64,000 bases of DNA from the NCBI GenBank assembly GCA_964058805.1, contig CAXKVV010002154.1:96001-160000 (forward strand). Reading direction: 5' to 3'. Both the position numbers and the translations under genes were made by a program. Below the pieces are notes generated by a model. The model worked only from the letters and a program-made list of their open reading frames with translations. It made no database searches and was not told the origin of the DNA. Positions 1 to 64,000 of the stretch are shown here, one piece after another (position 1 is the first letter of the stretch; each line of letters begins with the position of its first letter). This DNA comes from Schoenoplectus triqueter (lineage: Eukaryota > Streptophyta > Magnoliopsida > Poales > Cyperaceae).

Positions 1-2039
1 AGAAATTGAGCGAAAAATCGAGTGAGTGCAAGAAAAGAGAAAAGAAAACTGGTAAATCGATTGATCTCAGTATTACACTTGAGAACTCGATTCATTTACT
101 TCAATTACTTGTTCAGAGGTAAGTTCTAAGCCCTATCCTTTGTTAATTAGAAGTTAACAAGCCCAATTCTTGAAGATAAAGGCTAAGGAATGTAATAGCA
201 ACTGTATTTTTGAATATCAGCACAATATTGTGCCGTTTGTTGAATTTTCTTAATTTCTGTCGATTTTCCTTTGATTTTCTTCTTTCTTTTATGAGTTATA
301 AGGTCAATAAGAATATATCTTTCATTTTCTTTGATTAATTCCATCTGAAACTTGATGAATTACACTGTTAATTCGATTGATCTCAGTATTATACTTGAGA
401 ACTCGATAACAGTGAAGTTCTTCATCCAATTTTCCACTTTTAAGCTCTAATTGCTTAATTATTGTACATACTATATGAATTAAGGTCTGTACATTCATCT
501 TAAATTGATTGATCTCAGTGATCCACTTGAGAACTCGATTAATTTGAAGCTAATTCACTGTTATCGCGTCCCGTTAATGAAATTGAGTTCCAAATTGGAA
601 ATTGAAGAGAATTATGAGTATGTTTAGGTACACTTTGGTCCAAATGAATGTTACAAATATGGTTGAGCATGTAAATGTCAATATCAATCAGTAAACAATA
701 AGAATTTGAGATGAATCACGATTAGTATCGACTGACTTCATCCCGTGTCAGTAATCATCTCAAAAAGTGAATGCATACTCTAATTTAAACTACTCTAATC
801 ATGTTAAATGCACTTACGTACTTGTGAGATGTCAATTAAGTGTTCAATTGCTAGAAAGGATGTTCAATTGTGTTGAATTTGCGAGATTTGAGACTCGGTA
901 CCGATTGGTACCAAATCGAATCATCTGGTACCAATACATAGCGTGATTCACCGTATAGATCGTCGATCGGACGTCATAGAACAACTCCCCGGAGAGAGAC
1001 AATGCTGGAGGAGCTGTCTGATCGGAAAGAGGCAGCCTTAGTCACCGGAAACGCCACCAGCACGAATCTTGGAGGCGCCATTGACTGGAGATTCAAAGAA
1101 ACGCAGTAGCACGAGTATTGATGTGCAAGCACGAATATTGAAGCGCGCGTGTGAATCTTGGAATAGATCGGATGTCCATAATAAGTCGTAGTTTAAAAGA
1201 AAATAACAAATGAATCTGGGCCTCTCATCTCATATGCCTTAATATCAAAACAAATCTAGCGGCCCAAATAAGAATAAGGTTAAATGAAAGATGTTTGTTA
1301 ATCTCAACGCGGATCTAAAGGCCCAGATTAAGCCCAATAATCAATTAATAACAGAATATTAAAGTATAGAGTAAATAAGTCATTTGAAAATGTTCCTAAA
1401 CTCCAAATTAAGTCAAATTTATTTTTAAACATTCTTTATTTTTCATAGTATTTTTCTGTATAAGAATATTCCAATTTTAAAAATATTATTATATTGAAAT
1501 AATTTAAAAGCAAAAGATATTATATTGCATTTATATATTTGACTTAGCTTTGACTTGTCATTTTAAATGTTATAAAAATTCCAAAAATTCAAATAAAATT
1601 ATGAATCATAACTAAATATATTTTCTGACTTTTCAAATAATTTTCATAAAATAATAATAATGAAAATAATGAAATTCAATAAATTATAATAAAACAAATT
1701 CTATTCTTTATTACAAAAAGATAATAAATAATTTATTAACAATAAATAAATATTATTTTTATTTTTTTTATAAAAATAAAATAAATAAATAAATAATAAT
1801 AATAAATAATAATAATAAATATACCTTATTCCATTTAAAATCTAAAATAAAATTATATATCCTTTTGACTATTATATAGAGATCTAAATCTCAAATAAAA
1901 AATATAATAATAATAGAATAAATCTTATCATTTTTCAGTTAAAAAAATAAAATATAAATAAAAATATAATAAGAAATAAATCATTCCTAATATTTTTGTT
2001 AATAAAATTCAATAAGGAGAATAATGATTATAATGAAGA

Positions 2040-2665
2040 ATATAATAAATCTCTTTCTTTTAGCTATTATAAAATCTCAAAAATTCAAATAAAAATCATA
2101 AATAATAGCTAATTCATTTCCTATTATTTTTTATAAGAAATTTCCTACAAAAATAATTAAAGTGAAAAGTAGTAAAAGTAAAAAAAATCCTATTCTTTTA
2201 GCCTAAAATTCAAAAAAAATTACAAAATTCATTTTCTAAAAAATCTTAAAATTCAAATAAAAATTATAAATAGAACAAAAATAATAATAAAATCCTAAAA
2301 TCAAAACAAAAATCAAGAAGAATAGTTAACTCATATTTTATTATTCTTTTAAATAAATTTCTATAAAAATAAATAGAATTTAAAAATAATAAAAATAAAA
2401 TCCTATTACTTTGGCTATCATCCTAAAAATTCAAATAAAATCATAAATAATAGCCAATTTATTTCCTATTATTTTTGTAAGTAATTTTCTACAAAAATAA
2501 GTAGAGTTAAAAATAATAATAAAAAAAATAAAATTCTATTACTTTAGCTATTATAAAATCCCAAAAATCTAAATAAAAAATTCTGAATAATAGCTAACTC
2601 ATTATTTCTGTAAGTAATTTTCTACAAAAATAAATAGAGTTTAAAAATAAAGATAAATTCACTTT
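2040..2665 (+). repeat. AT-rich two-hairpin units inside LTR A
   Basis: Imperfect tandem units of about 135-150 bp. Each has an inverted pair of the type TTAGCTATTAT ... ATAATAGCTAA, followed by TTTTTGTA ... TACAAAAA. In the unit at about 2401 the first pair reads GGCTAT/ATAGCC, in the unit at about 2536 AGCTAT/ATAGCT, so both arms changed together. The same units occur in LTR C (about 35550-35930) and LTR D (about 45300-45660). Confidence 0.7.
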
Positions 2666-2997
2666 TGTAATTGAGATAATAATGAAATACACTACCTTGC
2701 TAAAATCAATAAACAATGTGATAATATCTTAAAAGTAACTAGATACGCTCACACAAGGGATGTTAAGTGAAACATTAATTTCTACACAAGTAATGCAACA
2801 TTCAGGATAGTCAGTTGAGGCAAGAACATCTTAATGTACGTCAGAGAATGACTGAGACTATGACAACAACACAAAAAGGAGAGCATCACGGTGTCCGAGG
2901 AGGAGATATCACGATGGCCCTGTGTCATGAACAAGTAATTCATGACCAAATAGGCTAGTAAGACTAAACTAATCCGTCGATGAGTTTGTCTTTTAGT

Positions 2998-3465
2998 CTG
3001 GAGGATCGAATCGTTCTGTAGTTGATTCATCCTCTAATAGTGGAATGAACCATTCAGTAGAAGGTTCTTTCACTGACACACGCCTCAACGTCAAGCTGAC
3101 TTAGTGCTTCAGATTTGACCTTGTGTGCAGTAGTGTTCCTAGGTTTATGAATCGGCTTAGTGCTTCGAATTCATGATCTAGAAGATCGGTGAGAAGAAAC
3201 ACGTGGGCCAAATCCACCCTTCTCCTGATTCACCAACCTCAAAATCAACCGGCATAGTGCTTCGAGTTGGATTTTGTGTGATTGGTTGTTGACTAGTTAA
3301 GATTGAACCGTTCAGTAGTAAGTTTATCTTCTAGATCAACTGAGGTCAAGTCGTTCAGTAGTAGACTCACCTCGAACCCTTCTGTAGAGATTAATCTGAT
3401 CAGTAGTAAGGTTATCTCTCGAGGCGGTAAAGACTGAACCGATCAGTAGTAGGTTCGTCTTTCAC
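2998..3465 (+). repeat. Stem-loop array in LTR A (constant loop, variable stems)
   Basis: A series of hairpins. Example: GAGGAT (3001-3006), bulged C, GAATC (3008-3012), 11-nt loop GTTCTGTAGTT, GATTC (3024-3028), ATCCTC (3029-3034). Most later loops in this copy read GTTCAGTAGTA or GATCAGTAGTA, with stems such as AAAGAC-T-GAACC closed by GGTTC-GTCTTT near 3428-3460. Interspersed hairpins have the loop GGCTTAGTGCTTC. Function unknown. Confidence 0.75.
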
Positions 3466-3823
3466 TAGATCAACCTTCTGGCGCATCCAGGATGCCCTAA
3501 TGATCCTCGATCATAAGGGCACACGACCACTTGACCATCATTTAGTTATATTATTTTCTTCTCCCTTTTAAAGATCCAGAGGTGCCTCGAGGTTAATAGC
3601 CCAGGGTAATTAACGGTGGGGGCTTGCGCCCACCGGAATCTACAAGAACTCACAATCACTAAAAACCCCCCTAAATGTGCATTCAAATTGGTCTAAATGG
3701 TAGAATCAACCGGCGTTAAAAAATGCATGCTTAGGAGGGATCTCCGTGTCCTTCTTCCGCATCCCATCACCAACACCACCAGGAAGGCGGTGCGGAGCGC
3801 GCGAAAAAGGGTCGCACAGGATC

Positions 3824-3841
3824 TGGCACGCCCGGTGGGAC
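3824..3841 (+). other. Primer binding site of Tat copy A
   Basis: TGGCACGCCCGGTGGGAC lies 5 nt after the LTR end. It starts with TGG, the complement of a tRNA CCA end, and is repeated with one change (C to T) after LTR C at 37548. I did not assign the tRNA. The 117 bases from here to gag are untranslated leader. Confidence 0.65.
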
Positions 3842-3958
3842 CTAGATTCTCCTCTTATCTTTGAAAGAGAGAAGCAAATAGAATAGTTAAAAGATACAAG
3901 TGGTCTTTTATGCGCTAAAAATGACTAATGAATTTCAAGTATTTTCATTTTGCAGGAA

Positions 3959-6900
3959 ATGGCATACTTCGGTAACTTCAACCTTGCTCCTTACGCTGTC
4001 ACACTTGCATAGAGCCCAGACGGTAAGCTCTTCATGTTCTTCGGGACTATCCCGCAAGAACTTACTTTCTACAGCCCAGCTCCAGTGGCCACCTTCACTC
4101 CCGCAACCGTCCGAATCTCCATCCCGGATGAAAAAGAGGACTCAATCGTCCTGACTCCCAAGGGCATTGCTAACAATGTCATGGCCTCTCCTACTACCTC
4201 TCCAAAAAGGAGAAGGCGACCGTCCAAGAAGACAGCCCCAACGGCCGCGGCCCAAATTACCCGCAACTCTCAAGTGTCCAGGAAAAGGGCCCTGGACGCA
4301 TACCAAAACCAATTGGTGGCTAGGCCAGTCATCCCAGTCTCCAACAAGTTCACGGCACTTCGTATAGTGGCCAAGAACTCAACAACTGGCCAGCTCCGCC
4401 AGGCATGGGAGGTGCCTAAACCCACACCTCGCCCAACTCAGAGGCCTCAACACTGCCAACGCAAGTCTTAAGCCCCTGCAGAAGCCATTTATAATGCTCA
4501 TAGGGCCCTCAAACAGAGGAAGAGCGTTAGAAACGCTAAGTCGAGATAATATGTCTCCCGCTCTAGTCAATCTGAAGATATGGCTCAACCGCAAGCCATT
4601 ATCCCGGCTCCACGCCTAAGAAGGTTTACATCAAAAGTAACACCTAGCGTCCAGCAGATGTGGTTCCCAAAGGGTTCCCAACCAATGAAAACCCGGTCTC
4701 AAACCCAGCCCAGCAAGGCAGGCAACTCAAGCGCTCCGTCCGAGAGTGTATTCAGCCGATTAGGCTCGAAAGTACCACTCAACAGTTTAAAGATAGCTGC
4801 CCCTAACCAAATGAAAAAGAAGAGGAGAACCGCCCGCTACGAAGAGCACTTCTTGGTCAACACCATCAGTGTAAGCTACGATACCGACCCAGATACTAAC
4901 ACTGAGGTGAATATGGTCCAGGACGACCAATCCCCGCCTAATCAAGCTCATGTCACCAATACCAACAAGAATAATGGTAGAAAAGGGAGACCTCCTAAGA
5001 GGGTCAACCCCGAAGGCAATAGCAGGGAAGGGGAAGACCACGATGAAAATCCCGATCTCTTCGATAATGAAGATGACGTTGAAACACGTCCCGAAGTGCC
5101 TATCGATGAAATCGAAATCTTGAAAGGCCACATCGAGGTACGGGATGAAGAACTGATTAGGCAACGGGAGCTAATCGCTACCATGCTAAAGCAAAATGAA
5201 GAATTAATTAAGGCGGTTAAATCATTACAAGAGTCACAAGACGCCAATTTTAAAGCTCGTAGTTCCCGTCAAGAAGGGGTCCACAGTACCAAAAGCAATC
5301 ACAAGGAAAAGCAACCTGTCAATTCTAAACCTCATCCACATAGAACAATAGAGGTGGAGGCTAAACCAACGGGACTATCCCGAAAAGAGATTCAAGCTAT
5401 GATTGCCCAGCAAATGCAGATAGCTGGAGGTGGATACGCCGTCCCTCCGGTCAAAAACTGTGGACATCCATACCCCGCTGTGTACGATTTAGAAGAATAT
5501 CCTAAGGGGTATGTGATCACTCGCTTCAGGACCTTCTCCGGGGAGGGCAATAAAGATTTAAACCCCGAACAACACCTGGCCCACTTTGTAGCCTCGTGCG
5601 GCAACACAGGCGGCAATGATGCACTGTTGTTGAGACAATTTCCTCAAAGCTTGGTGGGAACCGCCTTTCAATGGTACTATTCACTGAAAAACAACAGCAT
5701 CAGGACCTGGGACGAGATGGCAGACTCGTTCAGGGCATGATTTGTCATGGTGTCTGACAAAATAAACATAGCCGATTTGGCAAGCACTAAACCCAAGAAA
5801 GGGGAGTCAATGATAGATTTTATCAACAGATGGCGGAACCTCAGCATCAAATACAACCGCACATTAACCGAAGATGAGGCCGTCAACCTAATCATGAAGA
5901 ACATTGACGGGTGGATGTGCATGCTACTTGGTGTGATAAAGGTCAATACATTTAAAGATTTACTCATGTCGGTATCCAATATGGAAAGGATGTCACCACA
6001 CACCGTGCCAAACTTCATGATCAACAGGCCATAACGAGGAGCCCAAGCTGAAACCAAGGTGACATTTACCTTATTAAAAGATAAGATGGTTGCTAACATG
6101 AACACTCAAAGCGGCAACAGCGGCACGAGTGGCAACAATTATAACAAAGGACCTAGGTTCAATCCAGGAGGGGGTTCGCAGGGCTTTGAGTCCCTCAAAC
6201 AAAAGAAATCTAAGCCGTACTCCTTCAAAAAAGATAAAGTTGCTCAAATCTTTAGAGGAGCACTAAAGAACGGCCTAGTCTTGCCGGCCAGTAAACGTCC
6301 AGAAGATGCTAATAAATCGGACGAGCCCAACTTTTGCCCATATCACAGAATATTATGGCACTCAATTGAAGATTGTTGGGTCTTCAAAGATTGGGTCGAA
6401 AAGGCATACAAAAATGGCGAAATAACCCTACCCCAGGGATTCCTACAAAGCCCAGCCGCCCATGAACAAGCCAACACAATATCTCACGAGGAAGAGAAAG
6501 GCTTGAGTCAAACAACCCAAAGAGGTAAGGGAACTCTTAACGAATACTACTCACATCAAATGAGGGAAAATTGTTGCTTGACTGTTGTTGAGGTATTAGA
6601 CGACAAGTCAGAAGAAGACAACACCCCAATCCTGAAAAATGCTTTGAAGCAGCTAGAAAAGGAACCTAACACAGTCGATGAGTTAGCCGAAATCAATCTG
6701 GGGACAGAAGAGGACCCACGACCAACCTTTATAAGCGCGTCATTACCAGAAGAGGCGGCTGACAGGTTGAAGACGTTCCTTAAAAGCTATATGGACTGTT
6801 TCGCTTGGAGTTACAAAGAAATGCCAGGACTAGACCCCGACGTGGCAGTTCATTACTTGAAAATTGATCCAACCTTCAAGCCAATCAAGCAAGCACCGAG

Positions 6901-7187
6901 GCGAATGAGAATAGAACTGGAAGAAAAGGTCGTAGAGGAAACAAAGAAACTCATCGACGCAGGCTTCATACGGGAAGAAGAGACACCAGAATGGGTGGCT
7001 AGCATTATCTTGGTTAAAAAGAAAAATAGACAGATTCGCATCTGTGTGAATTTTCGAGACTTAAACAAGGCGTGCCCCAAAGATGACTTCCCGCTCCCAG
7101 TAACCGAAATCATAATTGACCATACATCCTCCTATGAAATCTTCTCCTTCATGGACGGTTATGCGGGCTATAATCAAATCAAAATGG
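3959..7187 (+). pseudogene. Tat gag fused to N-terminal RT, copy A
   Basis: Decayed gag-pol. The start is the ATG at 3959, matching the intact start at 11016 in copy B. The N-terminus has a basic SPKRRRRPSKK stretch and an SVFSRLG motif. The capsid-like gag domain is near 5520-6030. A knuckle of the form C-X2-H-X4-H-X4-C (CPYHRILWHSIEDC) is near 6335. The frame then runs straight into the pre-RT and RT N-terminus (GFIREEETPEWVASI, RICVNFRDLNKACPK). The protease D(T/S)G is absent, so an in-frame deletion is inferred. RT stops in the YAGYNQIKM segment at a rearrangement junction near 7187. In-frame stops at 4010, 4469, 4547, 5738 and 6032 correspond to Gln, Gln, Gln, Arg and Gln codons in the other copies. 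Not functional. Confidence 0.85.
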
Positions 7188-7435
7188 GATAGGTGATGTG
7201 GCCAAATGACAGACTACCACGTGGCACTATGGTGGGGCCACGTGACACTGTGGTGCGTGGTGCGGGCTATGACAGACTACCACGTGGCACGTTGCACTGT
7301 GGTGGGGCCACGTGGCACTGTGGTGCGTGGTGCGGGCTATGACAGACTACCACGTGGCACATGGCACTGTGGTGCGGGCTATAACCAAATGACAGACTAC
7401 CACATGGCACTGTGGTGGGGCCCACTTGTCAGGTG
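7188..7435 (+). repeat. Imperfect tandem repeat at a rearrangement junction
   Basis: Four copies of a unit beginning GACAGACTACCACGTGGCAC (7208, 7271, 7341, 7391; spacing 63, 70 and 50 bp), rich in CCACGTGGCAC. Near 7375 the array contains GCGGGCTATAACCAAAT, which matches the RT sequence at about 7163 just before the junction. A piece of pol has therefore been drawn into the array. Confidence 0.7.
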
Positions 7436-9448
7436 ACTTGTGCCAGGGTGGGGCCCACCTACTGACATGGACCAATGGGAGTGTGCCACGTGGCACAGCT
7501 GTTTTTGAGGTGTCCCAATCAGGTGCTGCCATGTGGCATAGCCTGCTGGAGGTGGCTGCTAGGGTATAGGCTTATTCAAGTCTCTAAATTGTACCTAGAG
7601 AGTATTATGTCCCCAAATTATACCCAGAGAAGTTTGTGATCAAATCTCAGCCCTTGATCGGCTTATTTAATCTGTTTTATCTTCTCTGAATTTATTTTTA
7701 TAGCTCCACTTGTCCAAAAATTCTAAAATTTTCACCAAAAATCTCTAAATTCATGATGATCACTCCTGTAATTTTTTATTCCCATTTTTCCTCTGTCTCT
7801 TTGTGCTAAAAATTCTTTTGTCAAGAGAACTCTATTTTCTCCTCTGAAATAATCTCAATTTCAATTATAGCTCTATTTGTGTCTCTGCCAATAATAGCTC
7901 TTTTGTCAATAATAGCTCTTCTGAAATAATCCCAATTTCAATTTCAATTATATCTCTTTTGTCAAGAGAACTCTATTTGTGTCTCTGCCAAATAAAATTC
8001 TCTTACAGAAACCCTCCTAATTAAACACCAATTAGACTTGGATTGATGCTTCATTAGGGTTTGACTTGATCAACAGTTGATTACTTATCAACAATTGATA
8101 CAAATCCTGACTTGATCAGATGTTTGCAACATTAGCACCTGACTAGTCTTGTGAAATTGACTTTCAATTCATGTTCATGAAAGTGATTTGATCAATAGTT
8201 GATTACTTGTCAATAATTAACACAAATCTTGGCTTGATCAGGTGTTTGTAACTTTGGCACCTGGTCAGCCTTGAAAGCAAAATCACATTGAAATTTTTTA
8301 TAGTTAGTTATATCAAAATACTGGTTTGGCATTGACACAGTTCTGTTTGTGGGATTGTACAGCTTCAGCTCTTAGGATTTGTTCCGAGGGTTTGATCTGA
8401 GGGTTGATTCTTAGGGTTTAATCTTGACTTTTCCTTGGTCTTTATCATTGAGGTGTGGGACTCACCTGTCAGTGAAAAATAATCAGATGGATGACCCCTC
8501 AGGAGATCTCTCTCTTGAATCTCCTAAGGGTTATCCACCTCGAATTAACAGGAGTGGCAGGGCTTTTATTTCCTTATGGGATTAATGCTTATTCCTTATT
8601 CCGGCTTGATTAGATTTAGTGGATAGGCTAGGTTCAGGCTGTTGAAGCTGCTTGTGTGGGACTGTCAGGTGAGTCCCACTTGTCAGAGGAAAATGATTGC
8701 ATGGATGACACCTCAAGAGATCTCTTTCTCTCTCCTGAATCTCTTGAGCGTCATCCACCTCGAATGGATAGTAGATGGTGGGGTATTTATACCCTTGCTT
8801 TTTATCCAAAAATTTCCTTGTGGGACAAATAGACTTTTTTTCAGAATTCAACAGCGGCTTCTTCTGGCTGGTGGACCCTCTCTCTTGCCTTTCTTTCCCC
8901 TTCTTATGATTTATCACTGATAATTGATATTTATTCTTAATCGTTCCTCTGCTTTATTTCTTGAGATTTTTCAAGAGTAAACAGTGTCATCCACCTCAAA
9001 TGGACAGTAGATGGTGGGGTATTTATACTCTTGCCTTTTATCCTAACATTTTCTTGTGGGACAAATAGACTTATTCCGGAGTTCAGCAGCGACTTCTTCT
9101 GGCTGGTGGCCCCTCTCTCTTGCCTCTCTTTCCACTTTCTTATGATTTATCACTGATAATTGATATTTATCCTTGAGATTTCTCAAGTTTAGATAGTTGC
9201 ATTCTTGTATTTCTTCATTTTATTTTCTCCTTTTCCTGACATGGTCATGGATGTATCTGGATATACTTGTGGATATTGCATTTTGGTTTACTGCTTTATT
9301 CCTTATTCTCTTTACATTGTGGATGATGATTACTCCTTTTCTTCTCTTTTTGTTCCATCGCCTCTTCTATGATGCGGGGAGATATTCCACTTATTCTACA
9401 TCATATCTTTACATTTTCTCTAAAAATTACCTAAGTACAATATGCTCT
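7436..9448 (+). other. Copy of the PMD-gene 5' region, no gene body
   Basis: Aligns with the DNA upstream of the PMD gene in copy E (about 49430-51100), same direction. It holds the CACGTGGCAC-rich end, a conserved non-coding stretch (about 7620-8340), and TATA-like modules near 8565, 8775 and 9018 of the form GGGGTATTTATAC. From about 9180 to 9448 the match becomes unclear; it may be a diverged start of the PMD gene. The open frame at 9197-9565 crosses into the inverted LTR and is not called. Confidence 0.6.
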
Positions 9449-10896
9449 TGTGCGACCCTTTTTCGCGCGCTCCGCACCACCGCTGGGCGATGGGATGCGG
9501 AAGAAGGACACAGAGATCCCTCCCAAGCGTGCATCTGTTTAATGCCGGCCGATTCCGCCGTTTAGAATGATTTGGATGCACATTTAGGGGGTTTTTAGTG
9601 ATTGTGAGTTCTTGTAGATTCCGGTGGGCGCAAGCCCCCACCGTTAATTACCCTGGGCTATTAACCTCGAGGCACCTCTGGATCTTTAAAAGGGAGAAGC
9701 AAATAGTATAGTTAAATGATGGTCAAGTGGTCGTCTGGATTCACCGAAAGGTTGATCCCGTGGAAGACGAACCTACTACAGATCGGTTCAGTCTTTACCG
9801 CCTCAAGAGATAACCTTACTACAGATCAGATTAATCTCTTCGAAGAGGTTCGAGGTGAGTCTACTACAGAACGACTCAACCTCAGTTGATCTAGAAAATA
9901 AACTATTACATAATGGTTCAAAGTTGATCCCATGAAAGACGAACCTACTACAGATCGGTTCAGTCTTTTACCGCCTCGAGAGATAACCTTACTACAGATC
10001 AGATTAATCTCTTCAGAGGGGTTTGAGGTGAGTCTACTACAGAACGACTCAACCTCGGTTGATCTAGAAGATGAACCTACTACAGAACGGTTCAATCTTA
10101 ACTAGTCAACAACCAATCACACAAAATACAACTCAAAGCACTAAGCCGGTTGATCTTGAGGTTGGTGAATCAGAAGAAGGGTGGATTTGGCCCACGTGTT
10201 TCTTCTCACTGATCTTCTAGATCATGAATTCCAAGCACTAAGCCGATTCATAAACCTAGGAACACAACTGCGCACAAAGTTAAACCTGAAGCACTAAGCC
10301 AGCTTAACATTGAGGCATGTGTTAGTGAAGGAACCTACTACAGAACGGTTCACATTCACTATTTTGTGGATGAATCTACTACAGAACGATTCAATCTCAC
10401 AATCTCGGGAGATGAACCAGAAGACACACTTATCGACGGATGAGTTCAATCTTACTAGCTCAAATGGTCATGAATTACTTGTTCATGACACCGAGTCATT
10501 AAGATGTCACTTCTCTCGGACATCGTAATGTTCTTATCTCTTGGAGTCGACATATCTCTTCATGTTGATGTCGCAGCCTTGGTTATTCTTCAACGAGCGT
10601 CAAGATGTTCTTGTCCCGACTAATTATTCTAATATGTTGCATTACTTGTGCAAAATCACTGTGTTGCTCTACACCCCTTGTGTGAGCATATTCATTCACC
10701 TCTAAAATGTAAAAAGAATTATTACATTTTTATTGATTTTTATTATTAAGATAATGTCTCTCATTACTATCTCTATTACAAAGGTGAATATATATATTTT
10801 TATTTTTAAACTCTATCTATTTCTGTAGAAGATTATTTACAAAAATAATAGGAAATGGGTTAACTATTATTGGGAATTTTATTTAGATTTTTGGGA
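9449..10896 (-). repeat. Inverted fragment of the Tat LTR (3' third)
   Basis: Reverse complement of the LTR end. It begins TGTGCGACCC, the mirror of the LTR terminus GGGTCGCACA, at 9449. It carries the stem-loop array (about 9740-10420; loops read TACTACAGATC or TACTACAGAAC on this strand). It breaks off in the AT-rich units at 10893-10896, where GGGA is shared with the leader of copy B. Confidence 0.8.
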
Positions 10897-11015
10897 CCTA
10901 GATTCTCCTCTCATCTTTGAAAGAGAGAAGCAAATAGAATAGTTAAAAGATACAAGTGGTCTTCTATGCGCTAAAAATGACTAATGATTTTCAAGTATTT
11001 TTGTTTTTGTAGGAA

Positions 11016-14000
11016 ATGGCATACTTTGGAAACTTCAACCTCGCTCCTTACACCGTCACACCTGCACAGAGCCCAGAGGGCAAGCTTTTCATGTTCTTTG
11101 GGACCATCCCGCAAGAACTTACTTTCTATGACCCAGCTCCAGTGGCCACCTTTACTTCCGCAACCGTCCGGATCTCCATCCCGGACGAGGAAGAGGACTC
11201 AATTACCCTAACTCCCAAGGGTATTTCTAATAATGTCATGGCCTCTCCTACCACCTCCCCAAAGAGGAGAAGGCGACCGTCCAAGAGGACAGCCCCAATG
11301 GCCGCAGCCCAAGTTACCCGCAATTCTCAAGCGTCCAGGAAGAGAGCTCTGGATGCATATCAAAACCAGCTGGTGGCTAAGCCAGCTATCCCAATCTCCA
11401 ACAAGTTCACAGCCCTCCGAATAGTGGCCAAGAACTCGGCCACAGGCCAGCTCCGCCAGGCATGGGAGGTGCCTAAGCCCACACCTCGCCCAACTCAAAA
11501 GCCTCAGCGCCGCCAGAATAAGTCTCAAGCCCCTGCAGAAGTCATCTACAAGGCTCACAGGGCCCTCAAACAGAGGAAGAGCGTTAGAAACGCTAGGTCG
11601 AGACAATACGTCTCCCGCCCCAATCAATCTCAAGACATGGCTCAGCCGCAAGCCATTGTCTCCACTCCACACCCAAGGAGGTTTACATCAAAGGCAACAC
11701 CTAGCGTCCAGCAGGTGTGGGTCCCGAAGGGTTCCCAGCCAACAAAACCCCAGTCTCAAACCCAGCCCAGCAAGGCCGGCAAATCCAACGCTCCATCCGA
11801 GAGTGTATTTAGCCGCCTAGGTCAGAAAAGTGTATTCAGCCGATTAGGCTCGAGAATACCACTCAACAACTTAAAAATAACTGCTCCTGACCAAATGAAG
11901 AAGAAGAGAAGAACTGCTCGTTATGAAGAGCACTTCTCAGTCAACACCATCAGTATAAGCTACGATACTGATCCAGATACTGATACAGAGGTGAATATGG
12001 CCCAGGACGACCAGTCCCCGCCTAATCAAGCTCACGTCACCAATACCAACAAGAACAATGGTAGAAAAGGGAGACCTCCTAAGAGGGTCAACCCTGAAGG
12101 CAACAGCAGAGAAGGGGAAGATCACAATGAAAACCCTGATTTCTTCGAAAACGAAGATGACGTTGAAACACGCCCCGAAGTGCCTATCGATGAAATTGAA
12201 ATATTAAAAGGCCACATCGAGGCACGGGACGAAGAATTGATTAGGCAATGGGAGCTAATCGCTACCATGCTGAAACAAAATGAAGAATTGATTAAGGCGG
12301 TCAAATCCTTACAAGAATCACAAGACGCCAATTTCAAAGCTGGTAGCTCCCGACAAGAAGGGGTCCACAGTACCAAAAGCAATCATAAGGGAAAACAACC
12401 CGTCAATTCTAAACCCCATCCACATAGAACAATAAAAGTGGAGGCTGAACCAACGGGACTATCCCGGAAAGAGATTCAAGCCATGATTGCCCAGCAAATG
12501 CAAATAGCTGGAGGTGGATACGCTATCCCTCCCGTTAAAAACTGTGGACATCCATACCCTGCCATATACGATTTAGAAGAATATCCTAAAGGGTATGTGA
12601 TCCCCCGCTTCAGGACCTTCTCCGGGGAGGGCAATAAAGATCTAAACCCCGAACAACACCTGGCCCACTTTGTGGCCTCGTGCGGTAACACGGGCGGCAA
12701 TGATGCATTGTTGTTGAGACAATTCCCCCAAAGCTTGGTGGGAACCTCTTTCCAATGGTACTATTCGCTGGAAAACAACAGCATCAGGACCTGAGACGAG
12801 ATGGCAGACTTGTTCAGAGCACGATTTGTCATGGTGTTTGACAAAATAAACATAACTGATCTGGCAAGCACTAAACCCAAGAAAGGAGAGTCAATGACAG
12901 ATTTTATCAACAGATGGCGGAACCTCAGCATTAAATGTGACCGCACATTAACCGAAGATGAGGCCGTCAACCTAATCATGAAAAACATTGACGGGTGGAT
13001 GGGCATGCTACTTGGTGTGACAAAGGTCAACACGTTCAAAGACTTGCTCAGATCAGTATCCAATATGGAAAGGATGTCACCGCACACCGTGCCGAACTTC
13101 ATGAATAATAGGCCGCAACGAGGAGCCCGAGCTGAAACCAAGGTGGCATTCACCTCGTTAAAAGATAAAATGGTCGCCAACACAGATACTCAAAGCGGCA
13201 GCAGCGGCACAAATGGCAACAATTATAATAAAGGACCTAGGCCCAATCCAGGAGGGAGTTCACGGAGTTTTGAAACCCTTAGACAAAAGAAGACCAAACC
13301 GTACTCCTTCAGGAAAGATAAAGTTGCTCAAATCTTCAGAGGGGCATTAAAGAACGGTCTAGCCCTACCGACCAGTAAACGCCCAGAAGATGCCGATAAA
13401 TCGGACGAACCCAACTTCTGCCATATCATAGAGTACTAGGGCACTCAATTGAAGATTGCTGGGTCTTCAAAGATTGGGTTGAAAAGGCATACAAAAATGG
13501 TGAAATTACTCTACCCAAAGGGTTCTTGCAAAGCCCATCAGCCCATGAACAGGCCAATATGATCTCTCACGAAGAAGATAAGATCCCGGGCCAGTCAAGC
13601 GGAAACCAAGAAGAACAATGGACTACGCACTTATCGAAGAAGTGATTAAAATGCTTAAAACTCTTAAGAAAGAACCCGTCATGAAATGGAAAGACGACAT
13701 CACGCCAGTGGTCCCACCAAAACCCAGGGTATATTATAAGGTGGACCAGAGCCAAGACCAGGTTCTTAAGAAAAGAAAGAAGCATAGAAGCAATAAGTCC
13801 AGAAAGAATAAAATTGAAGAATGCGAGTAGGGCAGCCCCGAGGCAATTACCCTTCAACACTTCATCTCCAAAGAAGACTGGGAGAAGTTAACCCTAGGTC
13901 AGAAGAAAGAAAATATAGATGAAGAAATAAATAAAGAAGAAAATGAAGAGATCTGGGGTGCTTCGTGCAACATGGTATATTCTTCTCACGACGAAGATAT

Positions 14001-14022
14001 GCCAACTTTAGAGGAGATGTTC
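11016..14022 (+). pseudogene. Tat gag, copy B
   Basis: Best-preserved gag of the Tat family. The ATG at 11016 follows a TTTTTGTAG that resembles a 3' splice site. The frame is open for 592 codons to a TGA at 12792-12794, where the other copies have Trp. Features: basic SPKRRRRPSKR stretch, a duplicated SVFSRLG motif (near 11800-11850; single in copy A), an acidic and coiled-coil-prone middle (about 12080-12330), and the capsid-like gag domain (about 12600-13130). A lost base near 13421 breaks the knuckle. The frame returns at about 13618 after another indel and runs to 14022, where a minus-strand CRM element begins. It is not followed by protease or RT; the next pol sequence is at 23087. Confidence 0.85.
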
Positions 14023-14684
14023 TGATAGCGTTCGAGCTATGAATCGTCCAAGGACACGCACACGTTCAACTATAAAATCACAACTGGAGGATACTCTCAA
14101 CTCACAGCAGGATAAAAGAGGAGATAAACTCAACTCAAGATAAACTTTTTCATAATAATTCAACAAGTGAGTTTACATTCAGAAATTAGGCTTTATATAG
14201 CCATACAACTCAACTCTAGAAACTTCCTACTAATTAATAACTCCTTAACTATTTTTGCAAATATCAAAACACAATAAAAATAACATTAACTACTACTGTT
14301 AATTCCAAAATATAATTAAAACATAGAAAGACTCAAAGACAAGTTCCAAGAAACTAAATGCTGGCTGGCTCCTCAGTAATCACGCTCACTTGACACGAGG
14401 TTTTGATCAAGAAGACTCTAGAATATGGATAAACTCAAAACACCAAAAAGATAGTCCATTTCATCATCTGATCACAGAAATTTGAATCACCCAAATCCGA
14501 GTTATTATGAGAGAGTTATGCCCAAAATACGGGCCCAGTATGAATCTGTCCAGAAAGCTGCTGTTTCGTAAATTAATTGTAAATATGACTTGGGCCTGGT
14601 TCTTCAAACTGAGAACTGGTCCAGAACTTGCTTTCTTGATCATGATTGTTCACCTGTAGACCTGTCATGACTTGATCGCCATCA
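14023..14684 (-). repeat. 3' LTR of the older CRM element
   Basis: 662 bp, bounded by TG and CA, the reverse complement of the 663-bp LTRs of the nested copy with scattered differences. The polypurine tract is at 14685-14693 (TTCTCCCCT as printed). The integrase reading frame ends inside it at 14573. Confidence 0.9.
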
Positions 14685-16155
14685 TTCTCCCCTGGTTGAA
14701 AAGAACTCGCCCACGAGTTCGGCTCATTTTCGCCATGGTATGGAGAAAGATCCTTCACATTGAATGTGGATGAAACACCATAATCTCCGGGAAGCTCCAC
14801 CTTATAAGCATTGTCACCTATGCGCTGCAAGATTTTAAACGGTCCATCACCACGGTGCTTGAGCTTTGCATTGCGCCCAGGTGGAAATCTCTCCTTGCTC
14901 AAATGCACCCACACAAGATCACCTTCTTTGAAAATCACAGCCCGAAGCTTGTTAGCTTGTCTTTCAGACTTCTGATTTTGCTTCTCAATCCTCTTGCTGA
15001 CTTGTTCATGCAAGTCCTTGATTGCTTTAGCACGCTCATCTGCATCTCCACTATAGCTATGGCTGATTGGCAATGACACAAGATCAAGAGGAGTCTTTGG
15101 ATTGCATCCATACACCACTTCAAAAGGGCTTTTACCTGTCGTCTTGCTGTTGGACCTGTTGTAAGCGAATTCAGCTTGAGGTAGAACAAGGTCCCATTGG
15201 CGTATGTTATCACCCACCAAGCTTCTCAACAGATTGCCCAAACTCTGATTCACAATCTCAGTTTGGCCATCGGTTTGAGGATGATAGGCTGAACTAAACT
15301 GCAGCTTTGTACCCATCTTACGCCAAAGTGTTCTCCAAAAATGCCCAACAAACTTCGGGTCTCTGTCAGATGTTATGGTATTTGGAATGTCATGCAACTT
15401 CACTATCTCCTTGAAATAAAGATCAGCTATGTTAGTGGCATCCATCGTTTTTGCACAAGGAACAAAGTGCGCCATTTTAGAGAACCGATCAACCACCACC
15501 ATGATTGAATCTTTGCTGCGTTGAGTTCGGGGCAATCCCATCACAAAGTCCATGCTCACATCTTCCCACGGTGCATTAGGAACAGGAAGGGGAGTGTAAA
15601 GTCCAGAATTTTGAGACTTTGTTTTTGCTAGATGGCAAGTTCTACATCTCAAAATGTAATGGTTCACATCCTTCATCATTTTAGGCCAATAGAAACGGTC
15701 TTGGAGTAATGCACCAGTTTTATCTCGTCCAAAATGACCACTTAACCCACCATCATGAACCTCTTTAATGATCTGCCACCTCAAAGAACAATTCGGTACG
15801 CACAAACGGTTGCCATAGAAAATATATCCATCATTCACCACAAGTTCTTTATATGGCCCTTTTGCACATTCAGCTTTTATCATGCCAAAGAACTCATCAT
15901 CAGAATACAACTCCTTGATCACTTCAAACCCAAGAACATTTACCTTCATTGTGGACAGCAAAGAATGCCTCCTACTTAAAGCATCCGCCACTTGATTTGA
16001 AGCACCACTTTTATGCTTGATGTGGAATGTGTAGCCTTGTAAAAAATTCCACCCACCTTGCATGCCTTTGTTTGAGCTTGTGCTGCCCATTTATGAACTT
16101 CAGCGCCTCATGGTCGGAGTAGAGAATGAACTCCTTGGAAATGAGGTAGTGTCTC
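14573..16155 (-). pseudogene. CRM integrase and end of RNase H (older copy)
   Basis: Encodes integrase with an HHCC zinc-binding region (H-x-H, then CRTC), the DDE core (D in VSMDFVMGLP, D in TSDRDPKF, E in DGQTEIVNQ) and the C-terminal CRM-type tail with GDGPFKILQRIGDNAYKVEL and VKDLSPYHGE. It runs 112 bases into the 3' LTR, which is characteristic of CRM elements. The upstream RNase H end ([20 protein letters not shown]) is out of frame because an A6 run at 16041-16046 has one base more than the nested copy. Split at 16155 by the insertion. Catalytic residues of integrase itself are intact. Confidence 0.85.
16151..16155. other. Target-site duplication, left copy (GTCTC)
   Basis: Five bases GTCTC directly before the LTR start TGATGG, repeated directly after the right LTR. 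Confidence 0.93.
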
Positions 16156-16818
16156 TGATGGCGATCAAGTCATGGCAGGTTTACATATAAACAATCATGA
16201 TCAAGGAAGCAAGTTATGGACCAGTTCTCAGCTTGAAGAACCAGGCCCAAGTCATATTTACAATTAATTTACGAAACAGCAGCTCTCTGGACAGATTCGT
16301 ACGGGGCCAGTATTTTGGGCATAACTCTCTCATAAAGGCTCGGATTTGGGTGATTTAAATTTCTGTGATCAGATAATGAAATGGACTATCTTTTTTATGT
16401 TTTGAGTTTCTCCAGATTCCAGAGTCTTCTTGGTCAAAACCTCGTGTCAAGTGAGCGTGGTTACTGAGGAGCCAGCCAGCAATTAGTTTCTTGGAACTTG
16501 TCTTTTGAGTCTTTCTATGTTTTAATTATATTTGGGAATTAGCAGTAGTAGTTAATGTTGTTTTTATTGTGTTTTGATATTTGCAAAAATAGTTAAGGAG
16601 TTATTAATTAGTAGGAAGTTTCTAGAGTTGAGTTGTATGGCTATATAAAGCCTAATTTCTGAATGTAAACTCACTTGTTGAATTATTATGAAAAAGTTTA
16701 TCTTGAGTTGAGTTTATCTCCTCTTTTATCCTGCTGTGAGTTGAGAGTATCCTCCAGTTGTGATTTTATAGTTGAACGTGTGCGTGTCCTTGGACGATTC
16801 ATAGCTCGAACGCTATCA
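16156..16818 (+). repeat. 5' LTR of nested CRM
   Basis: Starts TGATGGCGATC and ends GCTATCA. Same length as the 3' LTR, with no difference found by eye. A promoter-like TATATAA lies near 16640, followed by a conserved transcribed-looking end. Confidence 0.95.
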
Positions 16819-16820
16819 GT

Positions 16821-16832
16821 TGGTATCAGAGC
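16821..16832 (+). other. Initiator tRNA-Met primer binding site
   Basis: TGGTATCAGAGC, the standard plant initiator-Met primer site, 2 nt after the 5' LTR. Confidence 0.95.
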
Positions 16833-16844
16833 AGCAGGCGAAGG

Positions 16845-17474
16845 ATGGTGCGACGTAGTGCTCGTGTCAATCCTCCTGAAGGCAACCAGCAAGCCGATCG
16901 AGATATTGAGTTGAACGAGTTGAGGCAGCATGTGCAACAACTCCAAGAGCGTCTAGCGCGCATGGAGGCCGCTGGGAACAACCGCGATGATTCCTATCGT
17001 GGCTCAGATGGCGAAACTTATGGTGACGATGATGCCGAGTTCAACCCCTTCCACGACAACCACACCTTGGTGTCCAGTGATGAAGAGGCTCTCCATCAAA
17101 ATCACACCCGAAGGAACCAGCAATTTCGACGGGCTTTTGATCTAAAAGCGGATATTCCTGTGTACGAAGGGCGCATACAACCCGATGAGTTCATAGATTG
17201 GCTCAATACGGTTGAACGTGTCTTTGAATACCAAGATGTCCCTGAGGAAGAGAAGGTGAAGATTGTTGCCATCAAATTAAAGAAGCATGCATCTATTTGG
17301 TGGGAGCAGTTGAAGATGAAGCGAGCCCGTGAGGGTAAGCAAAAAATCAGAACATGGGAAAAGATGGTGAAAGAGTTACGAAAGAAGTTTCTGCCGGAAG
17401 GGTACTTGCAAGAGGCCTTTTTTCAACTTCATGGCTTTGTTCAAGGTGAAAAAAACTGTGGCAGATTACACTGA
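16845..17474 (+). pseudogene. CRM gag N-terminal part, frameshifted
   Basis: Starts at an ATG 12 nt after the primer site (MVRRSARVNPPEGN). It has an early helical, coiled-coil-like stretch (LNELRQHVQQLQERLARME) and the gag capsid region (FIDWLNTVERVFEYQ, KKHASIWWEQLK). At the A7 run 17449-17455 it goes out of frame with the rest of gag-pol and ends at 17474. Adding one A would restore the frame. The downstream frame is +1, so this is an indel rather than a -1 recoding site. Confidence 0.88.
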
Positions 17475-20376
17475 AGAACTTGATCACCTCATGTTGAAAT
17501 GTGGCGTTGTTGAGCCCGAAGAACAAACCATTGCACGATATCTTCGTGGCCTTCGCAAGGAGATTCATGATGTGGTAACTTTACAGCCTTTTATCTCTTA
17601 TCATGATGTGTTTAAACTTGCCACAAAAGTTGAGAAGCAACTCAAGGAGAAAGAAGTCAGAAAAACAACGAGCTTTGGTGGTAGCCGAGTTCTCAATCGA
17701 GGCCATCCAACAAGCCATGGGAGCAGTACGCAATCAGCCAAACCAACATCAAGTGCAGTGGCCAAATTTTCAGCAAAAACCGCAACCGCAGGACCCTCTA
17801 AACCAGCCCCTAAAGCTGTTCAATGCTATCGGTGCAAAGGGTACGGTCACATCATGTCCGAGTGCCCAAACCAGCGGGTATTTACCATTATTGAAGAACC
17901 CCTAGAAGAGGAGCAAACAGATTTTGATTCTCCACCCGTGTTTGATGAGGCAGCAGATGAGGAGGATGTCATTTATGGAGATACGGGTGAGATGTTGGTG
18001 ATTAGGCGTGTGCTGAATTCCAGTCCCGTTCAAGATGATGTGTGGCTCCGTAACAATATCTTCCATACACGATGCACCTCTCATGGGAAGGTATGCGATG
18101 TTATCATTGATAGCGGGAGTTGTGAGAATGTTGTTTCTGAAATTATGGTACAAAAGTTGCCGCTTAAAACTGAAAAGCACTCAAAACCGTACAAACTCTC
18201 TTGGTTGGAAAAGGGTAAATGTGTGCAAGTTGACCAGCGTTGTTTGGTTAATTTTTCTATTGGTGAGAAGTACCGAGATGAGGTATGGTGTGATGTAGTT
18301 CCTATGGATGCTTGTCATTTACTTTTGGGGAGACCTTGGCAGTTTGATAGAAAGGTACACCATGATGGTTTTAAAAACACTTATTCTTTTGAGCTGAATG
18401 GTGCTAAGATTACTTTGGGTCCTTCTAGAATGGAAATGAAATCTAAACCAGCCCTCAAGGATAGCAATTTCATTCTCTCAAAATCTGAATTTACTGAAAT
18501 TTTTGAAGAATCCCAAATAGCCTTTGCATTGGTGGTGAAAGAAGTTAAGGGTGACAGAAATCCTCTAATACCCGGACCAGTGGTACCTTTACTTGAACAA
18601 TTTCAGAACCTTGTTCCAGATGAAATTCCAGCAGGTTTACCTCCAATGAGGAGTGTGCAACACTGCATAGATTTTGTTCCTGGTGCAATTTTGCCAAACA
18701 AAGCAGCATACCGAATGAACCCAACAGAAAATGCCGAGTTGCAGCGGCAAGTAGATGAGTTGATGAGAAAGGGTTTGGTGCGTGAAAGCATGAGTCCTTG
18801 TGCAGTTCCAGCCTTGCTTGTGCCAAAGAAAGATGGTTCTTTTCGTATGTGTGTGGATAGTAGAGCGGTCAACAAGATTACTATCAAGTATCGCTTCCCT
18901 ATTCCTCGTCTAGATGACATGCTAGATCAGCTCCATGGTGCTAGTGTGTTTTCAAAGATTGATCTTAGAAGTGGGTACCATCAGATTCGTATGAGGCCTG
19001 GTGATGAATGGAAGACAGCATTTAAGACCCGTGATGGATTGTTTGAGTGGTTGGTGATGCCATTCGGACTCTCTAATGCTCCTAGTACTTTTATGAGACT
19101 AATGAATTTGGTGTTTAAGTCTTTTATTGGCAGATTTGTGGTGGTCTATTTTGATGACATACTCGTGTATAGCACGGGTAAAGAAGAGCATTTGGAACAC
19201 CTTCACCAAGTCTTTGAAGTGCTAGCTGAACAGAAACTCTACATCAACCTCAAGAAGTGCGAGTTCCTAACCAGCAACTTGGTGTTTTTAGGCTATGTGG
19301 TTTCAGCTGAAGGTATTCATGTTGATCCTTCTAAGGTGGATGCAATTGTTTCATGGCCAACACCAGCCAACATTCATGATGTGAGAAGTTTTCATGGACT
19401 GGCCTCATTCTATCGCCGGTTCATTCGAGATTTCAGCACTCTTGTCTCTCCAATCACCGAGTGCTTGAAAGGAGGAGTATTCAAATGGACGAAGGAAGCT
19501 GAAAAGAACTTTCAGCTCATCAAGGAGAAGATGACAGCAGCCCCAATTCTTGCTTTGCCCAACTTTGAGAATATTTTTGAGCTTGAATGTGATGCATCTG
19601 GTGTAGGCATTGGTGCGGTTCTCAATCAAGAGGGTCGACCTATTGCCTTCTTTAGTGAAAAGCTTTCAGATTCACGTAAGAACTACACTACATATGACAA
19701 AGAGTTCTATGCAATTGTACGAGCTCTTGGGCATTGGAGACACTACCTCATTTCCAAGGAGTTCATTCTCTACTCCGACCATGAGGCGCTGAAGTTCATA
19801 AATGGGCAGCACAAGCTCAAACCGAGACATGCAAGGTGGGTGGAATTTTTACAAGGCTACACATTCCACATCAAGCATAAAAGTGGTGCTTCAAATCAGG
19901 TGGCAGATGAGCGTGCTAAAGCAATCAAGGGCTTGCATGAACAAGTCAGCAAGAGGATTGAGAAGCAAAATCAGAAGTATGAAAGACAAGCTAACAAGCA
20001 CCGAAGGGCTGTGATTTTCAAAGAAGGTGATCTTGTGTGGGTGCATTTGAGCAAGGAGAGATTTCCACCTGGGCGCAATGCAAAGCTCAAGCACCGTGGT
20101 GATGGACCGTTTAAAATCTTGCAGCGCATAGGTGACAATGCTTACAAGGTGGAGCTTCCCGGAGATTATGGTGTTTCATCCACATTCAATGTGAAGGATT
20201 TTTCTCCATACCATGGCGAAAATGAGCCGAACTCGTGGGCGAGTTCTTTTCAACCGGGGGAGAATGATGGCGATCAAGTCATGGCAGGTTTACATATAAA
20301 CAATCATGATCAAGGAAGCAAGTTATGGACCAGTTCTCAGCTTGAAGAACCAGGCCCAAGTCATATTTACAATTAA
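17431..20376 (+). CDS. CRM gag C-terminus, protease, RT, RNase H, integrase tail
   Basis: Open for 981 codons. Order: gag C-terminus; CCHC knuckle CYRCKGYGHIMSEC (about residue 131); protease with IIDSGSCEN (about 224); RT with [14 protein letters not shown] and YFDDILVYS (about 573); RNase H with [15 protein letters not shown] and YSDHEALKF. After [14 protein letters not shown] it jumps directly to ERAKAIKGLHEQVSKR, which in the older copy lies about 1.1 kb further on, after the integrase core. The junction sits at a short GCAGATGA-like match present at both deletion ends and keeps the frame. The tail (GDGPFKILQ, VKDFSPYHGE) continues 112 bases into the 3' LTR. The first listed codon is only the first ATG after the gag frameshift, not a proven start. 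Confidence 0.9.
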   Translation: MALFKVKKTVADYTEELDHLMLKCGVVEPEEQTIARYLRGLRKEIHDVVTLQPFISYHDVFKLATKVEKQLKEKEVRKTTSFGGSRVLNRGHPTSHGSSTQSAKPTSSAVAKFSAKTATAGPSKPAPKAVQCYRCKGYGHIMSECPNQRVFTIIEEPLEEEQTDFDSPPVFDEAADEEDVIYGDTGEMLVIRRVLNSSPVQDDVWLRNNIFHTRCTSHGKVCDVIIDSGSCENVVSEIMVQKLPLKTEKHSKPYKLSWLEKGKCVQVDQRCLVNFSIGEKYRDEVWCDVVPMDACHLLLGRPWQFDRKVHHDGFKNTYSFELNGAKITLGPSRMEMKSKPALKDSNFILSKSEFTEIFEESQIAFALVVKEVKGDRNPLIPGPVVPLLEQFQNLVPDEIPAGLPPMRSVQHCIDFVPGAILPNKAAYRMNPTENAELQRQVDELMRKGLVRESMSPCAVPALLVPKKDGSFRMCVDSRAVNKITIKYRFPIPRLDDMLDQLHGASVFSKIDLRSGYHQIRMRPGDEWKTAFKTRDGLFEWLVMPFGLSNAPSTFMRLMNLVFKSFIGRFVVVYFDDILVYSTGKEEHLEHLHQVFEVLAEQKLYINLKKCEFLTSNLVFLGYVVSAEGIHVDPSKVDAIVSWPTPANIHDVRSFHGLASFYRRFIRDFSTLVSPITECLKGGVFKWTKEAEKNFQLIKEKMTAAPILALPNFENIFELECDASGVGIGAVLNQEGRPIAFFSEKLSDSRKNYTTYDKEFYAIVRALGHWRHYLISKEFILYSDHEALKFINGQHKLKPRHARWVEFLQGYTFHIKHKSGASNQVADERAKAIKGLHEQVSKRIEKQNQKYERQANKHRRAVIFKEGDLVWVHLSKERFPPGRNAKLKHRGDGPFKILQRIGDNAYKVELPGDYGVSSTFNVKDFSPYHGENEPNSWASSFQPGENDGDQVMAGLHINNHDQGSKLWTSSQLEEPGPSHIYN
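20256..20264 (+). other. Polypurine tract of nested CRM
   Basis: GGGGGAGAA directly before the 3' LTR; primes plus-strand DNA. It lies within the coding frame. Confidence 0.85.
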
Positions 20377-20927
20377 TTTACGAAACAGCAGCTCTCTGGA
20401 CAGATTCGTACGGGGCCAGTATTTTGGGCATAACTCTCTCATAAAGGCTCGGATTTGGGTGATTTAAATTTCTGTGATCAGATAATGAAATGGACTATCT
20501 TTTTTATGTTTTGAGTTTCTCCAGATTCCAGAGTCTTCTTGGTCAAAACCTCGTGTCAAGTGAGCGTGGTTACTGAGGAGCCAGCCAGCAATTAGTTTCT
20601 TGGAACTTGTCTTTTGAGTCTTTCTATGTTTTAATTATATTTGGGAATTAGCAGTAGTAGTTAATGTTGTTTTTATTGTGTTTTGATATTTGCAAAAATA
20701 GTTAAGGAGTTATTAATTAGTAGGAAGTTTCTAGAGTTGAGTTGTATGGCTATATAAAGCCTAATTTCTGAATGTAAACTCACTTGTTGAATTATTATGA
20801 AAAAGTTTATCTTGAGTTGAGTTTATCTCCTCTTTTATCCTGCTGTGAGTTGAGAGTATCCTCCAGTTGTGATTTTATAGTTGAACGTGTGCGTGTCCTT
20901 GGACGATTCATAGCTCGAACGCTATCA
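20265..20927 (+). repeat. 3' LTR of nested CRM
   Basis: 663 bp, TGATGG to GCTATCA, indistinguishable by eye from the 5' LTR. Its first 112 bases are coding. Confidence 0.95.
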
Positions 20928-20932
20928 GTCTC
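20928..20932. other. Target-site duplication, right copy (GTCTC)
   Basis: GTCTC immediately after the right LTR, matching 16151-16155. Confidence 0.93.
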
Positions 20933-23086
20933 CAATGCCCAAGAGCTCGGACAATTGCATAGAACTCTTTGTCATATGTAGTGTAGTTCTTACGTGAATC
21001 TGAAAGCTTTTCACTAAAGAAGGCAATAGGTCGACCTTCTTGATTGAGAACCGCACCAATGCCAACACCAGATGCATCACATTCAAGCTCAAAAATATTC
21101 TCAAAGTTGGGCAAAGTAAGAATTGGGGCTGCTGTCATCTTCTCCTTGATGAGTTGAAAGCTCTTTTCAGCTTCCTTTGTCCATTTGAATACTCCTCCTT
21201 TCAAGCACTCAGTGATTGGAGAGACAAGAGTGCTGAAATCTCGAATGAACCGGCAATAAAATGAGGCCAATCCATGAAAACTCCTCACATCGTGAATGTT
21301 GGTTGGTATTGGCCATGAAACAATTGCATCCACCTTAGAAGGATCAACATGAATACCCTCAGCTGAAACCACATAGCCTAGAAACACCAAGTTGCTGGTT
21401 AGAAACTCGCACTTCTTGAGGTTGATGTAGAGTTTCTGTTCAGCTAGCACTTCAAAGACTTGGCAAAGGTGTTCCAAATGCTCTTCTTTACCCGTGCTAT
21501 ACACGAGTATATCATCAAAATAGACCACCACAAATCTGCCAATAAAAGACTTAAACACCAAATTCATTATTCTCATAAAAGTACTAGGAGCATTAGAGAG
21601 TCCGAATGGCATCACCAACCACTCAAACAATCCATCACGGGTCTTAAATACCGTCTTCCATTCATCACCAGGCCTCATACGAATCTGATGGTACCCACTT
21701 CTAAGATCAATCTTTGAAAACACACTAGCACCATGGAGCTGATCTAGCATGTCATCTAGACGAGGAATAGGGAAGCGATACTTGATAGTAATCTTGTTGA
21801 CCGCTCTACTATCCACACACATGCGAAAAGAACCATCTTTCTTTGGCACAAGCAAGGCTGGAACTGCACAAGGACTCATGCTTTCACGCACCAAACCCTT
21901 TCTCAACAACTCATCTACTTGCCTCTGTAACTCGGCATTTTCTGTTGGGTTCATTCGGTAGGCTGCTTTGTTTGGCAAAACTGCACCAGGAACAAAATCT
22001 ATGCAGTGTTGCACACTCCTCATTGGAGGTAAACCTGCTGGAATTTCATCTGGAACAAGGTTCTGAAATTGTTCAAGTAAAGGTACCACTGGTCCAGGTA
22101 TTAGAGTACTTCTGTAACCCTTAACTTCTTTCACCACTAATGCAAAGGCTATTTGGGATTCTTCAAAAATTTCAGTAAATTCATATTTTAAGAGAATGAA
22201 ATTGCTATCCTTGAGGGCTGGTTTAGATTTCATTTCCATTCTAGAAGGACCCAAAGTAATCTTAGCACCATTCAGCTCAAAAGAATAAGTGTTTTTAAAA
22301 CCGTCATGGTGTACCTTTCTATCAAACTGCCAAGGCCTCCCCAAAAGTAAATGACAAGCATCCATAGGAACTACATCACACCATACCTCATCTCGGTACT
22401 TCTCACCAATAGAAAAATTTACCAAACAACGCTGGTCAACTTGCACACATTTACCCTTTTCCAACCAAGAGAGTTTGTACGGTTTTGGGTGCTTTTCAGT
22501 TTTAAGCGGCAACTTTTGTACCATAATTTCAGAAACAACATTCTCACAACTCCCGCTATCAATGATAACATCGCATACCTTCCCATGAGAGGTGCATCGT
22601 GTATTGAAGATATTGTTACGGAGTCACACATCATCTTGAACGGGACTGGAATTCAGCACACGCATAATCACCAACATCTCACCCGTATCTCCATAAATGA
22701 CATCCTCCTCATCTGCTGCCTCATCAAACACGGGTGGAGAATCAAAATCTGTTTGTTCCTCTTCTAGGGGTTCTTCAACAATGGTAAATACCCGCTGGTT
22801 TGGGCACTCGGACATGATGTGACCGTACCCTTTGCACCGATAGCATTGAACAGCTTTAGGGGTTGGTTTAGAGGGTCCTGCGGTTGCGGTTTTTGCTGAA
22901 AATTTGGCCACTGCACTTGATGTTGGTTTGGCTGATTGCGTACTGCTCCCATGACTTGTTGGATGGCCTCGATTGAGAACTCGGCTACCACCAAAGCTCG
23001 CTGTTTTTCTGACTTCTTTCTCCTTGAGTTGTTTTTCAACTTTTGTGGCAAGTTTAAACACATCATGATAAGAGATAAAGGGCTGT
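20933..23086 (-). pseudogene. CRM gag C-terminus, protease, RT, RNase H start (older copy)
   Basis: Minus-strand pol of the older CRM element upstream of the nested insertion. From 23086 downward: truncated gag C-terminus, CCHC knuckle, an in-frame TGA at 22624-22626 where the nested copy has Trp (DDVW), protease, RT with YFDDILVYS (near 21510), and RNase H up to the insertion at 20932. Apart from that stop the frame 20908-22524 is open. The sequence is very similar to the nested copy. It ends at 23086, fused to Tat RNase H. Confidence 0.88.
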
Positions 23087-25256
23087 ATATTATTTAAGTC
23101 GCATGATGGTAGGGGCAGAACACGGATATTCGCCGATCGAGAAGCATTGTTTAGCCTTAATCTTTGCGGTAAAGAAATTAAGGCATTACATGCTAGCCCA
23201 TAAAATCATTTTAATATCCAAGGTGGACCCCCTCAAATACCTGATGACTCGGCCAATGTTGACGGGTAGGCTGGCCAAATGGGCGATCATTCTTACTGAG
23301 TTTGACATCATCTACACACCGCAAAAGGCGATCAAGGGGCAGGCGCTGGCAGACTTCTTAGCTGCACATCCGATTCAAGATGACTCTCCATTAAAATGTG
23401 ACTTTCCCGACGAGGAAACTCTACATGTTGAAGAAGGAAATCCTATATGGGAGTTGTACTTTGATGGTGCCTCATCGATCAAGCCGATCGCAGGCCCGGG
23501 AATTCCAACTGTGCGAGCTGGCGCAGGACTAGTCTTCGTGACCCCGGAAGGCGGGATAATACGACATTCTCTAGCTTTAACCGAACCATGCACAAATAAT
23601 GAAGCAGAGTATGAGGCACTTATCGCCGGACTAGAGCTATCACTGGAGCTAGAAATCAAAGCTGTGCGCATCTTTGGGGATTCACAGTTGATAATAAATC
23701 AAATAATTGGCGAATACAAAGTCCTAAAGCTGGAGCTAATACAATATCACCAGAAGGCCATGGAATTAATGAAGAAAATCCCGTACGTGTCCATTGAGAA
23801 GGTCACGAGGGCTGTGAATGGTGAAGCAGATGCGTTGGCCAAACTCGCCAAGGAGCTGGGTGAACCAACAGAGCCGGAAATCCACATCATCGTCCGCAAT
23901 AGAAGGCCATTATCATTGTGTCAGACGACAAACAATGCAAATAATGAAGGTACTGGGCTAGAAAAGATGGAATGCCAAGAAACAATGATAACTGAAGAAG
24001 ACGATGATTGGAGACAACCGTTCATCGAATATTTCCGGCATGGCACCCTCCCTAAAGACAAAAGAATCGCTGATCAACTAAGAAAGCGGGTACTACGATA
24101 TGCGTATGTGGGCAATACGCTATACCGTAGGTCTTATGATCAACTATGGCTGAGATGCGTATCAGGGCCTGAAGCCGAGCAGGTTATGAAAGAAATTCAC
24201 TCCGGGCTATGCGGAGCACATCAGTCTGGGCCAAAAATGAAGTTAAAAATCAAGCGAATGGGGAATTATTGGCCCACGATGGTGGCTGATTGTGAAGAGC
24301 ACGCAAAGAAGTGCCGCATGTGCTAGATACATGGCCCTTTTATACATCAAGCGCCAAACCCGTTGCACCCCACAGTAGCATCCTGGCCATTTAATATGTG
24401 GGGCACAGACATAGTGGGGCCCATAGACCCTCCTAAGTCAAGAGGTCACCGGTTCATCTTGGCGGCAACGGATTACTTTACCAAATGGGCCGAAGCCATT
24501 CCACTTAAAGAAGTCAAAGCATCTGATGTGGTTAAGTTCTTCAAGACACACATCCTCTACCGATTCGGCACCCCACAACGAATAATATCTGATAACGGGA
24601 CGGCCTTCAAGATCTCTAAAGTCTATGCCCTGGCGGAGCAATTTAACATTGACTGGAGATTCTCATCCATTTATAACCCGAGAGCCAACGGCCTGGCCGA
24701 AGCCTTTAACAAAACCCTGATCAATATTATGAAAAAGACCGTGGACGGCAACCAACGAGACTGGGATAATCGTCTACAGGAGGCATTATGGGCTTATCGA
24801 ACCACGTACCGTACGCCTACGCAAGCTACCCCGTATTCTTTGGCTTTTGGGGTTGAAGCCGTTCTCCCTCTTGAGGTGGAATTACCGTCATTGCGGGTGG
24901 CTATGCAAAATGATATGACCATGGATGAATGCCAACAACTTAGATTGGACGAGTTGGATGCCATGGACGAGAAGAGATTAATAGCCCAGCAGAATCTTGA
25001 GATATATCAGGCAAAAATGGCAAGGGCTTATGACAAAATGGCGTGAGTCAGGGCATTTCAACAAGGGGAGCTTGTTCTTGTCCTTAAGAGGCCAATTATT
25101 GGCCGGCACATTGGCCCAAAATTTTCTCCGAATTGGGAAGGGCCATATGTAATTGAGAAGGTATACGGGGGCGGCGCATACCAACTCATAGACCATGAAG
25201 GTGAAAGGCCCATGCCACCGATTAATGGGCGATATCTGAAGAAGTACTACACATAG
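23087..25256 (+). pseudogene. Tat pol: RNase H, archaeal-like RNase H, integrase (copy B)
   Basis: Begins mid-RNase H just after the CRM remnant (GAEHGYSPIEKHCLALIFAV). A second RNase H of the archaeal-like type follows (ELYFDGASS at about 23455, TNNEAEYEALIAG, FGDSQLIINQ, NGEADALAKLA), the marker of the Tat lineage. Integrase follows: HHCC region (H ... H ... CRMC), DDE core (D in GTDIVGPID, D in ISDNGTAF, E in NGLAEAFNK) and C-terminal domain (GPYVIEKVYGGGAYQL). The natural stop is 25254-25256. Premature TAG at 24324 (Gln in copy D) and TGA at 25044 (Arg in copy D) kill it. RT is missing upstream. Confidence 0.88.
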
Positions 25257-27000
25257 CCCGGAGCGGGGCCGATCGAATAGTATTTATTGTAAATAAATAA
25301 GGAGGAAATAAGTGTTCGCTTACACACACGTGCACGAAACACAAACCCATGTCTAACCTCCACTTTTGCATAAAAATCTCAAAAACCTTACTTGCGCATC
25401 TGTAAATAGAATGCATCCAAAGATCTAAAACCACACAAATACATTTAGCCCTACAACAAAATAAACAAAATAGAATAAAAGATTTCAATGCCAAAACCAC
25501 GCGAGAATGTAAGGCGAGAGCCTTGGTGTTTGGGCTCATAATACAAATACCACTGGGTTTGTCCATTTGATACAGAATAAACACAAAAATGGGCAGGGTT
25601 TGCAGTTTGTCCCTCAAACTATCTGTTGCCCAATGACGAAAGTTGCTCATATTGGTCGCCTGCGGCGCAAGCCAAGGGATAGGTCGAGCAAATTGGTGGC
25701 TAGTGAATAGTCGCTTCCGAGGGCATATAAATAAATAACTCTCGTATTATTAGTAACATGTATCACTAATAACAAAAAAAAATCTGCTCTCTTCTAATAA
25801 AATAAAAGGATATCTAAGTAAAACAATAAAAACCTATTTTCCTTACTCATCAATCAAAAAAAAAATAATAAAAAAATAATAAAATCTTTTCAATAAGGGG
25901 TTGCCACCTTTGTCCCCGACACCACGAGTGTTATACAAAGCCAGGTTGGGTGCATTCATCCGTAAAAGCACCACACGCCCAAAGAAATGATGTGTCATAA
26001 TCCCACGGCGCATCATGGAGGGGTCAGATTAAGGGTTTATGCTTGTACCCGACATTTCATGTTAAACAAAGCGGCTCGCTTAAAGAAGTGACTTAGGTCA
26101 TGGAGAGCGGACCTACCCGATGAAAGCCTGTCTCGCGGGGATGCGTGATGGATGTTTGAGGGTAGCCAAAATATAAAAAACCAGGTTGGGTACATTCATC
26201 CGCAAAAGTACCACACGCCCAAGGAGGTGATCTGTTTCTAATCCCAAAATAGATCATGGAGGGGTCAGATTAAGGGTTTACGCTTTTGCCCGACATTCAG
26301 TGTCAAATAAAGTAATTCGCTTAAAGAAGTGACTCAGGTCATGGAAGCGGACCTACCCGATGAAAGCCTGTCTCGCAGGGATGCGTGATGGATGTTTGAG
26401 GGTAGGACCCCCACAAAACAAATTGAGTGGAGATGAGTGAATGTGAGTTTCCACTTTAGCACGCAACGGTGCATAAATGAGGGGAGAGTGGGTGAGCTTC
26501 CACAAATAAATGTCAACTAAATATACAAGGAGCATCCACAAAATGGTGTTATCAATTGCATCCATAATCCAATTGATACTGGTAAGTTTATCCATCAGTA
26601 ATAAAGGGATAAACGGGTTTATTCTGTACCCGGCCTAGGGGTCAATACAGACAGGTTCGGTATCCGTAAAATACCACGGTTACTTGAGTTCTGTATTGTA
26701 ATAAATAAGGAAAAACATGCATAGAATAAATGTAATAGGATGTTGTAAAATTTTCCTTTTATTATGTTAGACACTGCGAGAGAATGAAGCAGTTGTAATC
26801 GAGCGCTTTTACAAATAAGATTGGAGGTGCATAGCATGAAATCAATAAAATACTTCCTCGCGCTGCAGAGGAAGTGACGAAGGGATAACAATAAAGGCAA
26901 GCATCATCCACAACAAAGAGATCAAAGATAACAAGTGTCAAGGCATCCTATACCAAGTATAGCAAAAGAAAAGGAGAAAAGAAGAAATGAAAAGTACAAT
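25257..27000 (+). other. Non-coding 3' region between integrase and antisense PMD gene (copy B)
   Basis: About 1.7 kb shared with copy D (38817-40544) and copy E (54824-56555, inverted). It contains the 240-bp dimer listed next, a GGTAT ... ATACC hairpin near 26660, and the likely 3' flank of the PMD gene (AATAAA-type signals on the minus strand). No plausible coding frame. Confidence 0.7.
25941..26415 (+). repeat. 240-bp tandem dimer downstream of integrase
   Basis: Two units beginning CCAGGTTGGGT (25941 and 26181). Each contains TAGGTC ... GACCTA (26094-26099 with 26110-26115 in unit 1) nested next to CTACCC ... GGGTAG. Copies at 39499/39738 (period 239) and 55636/55876 (period 240, inverted) keep the dimer. 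Confidence 0.8.
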
Positions 27001-30000
27001 CTACGGGCCCAAAAAGCGGGACTCCAGCTCTAATAGCACAGTGCTAATGGTCTCCAGATAAGCATGGAGGGAGTGCCTATCCTCCTCTGAAGTCGCCTCG
27101 AAATCCAAGAACTGAGAGAAGGCACTATCCCGGGCACTCGAATGAATCTGCAGCTCCAGGAGACGTCCCGCCAGATGTCGAGAGAAGCCCTCTACTGACA
27201 ATCTGTGGTCCTCTAGCTCCTGCACGAGCAGTCGAGCGGGCCCACCACTGACTCCCATAGAGCGGAGAGTGGCACAAGAAGAGAGCCGCTGAAGATAGCG
27301 GAGTCGAGCAGCCTCCAAGTGCCTGCGCAGCTCATGGATCTCCAACTCGTGCTGGTATACGAGAGAGCTCGCATCCTGATAAGCCCCGAGCAGCTCCTCA
27401 CACCTCCTAGAAATGAAGGTACTCTCGAGACGAGGTGCAATGAGTAGAGCTGGCGCGATGGTATCCCGCATCAGCCTATACCAATCGAAGGAAAAGTCAT
27501 CGGGCAGGGACTCCAAGATCTCGAAATCTAGCGGATAGTCTCCGAAGAAGGTGTCTCGGAGTGCATCCGCCAGCGCGGCCAAGGCGAGCTTCACATCCCT
27601 CAATATAACATCTACAAATAAGATAAATGGGTTAGACAAGTTGTTATAATCAAAGAAGAAATAGAAGGAAGAGAAGATCTAACCTATCGCCTCGTCGCCT
27701 GAGACTGGCGGGACTGAATCAGGGATAGGGATGTCGGTCGCCTCAGGAGGACCCGCAGGTGCACCAGACCCGGCTACAAAATAAAATGAAAAGCATAAGT
27801 ATATGAAAAGTAAAGTACGGGCAAATGACAAAAGAAGTATAAGGTACCGGGAGAGGCATGAGGCTCGATGAGACCCTCACTAGCCGGGACCTCCGTCTCT
27901 GGGCTGTGGAATAGCTGCTCCACTAACCAATTCTCATCCAGCTCTGAGTCATAATCGACTGCAGCCTGCTCAGTCGAGTCCTCCACCCGACTAACCGATG
28001 AGACTATGCCATCTGTAGCCACGAAAGGCTGCCTGTCAGGAGATGAAGAGACATGAAATGGCCCTCCCTCGATCAAGAGTGGCTCGTCGCCTGCGGGCTC
28101 GACAGCCAATGGACTCCCCTGCTCGAAAGAAGCCTCCTCTGATCTAGTAAGAGTGAACACTGGCTCCAAAACCACGTCAAATGAGTCGCCATCTCCAGTG
28201 GGTACCAGTAAGATCGACGGTGAGGCAGGGCCGTCATGAAAGAAAGACTCTTAACGATGTGGAGATGCCATGTCATCGGCCTCAGGGCCTGTAAAATCTA
28301 CATGTAAGGATGAAAATACTGATGCATATTGGCAACTAAGTATTAAATGAAGCACACGAACCTGCGACGGCAAGGTCGGTGCAAAATCCTGAAAGGGCAG
28401 TGCTCGCCGGCGCCGGTGAATCTGCTATGATGTCATCTCGGGCTGCCTCTAAAGGAGATGTCCCGCGAGCTAGAAAATAAACCTTAATCAGAGCTGTAAA
28501 TGAAGTGCGCCCGAATAAGGATAGGCGAGTCAGTAAAGAAAATCACCCGGAATGGGAGAAGGGAAAGAAGATAGGGAAAGCGGCCGAGAAGCGCCATCTC
28601 GATCTCTCTCCACGGTGGCTGGAGCCGGTGGCTCGACAGGTGGCTGCGAATGAACGCCAACTACTCGTGGGCGAGGGACTGAGAACCCAGGCTCCGCATG
28701 ATCATACTCGTAAGCCAACTCTGAATCAAAAAGAGAATTGGTTGAGATGAAACGAGGCTTATCAAAAGGAAACAACCTAAAGGGATGATGAAGTGTACCT
28801 GTGAGAATAGTCCTAATAGAAGCACGAGAAAACCGGCTGTCCAAACCCTGGAAATCGACAGGCTCTGCGGCAATGGCCGGAAAAGGGCTGCGATCACGCG
28901 AGACGGTGCCATCTAATAGAGGCTGGTCATCTCGCGGACATGTACTCCGGACGACCACCGGAGGAGTATACGACTGGTAAGAGCGAATAGCCTCATAATA
29001 CCACTGCTGGTAACGCCTTGAGAAGGTGGAAGCCCTAGAAGTGGATACCATCTGGTAGCGAGTGCCTGTGCCTAGTCGGAAGAGGTGAGTGTAACACCAT
29101 CCGATCCCCTCCAAATCGGCTGCCAAAGATATAGGGCGGAGAAGAGGCGCTGGAATATCCTGATCCAAGCCAAACTGATGCGCGCATTGATGCGGCGAAT
29201 ATGGCTCGATGAACATATAATCGCCCAATCTGAGGGGAAGGAAGCCCTGACGAATACTGATCAGGTACTCCAAGTCGATAGGCCTAGCTCGGATGCTAGA
29301 AGAGTTAGAAGAGGGAACCCTGCCGTCAATCACCATCCTGTCGGCAACCCTAGCTGCCCCACGGGCCACTGATCTATCTCGAGAGAAGCGCAGATGGTCT
29401 CGGCTCCTAAAGAATCTATACCGAGCAGCCTCCGGAGTCAATGAAGCTGGCTGCACCCCAGCCAAGTCACTCAGTAAAGGTAGGCGGTCTCGCAGCGTAA
29501 CCGCCATGCCAGGATCATATGAACCAGACCAGTGTAAATGGAGTCATCCGCTAATCAGATGCCATGGAATCAGCTCCTGGCACTGTGAAGGACTACGGGA
29601 TGAAGTCAGACCGCGGAGACATCTGTAAATGTTGGCCAGTACAGGCACGGCCAAAGAAATCCTATCGCCACGCGCAATCAGGCTCGCCATGACGAACACT
29701 GAAGGCCGAATGGTGTATGCGGGGGAGCTAGGCAATAAGAAATAGCAGATCCACCAAGAGATGAAGGCGGTCAGATAAGTCTCCCGATCCACGTCATGTG
29801 AACACAGGGTATCCTGAGAAGGGATAGGGCCATCATAATGAATATCGTGCCGACCTGTACCAAATGGATCCCTGGTGGAAGCCAAGCCCGTAGGGCGAGT
29901 ATGGACCCGGTCGGTGAAATAGGCGATCCAATGCCTGAATGGGACTCCGGGATGCCCCCTCCGTAAATGATAATAAATCTCATAAGTCCTCTGCAAAGAA

Positions 30001-30704
30001 GGCAGAAATCGAGTGAAGTCTCCCGAGTCAGCGGGTGAGACCATGAACTCGTCATAGAAATGGTCAAAGATCGGCAGCCCGGTCAACTGCTGTATCTCCA
30101 GGAGGGTCGGAGTCAGCTCCCGGTCATCGATGAACAAAGTATTGGTGGAGTAGTTCCACCTCTCACAAAAGGCCCGTAGCCAAGGTGTGTCGATATGATA
30201 ATGGAACATCGACAAAAAGACCGAGTCATATATCCCGGCTCGCCTAAGCAGAGTCCTCTCCCGCATGAGCATATACCGGGTCCACTCTAGCTGATAGCCA
30301 TGGCACTCTAAGGGAGTGATGAAGGGAGCAGTGGTCCATCTGTGAGCCTCCCCGTCAATAATCTCCTTGCCCAGGATATGTGTCAAAGGAGCTGTAGAAG
30401 CAACGCCTAAGGGCTGAAGGGGCATGATGTCATGAGGCTGATCATCTCTAAAGAATAAACCGCCGCCTCGCGGGTAGACAGGAGTCACTCGGATGGCTGA
30501 GATGAGGGGAGTCCAGTCACTAGGATCCTCATAAAAAGAATGATAATGACTCAAGGGGCGACGCGGAATGGCGTCATGAGAAGAAACTACAATACCCGAA
30601 GAAGAGAAGACGTCATGAGAAATGAAGAGATAGATGATAAGGAACAATGCACCAAGACAAGCCTTTCGAGCGTTCAAGGCTCGTCTTGGTGGGTGGCTCT
30701 TTGT
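27001..30704 (-). pseudogene. Plant mobile domain (PMD) gene, antisense in Tat copy B
   Basis: Five exons by alignment with copy E: 30704-28547, 28469-28362, 28288-27848, 27773-27684, 27611-27001. All four introns (77, 73, 74 and 72 nt) are GT-AG and in phase 1. Exon 1 encodes a PMD-type (aminotransferase-like, PF10536-like) domain: LLRRAGIYDSVFLSMFHYH, then LFIDDRELTPTLLEIQQL. Exons 2-4 are acidic and Ser/Pro-rich. Exon 5 is helical and Leu/Arg-rich (HELRRHLEAARLRYLQRL), likely a coiled coil, ending SRFLGP. The frame opens at 30704 without an ATG; the first in-frame ATG is about 85 codons after the TTG at 30677, so the start is uncertain. Defects: TGA at 29546-29544 (Trp in copy E) and TAA at 28253-28251 in exon 3. 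PMD proteins of plants (MAIN/MAIL1) act in transposon silencing; the role here is unknown. Confidence 0.8.
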
Positions 30705-31130
30705 TTACCCTTGAAAAATTCCAAAGATGAATAGATGAATAAATGAAAATAAAATCAATGATTAATGATAAATCATAAGAAGAGGGAAGAAGAGAAATCA
30801 AGGAAGAGATGGCCCACTGATCGGAAGAAGTCGCTGATGGAACTCCGGAACAACTTTATTTGTCCCACAATGGAATTATGGGCATGAAGTGAAGAGTATA
30901 AATACCCCCACTATTCTCTATCCACTCAGCATGAGTGACAGCCGAGAGAATCGAGGGAGAGAGGAGATCTCTCGGGTGTCACCATGTGATTATATCTTTT
31001 CTGACAAGTGGGACCCACCTGGCAGTCCCTTGTAGATGGACCTAACAACATAAACCTAGCCTATCTGATGGGTCATCCATGTGACCATTTTTCACTGACA
31101 GGTGGACCCCACACCTCAGTGACCTATTAA
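30705..31130 (-). promoter_or_regulatory. Promoter region of antisense PMD gene (copy B)
   Basis: Directly upstream of the PMD frame. A TATA-like GGGGGTATTTATACTC reads on the minus strand at about 30892-30907, followed by a conserved GTCCCACAA and CTCCGGAGTTCC stretch. Copy E has three such modules; here the block looks shortened to one TATA module plus a second GGTGGGTCCCACTTGTCAG element. Confidence 0.5.
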
Positions 31131-32477
31131 AGGAGTCAGAATTGAACCCTGAGAATCTATCACTATAGCAAACCCTAAGAACTAAAGCAGTATAATCCCT
31201 ATGCTACATGAAATGATGTCAATGCCAAGCTAGTATTCTGATACAACTAGTCATGAGAAATTTCAAATGTGATTTTGCTTTCAAGGCTGATCTGGTGCCA
31301 AAGCTGTGAGCAACCACCTAACCATGCTTTGATTTGTGTCAATGACTGATAAGTAGTCAGTTCTTTGACCAAGTCACCCTCATGTTAAGGGATTGGAAGT
31401 CAATTTCACAAGACTGATCAGGTGCCAAAGCTGGGAGCAACCATCTGATCCAGTCTAGATTTGTATCAACTGTTGACATGTAATCAATTGTTGATCAGAT
31501 CAAACCCTAATGAATATCAATATAAGTCTAATTGGTATTTAGTTATGGTGGTTTCTGCAAGAGAGAGATAATTGGCAGAGACACAGAGCTACAATTGAAA
31601 TCTGGGATTAATTCTGAAGAAGAAATAGGGTTTTATGGATAAAAGAATTTTTAATTCAGAGAGGCAAGGGTAAAAATGGAATTAAAAATTACAGGGATGA
31701 TCACCATGAATTTAGGAATTTTTGATGAAAATTTCATGATTTTTAGATAAGTGGAGCTATCAGAATAAATTCAGGAAAAATAAAACAGATTAAAAAGGAA
31801 AGATCAAGGGCTGAGATTTGATCAAGGCAGCTCTGGGTGCAATCTGGGGACAAAGACTCATCTGGGTGCAAACTGGGGATCCTAAGCACACTTACACAGA
31901 ATCAGAGAAGAGAGAGGGTGTGACACGTGTCAGCATCTCACTGGGCCACCTCATGCCACGTGTCAGCACCCCATTGGTCCACCTCAGCCATGTGGGCCCC
32001 ACCACCATACTGACCTGACATGTGGGCCCCACCAACATGCCGCGTGGCAAGACCTGACAGGCCCACCTCACCCCTCCATATGCCACATGGCAACACCACA
32101 GCAACACACCTCACCCCTCCATATGCCACATGGCAACACCACAGCATCACACCTCAACACTCCAGTGCCATATGGCAGCTGGCCATTGGTGCCACATCAC
32201 AGGGGACTAAGCCACATGGCACTACACTACAGAGCCACCTCAGCATGCTTAACACTAATGCATATGATTAATGAGGTTATTAGACAAATGGACCTATCAG
32301 AGTGTGCCAAGTCAGATTAATTAGATTTAAGCAGGGGGTTAATCAATCCACAGCTGGACTAATGGGCCGAGATTCATATACTTACATATGGGGCCCATGT
32401 GTAAGGTTTATGAGTGTACAGCTTATACAGATGACCATGAGCCAAGCCCATGCGCAAGAACAAACAGAAATTTAAAC
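31131..32477 (-). other. Far-upstream PMD region with CACGTG/ACGT and GGCCCAC motifs
   Basis: Non-coding, conserved with 49002-50330 (inverted). 31905-32250 is crowded with GACACGTGTC, CCACGTGTC, TGTGGGCCCCAC and CCACATGGCA words. A 43-bp unit starting CACCTCACCCC is repeated at 32064 and 32107, with a third start at 32150. The ACGT cores resemble G-box elements and TGGGCC resembles site II elements. No coding sequence. Confidence 0.5.
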
Positions 32478-32495
32478 CAAGGAGAAAAGGAGATA
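32478..32495 (+). other. Polypurine tract before LTR C
   Basis: AACCAAGGAGAAAAGGAGATA-type purine run ending at the TGTACC that starts LTR C. The mirrored site in copy E (48985-49001, minus) has AAGAGAAAAGGAGATG before the same TGTACC. Confidence 0.65.
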
Positions 32496-33383
32496 TGTAC
32501 CCGGCCCATGCGTGTCATGCCTCTGATGGTGGGCCCTGTCTTGCGATGGACTTGGTGCGCCGAGTTCAGCTCCTTCCCTCTCTTCTCCTTCTCCCCTCCC
32601 TCTCTTCTTTCTTCTTCTCGACGAGGCTGATGGCGCCATTAACGCTGATCAAGCTCTCCAAAGCTCGCAATTCCAATTCTTTCCAGTTAGAGATAGCCTG
32701 TACATAGGAGAGAAAGAGTGAGTGATCAAAATTAAAAAGTAGTAAGTGAATAGAGCAGTGAGAGAGGATGATCACCTCGGGTGATTAATGAAGAACTTTG
32801 ATCCTTGGATCTAAACTCAAAATTGATGATGCAGATCTCTTCCACTCACTTAGACGATGCTGTAAGTGTAGAAAGAAGCAATAATTAAGTATTAAATATA
32901 AGCAATTGAGATAAGGTGATGAAATCGGGCAAACTGAGGATAATTGAAACCTTATGCTATAAAGACGAATTAGCAATGCTTATAGCCTCCATGTGCCCAC
33001 ACGATACTACTTGAATGGATGGAATTGTCAATTGAATAGTAAAGATATGCTTTTGACCAAAGCTTGCCACCGGGTGATTGAATTCTGAGCTTTGGAGGAA
33101 AGTTGTAATGGCAGAGAAGAGAGAGGCGCCTTGGGTGCATTCAAATGGGTATATATAGCATGCTGAAGATGCTAGAAGGTTCTATGAACAATGAGAAATG
33201 AGAAGATAGTGGAACCGAGTCAACAGTCAAAGATTGGAGCTTTGGATTCATTTAGATGGGACCCGCATCTCAACAGAATGGATAACTGAATTGAAGAACC
33301 ATGTTTATAGGCCAAGGCAGATTAACTGGTGGTGTTTAGATGGTGTATGGCTCTAATCCCGCAGGTGCACCACTCCAATTGCC

Positions 33384-33390
33384 TATATAA
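33384..33390 (+). promoter_or_regulatory. TATA box of LTR C
   Basis: GCCTATATAACCC. Equivalent sites are TATATAAA at 42938-42945 (LTR D) and at 48088-48095 on the minus strand (LTR E), each followed by a leader with hairpins. A second, weaker TATATATAG lies at about 33151. Confidence 0.6.
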
Positions 33391-36300
33391 CCCGATTAAC
33401 AGCACAAACATAGAGAGACAATATAATAGACCAGAGAGAGATAGAGAGTGATAGATTAGAGAGATATAGCATAGAAAAGACAATTGGAAGAGAAGGATCG
33501 ATTGTGAGAAGGGAAGAAAGCCAAGAAACCGATTGATCTCAGTTTTAACTTGAGAACTCGGTTGATATATCTCCAATTATCCACTAGAAGGTCAGTCTTG
33601 AGCTTAATTTCAATTGGATTTGAAGTTTCAGTATTGAATTTTCGATGTAATTGATATATCGCATTTGAATCTTAGAGTAACAGTATCTTTGAGTTGAATT
33701 TTTCAATTTCTTTCTTTTAGTTTGCAAATTCATAACTTCTTTCCTCTAATATTTGATCTGAATTTCAGTTCTTGTTTTGTTTCTTGATTGGATTTCAAGT
33801 GAAAATTAGTAATTAAGCTGGTTAAATCGATTGATCTCGGTTAAAACCTGAGAACTCGATACCAGCAAAGGTCTTTGCTTTGATTCTTTGTTTGAACGCC
33901 AGATTCATCTCAGTTTGTGTTTGTATCACATGTATTCAAAGTCATAGTGTCGTTCAGAGTCGATTGATCTCAGTTTTAACTTGAGAACTCGACGGAATTA
34001 GTGATCTTCAATGTGTTATCGTGCCGTGTCAGATAAGTTGGGCTTCAAGTCAGAACCAGAAAGAGATTACATGTATAATTAAACACATTCGGTTTGCAAT
34101 TGTTGTTACAAAGCTTGTCAAGTGAACAATTAGCATTGAAAACAAGTTGATAGCTGGAATTTCGAGTGAATTGTAACTGGTACCGAACGGTACCATCACA
34201 TACTTGGCTTAGCAGAGTTGTAAGTCGATTTGAATGTTGTTAATGGTTTTCATGTATGTTAGCATATACAAACGATGCAAATCAAGCAGTCAATTGTCAG
34301 AAATATCGATTAATTTTGTTGAATTCGCAAAGATTGTTCTTTGATACCGAGCGGTACCAATCTGTTTCAAGTGGCGCTAGTAGGCAGTGTTATCTACCGT
34401 ATTAATTGTCAATCAGCCACCGTAGAAAGCTTTCTCGTGATGAGACGATGCTAAGAGAGTCATCTGATCGGCAAGAGGTGGTCTCAGTCGCCGGCACCAC
34501 CGTGGGCACGAATATTAAAGGATTTATAGATCGGAGAATCAAAGAAGCGCATCGGCGCGAATATTGGCGCCTCAACGCGAATATTGATGTATGTATACGA
34601 ATCTTGGAAGAGATCGAACGACCAAAATAAAGCACTGTTTTAAATAAAGATACAGAATGAATCTGGGCCTTACATCTCGTATGGTTTGATCTTGAAGCGA
34701 ATCTGGCGGCCCAAATAAGAACAGAGTTGAATAAAAGATGGGCGCTAATCTCAGCCAGATCCAAAGGCCCATATTAAACCCATTAGTTAAATAATAACAG
34801 AATATTAATGATATGGAGTAAATAAATCATTTGAAAATGTTCCTAAACTCCAAATTAACTCAAATTTGTTTCTAAAATTTCCTTATTTTTCATACTATTT
34901 TTCTATATAATAATATTTCAGTTTAAAAAATATAATCATGTTGAAACAATTTAAAAGCAAAAGATATTACATATATTGATATATTTGACTTAGCTTTGAC
35001 TTGTCATTTTAAATACTATAAAAATTCCTAAAATTCAAATAAAATCATAAATAATAATTGAATATATTTTAATGATTTTTTCTGGTGAATAATAATGACA
35101 AAAATAATATGCAATAATAAATAATGAGATTAGCTCTATTCTTTGATAAACAAAATAAATAATAATATCAAATAGATATCATGTTAATATTTTTCTGTAA
35201 AAAAAAATATAATAAAAATAGATAATACAAAAATATGCAAAAATATATACAACCATGGTAATAGATATTAAATGCATTTTCTTCTATAATAAAGAATGAT
35301 AAAGTTTTATAATAAAATGAATTACACTCCTTTTGTTATTTCTAAATAAATATACAATAAAAATATTTTTGATGAATAAAATACAATAAAAATAATAGTT
35401 TTAATAAAGGAAATAATGGATTTCATTCTTTGTAGCTATTTTCAAATAATAATAATAATAATAAAACAAAATCTTATATTTTTCTATAGATAATAAATAG
35501 AAATAATAAAAATATAATAAAAACTATCATAAATAGAATAGAATATTAATAATGATCTCTTTTTAGCTATTATAGATCCTAAAAATAAAAAAAATAAAAA
35601 ATATATAGCTAATTCATCTTTTGTTTTGTAAATAATTCCTACAAAATGAATAGTATTTCAAAATAACAAAATATGGTAATAAAATCCTATTACTTTGGCT
35701 ATTATAAATATTATAAAAATACAAATAAAATCATAGCCAGTTCATTTTCTATTATTTTGTAAGTGATTTTCTACAAAATAAATAGAGTTTAGAAATAATA
35801 AAAATAAAATTCTACTACTTTAGCTATTATAAAATCCCAAAAATATAAATAAAATTCTAGTTAATAGCTAACCCATTTCCTATTATTTTTGTAAATAATT
35901 TTCTACAGAAATAAATAGAGTTTAAAAATAAAAATAAATTTACCTTTATAATAGAAGATAATGATGAAAGGTATTGTGTAATAATCTTTCTACATTTTAG
36001 AGATGAACAAATATGCTCACACAAGGGGTGTAGAGCAACACAGTGATTTTGTGCACATAATGCAACATTTAGAGCGATTAGTCGAGACAAGAACAACTTG
36101 ACGAAGAATAACTGAGGCTTTCGATAGCAATATGAGGAGATATGTCGAGACAAGAACATCTTGACGCTTGATGAAGAATAACCAGGGCTGCGACATCAAC
36201 ATGGAGAGATATGTCGACTCTGAGGAAGAAGAACATTACGATGTCCGAGAGAAGTGACATCTTAATGACTCATTACCATGAACAAATGAATCATGACTAA

Positions 36301-36597
36301 ATACGCTCACACAAGGGGTGTAGGGCAACATAGTAATTTTGCACAAGTAATGCAACATTTAGAATGATTAGTCGGGATAAGAACATCTTGACGCTCGCTG
36401 AAGAATGACCAAGGTTGCGACATCAACATGAAGAGATATGTCGACTCCAAGAGATATGAACATTACGATATCCGAGAGAAGTGACATCTTAATGACTCGG
36501 TGTCATGAACAAGTAATTCATGACCATTTGAGCTAGCAAGACTGAACTCATCCGTCGATAAGTTTGTCTTCTGGTTCATCTCCCGAGATTGTGAGAT

Positions 36598-37235
36598 TGA
36601 ATCGTTCTGTAGTAGATTCATCCACAAAACAGTGAATGTGAACCGTTCTGTAGTAGGTTCCTTCACTAACAAATGCCTCAATGTTAAGCTGGCCCAGTGC
36701 TTCAGGTTTAACATTGTGTGCAATTGTGTTCCTAGGTTTATGAATCGGCTTAGTGCTTCGAATTCATGATCTAGAAGATTGGTGAGAAGAAACACGTGGG
36801 CCAAATCCACCCTTCTCCTGATTCACCAACCTCAAGATCAACCGGCTAAGTGCTTCGAGTTGTATTTTGTGCGATTGGTTGTTGACTAGTTAAGATTGAA
36901 CCGTTCTGTAGTAGGTTTATCTTCTAGATCAACTGAGGTTGAGTCGCTCTGTAGTAGACTCACCTCAAGCCCCTCTGAAGGGATTAACCTGATCTGTAGT
37001 AAGGTTATCTCTCGAGGTGGTATAGACTGAACCGATCTGTAGTAGGTTCGTCTTCCATAGGATCAACTGTGAACTGTTCTGAAGTAGGTTCATTTTCTAG
37101 ATGAACTGAGGTCGAGTCGTTCTGTAGTAGACTCACCTTGAACCCCTTCAAAGAGATTAATCTGATCTGTAGTAAGGTTACCTCTTAAAGCGGTAAAGAC
37201 TGAACCGATCTGTAGTAGGTTCGTCTTCCTTGGAA
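36598..37235 (+). repeat. Stem-loop array in LTR C
   Basis: At least a dozen hairpins. TGAATC/GATTCA around GTTCTGTAGTA (36598-36620). AGTGAA plus GAACC closed by GGTTC plus TTCACT (36631-36667). AATGTTAA/TTAACATT with loop GGCCCAGTGCTTC (about 36671-36710). TGAGG-T-TGAGTC closed by GACTCA-CCTCA (36934-36967). AGAC-T-GAACC closed by GGTTC-GTCT (37024-37053). The last group is repeated to 37235. A larger stem, TTGGTGA/TCACCAA enclosing GAGAAG/CTTCTC and GTGG/CCAC, lies at about 36778-36830. Confidence 0.8.
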
Positions 37236-37547
37236 TCGACCCCTTTTGTGAACCCAGACGACCACTTGACCATCATTTAACTATACTATTTGCTTCTCCC
37301 TTTCAAAGATCCAGAGGTGCCTCGAGGTTAGTAGCCCAGGGTAATTAACGGTGGGGGCTTGCGCCCACCGGAATCTACAAGAACTCACAATCACTAAAAC
37401 CCCCTGAATGTGCATCCAAATCTCTCTAAACGGCAGAATCAGCCGGCACTAAACAGATGCACGCTTGGGAGGGATCTCCGTGTCCTTCTTCCGCATCCCA
37501 TCGCCCAGCGGCGGTGCGGAGCGCGCGAAAAAGGGTCGCACAGGATC

Positions 37548-37565
37548 TGGCACGCCTGGTGGGAC
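37548..37565 (+). other. Primer binding site of Tat copy D
   Basis: TGGCACGCCTGGTGGGAC, 5 nt after LTR C; one base differs from the site at 3824. It marks LTR C as a 5' LTR for what follows, but only about 45 bases of leader remain. Confidence 0.65.
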
Positions 37566-37611
37566 TATCAAAATAAACTCATGGAATATAAGATTTTGGA
37601 TGCATATCTAG

Positions 37612-37685
37612 GGGGGATCTCCGTGTCCTTCTTCCGCATCCCATCGCCCAGCGGCGGTGCGGAGCGCGCGAAAAAGGGTCGCACA
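37612..37685 (+). repeat. Second copy of the LTR 3' terminus
   Basis: The last about 74 bases of the LTR repeated after the primer site, ending exactly at GTCGCACA and joined directly to integrase (CGTAGGTCTTATGATC). Probably the end of another element or a recombination product. Confidence 0.8.
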
Positions 37686-38816
37686 CGTAGGTCTTATGAT
37701 CAACTATGGCTGAGATGTGTATCAGGGCCTGAAGCCGAGCAGGTTATGAAAGAAATTCACTCCGGGCTATGTAGAGCACATCAGTCTGGGCCAAAAATGA
37801 AGTTAAAAATCAAACAAATGGGGTATTATTGGCCCACAATGGTGGCTGATTGTGAAGATCACGCAAGGAAGTGCCGCATGTGCCAGATACACGGCCCTTT
37901 TATACATCAAGCGCCAAGCCCGTTGCACCCCACAATAGCATCCTGGCCATTTAATATGTGGAGCACAGATATAGTGGGACCCATAGACCCTCCTACATCG
38001 AGAGGTCACCGGTTCATCTTGGCGGCAACGGATTACTTTACAAAATGGGCCGAAGCCGTTCCACTTAAAGAAGTTAAAGCATCCGATGTGGTTAAATTCT
38101 TTAAGACGCACATCCTTTACCGATTCGGCACCCCACAACGGATAATATCCGATAATGGGATGGCCTTCAAGAGCTCTAAAGTCTATGCCCTGGCGGAGCA
38201 ATTTAACATTGACTGGAGATTCTCGTCCATTTACAACCCAAGAGCCAACGGTTTGGCCAAAGCCTTTAACAAAACCCTAATCAATATCATGAAGAAGACC
38301 GTGGACGGCAACCAACGAGACTGGGATAATCGTCTACAGGAGGCATTATGGGCTTATCGGACCACGTACCGAACACCTACGCAAGCTACCCCGTATTCTC
38401 TGGCTTTTGGGGTTGAAGCCGTTCTCCCTCTCGAGGTGGAATTACCATCATTACGGGTGGCTATGCAAAATAATATGACCATGGATGAATGCCAACAACT
38501 CAGATTGGACGAATTGGATGCCATGGACGAAAAGAGACTGATAGCCCAGCAGAATCTTGAGATATATCAGGCAAAAATGGCAAGGGCTTATGATAAAATG
38601 GCGCGAGTCAGGGCATTTCAACAAGGAGAGCTTGTTCTTATCCTCAAGAGGCCGATCATTGGCCAGCACATCGGCCCAAAATTCTCTTCGAATTGGGAAG
38701 GGCCATATGTAATTGAGAAGGTATACGGAGGCGGCGCATACCAACTCATAGACCATGAAGGTGAAAGGCCCATGCCACCGATTAATGGATGATATCTGAA
38801 GAAGTACTACACATAG
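37686..38816 (+). pseudogene. Tat integrase, copy D
   Basis: Integrase from just before the zinc-binding region to the natural stop at 38814-38816. HHCC (CRMC), first D (STDIVGPID) and second D (ISDNGMAF) are present. The catalytic Glu codon is AAA at 38259-38261 (NGLAKAFNK; other copies NGLAEAFNK), so the DDE triad is broken. TGA at 38790 replaces an Arg codon. The reading frame continues upstream through the LTR terminus only by chance. Gag, protease, RT and both RNase H domains are deleted. Confidence 0.85.
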
Positions 38817-40544
38817 CCCAGAGCGGGGCCGACCGAGTAGTATTCATTGTAAATAAATAAGGAGGAAATAAGTGTTCGCTTACACACACGTGCACGAAAC
38901 ACAAACCCATGTCTAACCTCCACTTTTGCATAAAAATCCCAAAAAACCTTTCTTGTGCATTTGTAAATAGAATGCATCCAAAAATCCAAAACCACACAAA
39001 CACATTTAGCACTACAACAAAATAAAAAATAGAATAAGAGAATTCAATGCCAAAACCACGCGAGAATGTAAGGCGAGAACTTTGGTGTTTGGGCTCACAA
39101 TACAAATACCACTGGGTTTGTCCATTTGATACAGAATAAACACAAAAATGGGTAGGGTTTGCAGTTTGTCCCTCAAACTATCTGTTGCCCAATGACGAAA
39201 GTTGCTCATATTGGTCGCCCGCGGCGCAAGCCAAGGGATAGGTCGAGCAAATTGGTGGCTAGTAAATAGTCGCTTCCGAGGGCATGTAAATAAATAACTC
39301 TCGTACTATTAGTAACATGTATCACTAATAACAAAAAATCTACTCTCTTCTAATAAAATAAAAGGATATCTAAGTAAAACAATAAAAACCTATTTTCCTT
39401 ACTCATCAATTAAAAAATAAAAAAATAATAAAAATAATAAAATCTTTTCAATAAGGGGTTGCCACCTTTGTCCCCGACATCACGAGTGTTATACAAAGCC
39501 AGGTTGGGTGCATTCATCCGTAAAAGCACCACACGCCCAAAGAAATAACGTGTCATAATCCCACGGCGCATCATGGAGGGGTCAGACCAAGGGTTTACGC
39601 TTGTACCCGACATTTCATGTTAAACAAAGCGACTCGCTTAAAGAAGGGACTTAGGTCATGGAGAGCGGACCTACCCGATGAAAGCCTGTCTCGCAGGGAT
39701 GCGTGATGGATGTTTGAGGGTAGCAAAAATATAAAAACCAGGTTGGGTACATTCATCCGCAAAAGTACCACACGCCCAAGGAAGTGATCTATTTCAAATC
39801 CCAAAATAGGTTATGGAGGGGTCAGACTAAGGGTTTACGCTTTTACCCGACATTCAGTGTCAAATAAAGTAATTCGCTTAAAGAAGTGACTCAGGTCATG
39901 GAGAGTGAACCTACCCTATGAAAGCCTGTCTCGCAGGGATGCGTAATGGATGTTTGAGGGTAGGATCCCCACAAAACAAATTGAGTGGAGATGAGTGAAT
40001 GTGAGTTTCCACTTTAGCACGCAACGGTGCACAAATGAGGGGAGAATGGGTGAGCTTCCACAAATAAATATCAATCAAGTATACAAGGAACATCTACAAA
40101 ATGGTGTTGTCAATTACATCCATAATCCAATTGATACTGGTAAGTTTATCCATCAGTAATAAAGGGATAAACGGGTTTATTCTGTACCCGGCCTAGAGGT
40201 CAATACAGACAGGTTCGGTATCCACAAAATACCACGGTTACCTAAATTCTGTGTTGTAATAAATAAAAAGAAGCCATGTATAGAATAAGTGCAATAGGGT
40301 GCTGTGAAGTTTTCCCTTTTCTATTGTTGTATTTAGATGCTATATGAAAATAAAAGCAGTTGTATTAGGCACTTTTGCAATTAAGATTGAGTGTGTAAAA
40401 TGTAAAGAGTTTGTGAAATATTTCTCCATGCTGCGAAAGAAGAGGTGAGAAAATAGCAAAGAAGGCGATCAACATCCCCAACAATGAAAGAAAAGAGAAG
40501 TGAGGGAAGAAGAAAAAGAAAGCGAAATAAGGTAGCCGAGAGAT
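38817..40544 (+). other. Non-coding 3' region of copy D with 239-bp dimer
   Basis: Same content as 25257-27000: conserved stretch, dimer units at 39499 and 39738, GGATAAACGGG stretch near 40165. It runs into the PMD remnant; the counterpart of PMD exons 2-5 is deleted. Confidence 0.7.
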
Positions 40545-40830
40545 GCTATCTTTACCTATCCCCATAGTGGCTGAAGCAGGTAGCTCGGCAGGTGGCTGAG
40601 TACATGCACCACTATCCCACGAGCGAGAGGCTGAGAGGACAGGCCCCACCATGTTGCGCTCATAAGAAGAATCTGATTAAAGAAAAATCTATCGAAGTCT
40701 AGCCTGAACCCGAGGAGGAGAGAGGTGTGTCGGATATGTGCACCAAAGCAGGCCCTTCAATTTGCCAAATTCTTCAGGACCCGCTTTGGTGGGTGGCTCT
40801 TTGTTTACCCCTAGAAGGTCGAAGGAAGAA
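40545..40830 (-). pseudogene. PMD gene remnant, copy D
   Basis: Two leftover pieces of the antisense PMD gene. About 40545-40675 matches the end of exon 1 (28600-28700). About 40730-40830 matches the start of the frame and its upstream edge (CCACCCACCAAAGCGGG on the minus strand). The PMD domain and the downstream exons are missing. Confidence 0.6.
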
Positions 40831-41830
40831 ATACAAGAGAAAAGCCAAGATCAAACTCTATGAACTGAACCAATACAATCCCTATACTATATGGAATAGT
40901 GTCAATGCTAAGCCAGTATTTTGATACAACCAATCATGAGAAATCTCAATATGATTTTGCTTTCAAGGCTGACCTGGTGCCAAAGCTGTGAGCAACCACC
41001 TAACCATGCTTTAATTTGTGTCAATTGCTGATAAGTAGTCAGCTCTTTGACCAAATTACCCTCATGTTAAGGGATTGAAAGTCAATTTCACAAGACTGAT
41101 CAGGTGCCAAAGCTGGGAGCAACTACCTGATCAAGTCTAGATTTGTATTAATTGCTGATAAGTAGTCAGCATTTGATCAAATCAAACCCTAATAAGCATC
41201 AATATTGGTGTTAATTGGGGTGGAATTTCTGCAAGAGAGAGATAATTGGCAGAGACACTGAGCTACAACTGAGAAATTGAGATTAATTGAGAAGAAAATA
41301 GGGTTTTCTGAGCAAAGAAATTTTTAATACAAGGATACAGGGGTAAAATGGGGATTTAAAAATACAGAGATGATCATCATGAATTTAAGGGTTTTTGGAG
41401 AAAATTTCATGATTTTTGGATAAAGGGATCTATTAAAATCAATTGGAGAAAGAAAATTAGATCAATCCAAAGGCTGAAATTCAATCAAGGACTTATCTGG
41501 GTACAACTTGGAGTTGAAAACCTAGCTGGGTGCAAATAGGGGACACCAAGCACAGTGGAGATCAATTTCGGCGCTGGAAGAATCCAACAGAAAAGGGGAA
41601 ATACAGAGATGAATTCGGTCTACACAATTTGTTTCTCATTAAACCTGACTTGTGGGACCGGTTCATGTGAACCAAGTCCACTCAGATAATAAAGCCGTCC
41701 CGCACCACAGTCCCTCTCTGAACAGGAGGCCCCCATGTCAGAGGAGACGTTTCAAAGGCTTACAACTAATTTCATGCGCCAAGTCTGTTTAAGAAGAAAA
41801 TAAAAGAAGTGAAGCCAAGGGCTGGGCTCA
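40831..41830 (-). other. PMD upstream region of copy D, no gene
   Basis: Aligns with 31150-31860 up to about 41520, without the promoter modules. From 41520 to 41830 it is diverged and no feature is recognisable. The purine-rich AAGAAGAAAATAAAAGAAG near 41792 may be the remains of a polypurine tract. Confidence 0.45.
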
Positions 41831-43289
41831 TGTGAACCGACCCCTGTGTCATTGGGTTGGCCTTTGTAGACCAAGTGAAAACAATGAAGGAGGTTATTTG
41901 AAGAACTCTTCCTCCCTCCCGATTTCTTTTCTTCCTCTCGACCTCTCTCTGACAGGTGAGATGGAAATGGCGCCCAGGAAGCTCATCTGCCAAGACCCTC
42001 TCATTATATATCAATCAAAACCTCATGAGAAGGAGAGACCAGAGAATAATTTATTTTCCTGAATGGTGCCTTGTGTGACACTCACATGGGAGAAGAAGAT
42101 CTCGGGTGTGAAGTAGGAAGTGGCTGAGTCAAGTAGTTGTAATACGAATTAGGGTCTCAGAGAGCATCATTAGACCTCCACGACACTAGCTGGGCCTTTA
42201 AACCTGAATTTCGACATCTCTAGACCCAAGTTCCACCACTTACCCAATCGGATCAGGAAGCAAGGTGTTTAAAACTGGTATTAACATGAGCAAATAGTCG
42301 AATTGATGAGCTAAACCCATTAATGGACTTAATGTGATGCTAATAGAGCCTGCAATTAGAAGAATTGGTCAAGAGATAAATAGAATTAATTCAAGATTTC
42401 CAAACGGGTTTAAAATGAAAGAAACAGGTCTGGTTGCCTAATCGGATCCCCACTTTTATCTAGATCAATCAAGGGGAGTTTTGTGGTACCTGTTGAACGC
42501 TAGGAAGGTTCTAGAAATATCTAGAAACATATAAAAGGCATTAAGCAATGAAAGTGGCAAAGCTGTAAAATTGTCCAAAAGTGTAACAGACTCAAACTGC
42601 CAAGGTTTTCAGTTATTATGAATCAACAACAACCTCAGGATGGTTCAATGGACCATAAGGTGCATCAAGGAGGTGATCAAGCTAATAATTAAAGGACCAA
42701 GTGCAAATGAGATAAAGGGAAGTGGAATTGGCAGGAAAACTAAAAAAAAAACTATCAATTGCCAAGCTGGCAATCCGATCCCAGGTTATTCTCCTCAACA
42801 AACACAACTGAGATTAATTCTAGCCATTGGATTAGTGAAGAAAAGGGGTGAGATGATGCCACCTCAGTGATCCATGGACTCAAACGCAAATTATGTTGAA
42901 AAGAAACACACTTTGGCAGTTATCCCCAACCGACCCCTATATAAACCCTGGCTACAGCTGAAGTAAAGAGGGCAGGTGGGGGGCTAAAAACAGAAACAGA
43001 TTTCTTTACAACTGTGAAAGAGCAAGAAGAAAGCTTTATACTGCCAGAGTTACCAGCAGAGAGAGAATAGAGAGATTTTGCTGTAATTGAGGCTAGATAG
43101 GTCTAATCCCATCAGAGACAGCCCAGTTTTGTGAAGTAAATAGAGTATATCTGTGCTGCAAGAGAGGTTTGTTGTTACATACTAAGAATCAATAAAATAA
43201 TGGAGGCTTTGTTGTTTTCTTTGCTGTTTTGAGCATTAAATCCTTTCTTTCTCCTTTCTTTCTTAATAATCTGGTGTGTGATGATATTG

Positions 43290-43860
43290 TTCAGTGAGTC
43301 ACTAACCCAAACTGAAAATTTAGTAAGCCTTTAGACCTGAACTGGTTATATTTTCAGAAGATTTACCTTTTGATTCTTGCTGTTCATCCTTTTACATTCC
43401 ATTCTTCTTTGCTTATTTGTTTCCTTTCCTTTACAAGACCTAATTGAACACAAATTAGATTAGTTCTAAAGCTGACATCCAGCGAGCCACTGGCCCAAAC
43501 ACAATGTGTTTGGTGTGCCTTTAGGCCTGGATCAGTTGTTATTCCAAGGGATTCAAAGAGTTAAATGTTGTTTTAGTCAAGTATCTTGATAAGTTCTGTC
43601 ACATTTTCCTTTTCTTGCTTCTGATCAAATAATAACTAGGAATTAAAGGGTTATAAGCACTGCATTTATAATTGAGAAGCTATGATAATTGAACTGTGTG
43701 GTTTATACTCACGGAAATACTGAATTCAATAGAAATCAGTGTTCTGAACCTTGTTTGCTCTGAAGGGAAATAAACCAATTGATATCAATAGAACCTAGTG
43801 AGCCACTGGCCCTGGCTAAAGCCAGGCGTGCCTTTAGGCCTGGGGCAATATCAATTGAAG
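43290..43860 (+). repeat. Three leader repeats in LTR D
   Basis: Three copies of a motif GAGCCACTGGCCC ... GTGCCTTTAGGCCTGG (about 43294, 43477, 43795). The second holds CCAAACACA/TGTGTTTGG and the third CCTGGC/GCCAGG, so each spans a hairpin. They occupy the place that the TCTCA ... TGAGA hairpins hold in LTRs A and C. Confidence 0.6.
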
Positions 43861-46519
43861 GTGAGGCATGCACAACCGGTATAATGAATCACAAGGTCTC
43901 GTTATGTTGATGATCGGGCGAAGAAAAAATTATGAAAGAGTTGAGGTTTAATTCTTGACATAAGTGCAGCAGTAGTGATTGGCACAGATGAACGAGCAAG
44001 AAGTAGTGAACAATTGTGCCTAAACAACAACAAATCTCACTCGGTACCGAAGCTGCAACAAGTATCAAAAACTGTACTGGTCCCACCAATAATCCACCCT
44101 ATTGATGGACACAGTGAAGGCACCGCCGTATTCACTGAACTCAGGCGAAGCCAACACCATCGGCCGATTTCCGATCAGAAGCTCCGGTCGTCGGGACACC
44201 ACCTTCGCACGAATCTCGAGGGCTATCTGAAAGGGATATCAGAGAAATGCTTGAGCACGAAATTTAAAGTAAACACACGAATCATGAAGCGGCCAGAAGA
44301 GACCTGGACCGGAGATTATAGCGGAGCAGTTCATCTTACCAGCGTGAATCTAAACCCTCATCCAACGGTCTAGATCTAAGTTGTAAAATAAGGGGCAGCC
44401 CAAAGTAGTTTGCAGCCGATCCAACAGAAAATAACCCGGGCCCAATTCGCAAAAGAAAGAGAGAAAGGAAAATTCAAATCGGCCTGGGCCCAGCAGTAAC
44501 AATTAAAGGAGATTAAATCTTGGCCCACTCAATTAAGCTAAATTTAATTAATAACAGAAAATCAAAAATAAATAGTAGATAAATCATTTGAAAATGTTCC
44601 TAAACTCCAAATTAACTCAAATCTGTTTCTAAAATTTCTTTACTTTTCCATAATATTTTTCTGTATAATAATATTTCAGTTTTAGAAATAATATCATATT
44701 AAAACAATTCAAAAGCAAAAAGATATTACATGTATTGATATTTTGACTTAGCTTTGACTTGTCATTTTAAATATTATAAAAATTCAAATAAAATCATAAA
44801 TAATAATTGGATATATTTTAATGATTTTTCTGGTAATTTTTCATGAAATAATAATGACAATAATAATATTTAATAAGGAATAATAAGAAAAACTCTATTC
44901 TTGGGAATAAATAATAATATTAAATAAATATTATGTTGATATTTTCTGTAAAAAATAAAAAATAAAAATATACGTAAATAAATAATCATAATAATAAATA
45001 ATAAATGCATTTTATTCTATAATAAAGAATAATAATAATAAAGTTATATAATGAAATAAATTGTACCCCTTTGGTTATTTCTAAATAAAACATAATAAAA
45101 TATTTTTGATGAATGAAATACAATAAAAATAATAATTGTAATAAAGAATATAATGAATTTCATTCTTTGTAGATATTTTCAAGTAATAATAATAATAGTA
45201 ATAAAACAAAAATCTTATATTTTTCTACAAATAATAAATAGAAATAATAAAAATATAATGAAAACTATCATAAATAGAATAGAATAATAATAATGATTCC
45301 TTTAGCTATTATAAATCCTAAAAATCAAAATAAAAATAATATGACTAATTCATCTTTTGTTTTGTAAATAATTTCTACAAAATAAATAGTATTTTAAAAC
45401 AATAAAAATATAATAATAAAAATTCTATTACTTTGTCTATTGTAAAAACCCTAAAAATACAAATAAAATCATAGCCAGTTTATTTCCTATTATTTTTGTA
45501 AATAATTTTCTACAAAAATAAATAGAGTTTAGAAATAATAATAACAAAATTCTATTACTTTAGCTATTTTAAAATCCCAAAAATATAAATAAAATTCTAG
45601 TTAATAGCTAACCCATTTCCTATTATTTTTGTAAATAATTTCCTACAGAAATAAATAGAGTAAAAAATATATAGATATATGATCACCTTTGTAATAGAGA
45701 TAATAATGAAAGGCATTATCTTAATAATAAAAAAAATCAGTAAAATGTAATAATCCTTTTTACATTTTGGAGATGAATGAATACGCTCACACAAGGGGTG
45801 TAGAGCAACACGGTGATTTTGCACAAGTAATACAACATATTAGAACAATTAGTCGAGACAAGAACATCTTGACACTCGTTGAAGAATAACCAAGACTGCG
45901 ACATCAACATGAAGAGATATGTCGACTTTGATGAAGAAGAACATTACGATGTCTGAGAGAAGTGACATCTTAATGACTCGGCGTCATGAACAAGTAATTC
46001 ATGACTAAATATGCTCACACAAGGGGTGTAGAGCAACACAGTGATTTTGCACAAGTAATGCAACATATTAGAACAATTAGTCGAGACAAGAACATCTTGA
46101 CGCTCGCTGAAGAATAACCAAGACTACGACATCAACATGAAGAGATATGTCGACTTTGAGGAAGAAGAACATTACGATGTCTGAGAGAAGTGACATCTTA
46201 ATGACTCAGTGCCATGAACAAGTAATTCATGACTAAATACGCTCACACAAGGGGTGTAGAGCAACACAGTGATTTTGCACAAGTAATGCAACATTTAGAA
46301 CGATTAGTCGGGATAAGAACATCTTGACGCTCGTTGAAGAATAACCAAGGCTGCGACATCAACATGAAGAGACATGTCGACTCCAAGAGATAAGAACATT
46401 ACGGTGTCCGAGAGAAGTGACATCTTAATGACTCGATGTCATGAACAAGTAATTCATGACTATTTGAACTAGTAAGACTGAACTCATCCGTCGATAAGTT
46501 TGTCTTCTGGTTTATCTCC

Positions 46520-47180
46520 CGAGATCGTGGGATTGAATTATTCTGTAGTAGATTCATCCACAAAACAGTGAATGAGAACCGTTCTGTAGTAGGTTCCTTC
46601 ACTAACACATGCCTCAATGTTAAGCTGGCTTAGTGCTTCAGGTTTGACTTTGTGTGCAGTTGTGTTCCTAGGTTTATGAATCGGCTTAGTGCTTCGAATT
46701 CATGATCTAGAAGATCGGTGAGAAGAAACACGTGGGCCAAATCCACCCTTCTCCTGATTCACCAACCTCAAAATCAACCGGCTCAGTGCTTCGAGTTGTA
46801 TTTTGTGTGATTGGTTGTTGACTAGTTAAGATTGAACCGTTCTGTAGTAGGTTTATCTTCTAGATCAACTGAGGTTGAGTCGTTCTGTAGTAGACTCACC
46901 TCAAACCCCTATGAAGAGATTAATCTGATCTGTAGAAAGGTTATCTCTCGAGGCAATATAGACTGAACCGATCTGTAGTAGGTTCGTCTTTCATAGGATC
47001 AATTTTGAACCGTTCTGAAGTAGGTTCATTTTCTAGATTAACTGAGGCTGAGTTGTTCTGTAGTAGACTCACCTCAAACCCCTCCGAAGAGATTAATCTG
47101 ATCTGTAGTAAGGTTATCTCTCGAGGCGGTAAAGACTGAACCGATCTGTAGTAGGTTCGTCTTCCACGGGATCGACCTTT
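46520..47180 (+). repeat. Stem-loop array in LTR D
   Basis: Same array as in LTR C. For example TGAGG-T-TGAGTC loop GACTCA-CCTCA at 46870-46903, and GAACC/GGTTC hairpins near 46577 and 47138. Confidence 0.75.
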
Positions 47181-47479
47181 TAGTGAATCCAGACGACCAC
47201 TTGACCATCATTTAACTATACTATTTGCTTCTCCCTTTTAAAGATCCAGAGGTGCCTCGAGGTTAGTAGCCCAGGGTAATTAACGGTGGGGGCTTGCGCC
47301 CACCGGAATCTACAAGAACTCACAATCACTAAAAAACCCCCTAAATGTGCATCCAAATCTTTCTAAACGGCAGAATCAGCCGACACTAAACAGATGCACG
47401 CTTGGGAGGGATCTCTGTGTCCTTCTTCCGCATCCCATCGCCCAGCGGCGGTGCGGAGCGCACGAAAAAGGGTCGCACA

Positions 47480-48984
47480 AACACATAACTTTATTCAACT
47501 TTACTTTTGTTTGGGCCGTTGGATCTGTTTCCTGAGATTAGATCATATGAGATGAGAGGCCCAGATTCATTCATCATTTTATTTAGGCTATATTTTATTA
47601 CAAGCGTCCGATCCATTCTAAGATTCGTATGCGCGCTTCAATATTCGTGCTTGGGTGCCAATACTCGTGCTGATGCGCTTCTCCGATTCTCCGATTGATA
47701 AAGTCCTTAATATTCGTGCTCCCGGTGGCGCCGGCGACTAGGACCACCTCTTGCCGATCGGACGACTGCCTTAGCATCGCCTCTCTTCGGGGAGTAGTTC
47801 TATGGTGTTCAATTAACAATCCATATGGTGAATAGCACTTCATGCCAGTGTCGAGTGTAACAGATTGGTACCATTTGGTACCGAGTCCCAGTTCTCTAAA
47901 CAAGCAATTGAAATGAATGAATCGAGTTCTCAAGTGAATTACTGAGATCAATCGATTATACCAACTTCTTCTTTCTGTTTCTTGCTCCTTTCTTCTGCAC
48001 ACAATATTTAATGCCTCTATTTCTTGCTATTGATCTTTAAAATGAATCTCTTCTTTTCTCTCTCCTCTATTCTTTGCTGTTAATGGGTTTATATAGGCAA
48101 TTGAAGTGGTGCACCAAAGGAATTAGAGCTATACGCCATTTAAACACCATCAATTAATTTGCCCTGGCCTATGAACATGGTTCTCCAATTCTGTTAGCGC
48201 TTCTGTTATGATGTGGGCCTCATCTAAAGAATCCAAAGCTTCATCCCTTGACTGTTGACCATGTTTGACTCACCTTTCATCTCTCATCTGCTGCTAGAAC
48301 CTTCTAGAGCATCTAAACATACTATATATACTCATTTTAATGCATCTAAGGTATCCCTTTGTTTTCTGCCATTGTTATTTTTCTTCAAAGCTTACAACTT
48401 GATTACCCGATTTCAATCTTTGATCAAAAGCATATCTCCACCATCCAATTGATAATCTCCATCACTTAAACAGCATCGTGTAGGCACATGGAAGCTACAA
48501 GCATTGCCAATTCGAGTTGAGAGTGCAAGGTTTTGAATTTTCTCCATTTACCCGATTTCATCACTTTGATTTAATTACTTTAATTCAAGGCTCAATTGTT
48601 GTTTTTTCTTTCATTTACAGCATCGCCTAGGTGATTAAAGGCTACCTACACCACCAATTTCAAGCTTAGAACCAAGGATCAAAATCTCTCATTAATCACC
48701 TGAGGTGATCATCTCTTCACTTTGCCTCAATTGTTTATTTCCTTTTAATTTCAAGTATTCATCCCCTCTCTCCTATATATAGGCTATATTTAGCCGCAAG
48801 AACTTGAAGTTTCAAGCTTCAGAGAACTCAATTGATACCCATGGCGCCGTCGGCTTCGTCGAGAAGAAGAAGGAAGAGAGGGAGGGGAGAAAGAGAAAGG
48901 AGAGAGGAGGCTGCGCTTGGCGCACAGAGTCCACAGCAAGGTGGGGCCCACCGTCAGAGGCGCAACGCGAGTGAACCAGGTACA
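47480..48984 (-). repeat. Truncated 3' LTR of Tat copy E
   Basis: On the minus strand it starts TGTACC at 48984, has a TATA box (48095-48088), one leader hairpin (about 47961-47927), GGTACC pair (about 47870) and CGAATATTG words (about 47620-47730). It stops at 47480, where the end of LTR D abuts. The missing remainder should lie beyond the block that interrupts it. Confidence 0.75.
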
Positions 48985-49001
48985 CATCTCCTTTTCTCTT
49001 T
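48985..49001 (-). other. Polypurine tract of copy E
   Basis: Minus-strand AAGAGAAAAGGAGATG directly before TGTACC. Mirrors the site before LTR C. Confidence 0.65.
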
Positions 49002-50329
49002 GGTTTAAATTTCTGTTTAGATCTGTACATGGGCTTGGTGTATGGATGAATGAATGAACTACCTGCTTAAATCCCTGACATGTGGGCCCTACATGGAAGT
49101 ATTATGACTCTGGGTTTATAGATCCAGTTATTAACTGATTAGTCTACTGCTTAGTGTTAAGTGAGCTGATGTGGCACAATCTGATAGGGCCACTTGCTTA
49201 ATTATCCCATTAATCATCTGTGTTAGTGTTAATGTATGCTGAGGTGGCTCTGTAGTGTAGTGCCATGTGGCTTGGTCCATTGTGATGTGGCACTAATGGC
49301 TAGCTGCCATATGGCACTGGAGTGTTGAGGTGTATTGCTGCTACGCTGCCATGTGGTAGGTGGAGGGGTGAGGTGGACCTGTCAGAGTTTGCCACGTGGC
49401 ATGTTGGTGGGGCCCACATGTCAGGTCAGTATGGTGGTGGGGCCCACCTGGCTGAGGTGGACCAATGGGGTGCTGACACGTGGCACTGAAGTGGCCCAGT
49501 GAGATGCTGACACGTGTCACACTCTCTCTCTTCTCTGATTCTGTGTGTATACGTTTGGGATCCCCAGTTTGCACCCAGATGAGTCTCTGTCCCCAAGTTG
49601 CACCCAGAGTTGCTTTGATTAAATCTCATCCCTTGATTAATCCATTTAATCTGTTTTATCTTCCCTGAATTTATTTTAATAGCTCCACTTATCCAAAAAT
49701 TATGAAATTTTCACCAAAAATCTCTAAATTCATGATGATCATCCTTGTAAATTTTAATTCCATTTTTACCCCTGTCTCTCTGAATTATAAATTCTTTTGT
49801 CTAGAAAACCATGTTTCTTTCTCTGAATTAATCCCAGATTTCAATTGTAGCTCAGTGTCTCTGTCAATTATCTCTCTCTTGCAGAAACCACCCTAACTAA
49901 ATACCAATTAGACTTATATTGATATTCATTAGGGTTTGATCTGATCAACAGTTGATTACTTGTCAACAATTGATACAAATCTAGACTTGATCAGATGGTT
50001 GCTCCCAGCTTTGGCACCTGATCAGTCTTGTGAAATTGACTTTCAATCCCTTAACATGAGGGTGACTTGGTCAAAGAACTGACTACTTATCAGTAATTGA
50101 CATAAATCAAAGCATTGTTAGGTGGTTGCTTACAGCTTTGGCACCAGGTCAGCCTTGAAAGCAAAATCACATTTGAAATTTCTCATGATTAGTTGTATCA
50201 AAATACTAGCTTGGCATTGACATCATTCCTTGTTGCATAGGGATTATACTGCTTCAGTTCTTAGGGTTTGCTTTGATGATAGATTCTCAGGGTTTAATTC
50301 TGACTCCCTTGATATTTGGTCACTGAGGT
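49002..50329 (+). other. Far-upstream PMD region of copy E
   Basis: Non-coding counterpart of 31131-32477. 49180-49530 is rich in CCACGTGGCA, GACACGTG and GTGGGGCCCAC. 49560-50200 is the conserved stretch shared with 7620-8340. Confidence 0.5.
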
Positions 50330-51110
50330 GTGGGGCCCACCTGTCAGTGAAAAATGACTACATGGATGACCCATCAAGAGATCTCTTCCTCTCTCCTGAA
50401 TCTCTTGAGCGTCATCCACATCAAATGAATAGGAGATGACAGGGTATTTATATCCTTGCTCTGCACTTAGGATTTCCTTGTGGGATTAGTGCTTAACTCT
50501 TGTTCCGGGTTGATTAAACTCATCGGATAGGCTAGGTTCATGATGTTGAAGCTACTTATAAAGGGGCTACCAGGTGGGTCCCACTTGTCAGAAAAGTGTG
50601 ATCAGATGGCTGACCCATCAGGAGATTTCTCTCTCTGGAATCTCCTGAGAGTCAGCCACCTCGAATGAGCAGGAGGTGGTGGAGTATTTATATCTCTGTC
50701 TCTCACCCTGATTTTTCCTTATGGGATTAGTACTTAACCCTTGTTCCGGGTTGATTAGGTTTCTTAGTAAAATAGGCTAGGTCTATGTTGTTAGAGTCGT
50801 TTACAGGGGACTGCCAGGTGGGTCCCACTTGTCAGAAAATATATAATCACATGGTGACACCCGAGAGATCTTCTCGGCTGTCACTCATGCTAAGCGGATA
50901 GAGGATAGTGGGGTACTTATACTCTTCCCTTCATGCCCAGAATTTCCTTGTGGGACAAATAAAGTCGCTCCGGAGTTCCGTCAGCGACTTCTTCTGATCA
51001 GTGGGCCTTCTCTTCCTTGTTTCTCTTCTTTTCTCTTCTTATGATTTACTATTGATAATTGATTTTATTTTCATTTATTCGACTACTCATCCTTGGAATT
51101 TTTCAAGGGT
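50330..51110 (+). promoter_or_regulatory. Triplicated promoter module upstream of PMD gene (copy E)
   Basis: Three tandem units of about 240 bp. Each has GGTGGGTCCCACTTGTCAG or a variant (about 50335, 50572, 50816), then a TATA-like element (GGGTATTTATATC near 50443, GAGTATTTATATC near 50684, GGGTACTTATACTC near 50918), then CCTTGTGGGA and TTCCGG. The last unit ends about 150 bp before the PMD frame and is the likeliest core promoter. Confidence 0.55.
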
Positions 51111-51112
51111 AA

Positions 51113-54100
51113 ACAAAGAGCCACCCACCAAGACGAGCCTTGAACGCTCGAAAGGCTTGTCTTGGTGCATTATTCCTTATCATTTGTCTCTTCACTTCTC
51201 ATGACGTTTTCTCTTCTTCGAGTATTGTAGTTTCTTCTCATGACGCCATTCCGCGTCGCCCCTTGAGTCACTACCATTCTTTTTATGAGGATCCTAGTGA
51301 TTGGACTCCTTTTGTCTCAGCCATCCGAGCGACTCCTGTCTACCCGCGAGGCGACGGTTTGTTCTTTAGAGATGATCAGCCTCATGACATCATGCCCCTT
51401 CAGCCCTTAGGCGTCGCTTCTACAGCTCCTTTGACACATCTCCTGGGCAAGGAGATTATTGACGGGGAGGCTCACAGATGGACCACTGCTCCCTTCATCA
51501 CTCCCTTAGAGTGTCATGGCTATCAGTTAGAGTGGACCCGATATGTGCTCATGCGGGAGGAGACTCTGCTCAGGCGAGCCGGGATATATGACTCGGTCTT
51601 CTTGTCGATGTTTCATTATCACATTGACACACCTTGGCTACGAGCCTTTTGTGAGAGGTGGAACTATTCCACCAATACTTTGTTCATCGATGACCGGGAG
51701 CTGACTCCGACCCTCCTGGAGGTACAGCAGTTGACTGGGCTGCCGATCTTTGGCCACTTCTATGACGAGTTCATGGTCTCACCTGCTGACTCGAGAGACT
51801 TCACTCGATTTCCGCCTTCTTTGCAGAGGACTTATGAGATTTATTATCATCTACGGAGGGGGCATCCCGGAGTCCCATTCAGGCATTGGATTGCTTATTT
51901 CACTGATCGGGTCCATACCCGTCCTACAGGCTTGGCTTCCACTAGAGATCCATTTGGTACAGGTCGGCTCGAGATTCATCATGACGGCCCTATCCCCTCT
52001 CAGGATGCACTGTGTTCACATGATGTGGATCGGGAGACTTATTTGACTGCTTTCATCTCTTGGTGGATCTGCTACTTCTTATTGCCTAGCTCCCCCGCAT
52101 ACACCATTCGGCCTTCGGTGTTCGTCATGGCGAGCCTAATCGCACGTGGCAACAGGATTTCTTTGGCCGTGCCTGTACTGGCCGACATTTATAGATGTCT
52201 TCGTGGTTTGACTTCATCCCGTAGTCCTTCACAGTGCCAGGAGTTGATTCCATGACATCTGATTAGTGGATGGCTCCATTTGCACTGGTCTGACTCATAT
52301 GACCCCAGCATGGCGGTTACGCTACGGGACCGCCTACCTTTATTGAGTGACTTGGCTGGGGTGCAGCCAGCTTCATTGACTCCGGAGGCTGCTCGGTATA
52401 GATTCTTCAGGAGCCGGGACCACTTACGTTTCTCTCGAGATAGGTCAGTGGCCCGTGGGGCAGCTAGGGTTGCCGACAGGATGGTGATTGGCAGTAGGGT
52501 TCCTTCTTCTGACATCTCTAGCATCCGAGCCAGGCCTATCGATTTGGAGTACCTTATCAGTATCCGTCAGGGCTTTCTTCCCCTCAGATTGGGTGATTAT
52601 ATGTTCATTGAGCCTTATTCGCCACATCGATGCACACATCAGTTCGGCATGGATCAGGACATTCCAGCGCCTCTTCTCTGCCCTATATCTTTGGCAGCCG
52701 ATTTGGAGGGGATCGGATGGTGTTACACTCACCTCTTCCGACTAGGCACAGGCACTCGTTACCAGATGGTATCCACTTCTAGGGCTTCTACCTTCTCGAG
52801 GCGTTATCAGCAGTGGTATTACGAGGCCATTCGCTCTTACCAGTCGTATACTCCTCTGGTGGTCGTCCGAAGTACATGTCCACGAGATGGCCAGCCTCTA
52901 TTGGACGGTACTGTCTCACGTGATCGCAGCCCTTTCCCGGCCATTGCCGTAGAGCCTGTCGATTTTCAGGGTTTAGACAGCCGGTTTTCTCGTGCTTCTG
53001 CTAGGACTATTCTCACAGGTACACCTCATCATCCTTTTAGGTTATTTCCCTTTGATAAGCCTCGTCTCATCTCAATCAATTCTCTTTTGATTCAGAGCTT
53101 GCTTATGAGTATGATCATGCGGAGCCCGGGTTCTCAGTCCCTCGCCCACGAGTTGTTGGCGTTCATTCTCAGCCACCTGTCGAGCCACCGGCTTCAGCCG
53201 CCGTGGGGAGAGATCGAGATGGCGCTTCTCGGCTGCCTTCCCCATCTTCTTTCCCTTCTCCCATTTCGGGTGATTTTCTTTACTGACTTGCCTATCCTTA
53301 TTCGGGCACGCTTTATTTATAGCTCTGATTAGGGTTTATTTTCCAGCTCGCGGGACATCTCCTTTAGAGGCAGCTCGAGATGACATCATAGCAGATTCAC
53401 CGGCGCCGGCGAGCACTGTTCTCTCAGGATTTTGCACCGACCTTGTCGTCGCAGGTTCGTGTGCATCATTTAATACTTAGTTGCCAGTATGCACCAGTAT
53501 TTTCATCCTTACATGTAGATTTTACAGGCCTTGAGGCTGATGACATGGCGTCTCCACATCGTTCGGAGTCTTTCTTTCATGACGGTCCTGCCTCACCGTC
53601 GATCTTGCTAGTACCCATTGGAGATGGTGACTCATTCGATGTGGTTTTGGGGCCGGTACTCACTCTTGCGAGACCAGAGGAGGCTTCTTTCGAGCAGGGG
53701 AGTCCATTGGCTGTCGAGCCCGTAGGTGATGAGCCATTATTGATCGAGGGAGGGCCATCTCATGTCTCTTCATCTCCTGACAGGCAGCCTCTCGTGGCTA
53801 CAGATGGTGTAGTCTCATCTGAGCTCACAGATAGTCGGGTAGAGGACTCGACTGAGCAGGTTATAGTTGATTATGAATCTGAGCTGGATGAGAGTTGGCT
53901 AGTGGAGCAGCTATTCAACAGCCCAGAGACGGAGGTCCCGACTAGTGAGGGTCTCACCGAGCCTCATGCTTCTCCCGGTACCTTATACTTCCTTTGTCAT
54001 TTGCTCGTATTTTACTTTTCCATGTACTTATGCCTTTCATTTTATTTTGTAGCTGGGTCTGGTGCACCTGCGGGTCCTCCTAAGGCGACCGATGTCCCTA

Positions 54101-54823
54101 TCCCTGATTCAGTCCCGCCGGTCTTAGGCGACGAGGCGATAGGTTAGATTTTCTCTTCTTTCTATTTATTCTTTGATTATAACAATTTGTCTGACCCATT
54201 TACTTTGTTGCAGATGTTTCACTGGGGGATGTGAGGCTCGCCTTGGCCGAGCTGGCGGATGCACTTCGGGACACTTTCTTCGGAGACTATCGCTAGATTT
54301 TGAGATTTTAGAGTCCCTGCCCGATGGCTTCTCTTTCGATTGGTATGGGCTGATGCGGGATACCATCGCGCCAGCTCTACTCGTTGCGCCTCATCTTGAG
54401 AGTACCTTCATTTCTAGGAGGTGTGAGGAGCTACTCGGGGCTTACCAGGATGCGAGCTCTCTCGTGTATCAGTACGAGTTAGAGATCCATGAGCTGCGTA
54501 GGCATTTGGAGGCCGCTCAACTCCGCTATCTTCAGCGGCTTTCTTCTTGTGCCACTCTCCGCTCCATGGGAGTCAGTGGCGGGCCCGCTCGACTGCTCGT
54601 GCAGGAGCTAGAGGACCATAGATTGTCAGTAGAGGGCTTCTCTCGACATCTGACGGGACGTCTCCCGGAGCTGCAGATTCATTCGAGTGCCCGGGATAGT
54701 GCCTTCTCTCCGTTCTTGGATTTTGAGGCGGCCTCAGAGGAGGATAGGCACTCCCTCCATGCTCATTTGGAGACCATCAGTACCGTGTTATTAGAGCTGG
54801 AGTCCCGCTTTTTGGGCCCGTAG
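51113..54823 (+). pseudogene. Plant mobile domain (PMD) gene, antisense in Tat copy E
   Basis: Exons 51113-53269, 53347-53454, 53528-53977, 54053-54142, 54214-54823. Introns of 77, 73, 75 and 71 nt are all GT-AG and phase 1, at the positions seen in copy B. The PMD-type domain spans about 51560-52330 (LLRRAGIYDSVFLSM; DDRELTPTLLEVQQLTGLPI). The C-terminal exon is Leu/Arg-rich and probably forms a coiled coil. The frame follows a TAA at 51110 and has no early ATG; the first in-frame ATG is 51392, so a non-AUG start or an unseen upstream exon is possible. Defects: TGA at 52253 (Trp in copy B), loss of one T near 53085, loss of one C near 54291. Copies B and E each repair the other's Trp-to-stop change, so the ancestral exon 1 was one open frame. 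Confidence 0.8.
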
Positions 54824-56555
54824 ATTATACTCTTCATTTTTCCTTTTCTTCTTCTTTTGCCATGCTTGTTATTGTGTACAGGATACTTTGACGTTTGTTA
54901 CACTTGATCTCTTTATTGTTGATGATGCTTGCCTTTATTGTTATCTCTTCGCTACTTCCTCTGCAGCGCGAGGAAGTACTTTATTGATTTCATGCTGTGC
55001 ACCTTCAATCTTATTTGTAAAAGCACCTGATTATAACTGCTTCTTTCTCTTGCAGCGTCTAATTATAATAAAATATTACAGCATCCTATTACATTCATTC
55101 TATACATCACTTCTCTTTATTTATTACAATACAGATCTTAAGTAACCATGGTATTTTGCGGATACCGAACCTGTCTGTATTGACCTCTAGGCCGGGTACA
55201 GAATAAACCTGTTTATCCCTTTATTACTGATGGATAAACTAACCAGTATCAATTGGATTGTGGATGCAATTGATAACACCATTTTATGGATGCTCCTTGT
55301 ATATTTGATTGATATTTATTTATGGAAGCTCACCCACTCTCCCCTCGTTTGTGCACCGTTGCGTGCTGAAGTGGAAACTCACATTCACTCATCTCCACTC
55401 AATTTGTTTTGTGGGGATCCTACCCTCAAACATCCATCACGCATCCCTACGAGACAGGCTTTCATCGGGTAGGTCCGTTCTCCATGACCTAAGTCACTTC
55501 TTTAAGCGAATTACTTTATTTGACACTGAATGTCGGGCAAAAGCGTAAACCCTTAATCCGACCCCTCCATGACCTATTTTGGAATTTAAAATAGATCACT
55601 TCCTTGGGCATGTGGTACTTTTACGGATGAATGTACCCAACCTAGTTTTTTATATTTTAGCTACCCTCAAACATCCATCACGCATCCCTGCGAGACAGGC
55701 TTTCATCTGGTAGGTCCACTCTCCTTGACCTAAGTCACTTCTTTAAGCGAGCCGCTTTGTTTAACATAAAATGTCGGGTACAAGCGTAAACCCTTGATCT
55801 GACCCCTCCATGATGCGTCGTGGGATTATGACACGTCATTTCTTCGGGCGTGTGGTGCTTTTACGGATGAATGCACCCAACCTGACTTTGTATAACACTC
55901 GTGGTGTCGGGGACAAAGGTGGCAACCCCTTATTGAAAAGGTTATATATATTTTTTTGTTTTTAATTGATGAGTAAGAAAAATAGATTTTTATTGTTTTA
56001 TTTAGATATCTTTTTTTATCTTATTGGAAGAGATTAGATTTTTTTATTAGTGATACATGTTACTAATAATACGAGAGTTATTTATCTATACGCCCTCGGA
56101 AGCGACTACTTACTAGCCACCAATTTGCTCGACCTATCCTTTGGCTTGCGCCGCGGGCGACCAATATGAGCAACTTTCGTCATTGGGCGGCAGATGGTTC
56201 GAGGGAAAAACTGCAAACCCTGCCCATTTTTATGTTTATTCTGTATCAAATGGACAAACCCAGTGGTATTTGTATTGTGAGCCCAAACACCAAAGCTCTC
56301 GCCTTACACTCTCGCGTGGTTTTGGCATTGAATTCTCTTATTCTTATTTTTATTTTGTTGTAGGGCTAAATGTGTTTGGGTGGTTTTGGATTTTTGGATG
56401 CATTCTATTTACAAATGCACAAGTAAGGTTTTTGGGATTTTTATGCAAAACTGGAGGTTAGACATGGGTTTGTGTTTCGTGTACGTGTGTAAGTGAACAC
56501 TTATTCTCTCCTTATTTATTTACAATGAATACTACTCGGCTGGCCCCGCTCTGGG
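54824..56555 (-). other. Non-coding 3' region of copy E with 240-bp dimer
   Basis: Inverted counterpart of 25257-27000. Dimer units are marked by CCCAACCT at 55636 and 55876, with the GGTAT/ATACC hairpin near 55155. Contains the likely 3' end of the PMD transcript. Confidence 0.7.
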
Positions 56556-59496
56556 CTATGTGTAGTATTTCTTCAGATATCGCCCATTAATTGGTGGCAT
56601 GGGCCTTTCACCTTCATGGTCTATGAGTTGGTATGCGCCGCCCCCATATACCTTCTCGATTACGTATGGCCCCTCCCAATTCGGAGAAAATTTTGGGCCT
56701 ATGTGCCGGCCAATGATCGGCCTCTTAAGGACAAGAACAAGCTCTCCTTGTTAAAATGCCCTGACTCGCGCCATTTTGTCATAAGCCCTTGCCATTTTCG
56801 CTTGATATATTTCAAGATTCTGCTGGGCTATCAATCTCTTTTCGTCCATGGCATCCAATTCGTCTAATCTAAGTTGTTGGCATTCATCCATGGTCATATC
56901 ATTTTGCATAGCTACCCGTAATGATGGTAATTCTACCTCAAGAGGGAGAACGGCTTCAACCCCAAAAGCCAGAGAATATGGGGTAGCTTGCGTAGGCGTT
57001 CGGTACGTGGTCCGGTAAGCCCATAATGCCTCTTGTAGATGAATATTCCAGTCTCGTTGATTGCCGTCCACAGTTTTCTTCATGATATTGATTAGGGTTT
57101 TGTTAAAGGCTTCTGCTAGACCGTTGGCTCTCGGGTTATAAATGGATGAGAATCTCCAATCAATGTTAAATTGCTCCGCCAGGGCATAGACTTTAGAGCT
57201 CTTGAAGGCCGTCCCGTTATCGGATATTATCCGTTGTGGGGTGCCGAATCGGTAAAGAATGTGCGTTTTGAAGAACTTGACCACATCGGATGCTTTAACT
57301 TCTTTGAGTGGGACGGCTTCGGCCCATTTAGTAAAGTAATTCGTTGCCGCCAAGATGAACCGGTGACCTCTTAATGTAGGAGGGTCTATGGGTCCCACTA
57401 TGTCTGTGCCCCACATATTGAATGGCCAGGATGCTATTGTGGGATGCAACGGGCTCGGCGCTTGGTGTATGAAAGGGCCGTGTATCTGGCACATGCGGCA
57501 CTTATTTGCGTGAGCTTCACAATCAGCTTCATTTTTGGCCCAAATTGATGTGCTCCACATAGCCCGGAATGAATTTCTTTCATAACCTGCTCGGCTTCAT
57601 GCCTTGATACACATCTCAGCCATAGTTGATCATAAGACCTACGGTATAGCGTATTGCCCACATACGCATACCGTAGTACCCGCTTCCTTAATTGATCAGC
57701 TATTCTTTTGTCTTTGGGGAGGGTACCATGTCGGAAGTATTCAATGAACGGTTGTCTCCAATCATCGTCTTCTTCCGTTATCATTGCTTCTTTGCATTCT
57801 ACCTTTTCTAGTCCAATACTTTCATTATTTGCATTATCTGTTGTCTGACACAATGATAATGGTCTCCTATTGCGGACGATGATGTGGATTTCCGGCTCTG
57901 TTGGTTCACCCAGCTCCTTGGCGAGTTTGGCCAATGCGTCTGCTTCACCGTTTACAGCCCTTGTGACCTTCTCAATGGACACATACGGGATTTTCTTCAT
58001 TAATTCCATGGCCTTCTGGTGATATTGTATTAATTCCGGCTTTAGGACCTTGTATTCGCCAATTATTTGATTTATGATCAGCTGTGAGTCCCCAAAGATG
58101 CGCACAGCTTTGATTTCTAGCTCCAATGATAGCTCTAGTCCGGCGATAAGCGCTTCATACTCTGCTTTATTATTTGTGCACGGTTCGGTTAGAGCTAGAG
58201 AATGTCGTATTATCCCACCTTCCGGGGTCACGAAGACTAGTCCCGCGCCAGCTCGCACAGTTGGAACTCCCGGGCCCGCGATCGGCTTGATTGACGAAGC
58301 GCCATTGAAGTACAACTCCCATATAGGGTTTCCTTCTTCAATATGTAGAGTTTCCTCGTCGGGAAAGTCACATTTTAGTGGAGAGTTATCTTGAATCGGG
58401 TGTGCAGCCAAGAAATCTGCCAGTGCTTGCCCCTTGATCGCCTTTTGCGGTGTATAGGTGATGTCGAACTCGGTAAGAATGATAGCCCACTTGGCCAGCC
58501 TACCCGTCAGCATTGGCCGAGTCATCAGGTATTTGAGAGGATCCACCTTGGATATTAAGATGATTTTGTGTGCCAGCATGTAGTGCCTTAATTTCTTCAC
58601 CGCAAAGATTAGGGCTAAACAATGCTTTTCAATCGGCGAATATCCATGTTCTGCCCCTACCATCATGCGGCTTAAGTAATATAGCGCATTTTGGTTACCA
58701 TCCTGGTTTTCTTGTGCCAACAGAGCTCCCAAGGATCCATCCAGGGCGGTTGTATATAAAATGAGTTCTTTCTCGGGTATGGGTGCCGCCAATATTGGAG
58801 GGTTGAGTAGATAGGCCTTGATCTCTTCGAAGGCTCGCTGGCACTCGCCATCCCACTTAAACGGGATGTCCTTCTTAGTCAGCCGAGTAAAGGGTTGGAT
58901 TTTACCCGATAGGTTGGCTATGAACCGCCTGATATATGCTAATTGTCCTTGTAAAGATCGCAATTGTTTTAAATTCTTCGGCGGGGATAGTTCAGTGATT
59001 GCTTTGATCTTGCCCGGGTCTATTTCGATTCCCCTGTGGCGTACCACAAACCCTAGAAATTTACCTGATGATACCATGAATGCGCATTTCAACGGGTTTA
59101 ATTTGAGCGCATGTTCTCTTAGGCGGTTGAAAACGACCTCGAGATATTGGAGGTGTTCTTCATATGACATGGCTTTGATGACCAGATCATCCACTCAACT
59201 ATCTTGTGGATCAGATCGTCGAATATCTTCGTCATCGCCCGTTGATAGGTGGCACCCGCATTTTTGAGCCCAAACAGCATGACTTTGTAACAATAAATGC
59301 CAATCGGCGTGCGGAATGCTGTGTGCCTTTCATCTTCTGGCACCATTTTGATTTGATTATAACCCGCATAACCGTCCATGAAGGAGAAGACTTCATAAGA
59401 TGATGTGTGATCGATTATGATTTCGGTTACTGGGAGCGGGAAATCATCTTTAGGGCATGCCTTGTTTAAGTCCCGAAAATCTACGCAGATGCGAAT
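56556..59496 (-). pseudogene. Tat pol: RT, RNase H, archaeal-like RNase H, integrase (copy E)
   Basis: Minus strand, from 59496 down. RT (MDGYAGYNQIKM at about 59379) breaks at the catalytic YVDD: about 7 bases are missing near 59198, shifting frame after HKIVE. The next frame (59194-57434) covers the rest of RT, RNase H, and archaeal-like RNase H (ELYFNGASS; the usual Asp is Asn; TNNKAEYEAL, usually NNEAEYEAL). A 43-base deletion near 57540 removes part of the integrase zinc-binding region and shifts frame. The integrase core follows (GTDIVGPID, ISDNGTAF, NGLAEAFNK) to a TAA at 56751 (Gln in copy B). The natural stop is at 56556-56558. Confidence 0.88.
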
Positions 59497-60789
59497 CTAT
59501 CCATTTTTCTTTTTAACCGGGACAATGCTAGCCACCCATTCTGGCATTTCTTCTTCCCGTATAAAGCCTGCGTCGATGAGTTTCTTCGTTTCCTCCACGA
59601 CCTTTTCTTCCAGTTCTATTCTCATCCGCCTCGGCGCTTGTTTAATCGGCTTGAAGATTGGATCAATTTTTAAGTAATGAACTGCTACGTTGGGATCTAA
59701 TCCAGGCATTTCCTTATAACTCCAAGCGAAACAGTCCATATAGCTTTTAAGGAATGTCTTCAACCTGTCAGCCACCTCTTCTGGCAATGACGCGCTTATG
59801 AAAGTTGGTCGTGGGTCTTCTTCTGTCCCCAGATTGATTTCAGCTACGACCGTATTAGGCTCCTTTTCTAGTTGTTTCAAGGCATTCTTCAGGACTAGGG
59901 TACTGTCCTCTTCCATTTCATTGTTTAACATCTCAACAGAAGTCATGCAACAGCTTTCTTCCATATAGCGCTCGTTGAGGGACCCTTCGAAGCATACTGC
60001 GTCATCGCAATTATACCCTAACCCTCGGGTGTATTTTATTTTACCATCCAGGCCCAAAACCTTATTCTGGCCGCCATTCCAGAGTTCGTCGAAGCGCTTG
60101 GCCTCGGCCTTGGATATGTCTCTTAGATATTTTGCCTTCTTAGCTAATCTATATAAGCTTTCTCCAAAGAGATGAGATGCAACGTCACCGCTCGTTGCAT
60201 TTTCTGACTCTTGTTCTATCACCCACTTCTTCCAAGTGTCATGATTAGAGTTCTTCAGAGACTGAGTCGAATCACTCTGGTAGAAAATTATAGCCTTGTG
60301 AATGATAGTTCTCCCTTTGATGTGCTCTACCTTTGCCGGCACAACAAAGGTTTTTAGGGTTTGGATGTGGTTCACTTCCCTTGGCATGAGGTCTTTAAAA
60401 TGCCTTTCGGGAATCACAGTGATTTCTAGCGTTGCCATCTCCTCTTCTATTTCAATGTTCATGACTGAGTTGGAGCGGTAAATTTCCTTAATTGGCTTTC
60501 GTCTCGCCACTTTGGGTTTGCTAGGCACAGGAGTGTGCGAAATCGTATAGGCAGCCCCTTTGCCTTTGTTATTCGAGCTATGCGGAGCTGGGTCTTGTTG
60601 AAAGCTTTTCGGGAGTTGAATTGTTCTGTTTCTGTGCCCTTCTTCTATAAGGTCCTTGAATACCCAGCATTCTTCAATTGTGTGACCCAATATACGATGA
60701 TAAGGGCAGAATTCACCTTCACCGGCCCTCTCTATGTCTGCGGGTCTTTTACAGGCGGGAAGTGTCAATCCGCTCTTTAGGGTTTGCAT
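59497..60789 (-). pseudogene. Tat second knuckle, linker and RT N-terminus (copy E)
   Basis: Frame with a C-X2-H-X4-H-X4-C knuckle (CPYHRILGHTIEEC, about 60710-60670), a linker that I cannot assign to a family (about 60600-59960), then the conserved pre-RT block (SLPEEVADRLKTFLKSYMDC) and RT N-terminus (GFIREEEMPEWVASIVPVKKK). It ends at a TAG (59499-59497) where copy A has Gln. The protease D(T/S)G motif is not visible. Confidence 0.75.
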
Positions 60790-62379
60790 GACGGCCGATT
60801 GTTTAGCTTTCGTTTCTTTCTGGACTTGCTGCTTCTATGCTTCTTTCTTTTCTTAAGAACCTGGTCTTGTCTCTGGTCCACCTTATAGTATACCCTGAGT
60901 TTTGGTGGGACCACTGGCGTGATGTCGTCTTTCCATCTCATGCCGGGTTCTTTCTTAAGAGCTTTAAGCATTTTAATCGATTTCTTCGATAAGTGCGTAG
61001 TCCATTGTTCTTCTTGGTTTCCGTTTAACTGGCCCGGGATCTTCTTTTCTTCGTGAGAGATCATATTGGCCTGTTCATGGGCCGATGGGCTTTGCAAAAA
61101 CCCTTTAGGTAAAGTAATTTCACCGTTTTTGTACGCCTTTTCAACCCAATCTTTGAAGACCCAGCAATCTTCAATTGAGTGCCCTAGTACCCTGTGGTAT
61201 GGGCAGAAGTTGGGTTCATCCGATTTATCGGCATCTTCTGGGCGTTTACTGGCCGGTAGGGCTAGACCGTTCTTTAGCGCCCCTCTGAAGATTTGGGCAA
61301 CTTTATCTTTTCTGAAGGAGTACGGTTTGGTTTTCTTTTGTCTAAGGGTTTTGAAACTCCGTGAACTCCCTCCTGGATTAGGCATAGGTCCCTTATTGTA
61401 ATTGTTGCCATTTGTGCCGCTGTTGCCGCTTTGAGTATCTGCGTTAGCGACCATCTTATCTTTTAACGAGGTGAATGCCACCTTGGTTTCAGCTCGGGCT
61501 CCTCGTTGTGGCCTATTGTTCATGAAGTTCGGCACGGTGTGCGGTGACATCCTTTCCATATTGGATACCAATTTGAGCAAGTCTTTGAACGTGTTGACCT
61601 TTGTCACACCAAGTAGCATGCCCATCCACCCGTCAATGTTTTTCATGATTAGGTTGACGGCCTCATCTTCAGTTAATGTGCGGTCGCATTTGATGCTGAG
61701 GTTCCGCCATCTATTGATAAAATCTGTCATTGACTCCCCTTTCTTGGGTTTAGTGCTTGCCAGATCGGCTATGTTTATCTTGTCAGATACCATGACAAAT
61801 CGCGCCCTGAACGAGCCTGCCATCTCGTCCCAGGTCCTGATGCTGTTGTTTTCCAGTGAATAATACCATTGGAAAGCGGTTCTCACCAAGCTTTGAGGGA
61901 ATTGTCTTAACAACAGTGCATCATTGCCGCCCGTGTTACCGCACGAGGCCACAAAGTGGGCCAGGTGTTGTTCGGGGTTTAGATCTTTATTGCCCTCCCC
62001 GGAGAAGGTCCTGAAGCGGGGGATCACATACCCTTTAGGATATTCTTCTAAATCGTATATGGCAGGGTATGGATGTCCACAGTTTTTAACGGGAGGGATA
62101 GTGTATCCACCTCCAGCTATTTGCATTTGCTGGGCAATCATGGCTTGAATCTCTTTCCGGGATATTCCCGTTGGTTCAGCCTCCACTTCTATTGTTCTAT
62201 GTGGATGGGGTTTAGAATTGACGGGTTGTTTTCCCTTATGATTGCTTTTGGTATTGTGGACTCCTTCTTGACGGGAGCTACCAGCTTTAAAATTGGCGTC
62301 TTGTGATTCTTATAAGGATTTGACCGCCTTAATCATATCTTCATTCTGCTTCAATATGGTAGCGATTAGCTCCCGTTGA
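60777..62379 (-). pseudogene. Tat gag, copy E (5'-truncated)
   Basis: Gag from the mid-coiled region to beyond the first knuckle (CPYHRVLGHSIEDC near 61200). It begins at 62379, where the match to copies A and B stops, so the gag N-terminus, leader and 5' LTR are absent. A TAA at 62310-62312 replaces a Gln codon. The frame 62186-60777 is otherwise open and ends in a lysine-rich stretch (QVLKKRKKHRSSKSRKKRK). Confidence 0.85.
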
Positions 62380-63359
62380 CATATAAAAATACAAGAAAAA
62401 TACAGAGAGCTAAGATAAGAGACATTGTACAGCAAGTATTAAAAATAACAGAGAATACAACAAAAGAGATAATCAAACTCTGATAATGCCAGTCTTCTGC
62501 TTCGGTCTTTGTCTCATCTTGGGATTTCAAGCTGCCGATCTCTCGGTCCGCCTTTGAGATTGGCCGGTGGTTAGGGTTTGGTGTGGAAATGGTGGCCAAA
62601 ATAGAACTCCCCTAACCCTAGACGACTGCACGTTTATATAGGAGAGGGTTCGGCCAGAATGGTAAGAGATCGATGCATTAAATTGCAGGTGCATACGGGT
62701 CGTATTCCCTTCTTAGTTGCGGCAAACGACTCATGTTGGTCCCATGGTTCTTTAGTTCACGTGAAAGCTCAGTTTAGGACTCAATTCCAAGTTATAACTT
62801 AGCCCATATTTTCATACAACCCAAACATAGTTAATAGAGGGAAACAGGGTCATCTACCAGCAACACGGCCAAGGTGACCAAACAAATTTCAAAGGCGACA
62901 AAGGACAAACCAGCACAGAGTTAGGGACAACATGAAACCAGAAAATAACAACGCATACCACACAAGATATGCCAAGAATTTTATCAAGTTATACGTTTCA
63001 CAAATCGTTGTCCGATCGTCCCCGAAAGAGACAGATTAAATGAATTGATTAAGGGTTGAGATTTGATCACAAAACTATAACAAGATTATTAATACAAATA
63101 TAGAAACCCGCCACATCAGCATGATTAACAAGAAGCAGAGGAAAAAAAGAAGCGGAGGAAAAAAATGAAACATTAAAAGGGAGATCCGACCATCTGAACT
63201 TAAAACGGTGATAACTTTTGATAGGAAAATCGGATTGAGGCGTTCTACGCGGCCACGGAAAGCTAGCGACGAGATCTAGAAGGTTAACAGCTAACGCCGT
63301 TACTGCAGTTTTAGGGGCCAAAAAAATTCATCTGATGGCTGAAAAACGCCTTTAGAAGT
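62380..63359. other. Non-repeat-like DNA, possible host gene 5' end
   Basis: No match to any other part of the window. On the minus strand it has a TATA box, a GGGTTAGGG word resembling a telo-box, and a GC-richer stretch followed at about 62480 by GTTTGATT and T-rich DNA, as in an exon-to-intron transition. The first ATG (about 62520) gives only a short frame. 63180-63330 is unrecognised. Confidence 0.35.
62633..62640 (-). promoter_or_regulatory. TATA box of a putative host promoter
   Basis: TATATAAA in the context CTCCTATATAAACGTGC on the minus strand, about 30 bp before CTAGGGTTAGGGG. Confidence 0.4.
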
Positions 63360-64000
63360 TTCAATATGTTGAGATGGTGTGACTTGCGTAGGCGTTCAAT
63401 ATGTGGAGACGGTTATCCCAGTCTCGTTGATTGTCGTCTATAGTCTTCTTCATGATATTGATTAGGGTCTTGTTAAAGGCTTCGGCTAGACCATTGTAGA
63501 TGGACGAGAATCTCCAATCAATGTTGAATTGCTCCGCCAAGGTATAGACTTTAGATCTTTTAAAAGTCATCCCGTTATCGGATATTATCCGCTGCGAAGT
63601 GCCGAATCGATAGAGGATGTGCGTCTTAAAGAACTTAACCACATCAGATGCCTTAACTTCTCTGAGTAGGATGGTTTCGACCCATTTAGTGAAGTAATCT
63701 ATTGCCGCCAAGATGAACCGGTGAACTCTTGACGTGGGAGGGTCTATGGGTCCCACTATGTCTGTGCCCCACATACTGAATGGTCAGGGTGCTACTGTGG
63801 GGTGCAACGGGTTTGGAGCTTGATGTATGAAAGGGCCGTGTGGGCCAATAGTACCCCATCAGATGCCTTAACTTCTCTTTGCGTGGTCTTCACAATCAGC
63901 CACCATTGTGGGCCAATAGTACCCCATCTGCTTTATCTTCAATTTCATCTTAGGCCCAGACTGATGTGCTCCACATAGCCCGGAATAAATTTCCTTCATA
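63360..64000 (-). pseudogene. Tat integrase fragment, rearranged
   Basis: Minus-strand integrase core (MWGTDIVGPIDPP at 63774; ISDNGMTF; NGLAEAFNK) with a 12-base in-frame loss in the SSIYNPRANGLAE segment (now SSIYNGLAE). It ends in a garbled join near 63380. Toward 64000 the zinc-binding region is interrupted by copied short segments (63839-63928). It continues beyond the window. Confidence 0.8.

Follow-up and report, generated by a model that had tools for sequence, protein, structure and literature searches.

Constant-loop hairpins with compensatory stems arrayed in the long terminal repeats of a probable Tat-type retrotransposon of Schoenoplectus triqueter

The host element and its long terminal repeats

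In the window, by which we mean the whole 64,000-nt stretch of Schoenoplectus triqueter DNA analysed here, four long terminal repeat (LTR) sequences carry a row of small hairpins. LTR A ends at 3818 and LTR B, whose array is described most closely below, at 37542; a primer-binding-site-like stretch follows both and a gag-like frame stands behind LTR A, so that the loops as written lie on the sense strand. At 23103-24323 the domain order is RT_RNaseH, RVT_3 and Integrase_H2C2, i.e., a second RNase H before the integrase, and the integrase stretch nearby is 92% identical to the integrase behind the array LTR. In the excerpt of PMC6317226 on these elements, a second RNase H domain lying after the first and before the integrase marks the Ogre/Retand type of Tat element, and an extra ORF with a plant mobile domain is given for 57% of Ogre elements. 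Here this domain (PF10536) was found antisense to pol, above the cut-off at 51140-52252 and below it at 52280-53329. Judged from the integrase, from the two RNase H domains in Ogre/Retand order and from the antisense plant mobile domain ORF, the elements would belong to the Tat clade (Ty3/gypsy), near Ogre, and are probably Ogre-like; the sequence-only reading that preceded this analysis spoke of a Tat LTR. The closest named relatives of gag, from pineapple, align with 31-37% of the query at 50-54% identity, and metagenome proteins make up most of the 53 matches.

Several other features of the window deserve mention. ORFs with the plant mobile domain lie antisense to pol in two element copies, at 27001-30677 (-) and 51140-54823 (+), and in three element copies pol is followed by a tandem pair of a 240-bp unit (25932-26405, 39490-39963 and 55420-55894). 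Element B is without most of gag-pol, its LTR end and leader running directly into integrase sequence (37410-38792). Rearranged and partly inverted pieces of a second Ty3/gypsy element occupy 14573-22524; this element has a reverse transcriptase, a zinc knuckle and an SH3 domain of the Tf2 type. A 70-bp tandem repeat rich in CACGTGGCAC is found at 7218-7379.

Candidates for the transcription start are a TATA-like stretch near 35945, with A or G at its second position, and a weaker one near 37279, neither of them strictly conserved. TATA boxes are central in plant LTRs according to the excerpt of PMC11656987, a position that would place the array downstream of the start. All 27 AATAAA motifs of 34800-37545 fall in the AT-rich part before 35940, and none was found between the array and the LTR end. 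ATG is not clearly depleted, with 9 in 36480-37240 (shuffled 12.8, sd 2.7) and 19 in 36000-36480 (shuffled 16.0). Wherever U3, R and U5 lie, full-length genomic RNA carries the LTR stretch at one or both ends.

Composition of the hairpin array

A covariance model located ten hairpins of one class (class 1) at 36593-37227, a weak eleventh at 36538, and 37 matches in the window altogether; 27 hairpins served as its input, including five from the window, which match by construction. Beyond the four LTR arrays no match was obtained elsewhere in the window up to E = 10. It had been claimed from the letters that hairpins stand side by side in the LTR and recur in LTR A, in an inverted fragment and in LTR D, and all of this is borne out. 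The earlier count of "twelve or so" holds once the other classes in between (36679, 36740, 36784, 36839) are included, and is too high for class 1. The features, with the evidence for each in brackets, are as follows.

3002-3461 (+): array of LTR A, five matches and a weak one at 3041 (covariance model)
3824-3842 (+): primer-binding-site-like stretch after LTR A (assigned from sequence and position)
9764-10398 (-): array of the inverted LTR piece, nine matches (covariance model)
36502-36524 (+): hairpin GTCATGAA / CAAGTAA loop / TTCATGAC, upstream of the array (sequence, copy alignment, hairpin listing)
36538-36570 (+): diverged member of the class-1 type, with 12-nt loop CATCCGTCGATA, outer stem, bulged T and 5-bp inner stem (weak covariance-model match, 15.2 bits; pair 36542-36566 changed on both sides in 3 copies)
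36593-36624 (+): class-1 hairpin 1 (covariance model; pair 36602-36616 T-A in 51 and C-G in 7 of 60 copies)
36634-36665 (+): class-1 hairpin 2 (covariance model; pair 36643-36657 C-G in 55, T-G in 3 and T-A in 2 of 60 copies)
36679-36716 (+): class-2 hairpin, loop core GGCNNAGTGCTTC (folding, copies)
36740-36767 (+): class-2 hairpin (pair 36747-36759 G-C in 31 and C-G in 13 of 60 copies, 46 of 60 being paired)
36784-36817 (+): long-loop hairpin GAGAAG/CTTCTC (both-sides changes at pairs 36784-36817 and 36788-36813)
36839-36862 (+): class-2 hairpin (folding; core kept in copies; no both-sides change)
36892-36923 (+): class-1 hairpin 3 (covariance model; pair 36902-36914 C-G in 49 and T-A in 5 of 59 copies)
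36935-36966 (+): class-1 hairpin 4 (covariance model; pair 36935-36966 G-C in 43 and A-T in 15 of 59)
36980-37011 (+): class-1 hairpin 5 (covariance model; pair 36986-37006 A-T in 45, G-C in 11 and G-T in 3 of 59)
37023-37227 (+): class-1 hairpins 6-10, at 37023, 37065, 37108, 37153 and 37196 (covariance model)
37256-37542 (+): conserved LTR 3' end after the array, terminating in GGGTCGCACA (copy alignment, self-comparison)
46529-47163 (+): array of LTR D, ten matches, with a weak one at 46474 (covariance model)

A typical class-1 module consists of an outer stem of about five pairs, a 5' bulged T or C, a 5-bp inner stem and an 11-nt loop, G[T/A]TCTGTAGTA. The second outer stem after a one-base bulge, described earlier from the letters, is thus present, and mostly absent in some hairpins, e.g., at 37065. 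Loop positions G1, T3 and T5 and the closing GTA are invariant, and these bases could oppose one another as G.A, N.U and U.G, which would leave a tip of five or six bases. Interspersed with class 1 are the class-2 hairpins, whose loop core is GGCNNAGTGCTTC, near 36679, 36740 and 36839. A 173-bp unit of four hairpins is duplicated at 36897-37229. Over the 82-Mb assembly, GNTCWGWAGTARG was counted 1006 times and the reversed control 56 times.

Copy searches in the genome returned at least 53 and at least 70 matches (40 of 660 and 40 of 674 candidates scored), and 63 regions were found with 77 to 97% identity to the window over 533 nt; the 60-copy set used below consists of these regions minus L072 and identical rows. 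By a strict loop rule the LTR copies hold from 2 (a cut copy) to 18 hairpins, counts that exclude L001, L002, L027 and L031, which are off target or belong to the window itself, as well as L032-L061, whose locations coincide with those of L062-L073, and the arrays grow by the 173-bp unit. The 12-nt loops GATCTGTTAGTA and GATCTGTTTGTA are commoner in divergent copies; the former, in 49 of 557 hairpins, is without TGTA and still stem-closed. No exact match was obtained in the viral-contig and genome-contig collections, both of which are without plant genomes.

Fixed loops, changing stems and retained pairing

Among the first five hairpins of the window the loop is 94% and the bulge 100% identical, while identity amounts to 58 and 54% in the inner arms, 54 and 48% in the outer arms, and 27 and 24% in the flanks. 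The 11-nt loop is therefore almost fixed, as first noticed, and the accompanying statement that the stems "differ completely" proves too strong, since the inner stems at these identities are related by compensatory paired changes and are not unrelated. Where loops were located by their sequence alone, standard pairs occupied inner-stem positions 1-5 in 495, 502, 501, 500 and 493 of 511 cases. In 135 distinct hairpins the inner arms pair at 95.7% of positions, versus 78.0% when re-dealt (maximum 80.9% of 500), and the outer arms at 69.6% versus 62.3% (maximum 66.5%), the 11 of 511 loops with fewer than four inner pairs having been left out of the outer-stem counts beforehand.

Changes on both sides of a pair were seen within the genome at two levels. 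In 27 distinct hairpins, chosen to differ and preselected for at least 4 of 5 inner pairs, they affect 10 of 10 pairs, with 47 cells against a shuffled mean of 18.2 (0 of 500 as high), and the score of 0.448 drops to 0.11-0.18 when the partner is slid. In orthologous hairpins of the 60 LTR copies, two-sided changes in at least two copies affect 12 of 107 pairs and touch 9 of 11 hairpins (0-4 pairs when slid). Among them are a class-2 swap from G-C to C-G (31 and 13 copies) and, in hairpin 1, the replacement of T-A by C-G (51 and 7 copies); one of the twelve, 36682-36713, is paired in just 32 of 60 copies. Of the 386 changed cells in 18 divergent copies, 269 remain paired (null mean 0.48, maximum 0.55 in 1000). 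All such counts are to be read with the kinship of the copies in mind, which makes cells non-independent events and is left in by the shuffles.

A covariation screen of the R-scape kind had been proposed as a check. Our own version, an all-pairs G-test with a tree-based null over the 60 copies, yielded no significant pair, the best score (38.5) falling below all 20 null maxima (44.3-68.7); this test has little power because most changes are single clade-level events. Pairing was kept in 40 of 51 changes on branches leading to at least three copies (null mean 0.68, reached in 0 of 1000); for younger branches the count is 149 of 271 (null 0.51, again with 0 of 1000 as high). Such a pattern would be expected of a structure that selection maintains while a lineage is active and that decays once copies have inserted. 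Per-column rates on the deeper branches are 0.36 for stems, 0.33 for class-1 loops and 0.50 for linkers, with one hairpin misplaced by a base. Missing covariation across copies, or stems drifting freely in other copies, had been named as what would speak against selection. In the targeted tests paired changes lie well above controls and are kept on shared branches, more weakly on young ones, which supports the selection on structure first proposed from the letters.

Folding adds a further view. The stretch 36580-37245 gives z-scores of -5.9 as plus-strand RNA, -3.2 as minus-strand RNA and -4.9 as DNA, with 0 of 20 shuffles as stable in each case; in 120-nt windows the z-scores are modest and alike on both strands. 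Lone hairpins are weak (-4.8 to -15.7 kcal/mol). Plus-strand RNA folds better than minus-strand RNA in 9 of 10 class-1 hairpins, with one tie, and for the diverged hairpin at 36538 the minus strand folds better. Simple hairpins of at least 6 bp number 10 in 36460-37250, against a shuffled mean of 6.2 and a maximum of 10 in 20, and because this count lies within the shuffles, what goes beyond chance in the window is that the loop is shared and the changes are paired, not how many stems there are. In each of seven other loci tested, the count was above the shuffled maximum.

Strand preference and readings of the array

Which molecule carries the structure had been left as "RNA or extruded DNA". 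On the deeper branches (at least three copies), changes from Watson-Crick pairs led to G.U 20 times and to A.C 3 times (null 18.7 and 8.0), 0.000 of 1000 nulls being as low for A.C, so that against the re-dealt null A.C is depleted while G.U is not enriched. A threshold of five copies for the deeper class gives 15 G.U and 3 A.C (null 13.8 and 6.1, P 0.012), and one of two copies gives 33 and 11 (null 31.1 and 17.4); young branches have 111 G.U and 73 A.C. Since the wobbles on deeper branches are G.U rather than A.C, sense RNA is favoured over extruded DNA, with a path of change through G.U on the sense strand. Counted by stem type, those in at least five loci comprise 5 G.U and 0 A.C and single-locus types 22 and 7, but the types in 2-4 loci (10 and 13) do not exhibit the strand bias.

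The same wobbles bear on a reading at the DNA level, which we hold to be unlikely, namely that the array is an enhancer in U3 upstream of the core promoter, its constant core being a transcription-factor site and its arms either aiding cruciform extrusion or mere by-products. The array would stand directly upstream of the promoter if the weak TATA-like stretch near 37279 has this role, its DNA folds beyond the shuffles (z -4.9), and plant LTR elements are known to carry repeated enhancers in U3. A factor dimer, however, would fix the arms, which here vary with pairing alone kept, and selection on double-stranded DNA would not deplete A.C while sparing G.U.

Template switching, in which DNA or reverse-transcriptase synthesis copies one arm from the other, could make stems perfect without functional selection; the excerpt of PMC8794818 describes it as making and maintaining hairpins, and the mechanism can keep the loop. 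Direct double changes to a new Watson-Crick pair are in fact in excess, with 5 versus 0.5 on deeper and 11 versus 3.6 on young branches. We nevertheless judge this explanation distinctly unlikely, as it accounts neither for loops 94% identical between hairpins with dissimilar flanks nor for the fixed bulge, and predicts no strand preference, against the 3 A.C (null 8.0) and 20 G.U (18.7) observed.

UGUA is the motif of CFIm, and the TGTA within the 11-nt loop might recruit cleavage factor I in the 3' LTR as an upstream polyadenylation enhancer, where auxiliary signals could be needed since no AATAAA lies from the array to the LTR end. This seems very improbable to us, because the class-2 loops and the 12-nt loop GATCTGTTAGTA are without TGTA and the latter is stem-kept all the same; a PUF/CFIm reading of the loops is disfavoured on these TGTA-less loops. 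That the array is an ordinary duplicated repeat, functionless and paired by inheritance, is already disfavoured and to our minds just as improbable; this would suit the growth by 173-bp units, the negative all-pairs test and a raw hairpin number within shuffles, but not the gradient of identity from loop to stem to flank nor the pairing kept on shared branches.

The explanation that we prefer, and to which we would give an even chance, is that the array forms an RNA element on the sense strand of a Tat-type LTR retrotransposon, with its constant-loop stem-loops docking a putative partner. The array would be transcribed and folded, each hairpin offering that partner a loop that sits five base pairs above a bulged pyrimidine on the 5' side; the stems would need pairing alone and evolve by compensation, and hairpin units would be duplicated or lost, tuning the number of sites. 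Many repeats of a loop set at a fixed distance from a bulge, with stems free to vary, have the look of protein-binding hairpins, and by this analogy a multivalent docking platform is suggested. The likeliest partner would be a protein acting on genomic RNA. Gag would come first, for packaging or assembly in the manner of dispersed packaging signals, and second a host RNA-binding protein serving export, stability or 3' end formation. The 9-nt loop core has no complement in the window outside the LTR arrays, which points to a protein as partner and away from an internal RNA. The loop as a kissing partner was considered and set aside, the plus-strand complement of the 9-mer being confined to the inverted LTR piece; the 8-mer ACTACAGA, a loop complement, occurs also at 32226 and, on the minus strand, at 49256. 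Only tentatively do we go further and suggest a copy-number-variable array of sites with identical loops and re-written stems that gathers many copies of one protein on genomic RNA. Such a docking array may be a cis element new for LTR retrotransposons.

Comparable designs are known elsewhere. In the iron-responsive element and similar protein-binding hairpins, a bulged base lies about 5 bp below a conserved loop, and the paired stem is variable. The array is like them in the placing of its conserved loop above the bulge and in its variable stem, and unlike the iron-responsive element in its U/C bulge, its 11-nt loop, its up to 18 repeats and its lack of an Rfam match (none at gathering score, and nothing related up to E = 10 in 36000-37560). 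Packaging signals of MS2, in the excerpt of PMC6281560, have in common a motif in the apical loop and a bulged A on the 5' side, and the dispersed signals of MS2 and other RNA viruses described there are likewise many stem-loops with the loop and 5' bulge motif in common and the rest of the stem variable. Several stem-loops with a common loop and bulge motif are also what we found; unlike those signals, they stand head-to-tail in a plant retrotransposon LTR and have an 11-12-nt loop. The ENE triple-helix element of plant LTR retrotransposons, e.g., Evade, is another selected structure in element RNA; as excerpted in PMC12501189 it is one stem with U-rich internal loops, whereas the array is a row of hairpins without U tracts in its loops and, again, without an Rfam match. 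The cis-acting packaging and replication regions of Ty1 and Ty3 are likewise terminal RNA parts needed in cis, and the excerpt of PMC4974528 describes no repeated constant-loop hairpins in them. Variable tandem repeats occur in the same element clade in the 3' UTR of the Tat lineage; in the excerpt of PMC10794571 these are sequence repeats outside the LTR, whereas the array keeps pairing and not stem sequence. Among the matches listed from the open-access literature none is such an LTR feature, and the early remark that none had been described is not contradicted.

Few cases of selected RNA structure are known in plant LTR retrotransposons (ENE), and the array would offer a handle on how their RNA is marked for packaging, export or stability. 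Its natural series of 4 to 18 sites would suit tests of multivalent binding, and the coexistence of dead and shared lineages within one genome makes selection on structure testable inside a repeat family.

Other hairpins occur upstream of the array. At 35937-36010, TTCACC ... GGTGAA closes an AT-rich loop, and its counterpart in other copies (L023, L074 and L070) reads TTCATT ... ATGAA, a further paired change. The hairpin at 36150-36180, with loop CAAGAACA, has the stem GTCGAGA/TCTTGAC in the window, GTCAAGA/TCTTGAC in L064 and GTTAGGA/TCCTAAC in L079, the loop remaining unchanged and the stem being altered on both sides. In divergent copies (L081:2600-2900; L065 and L068) a further group of hairpins, with AATCGTTATAACGATT-like palindromes, lies upstream of the array, and one such hairpin has an 18-bp stem.
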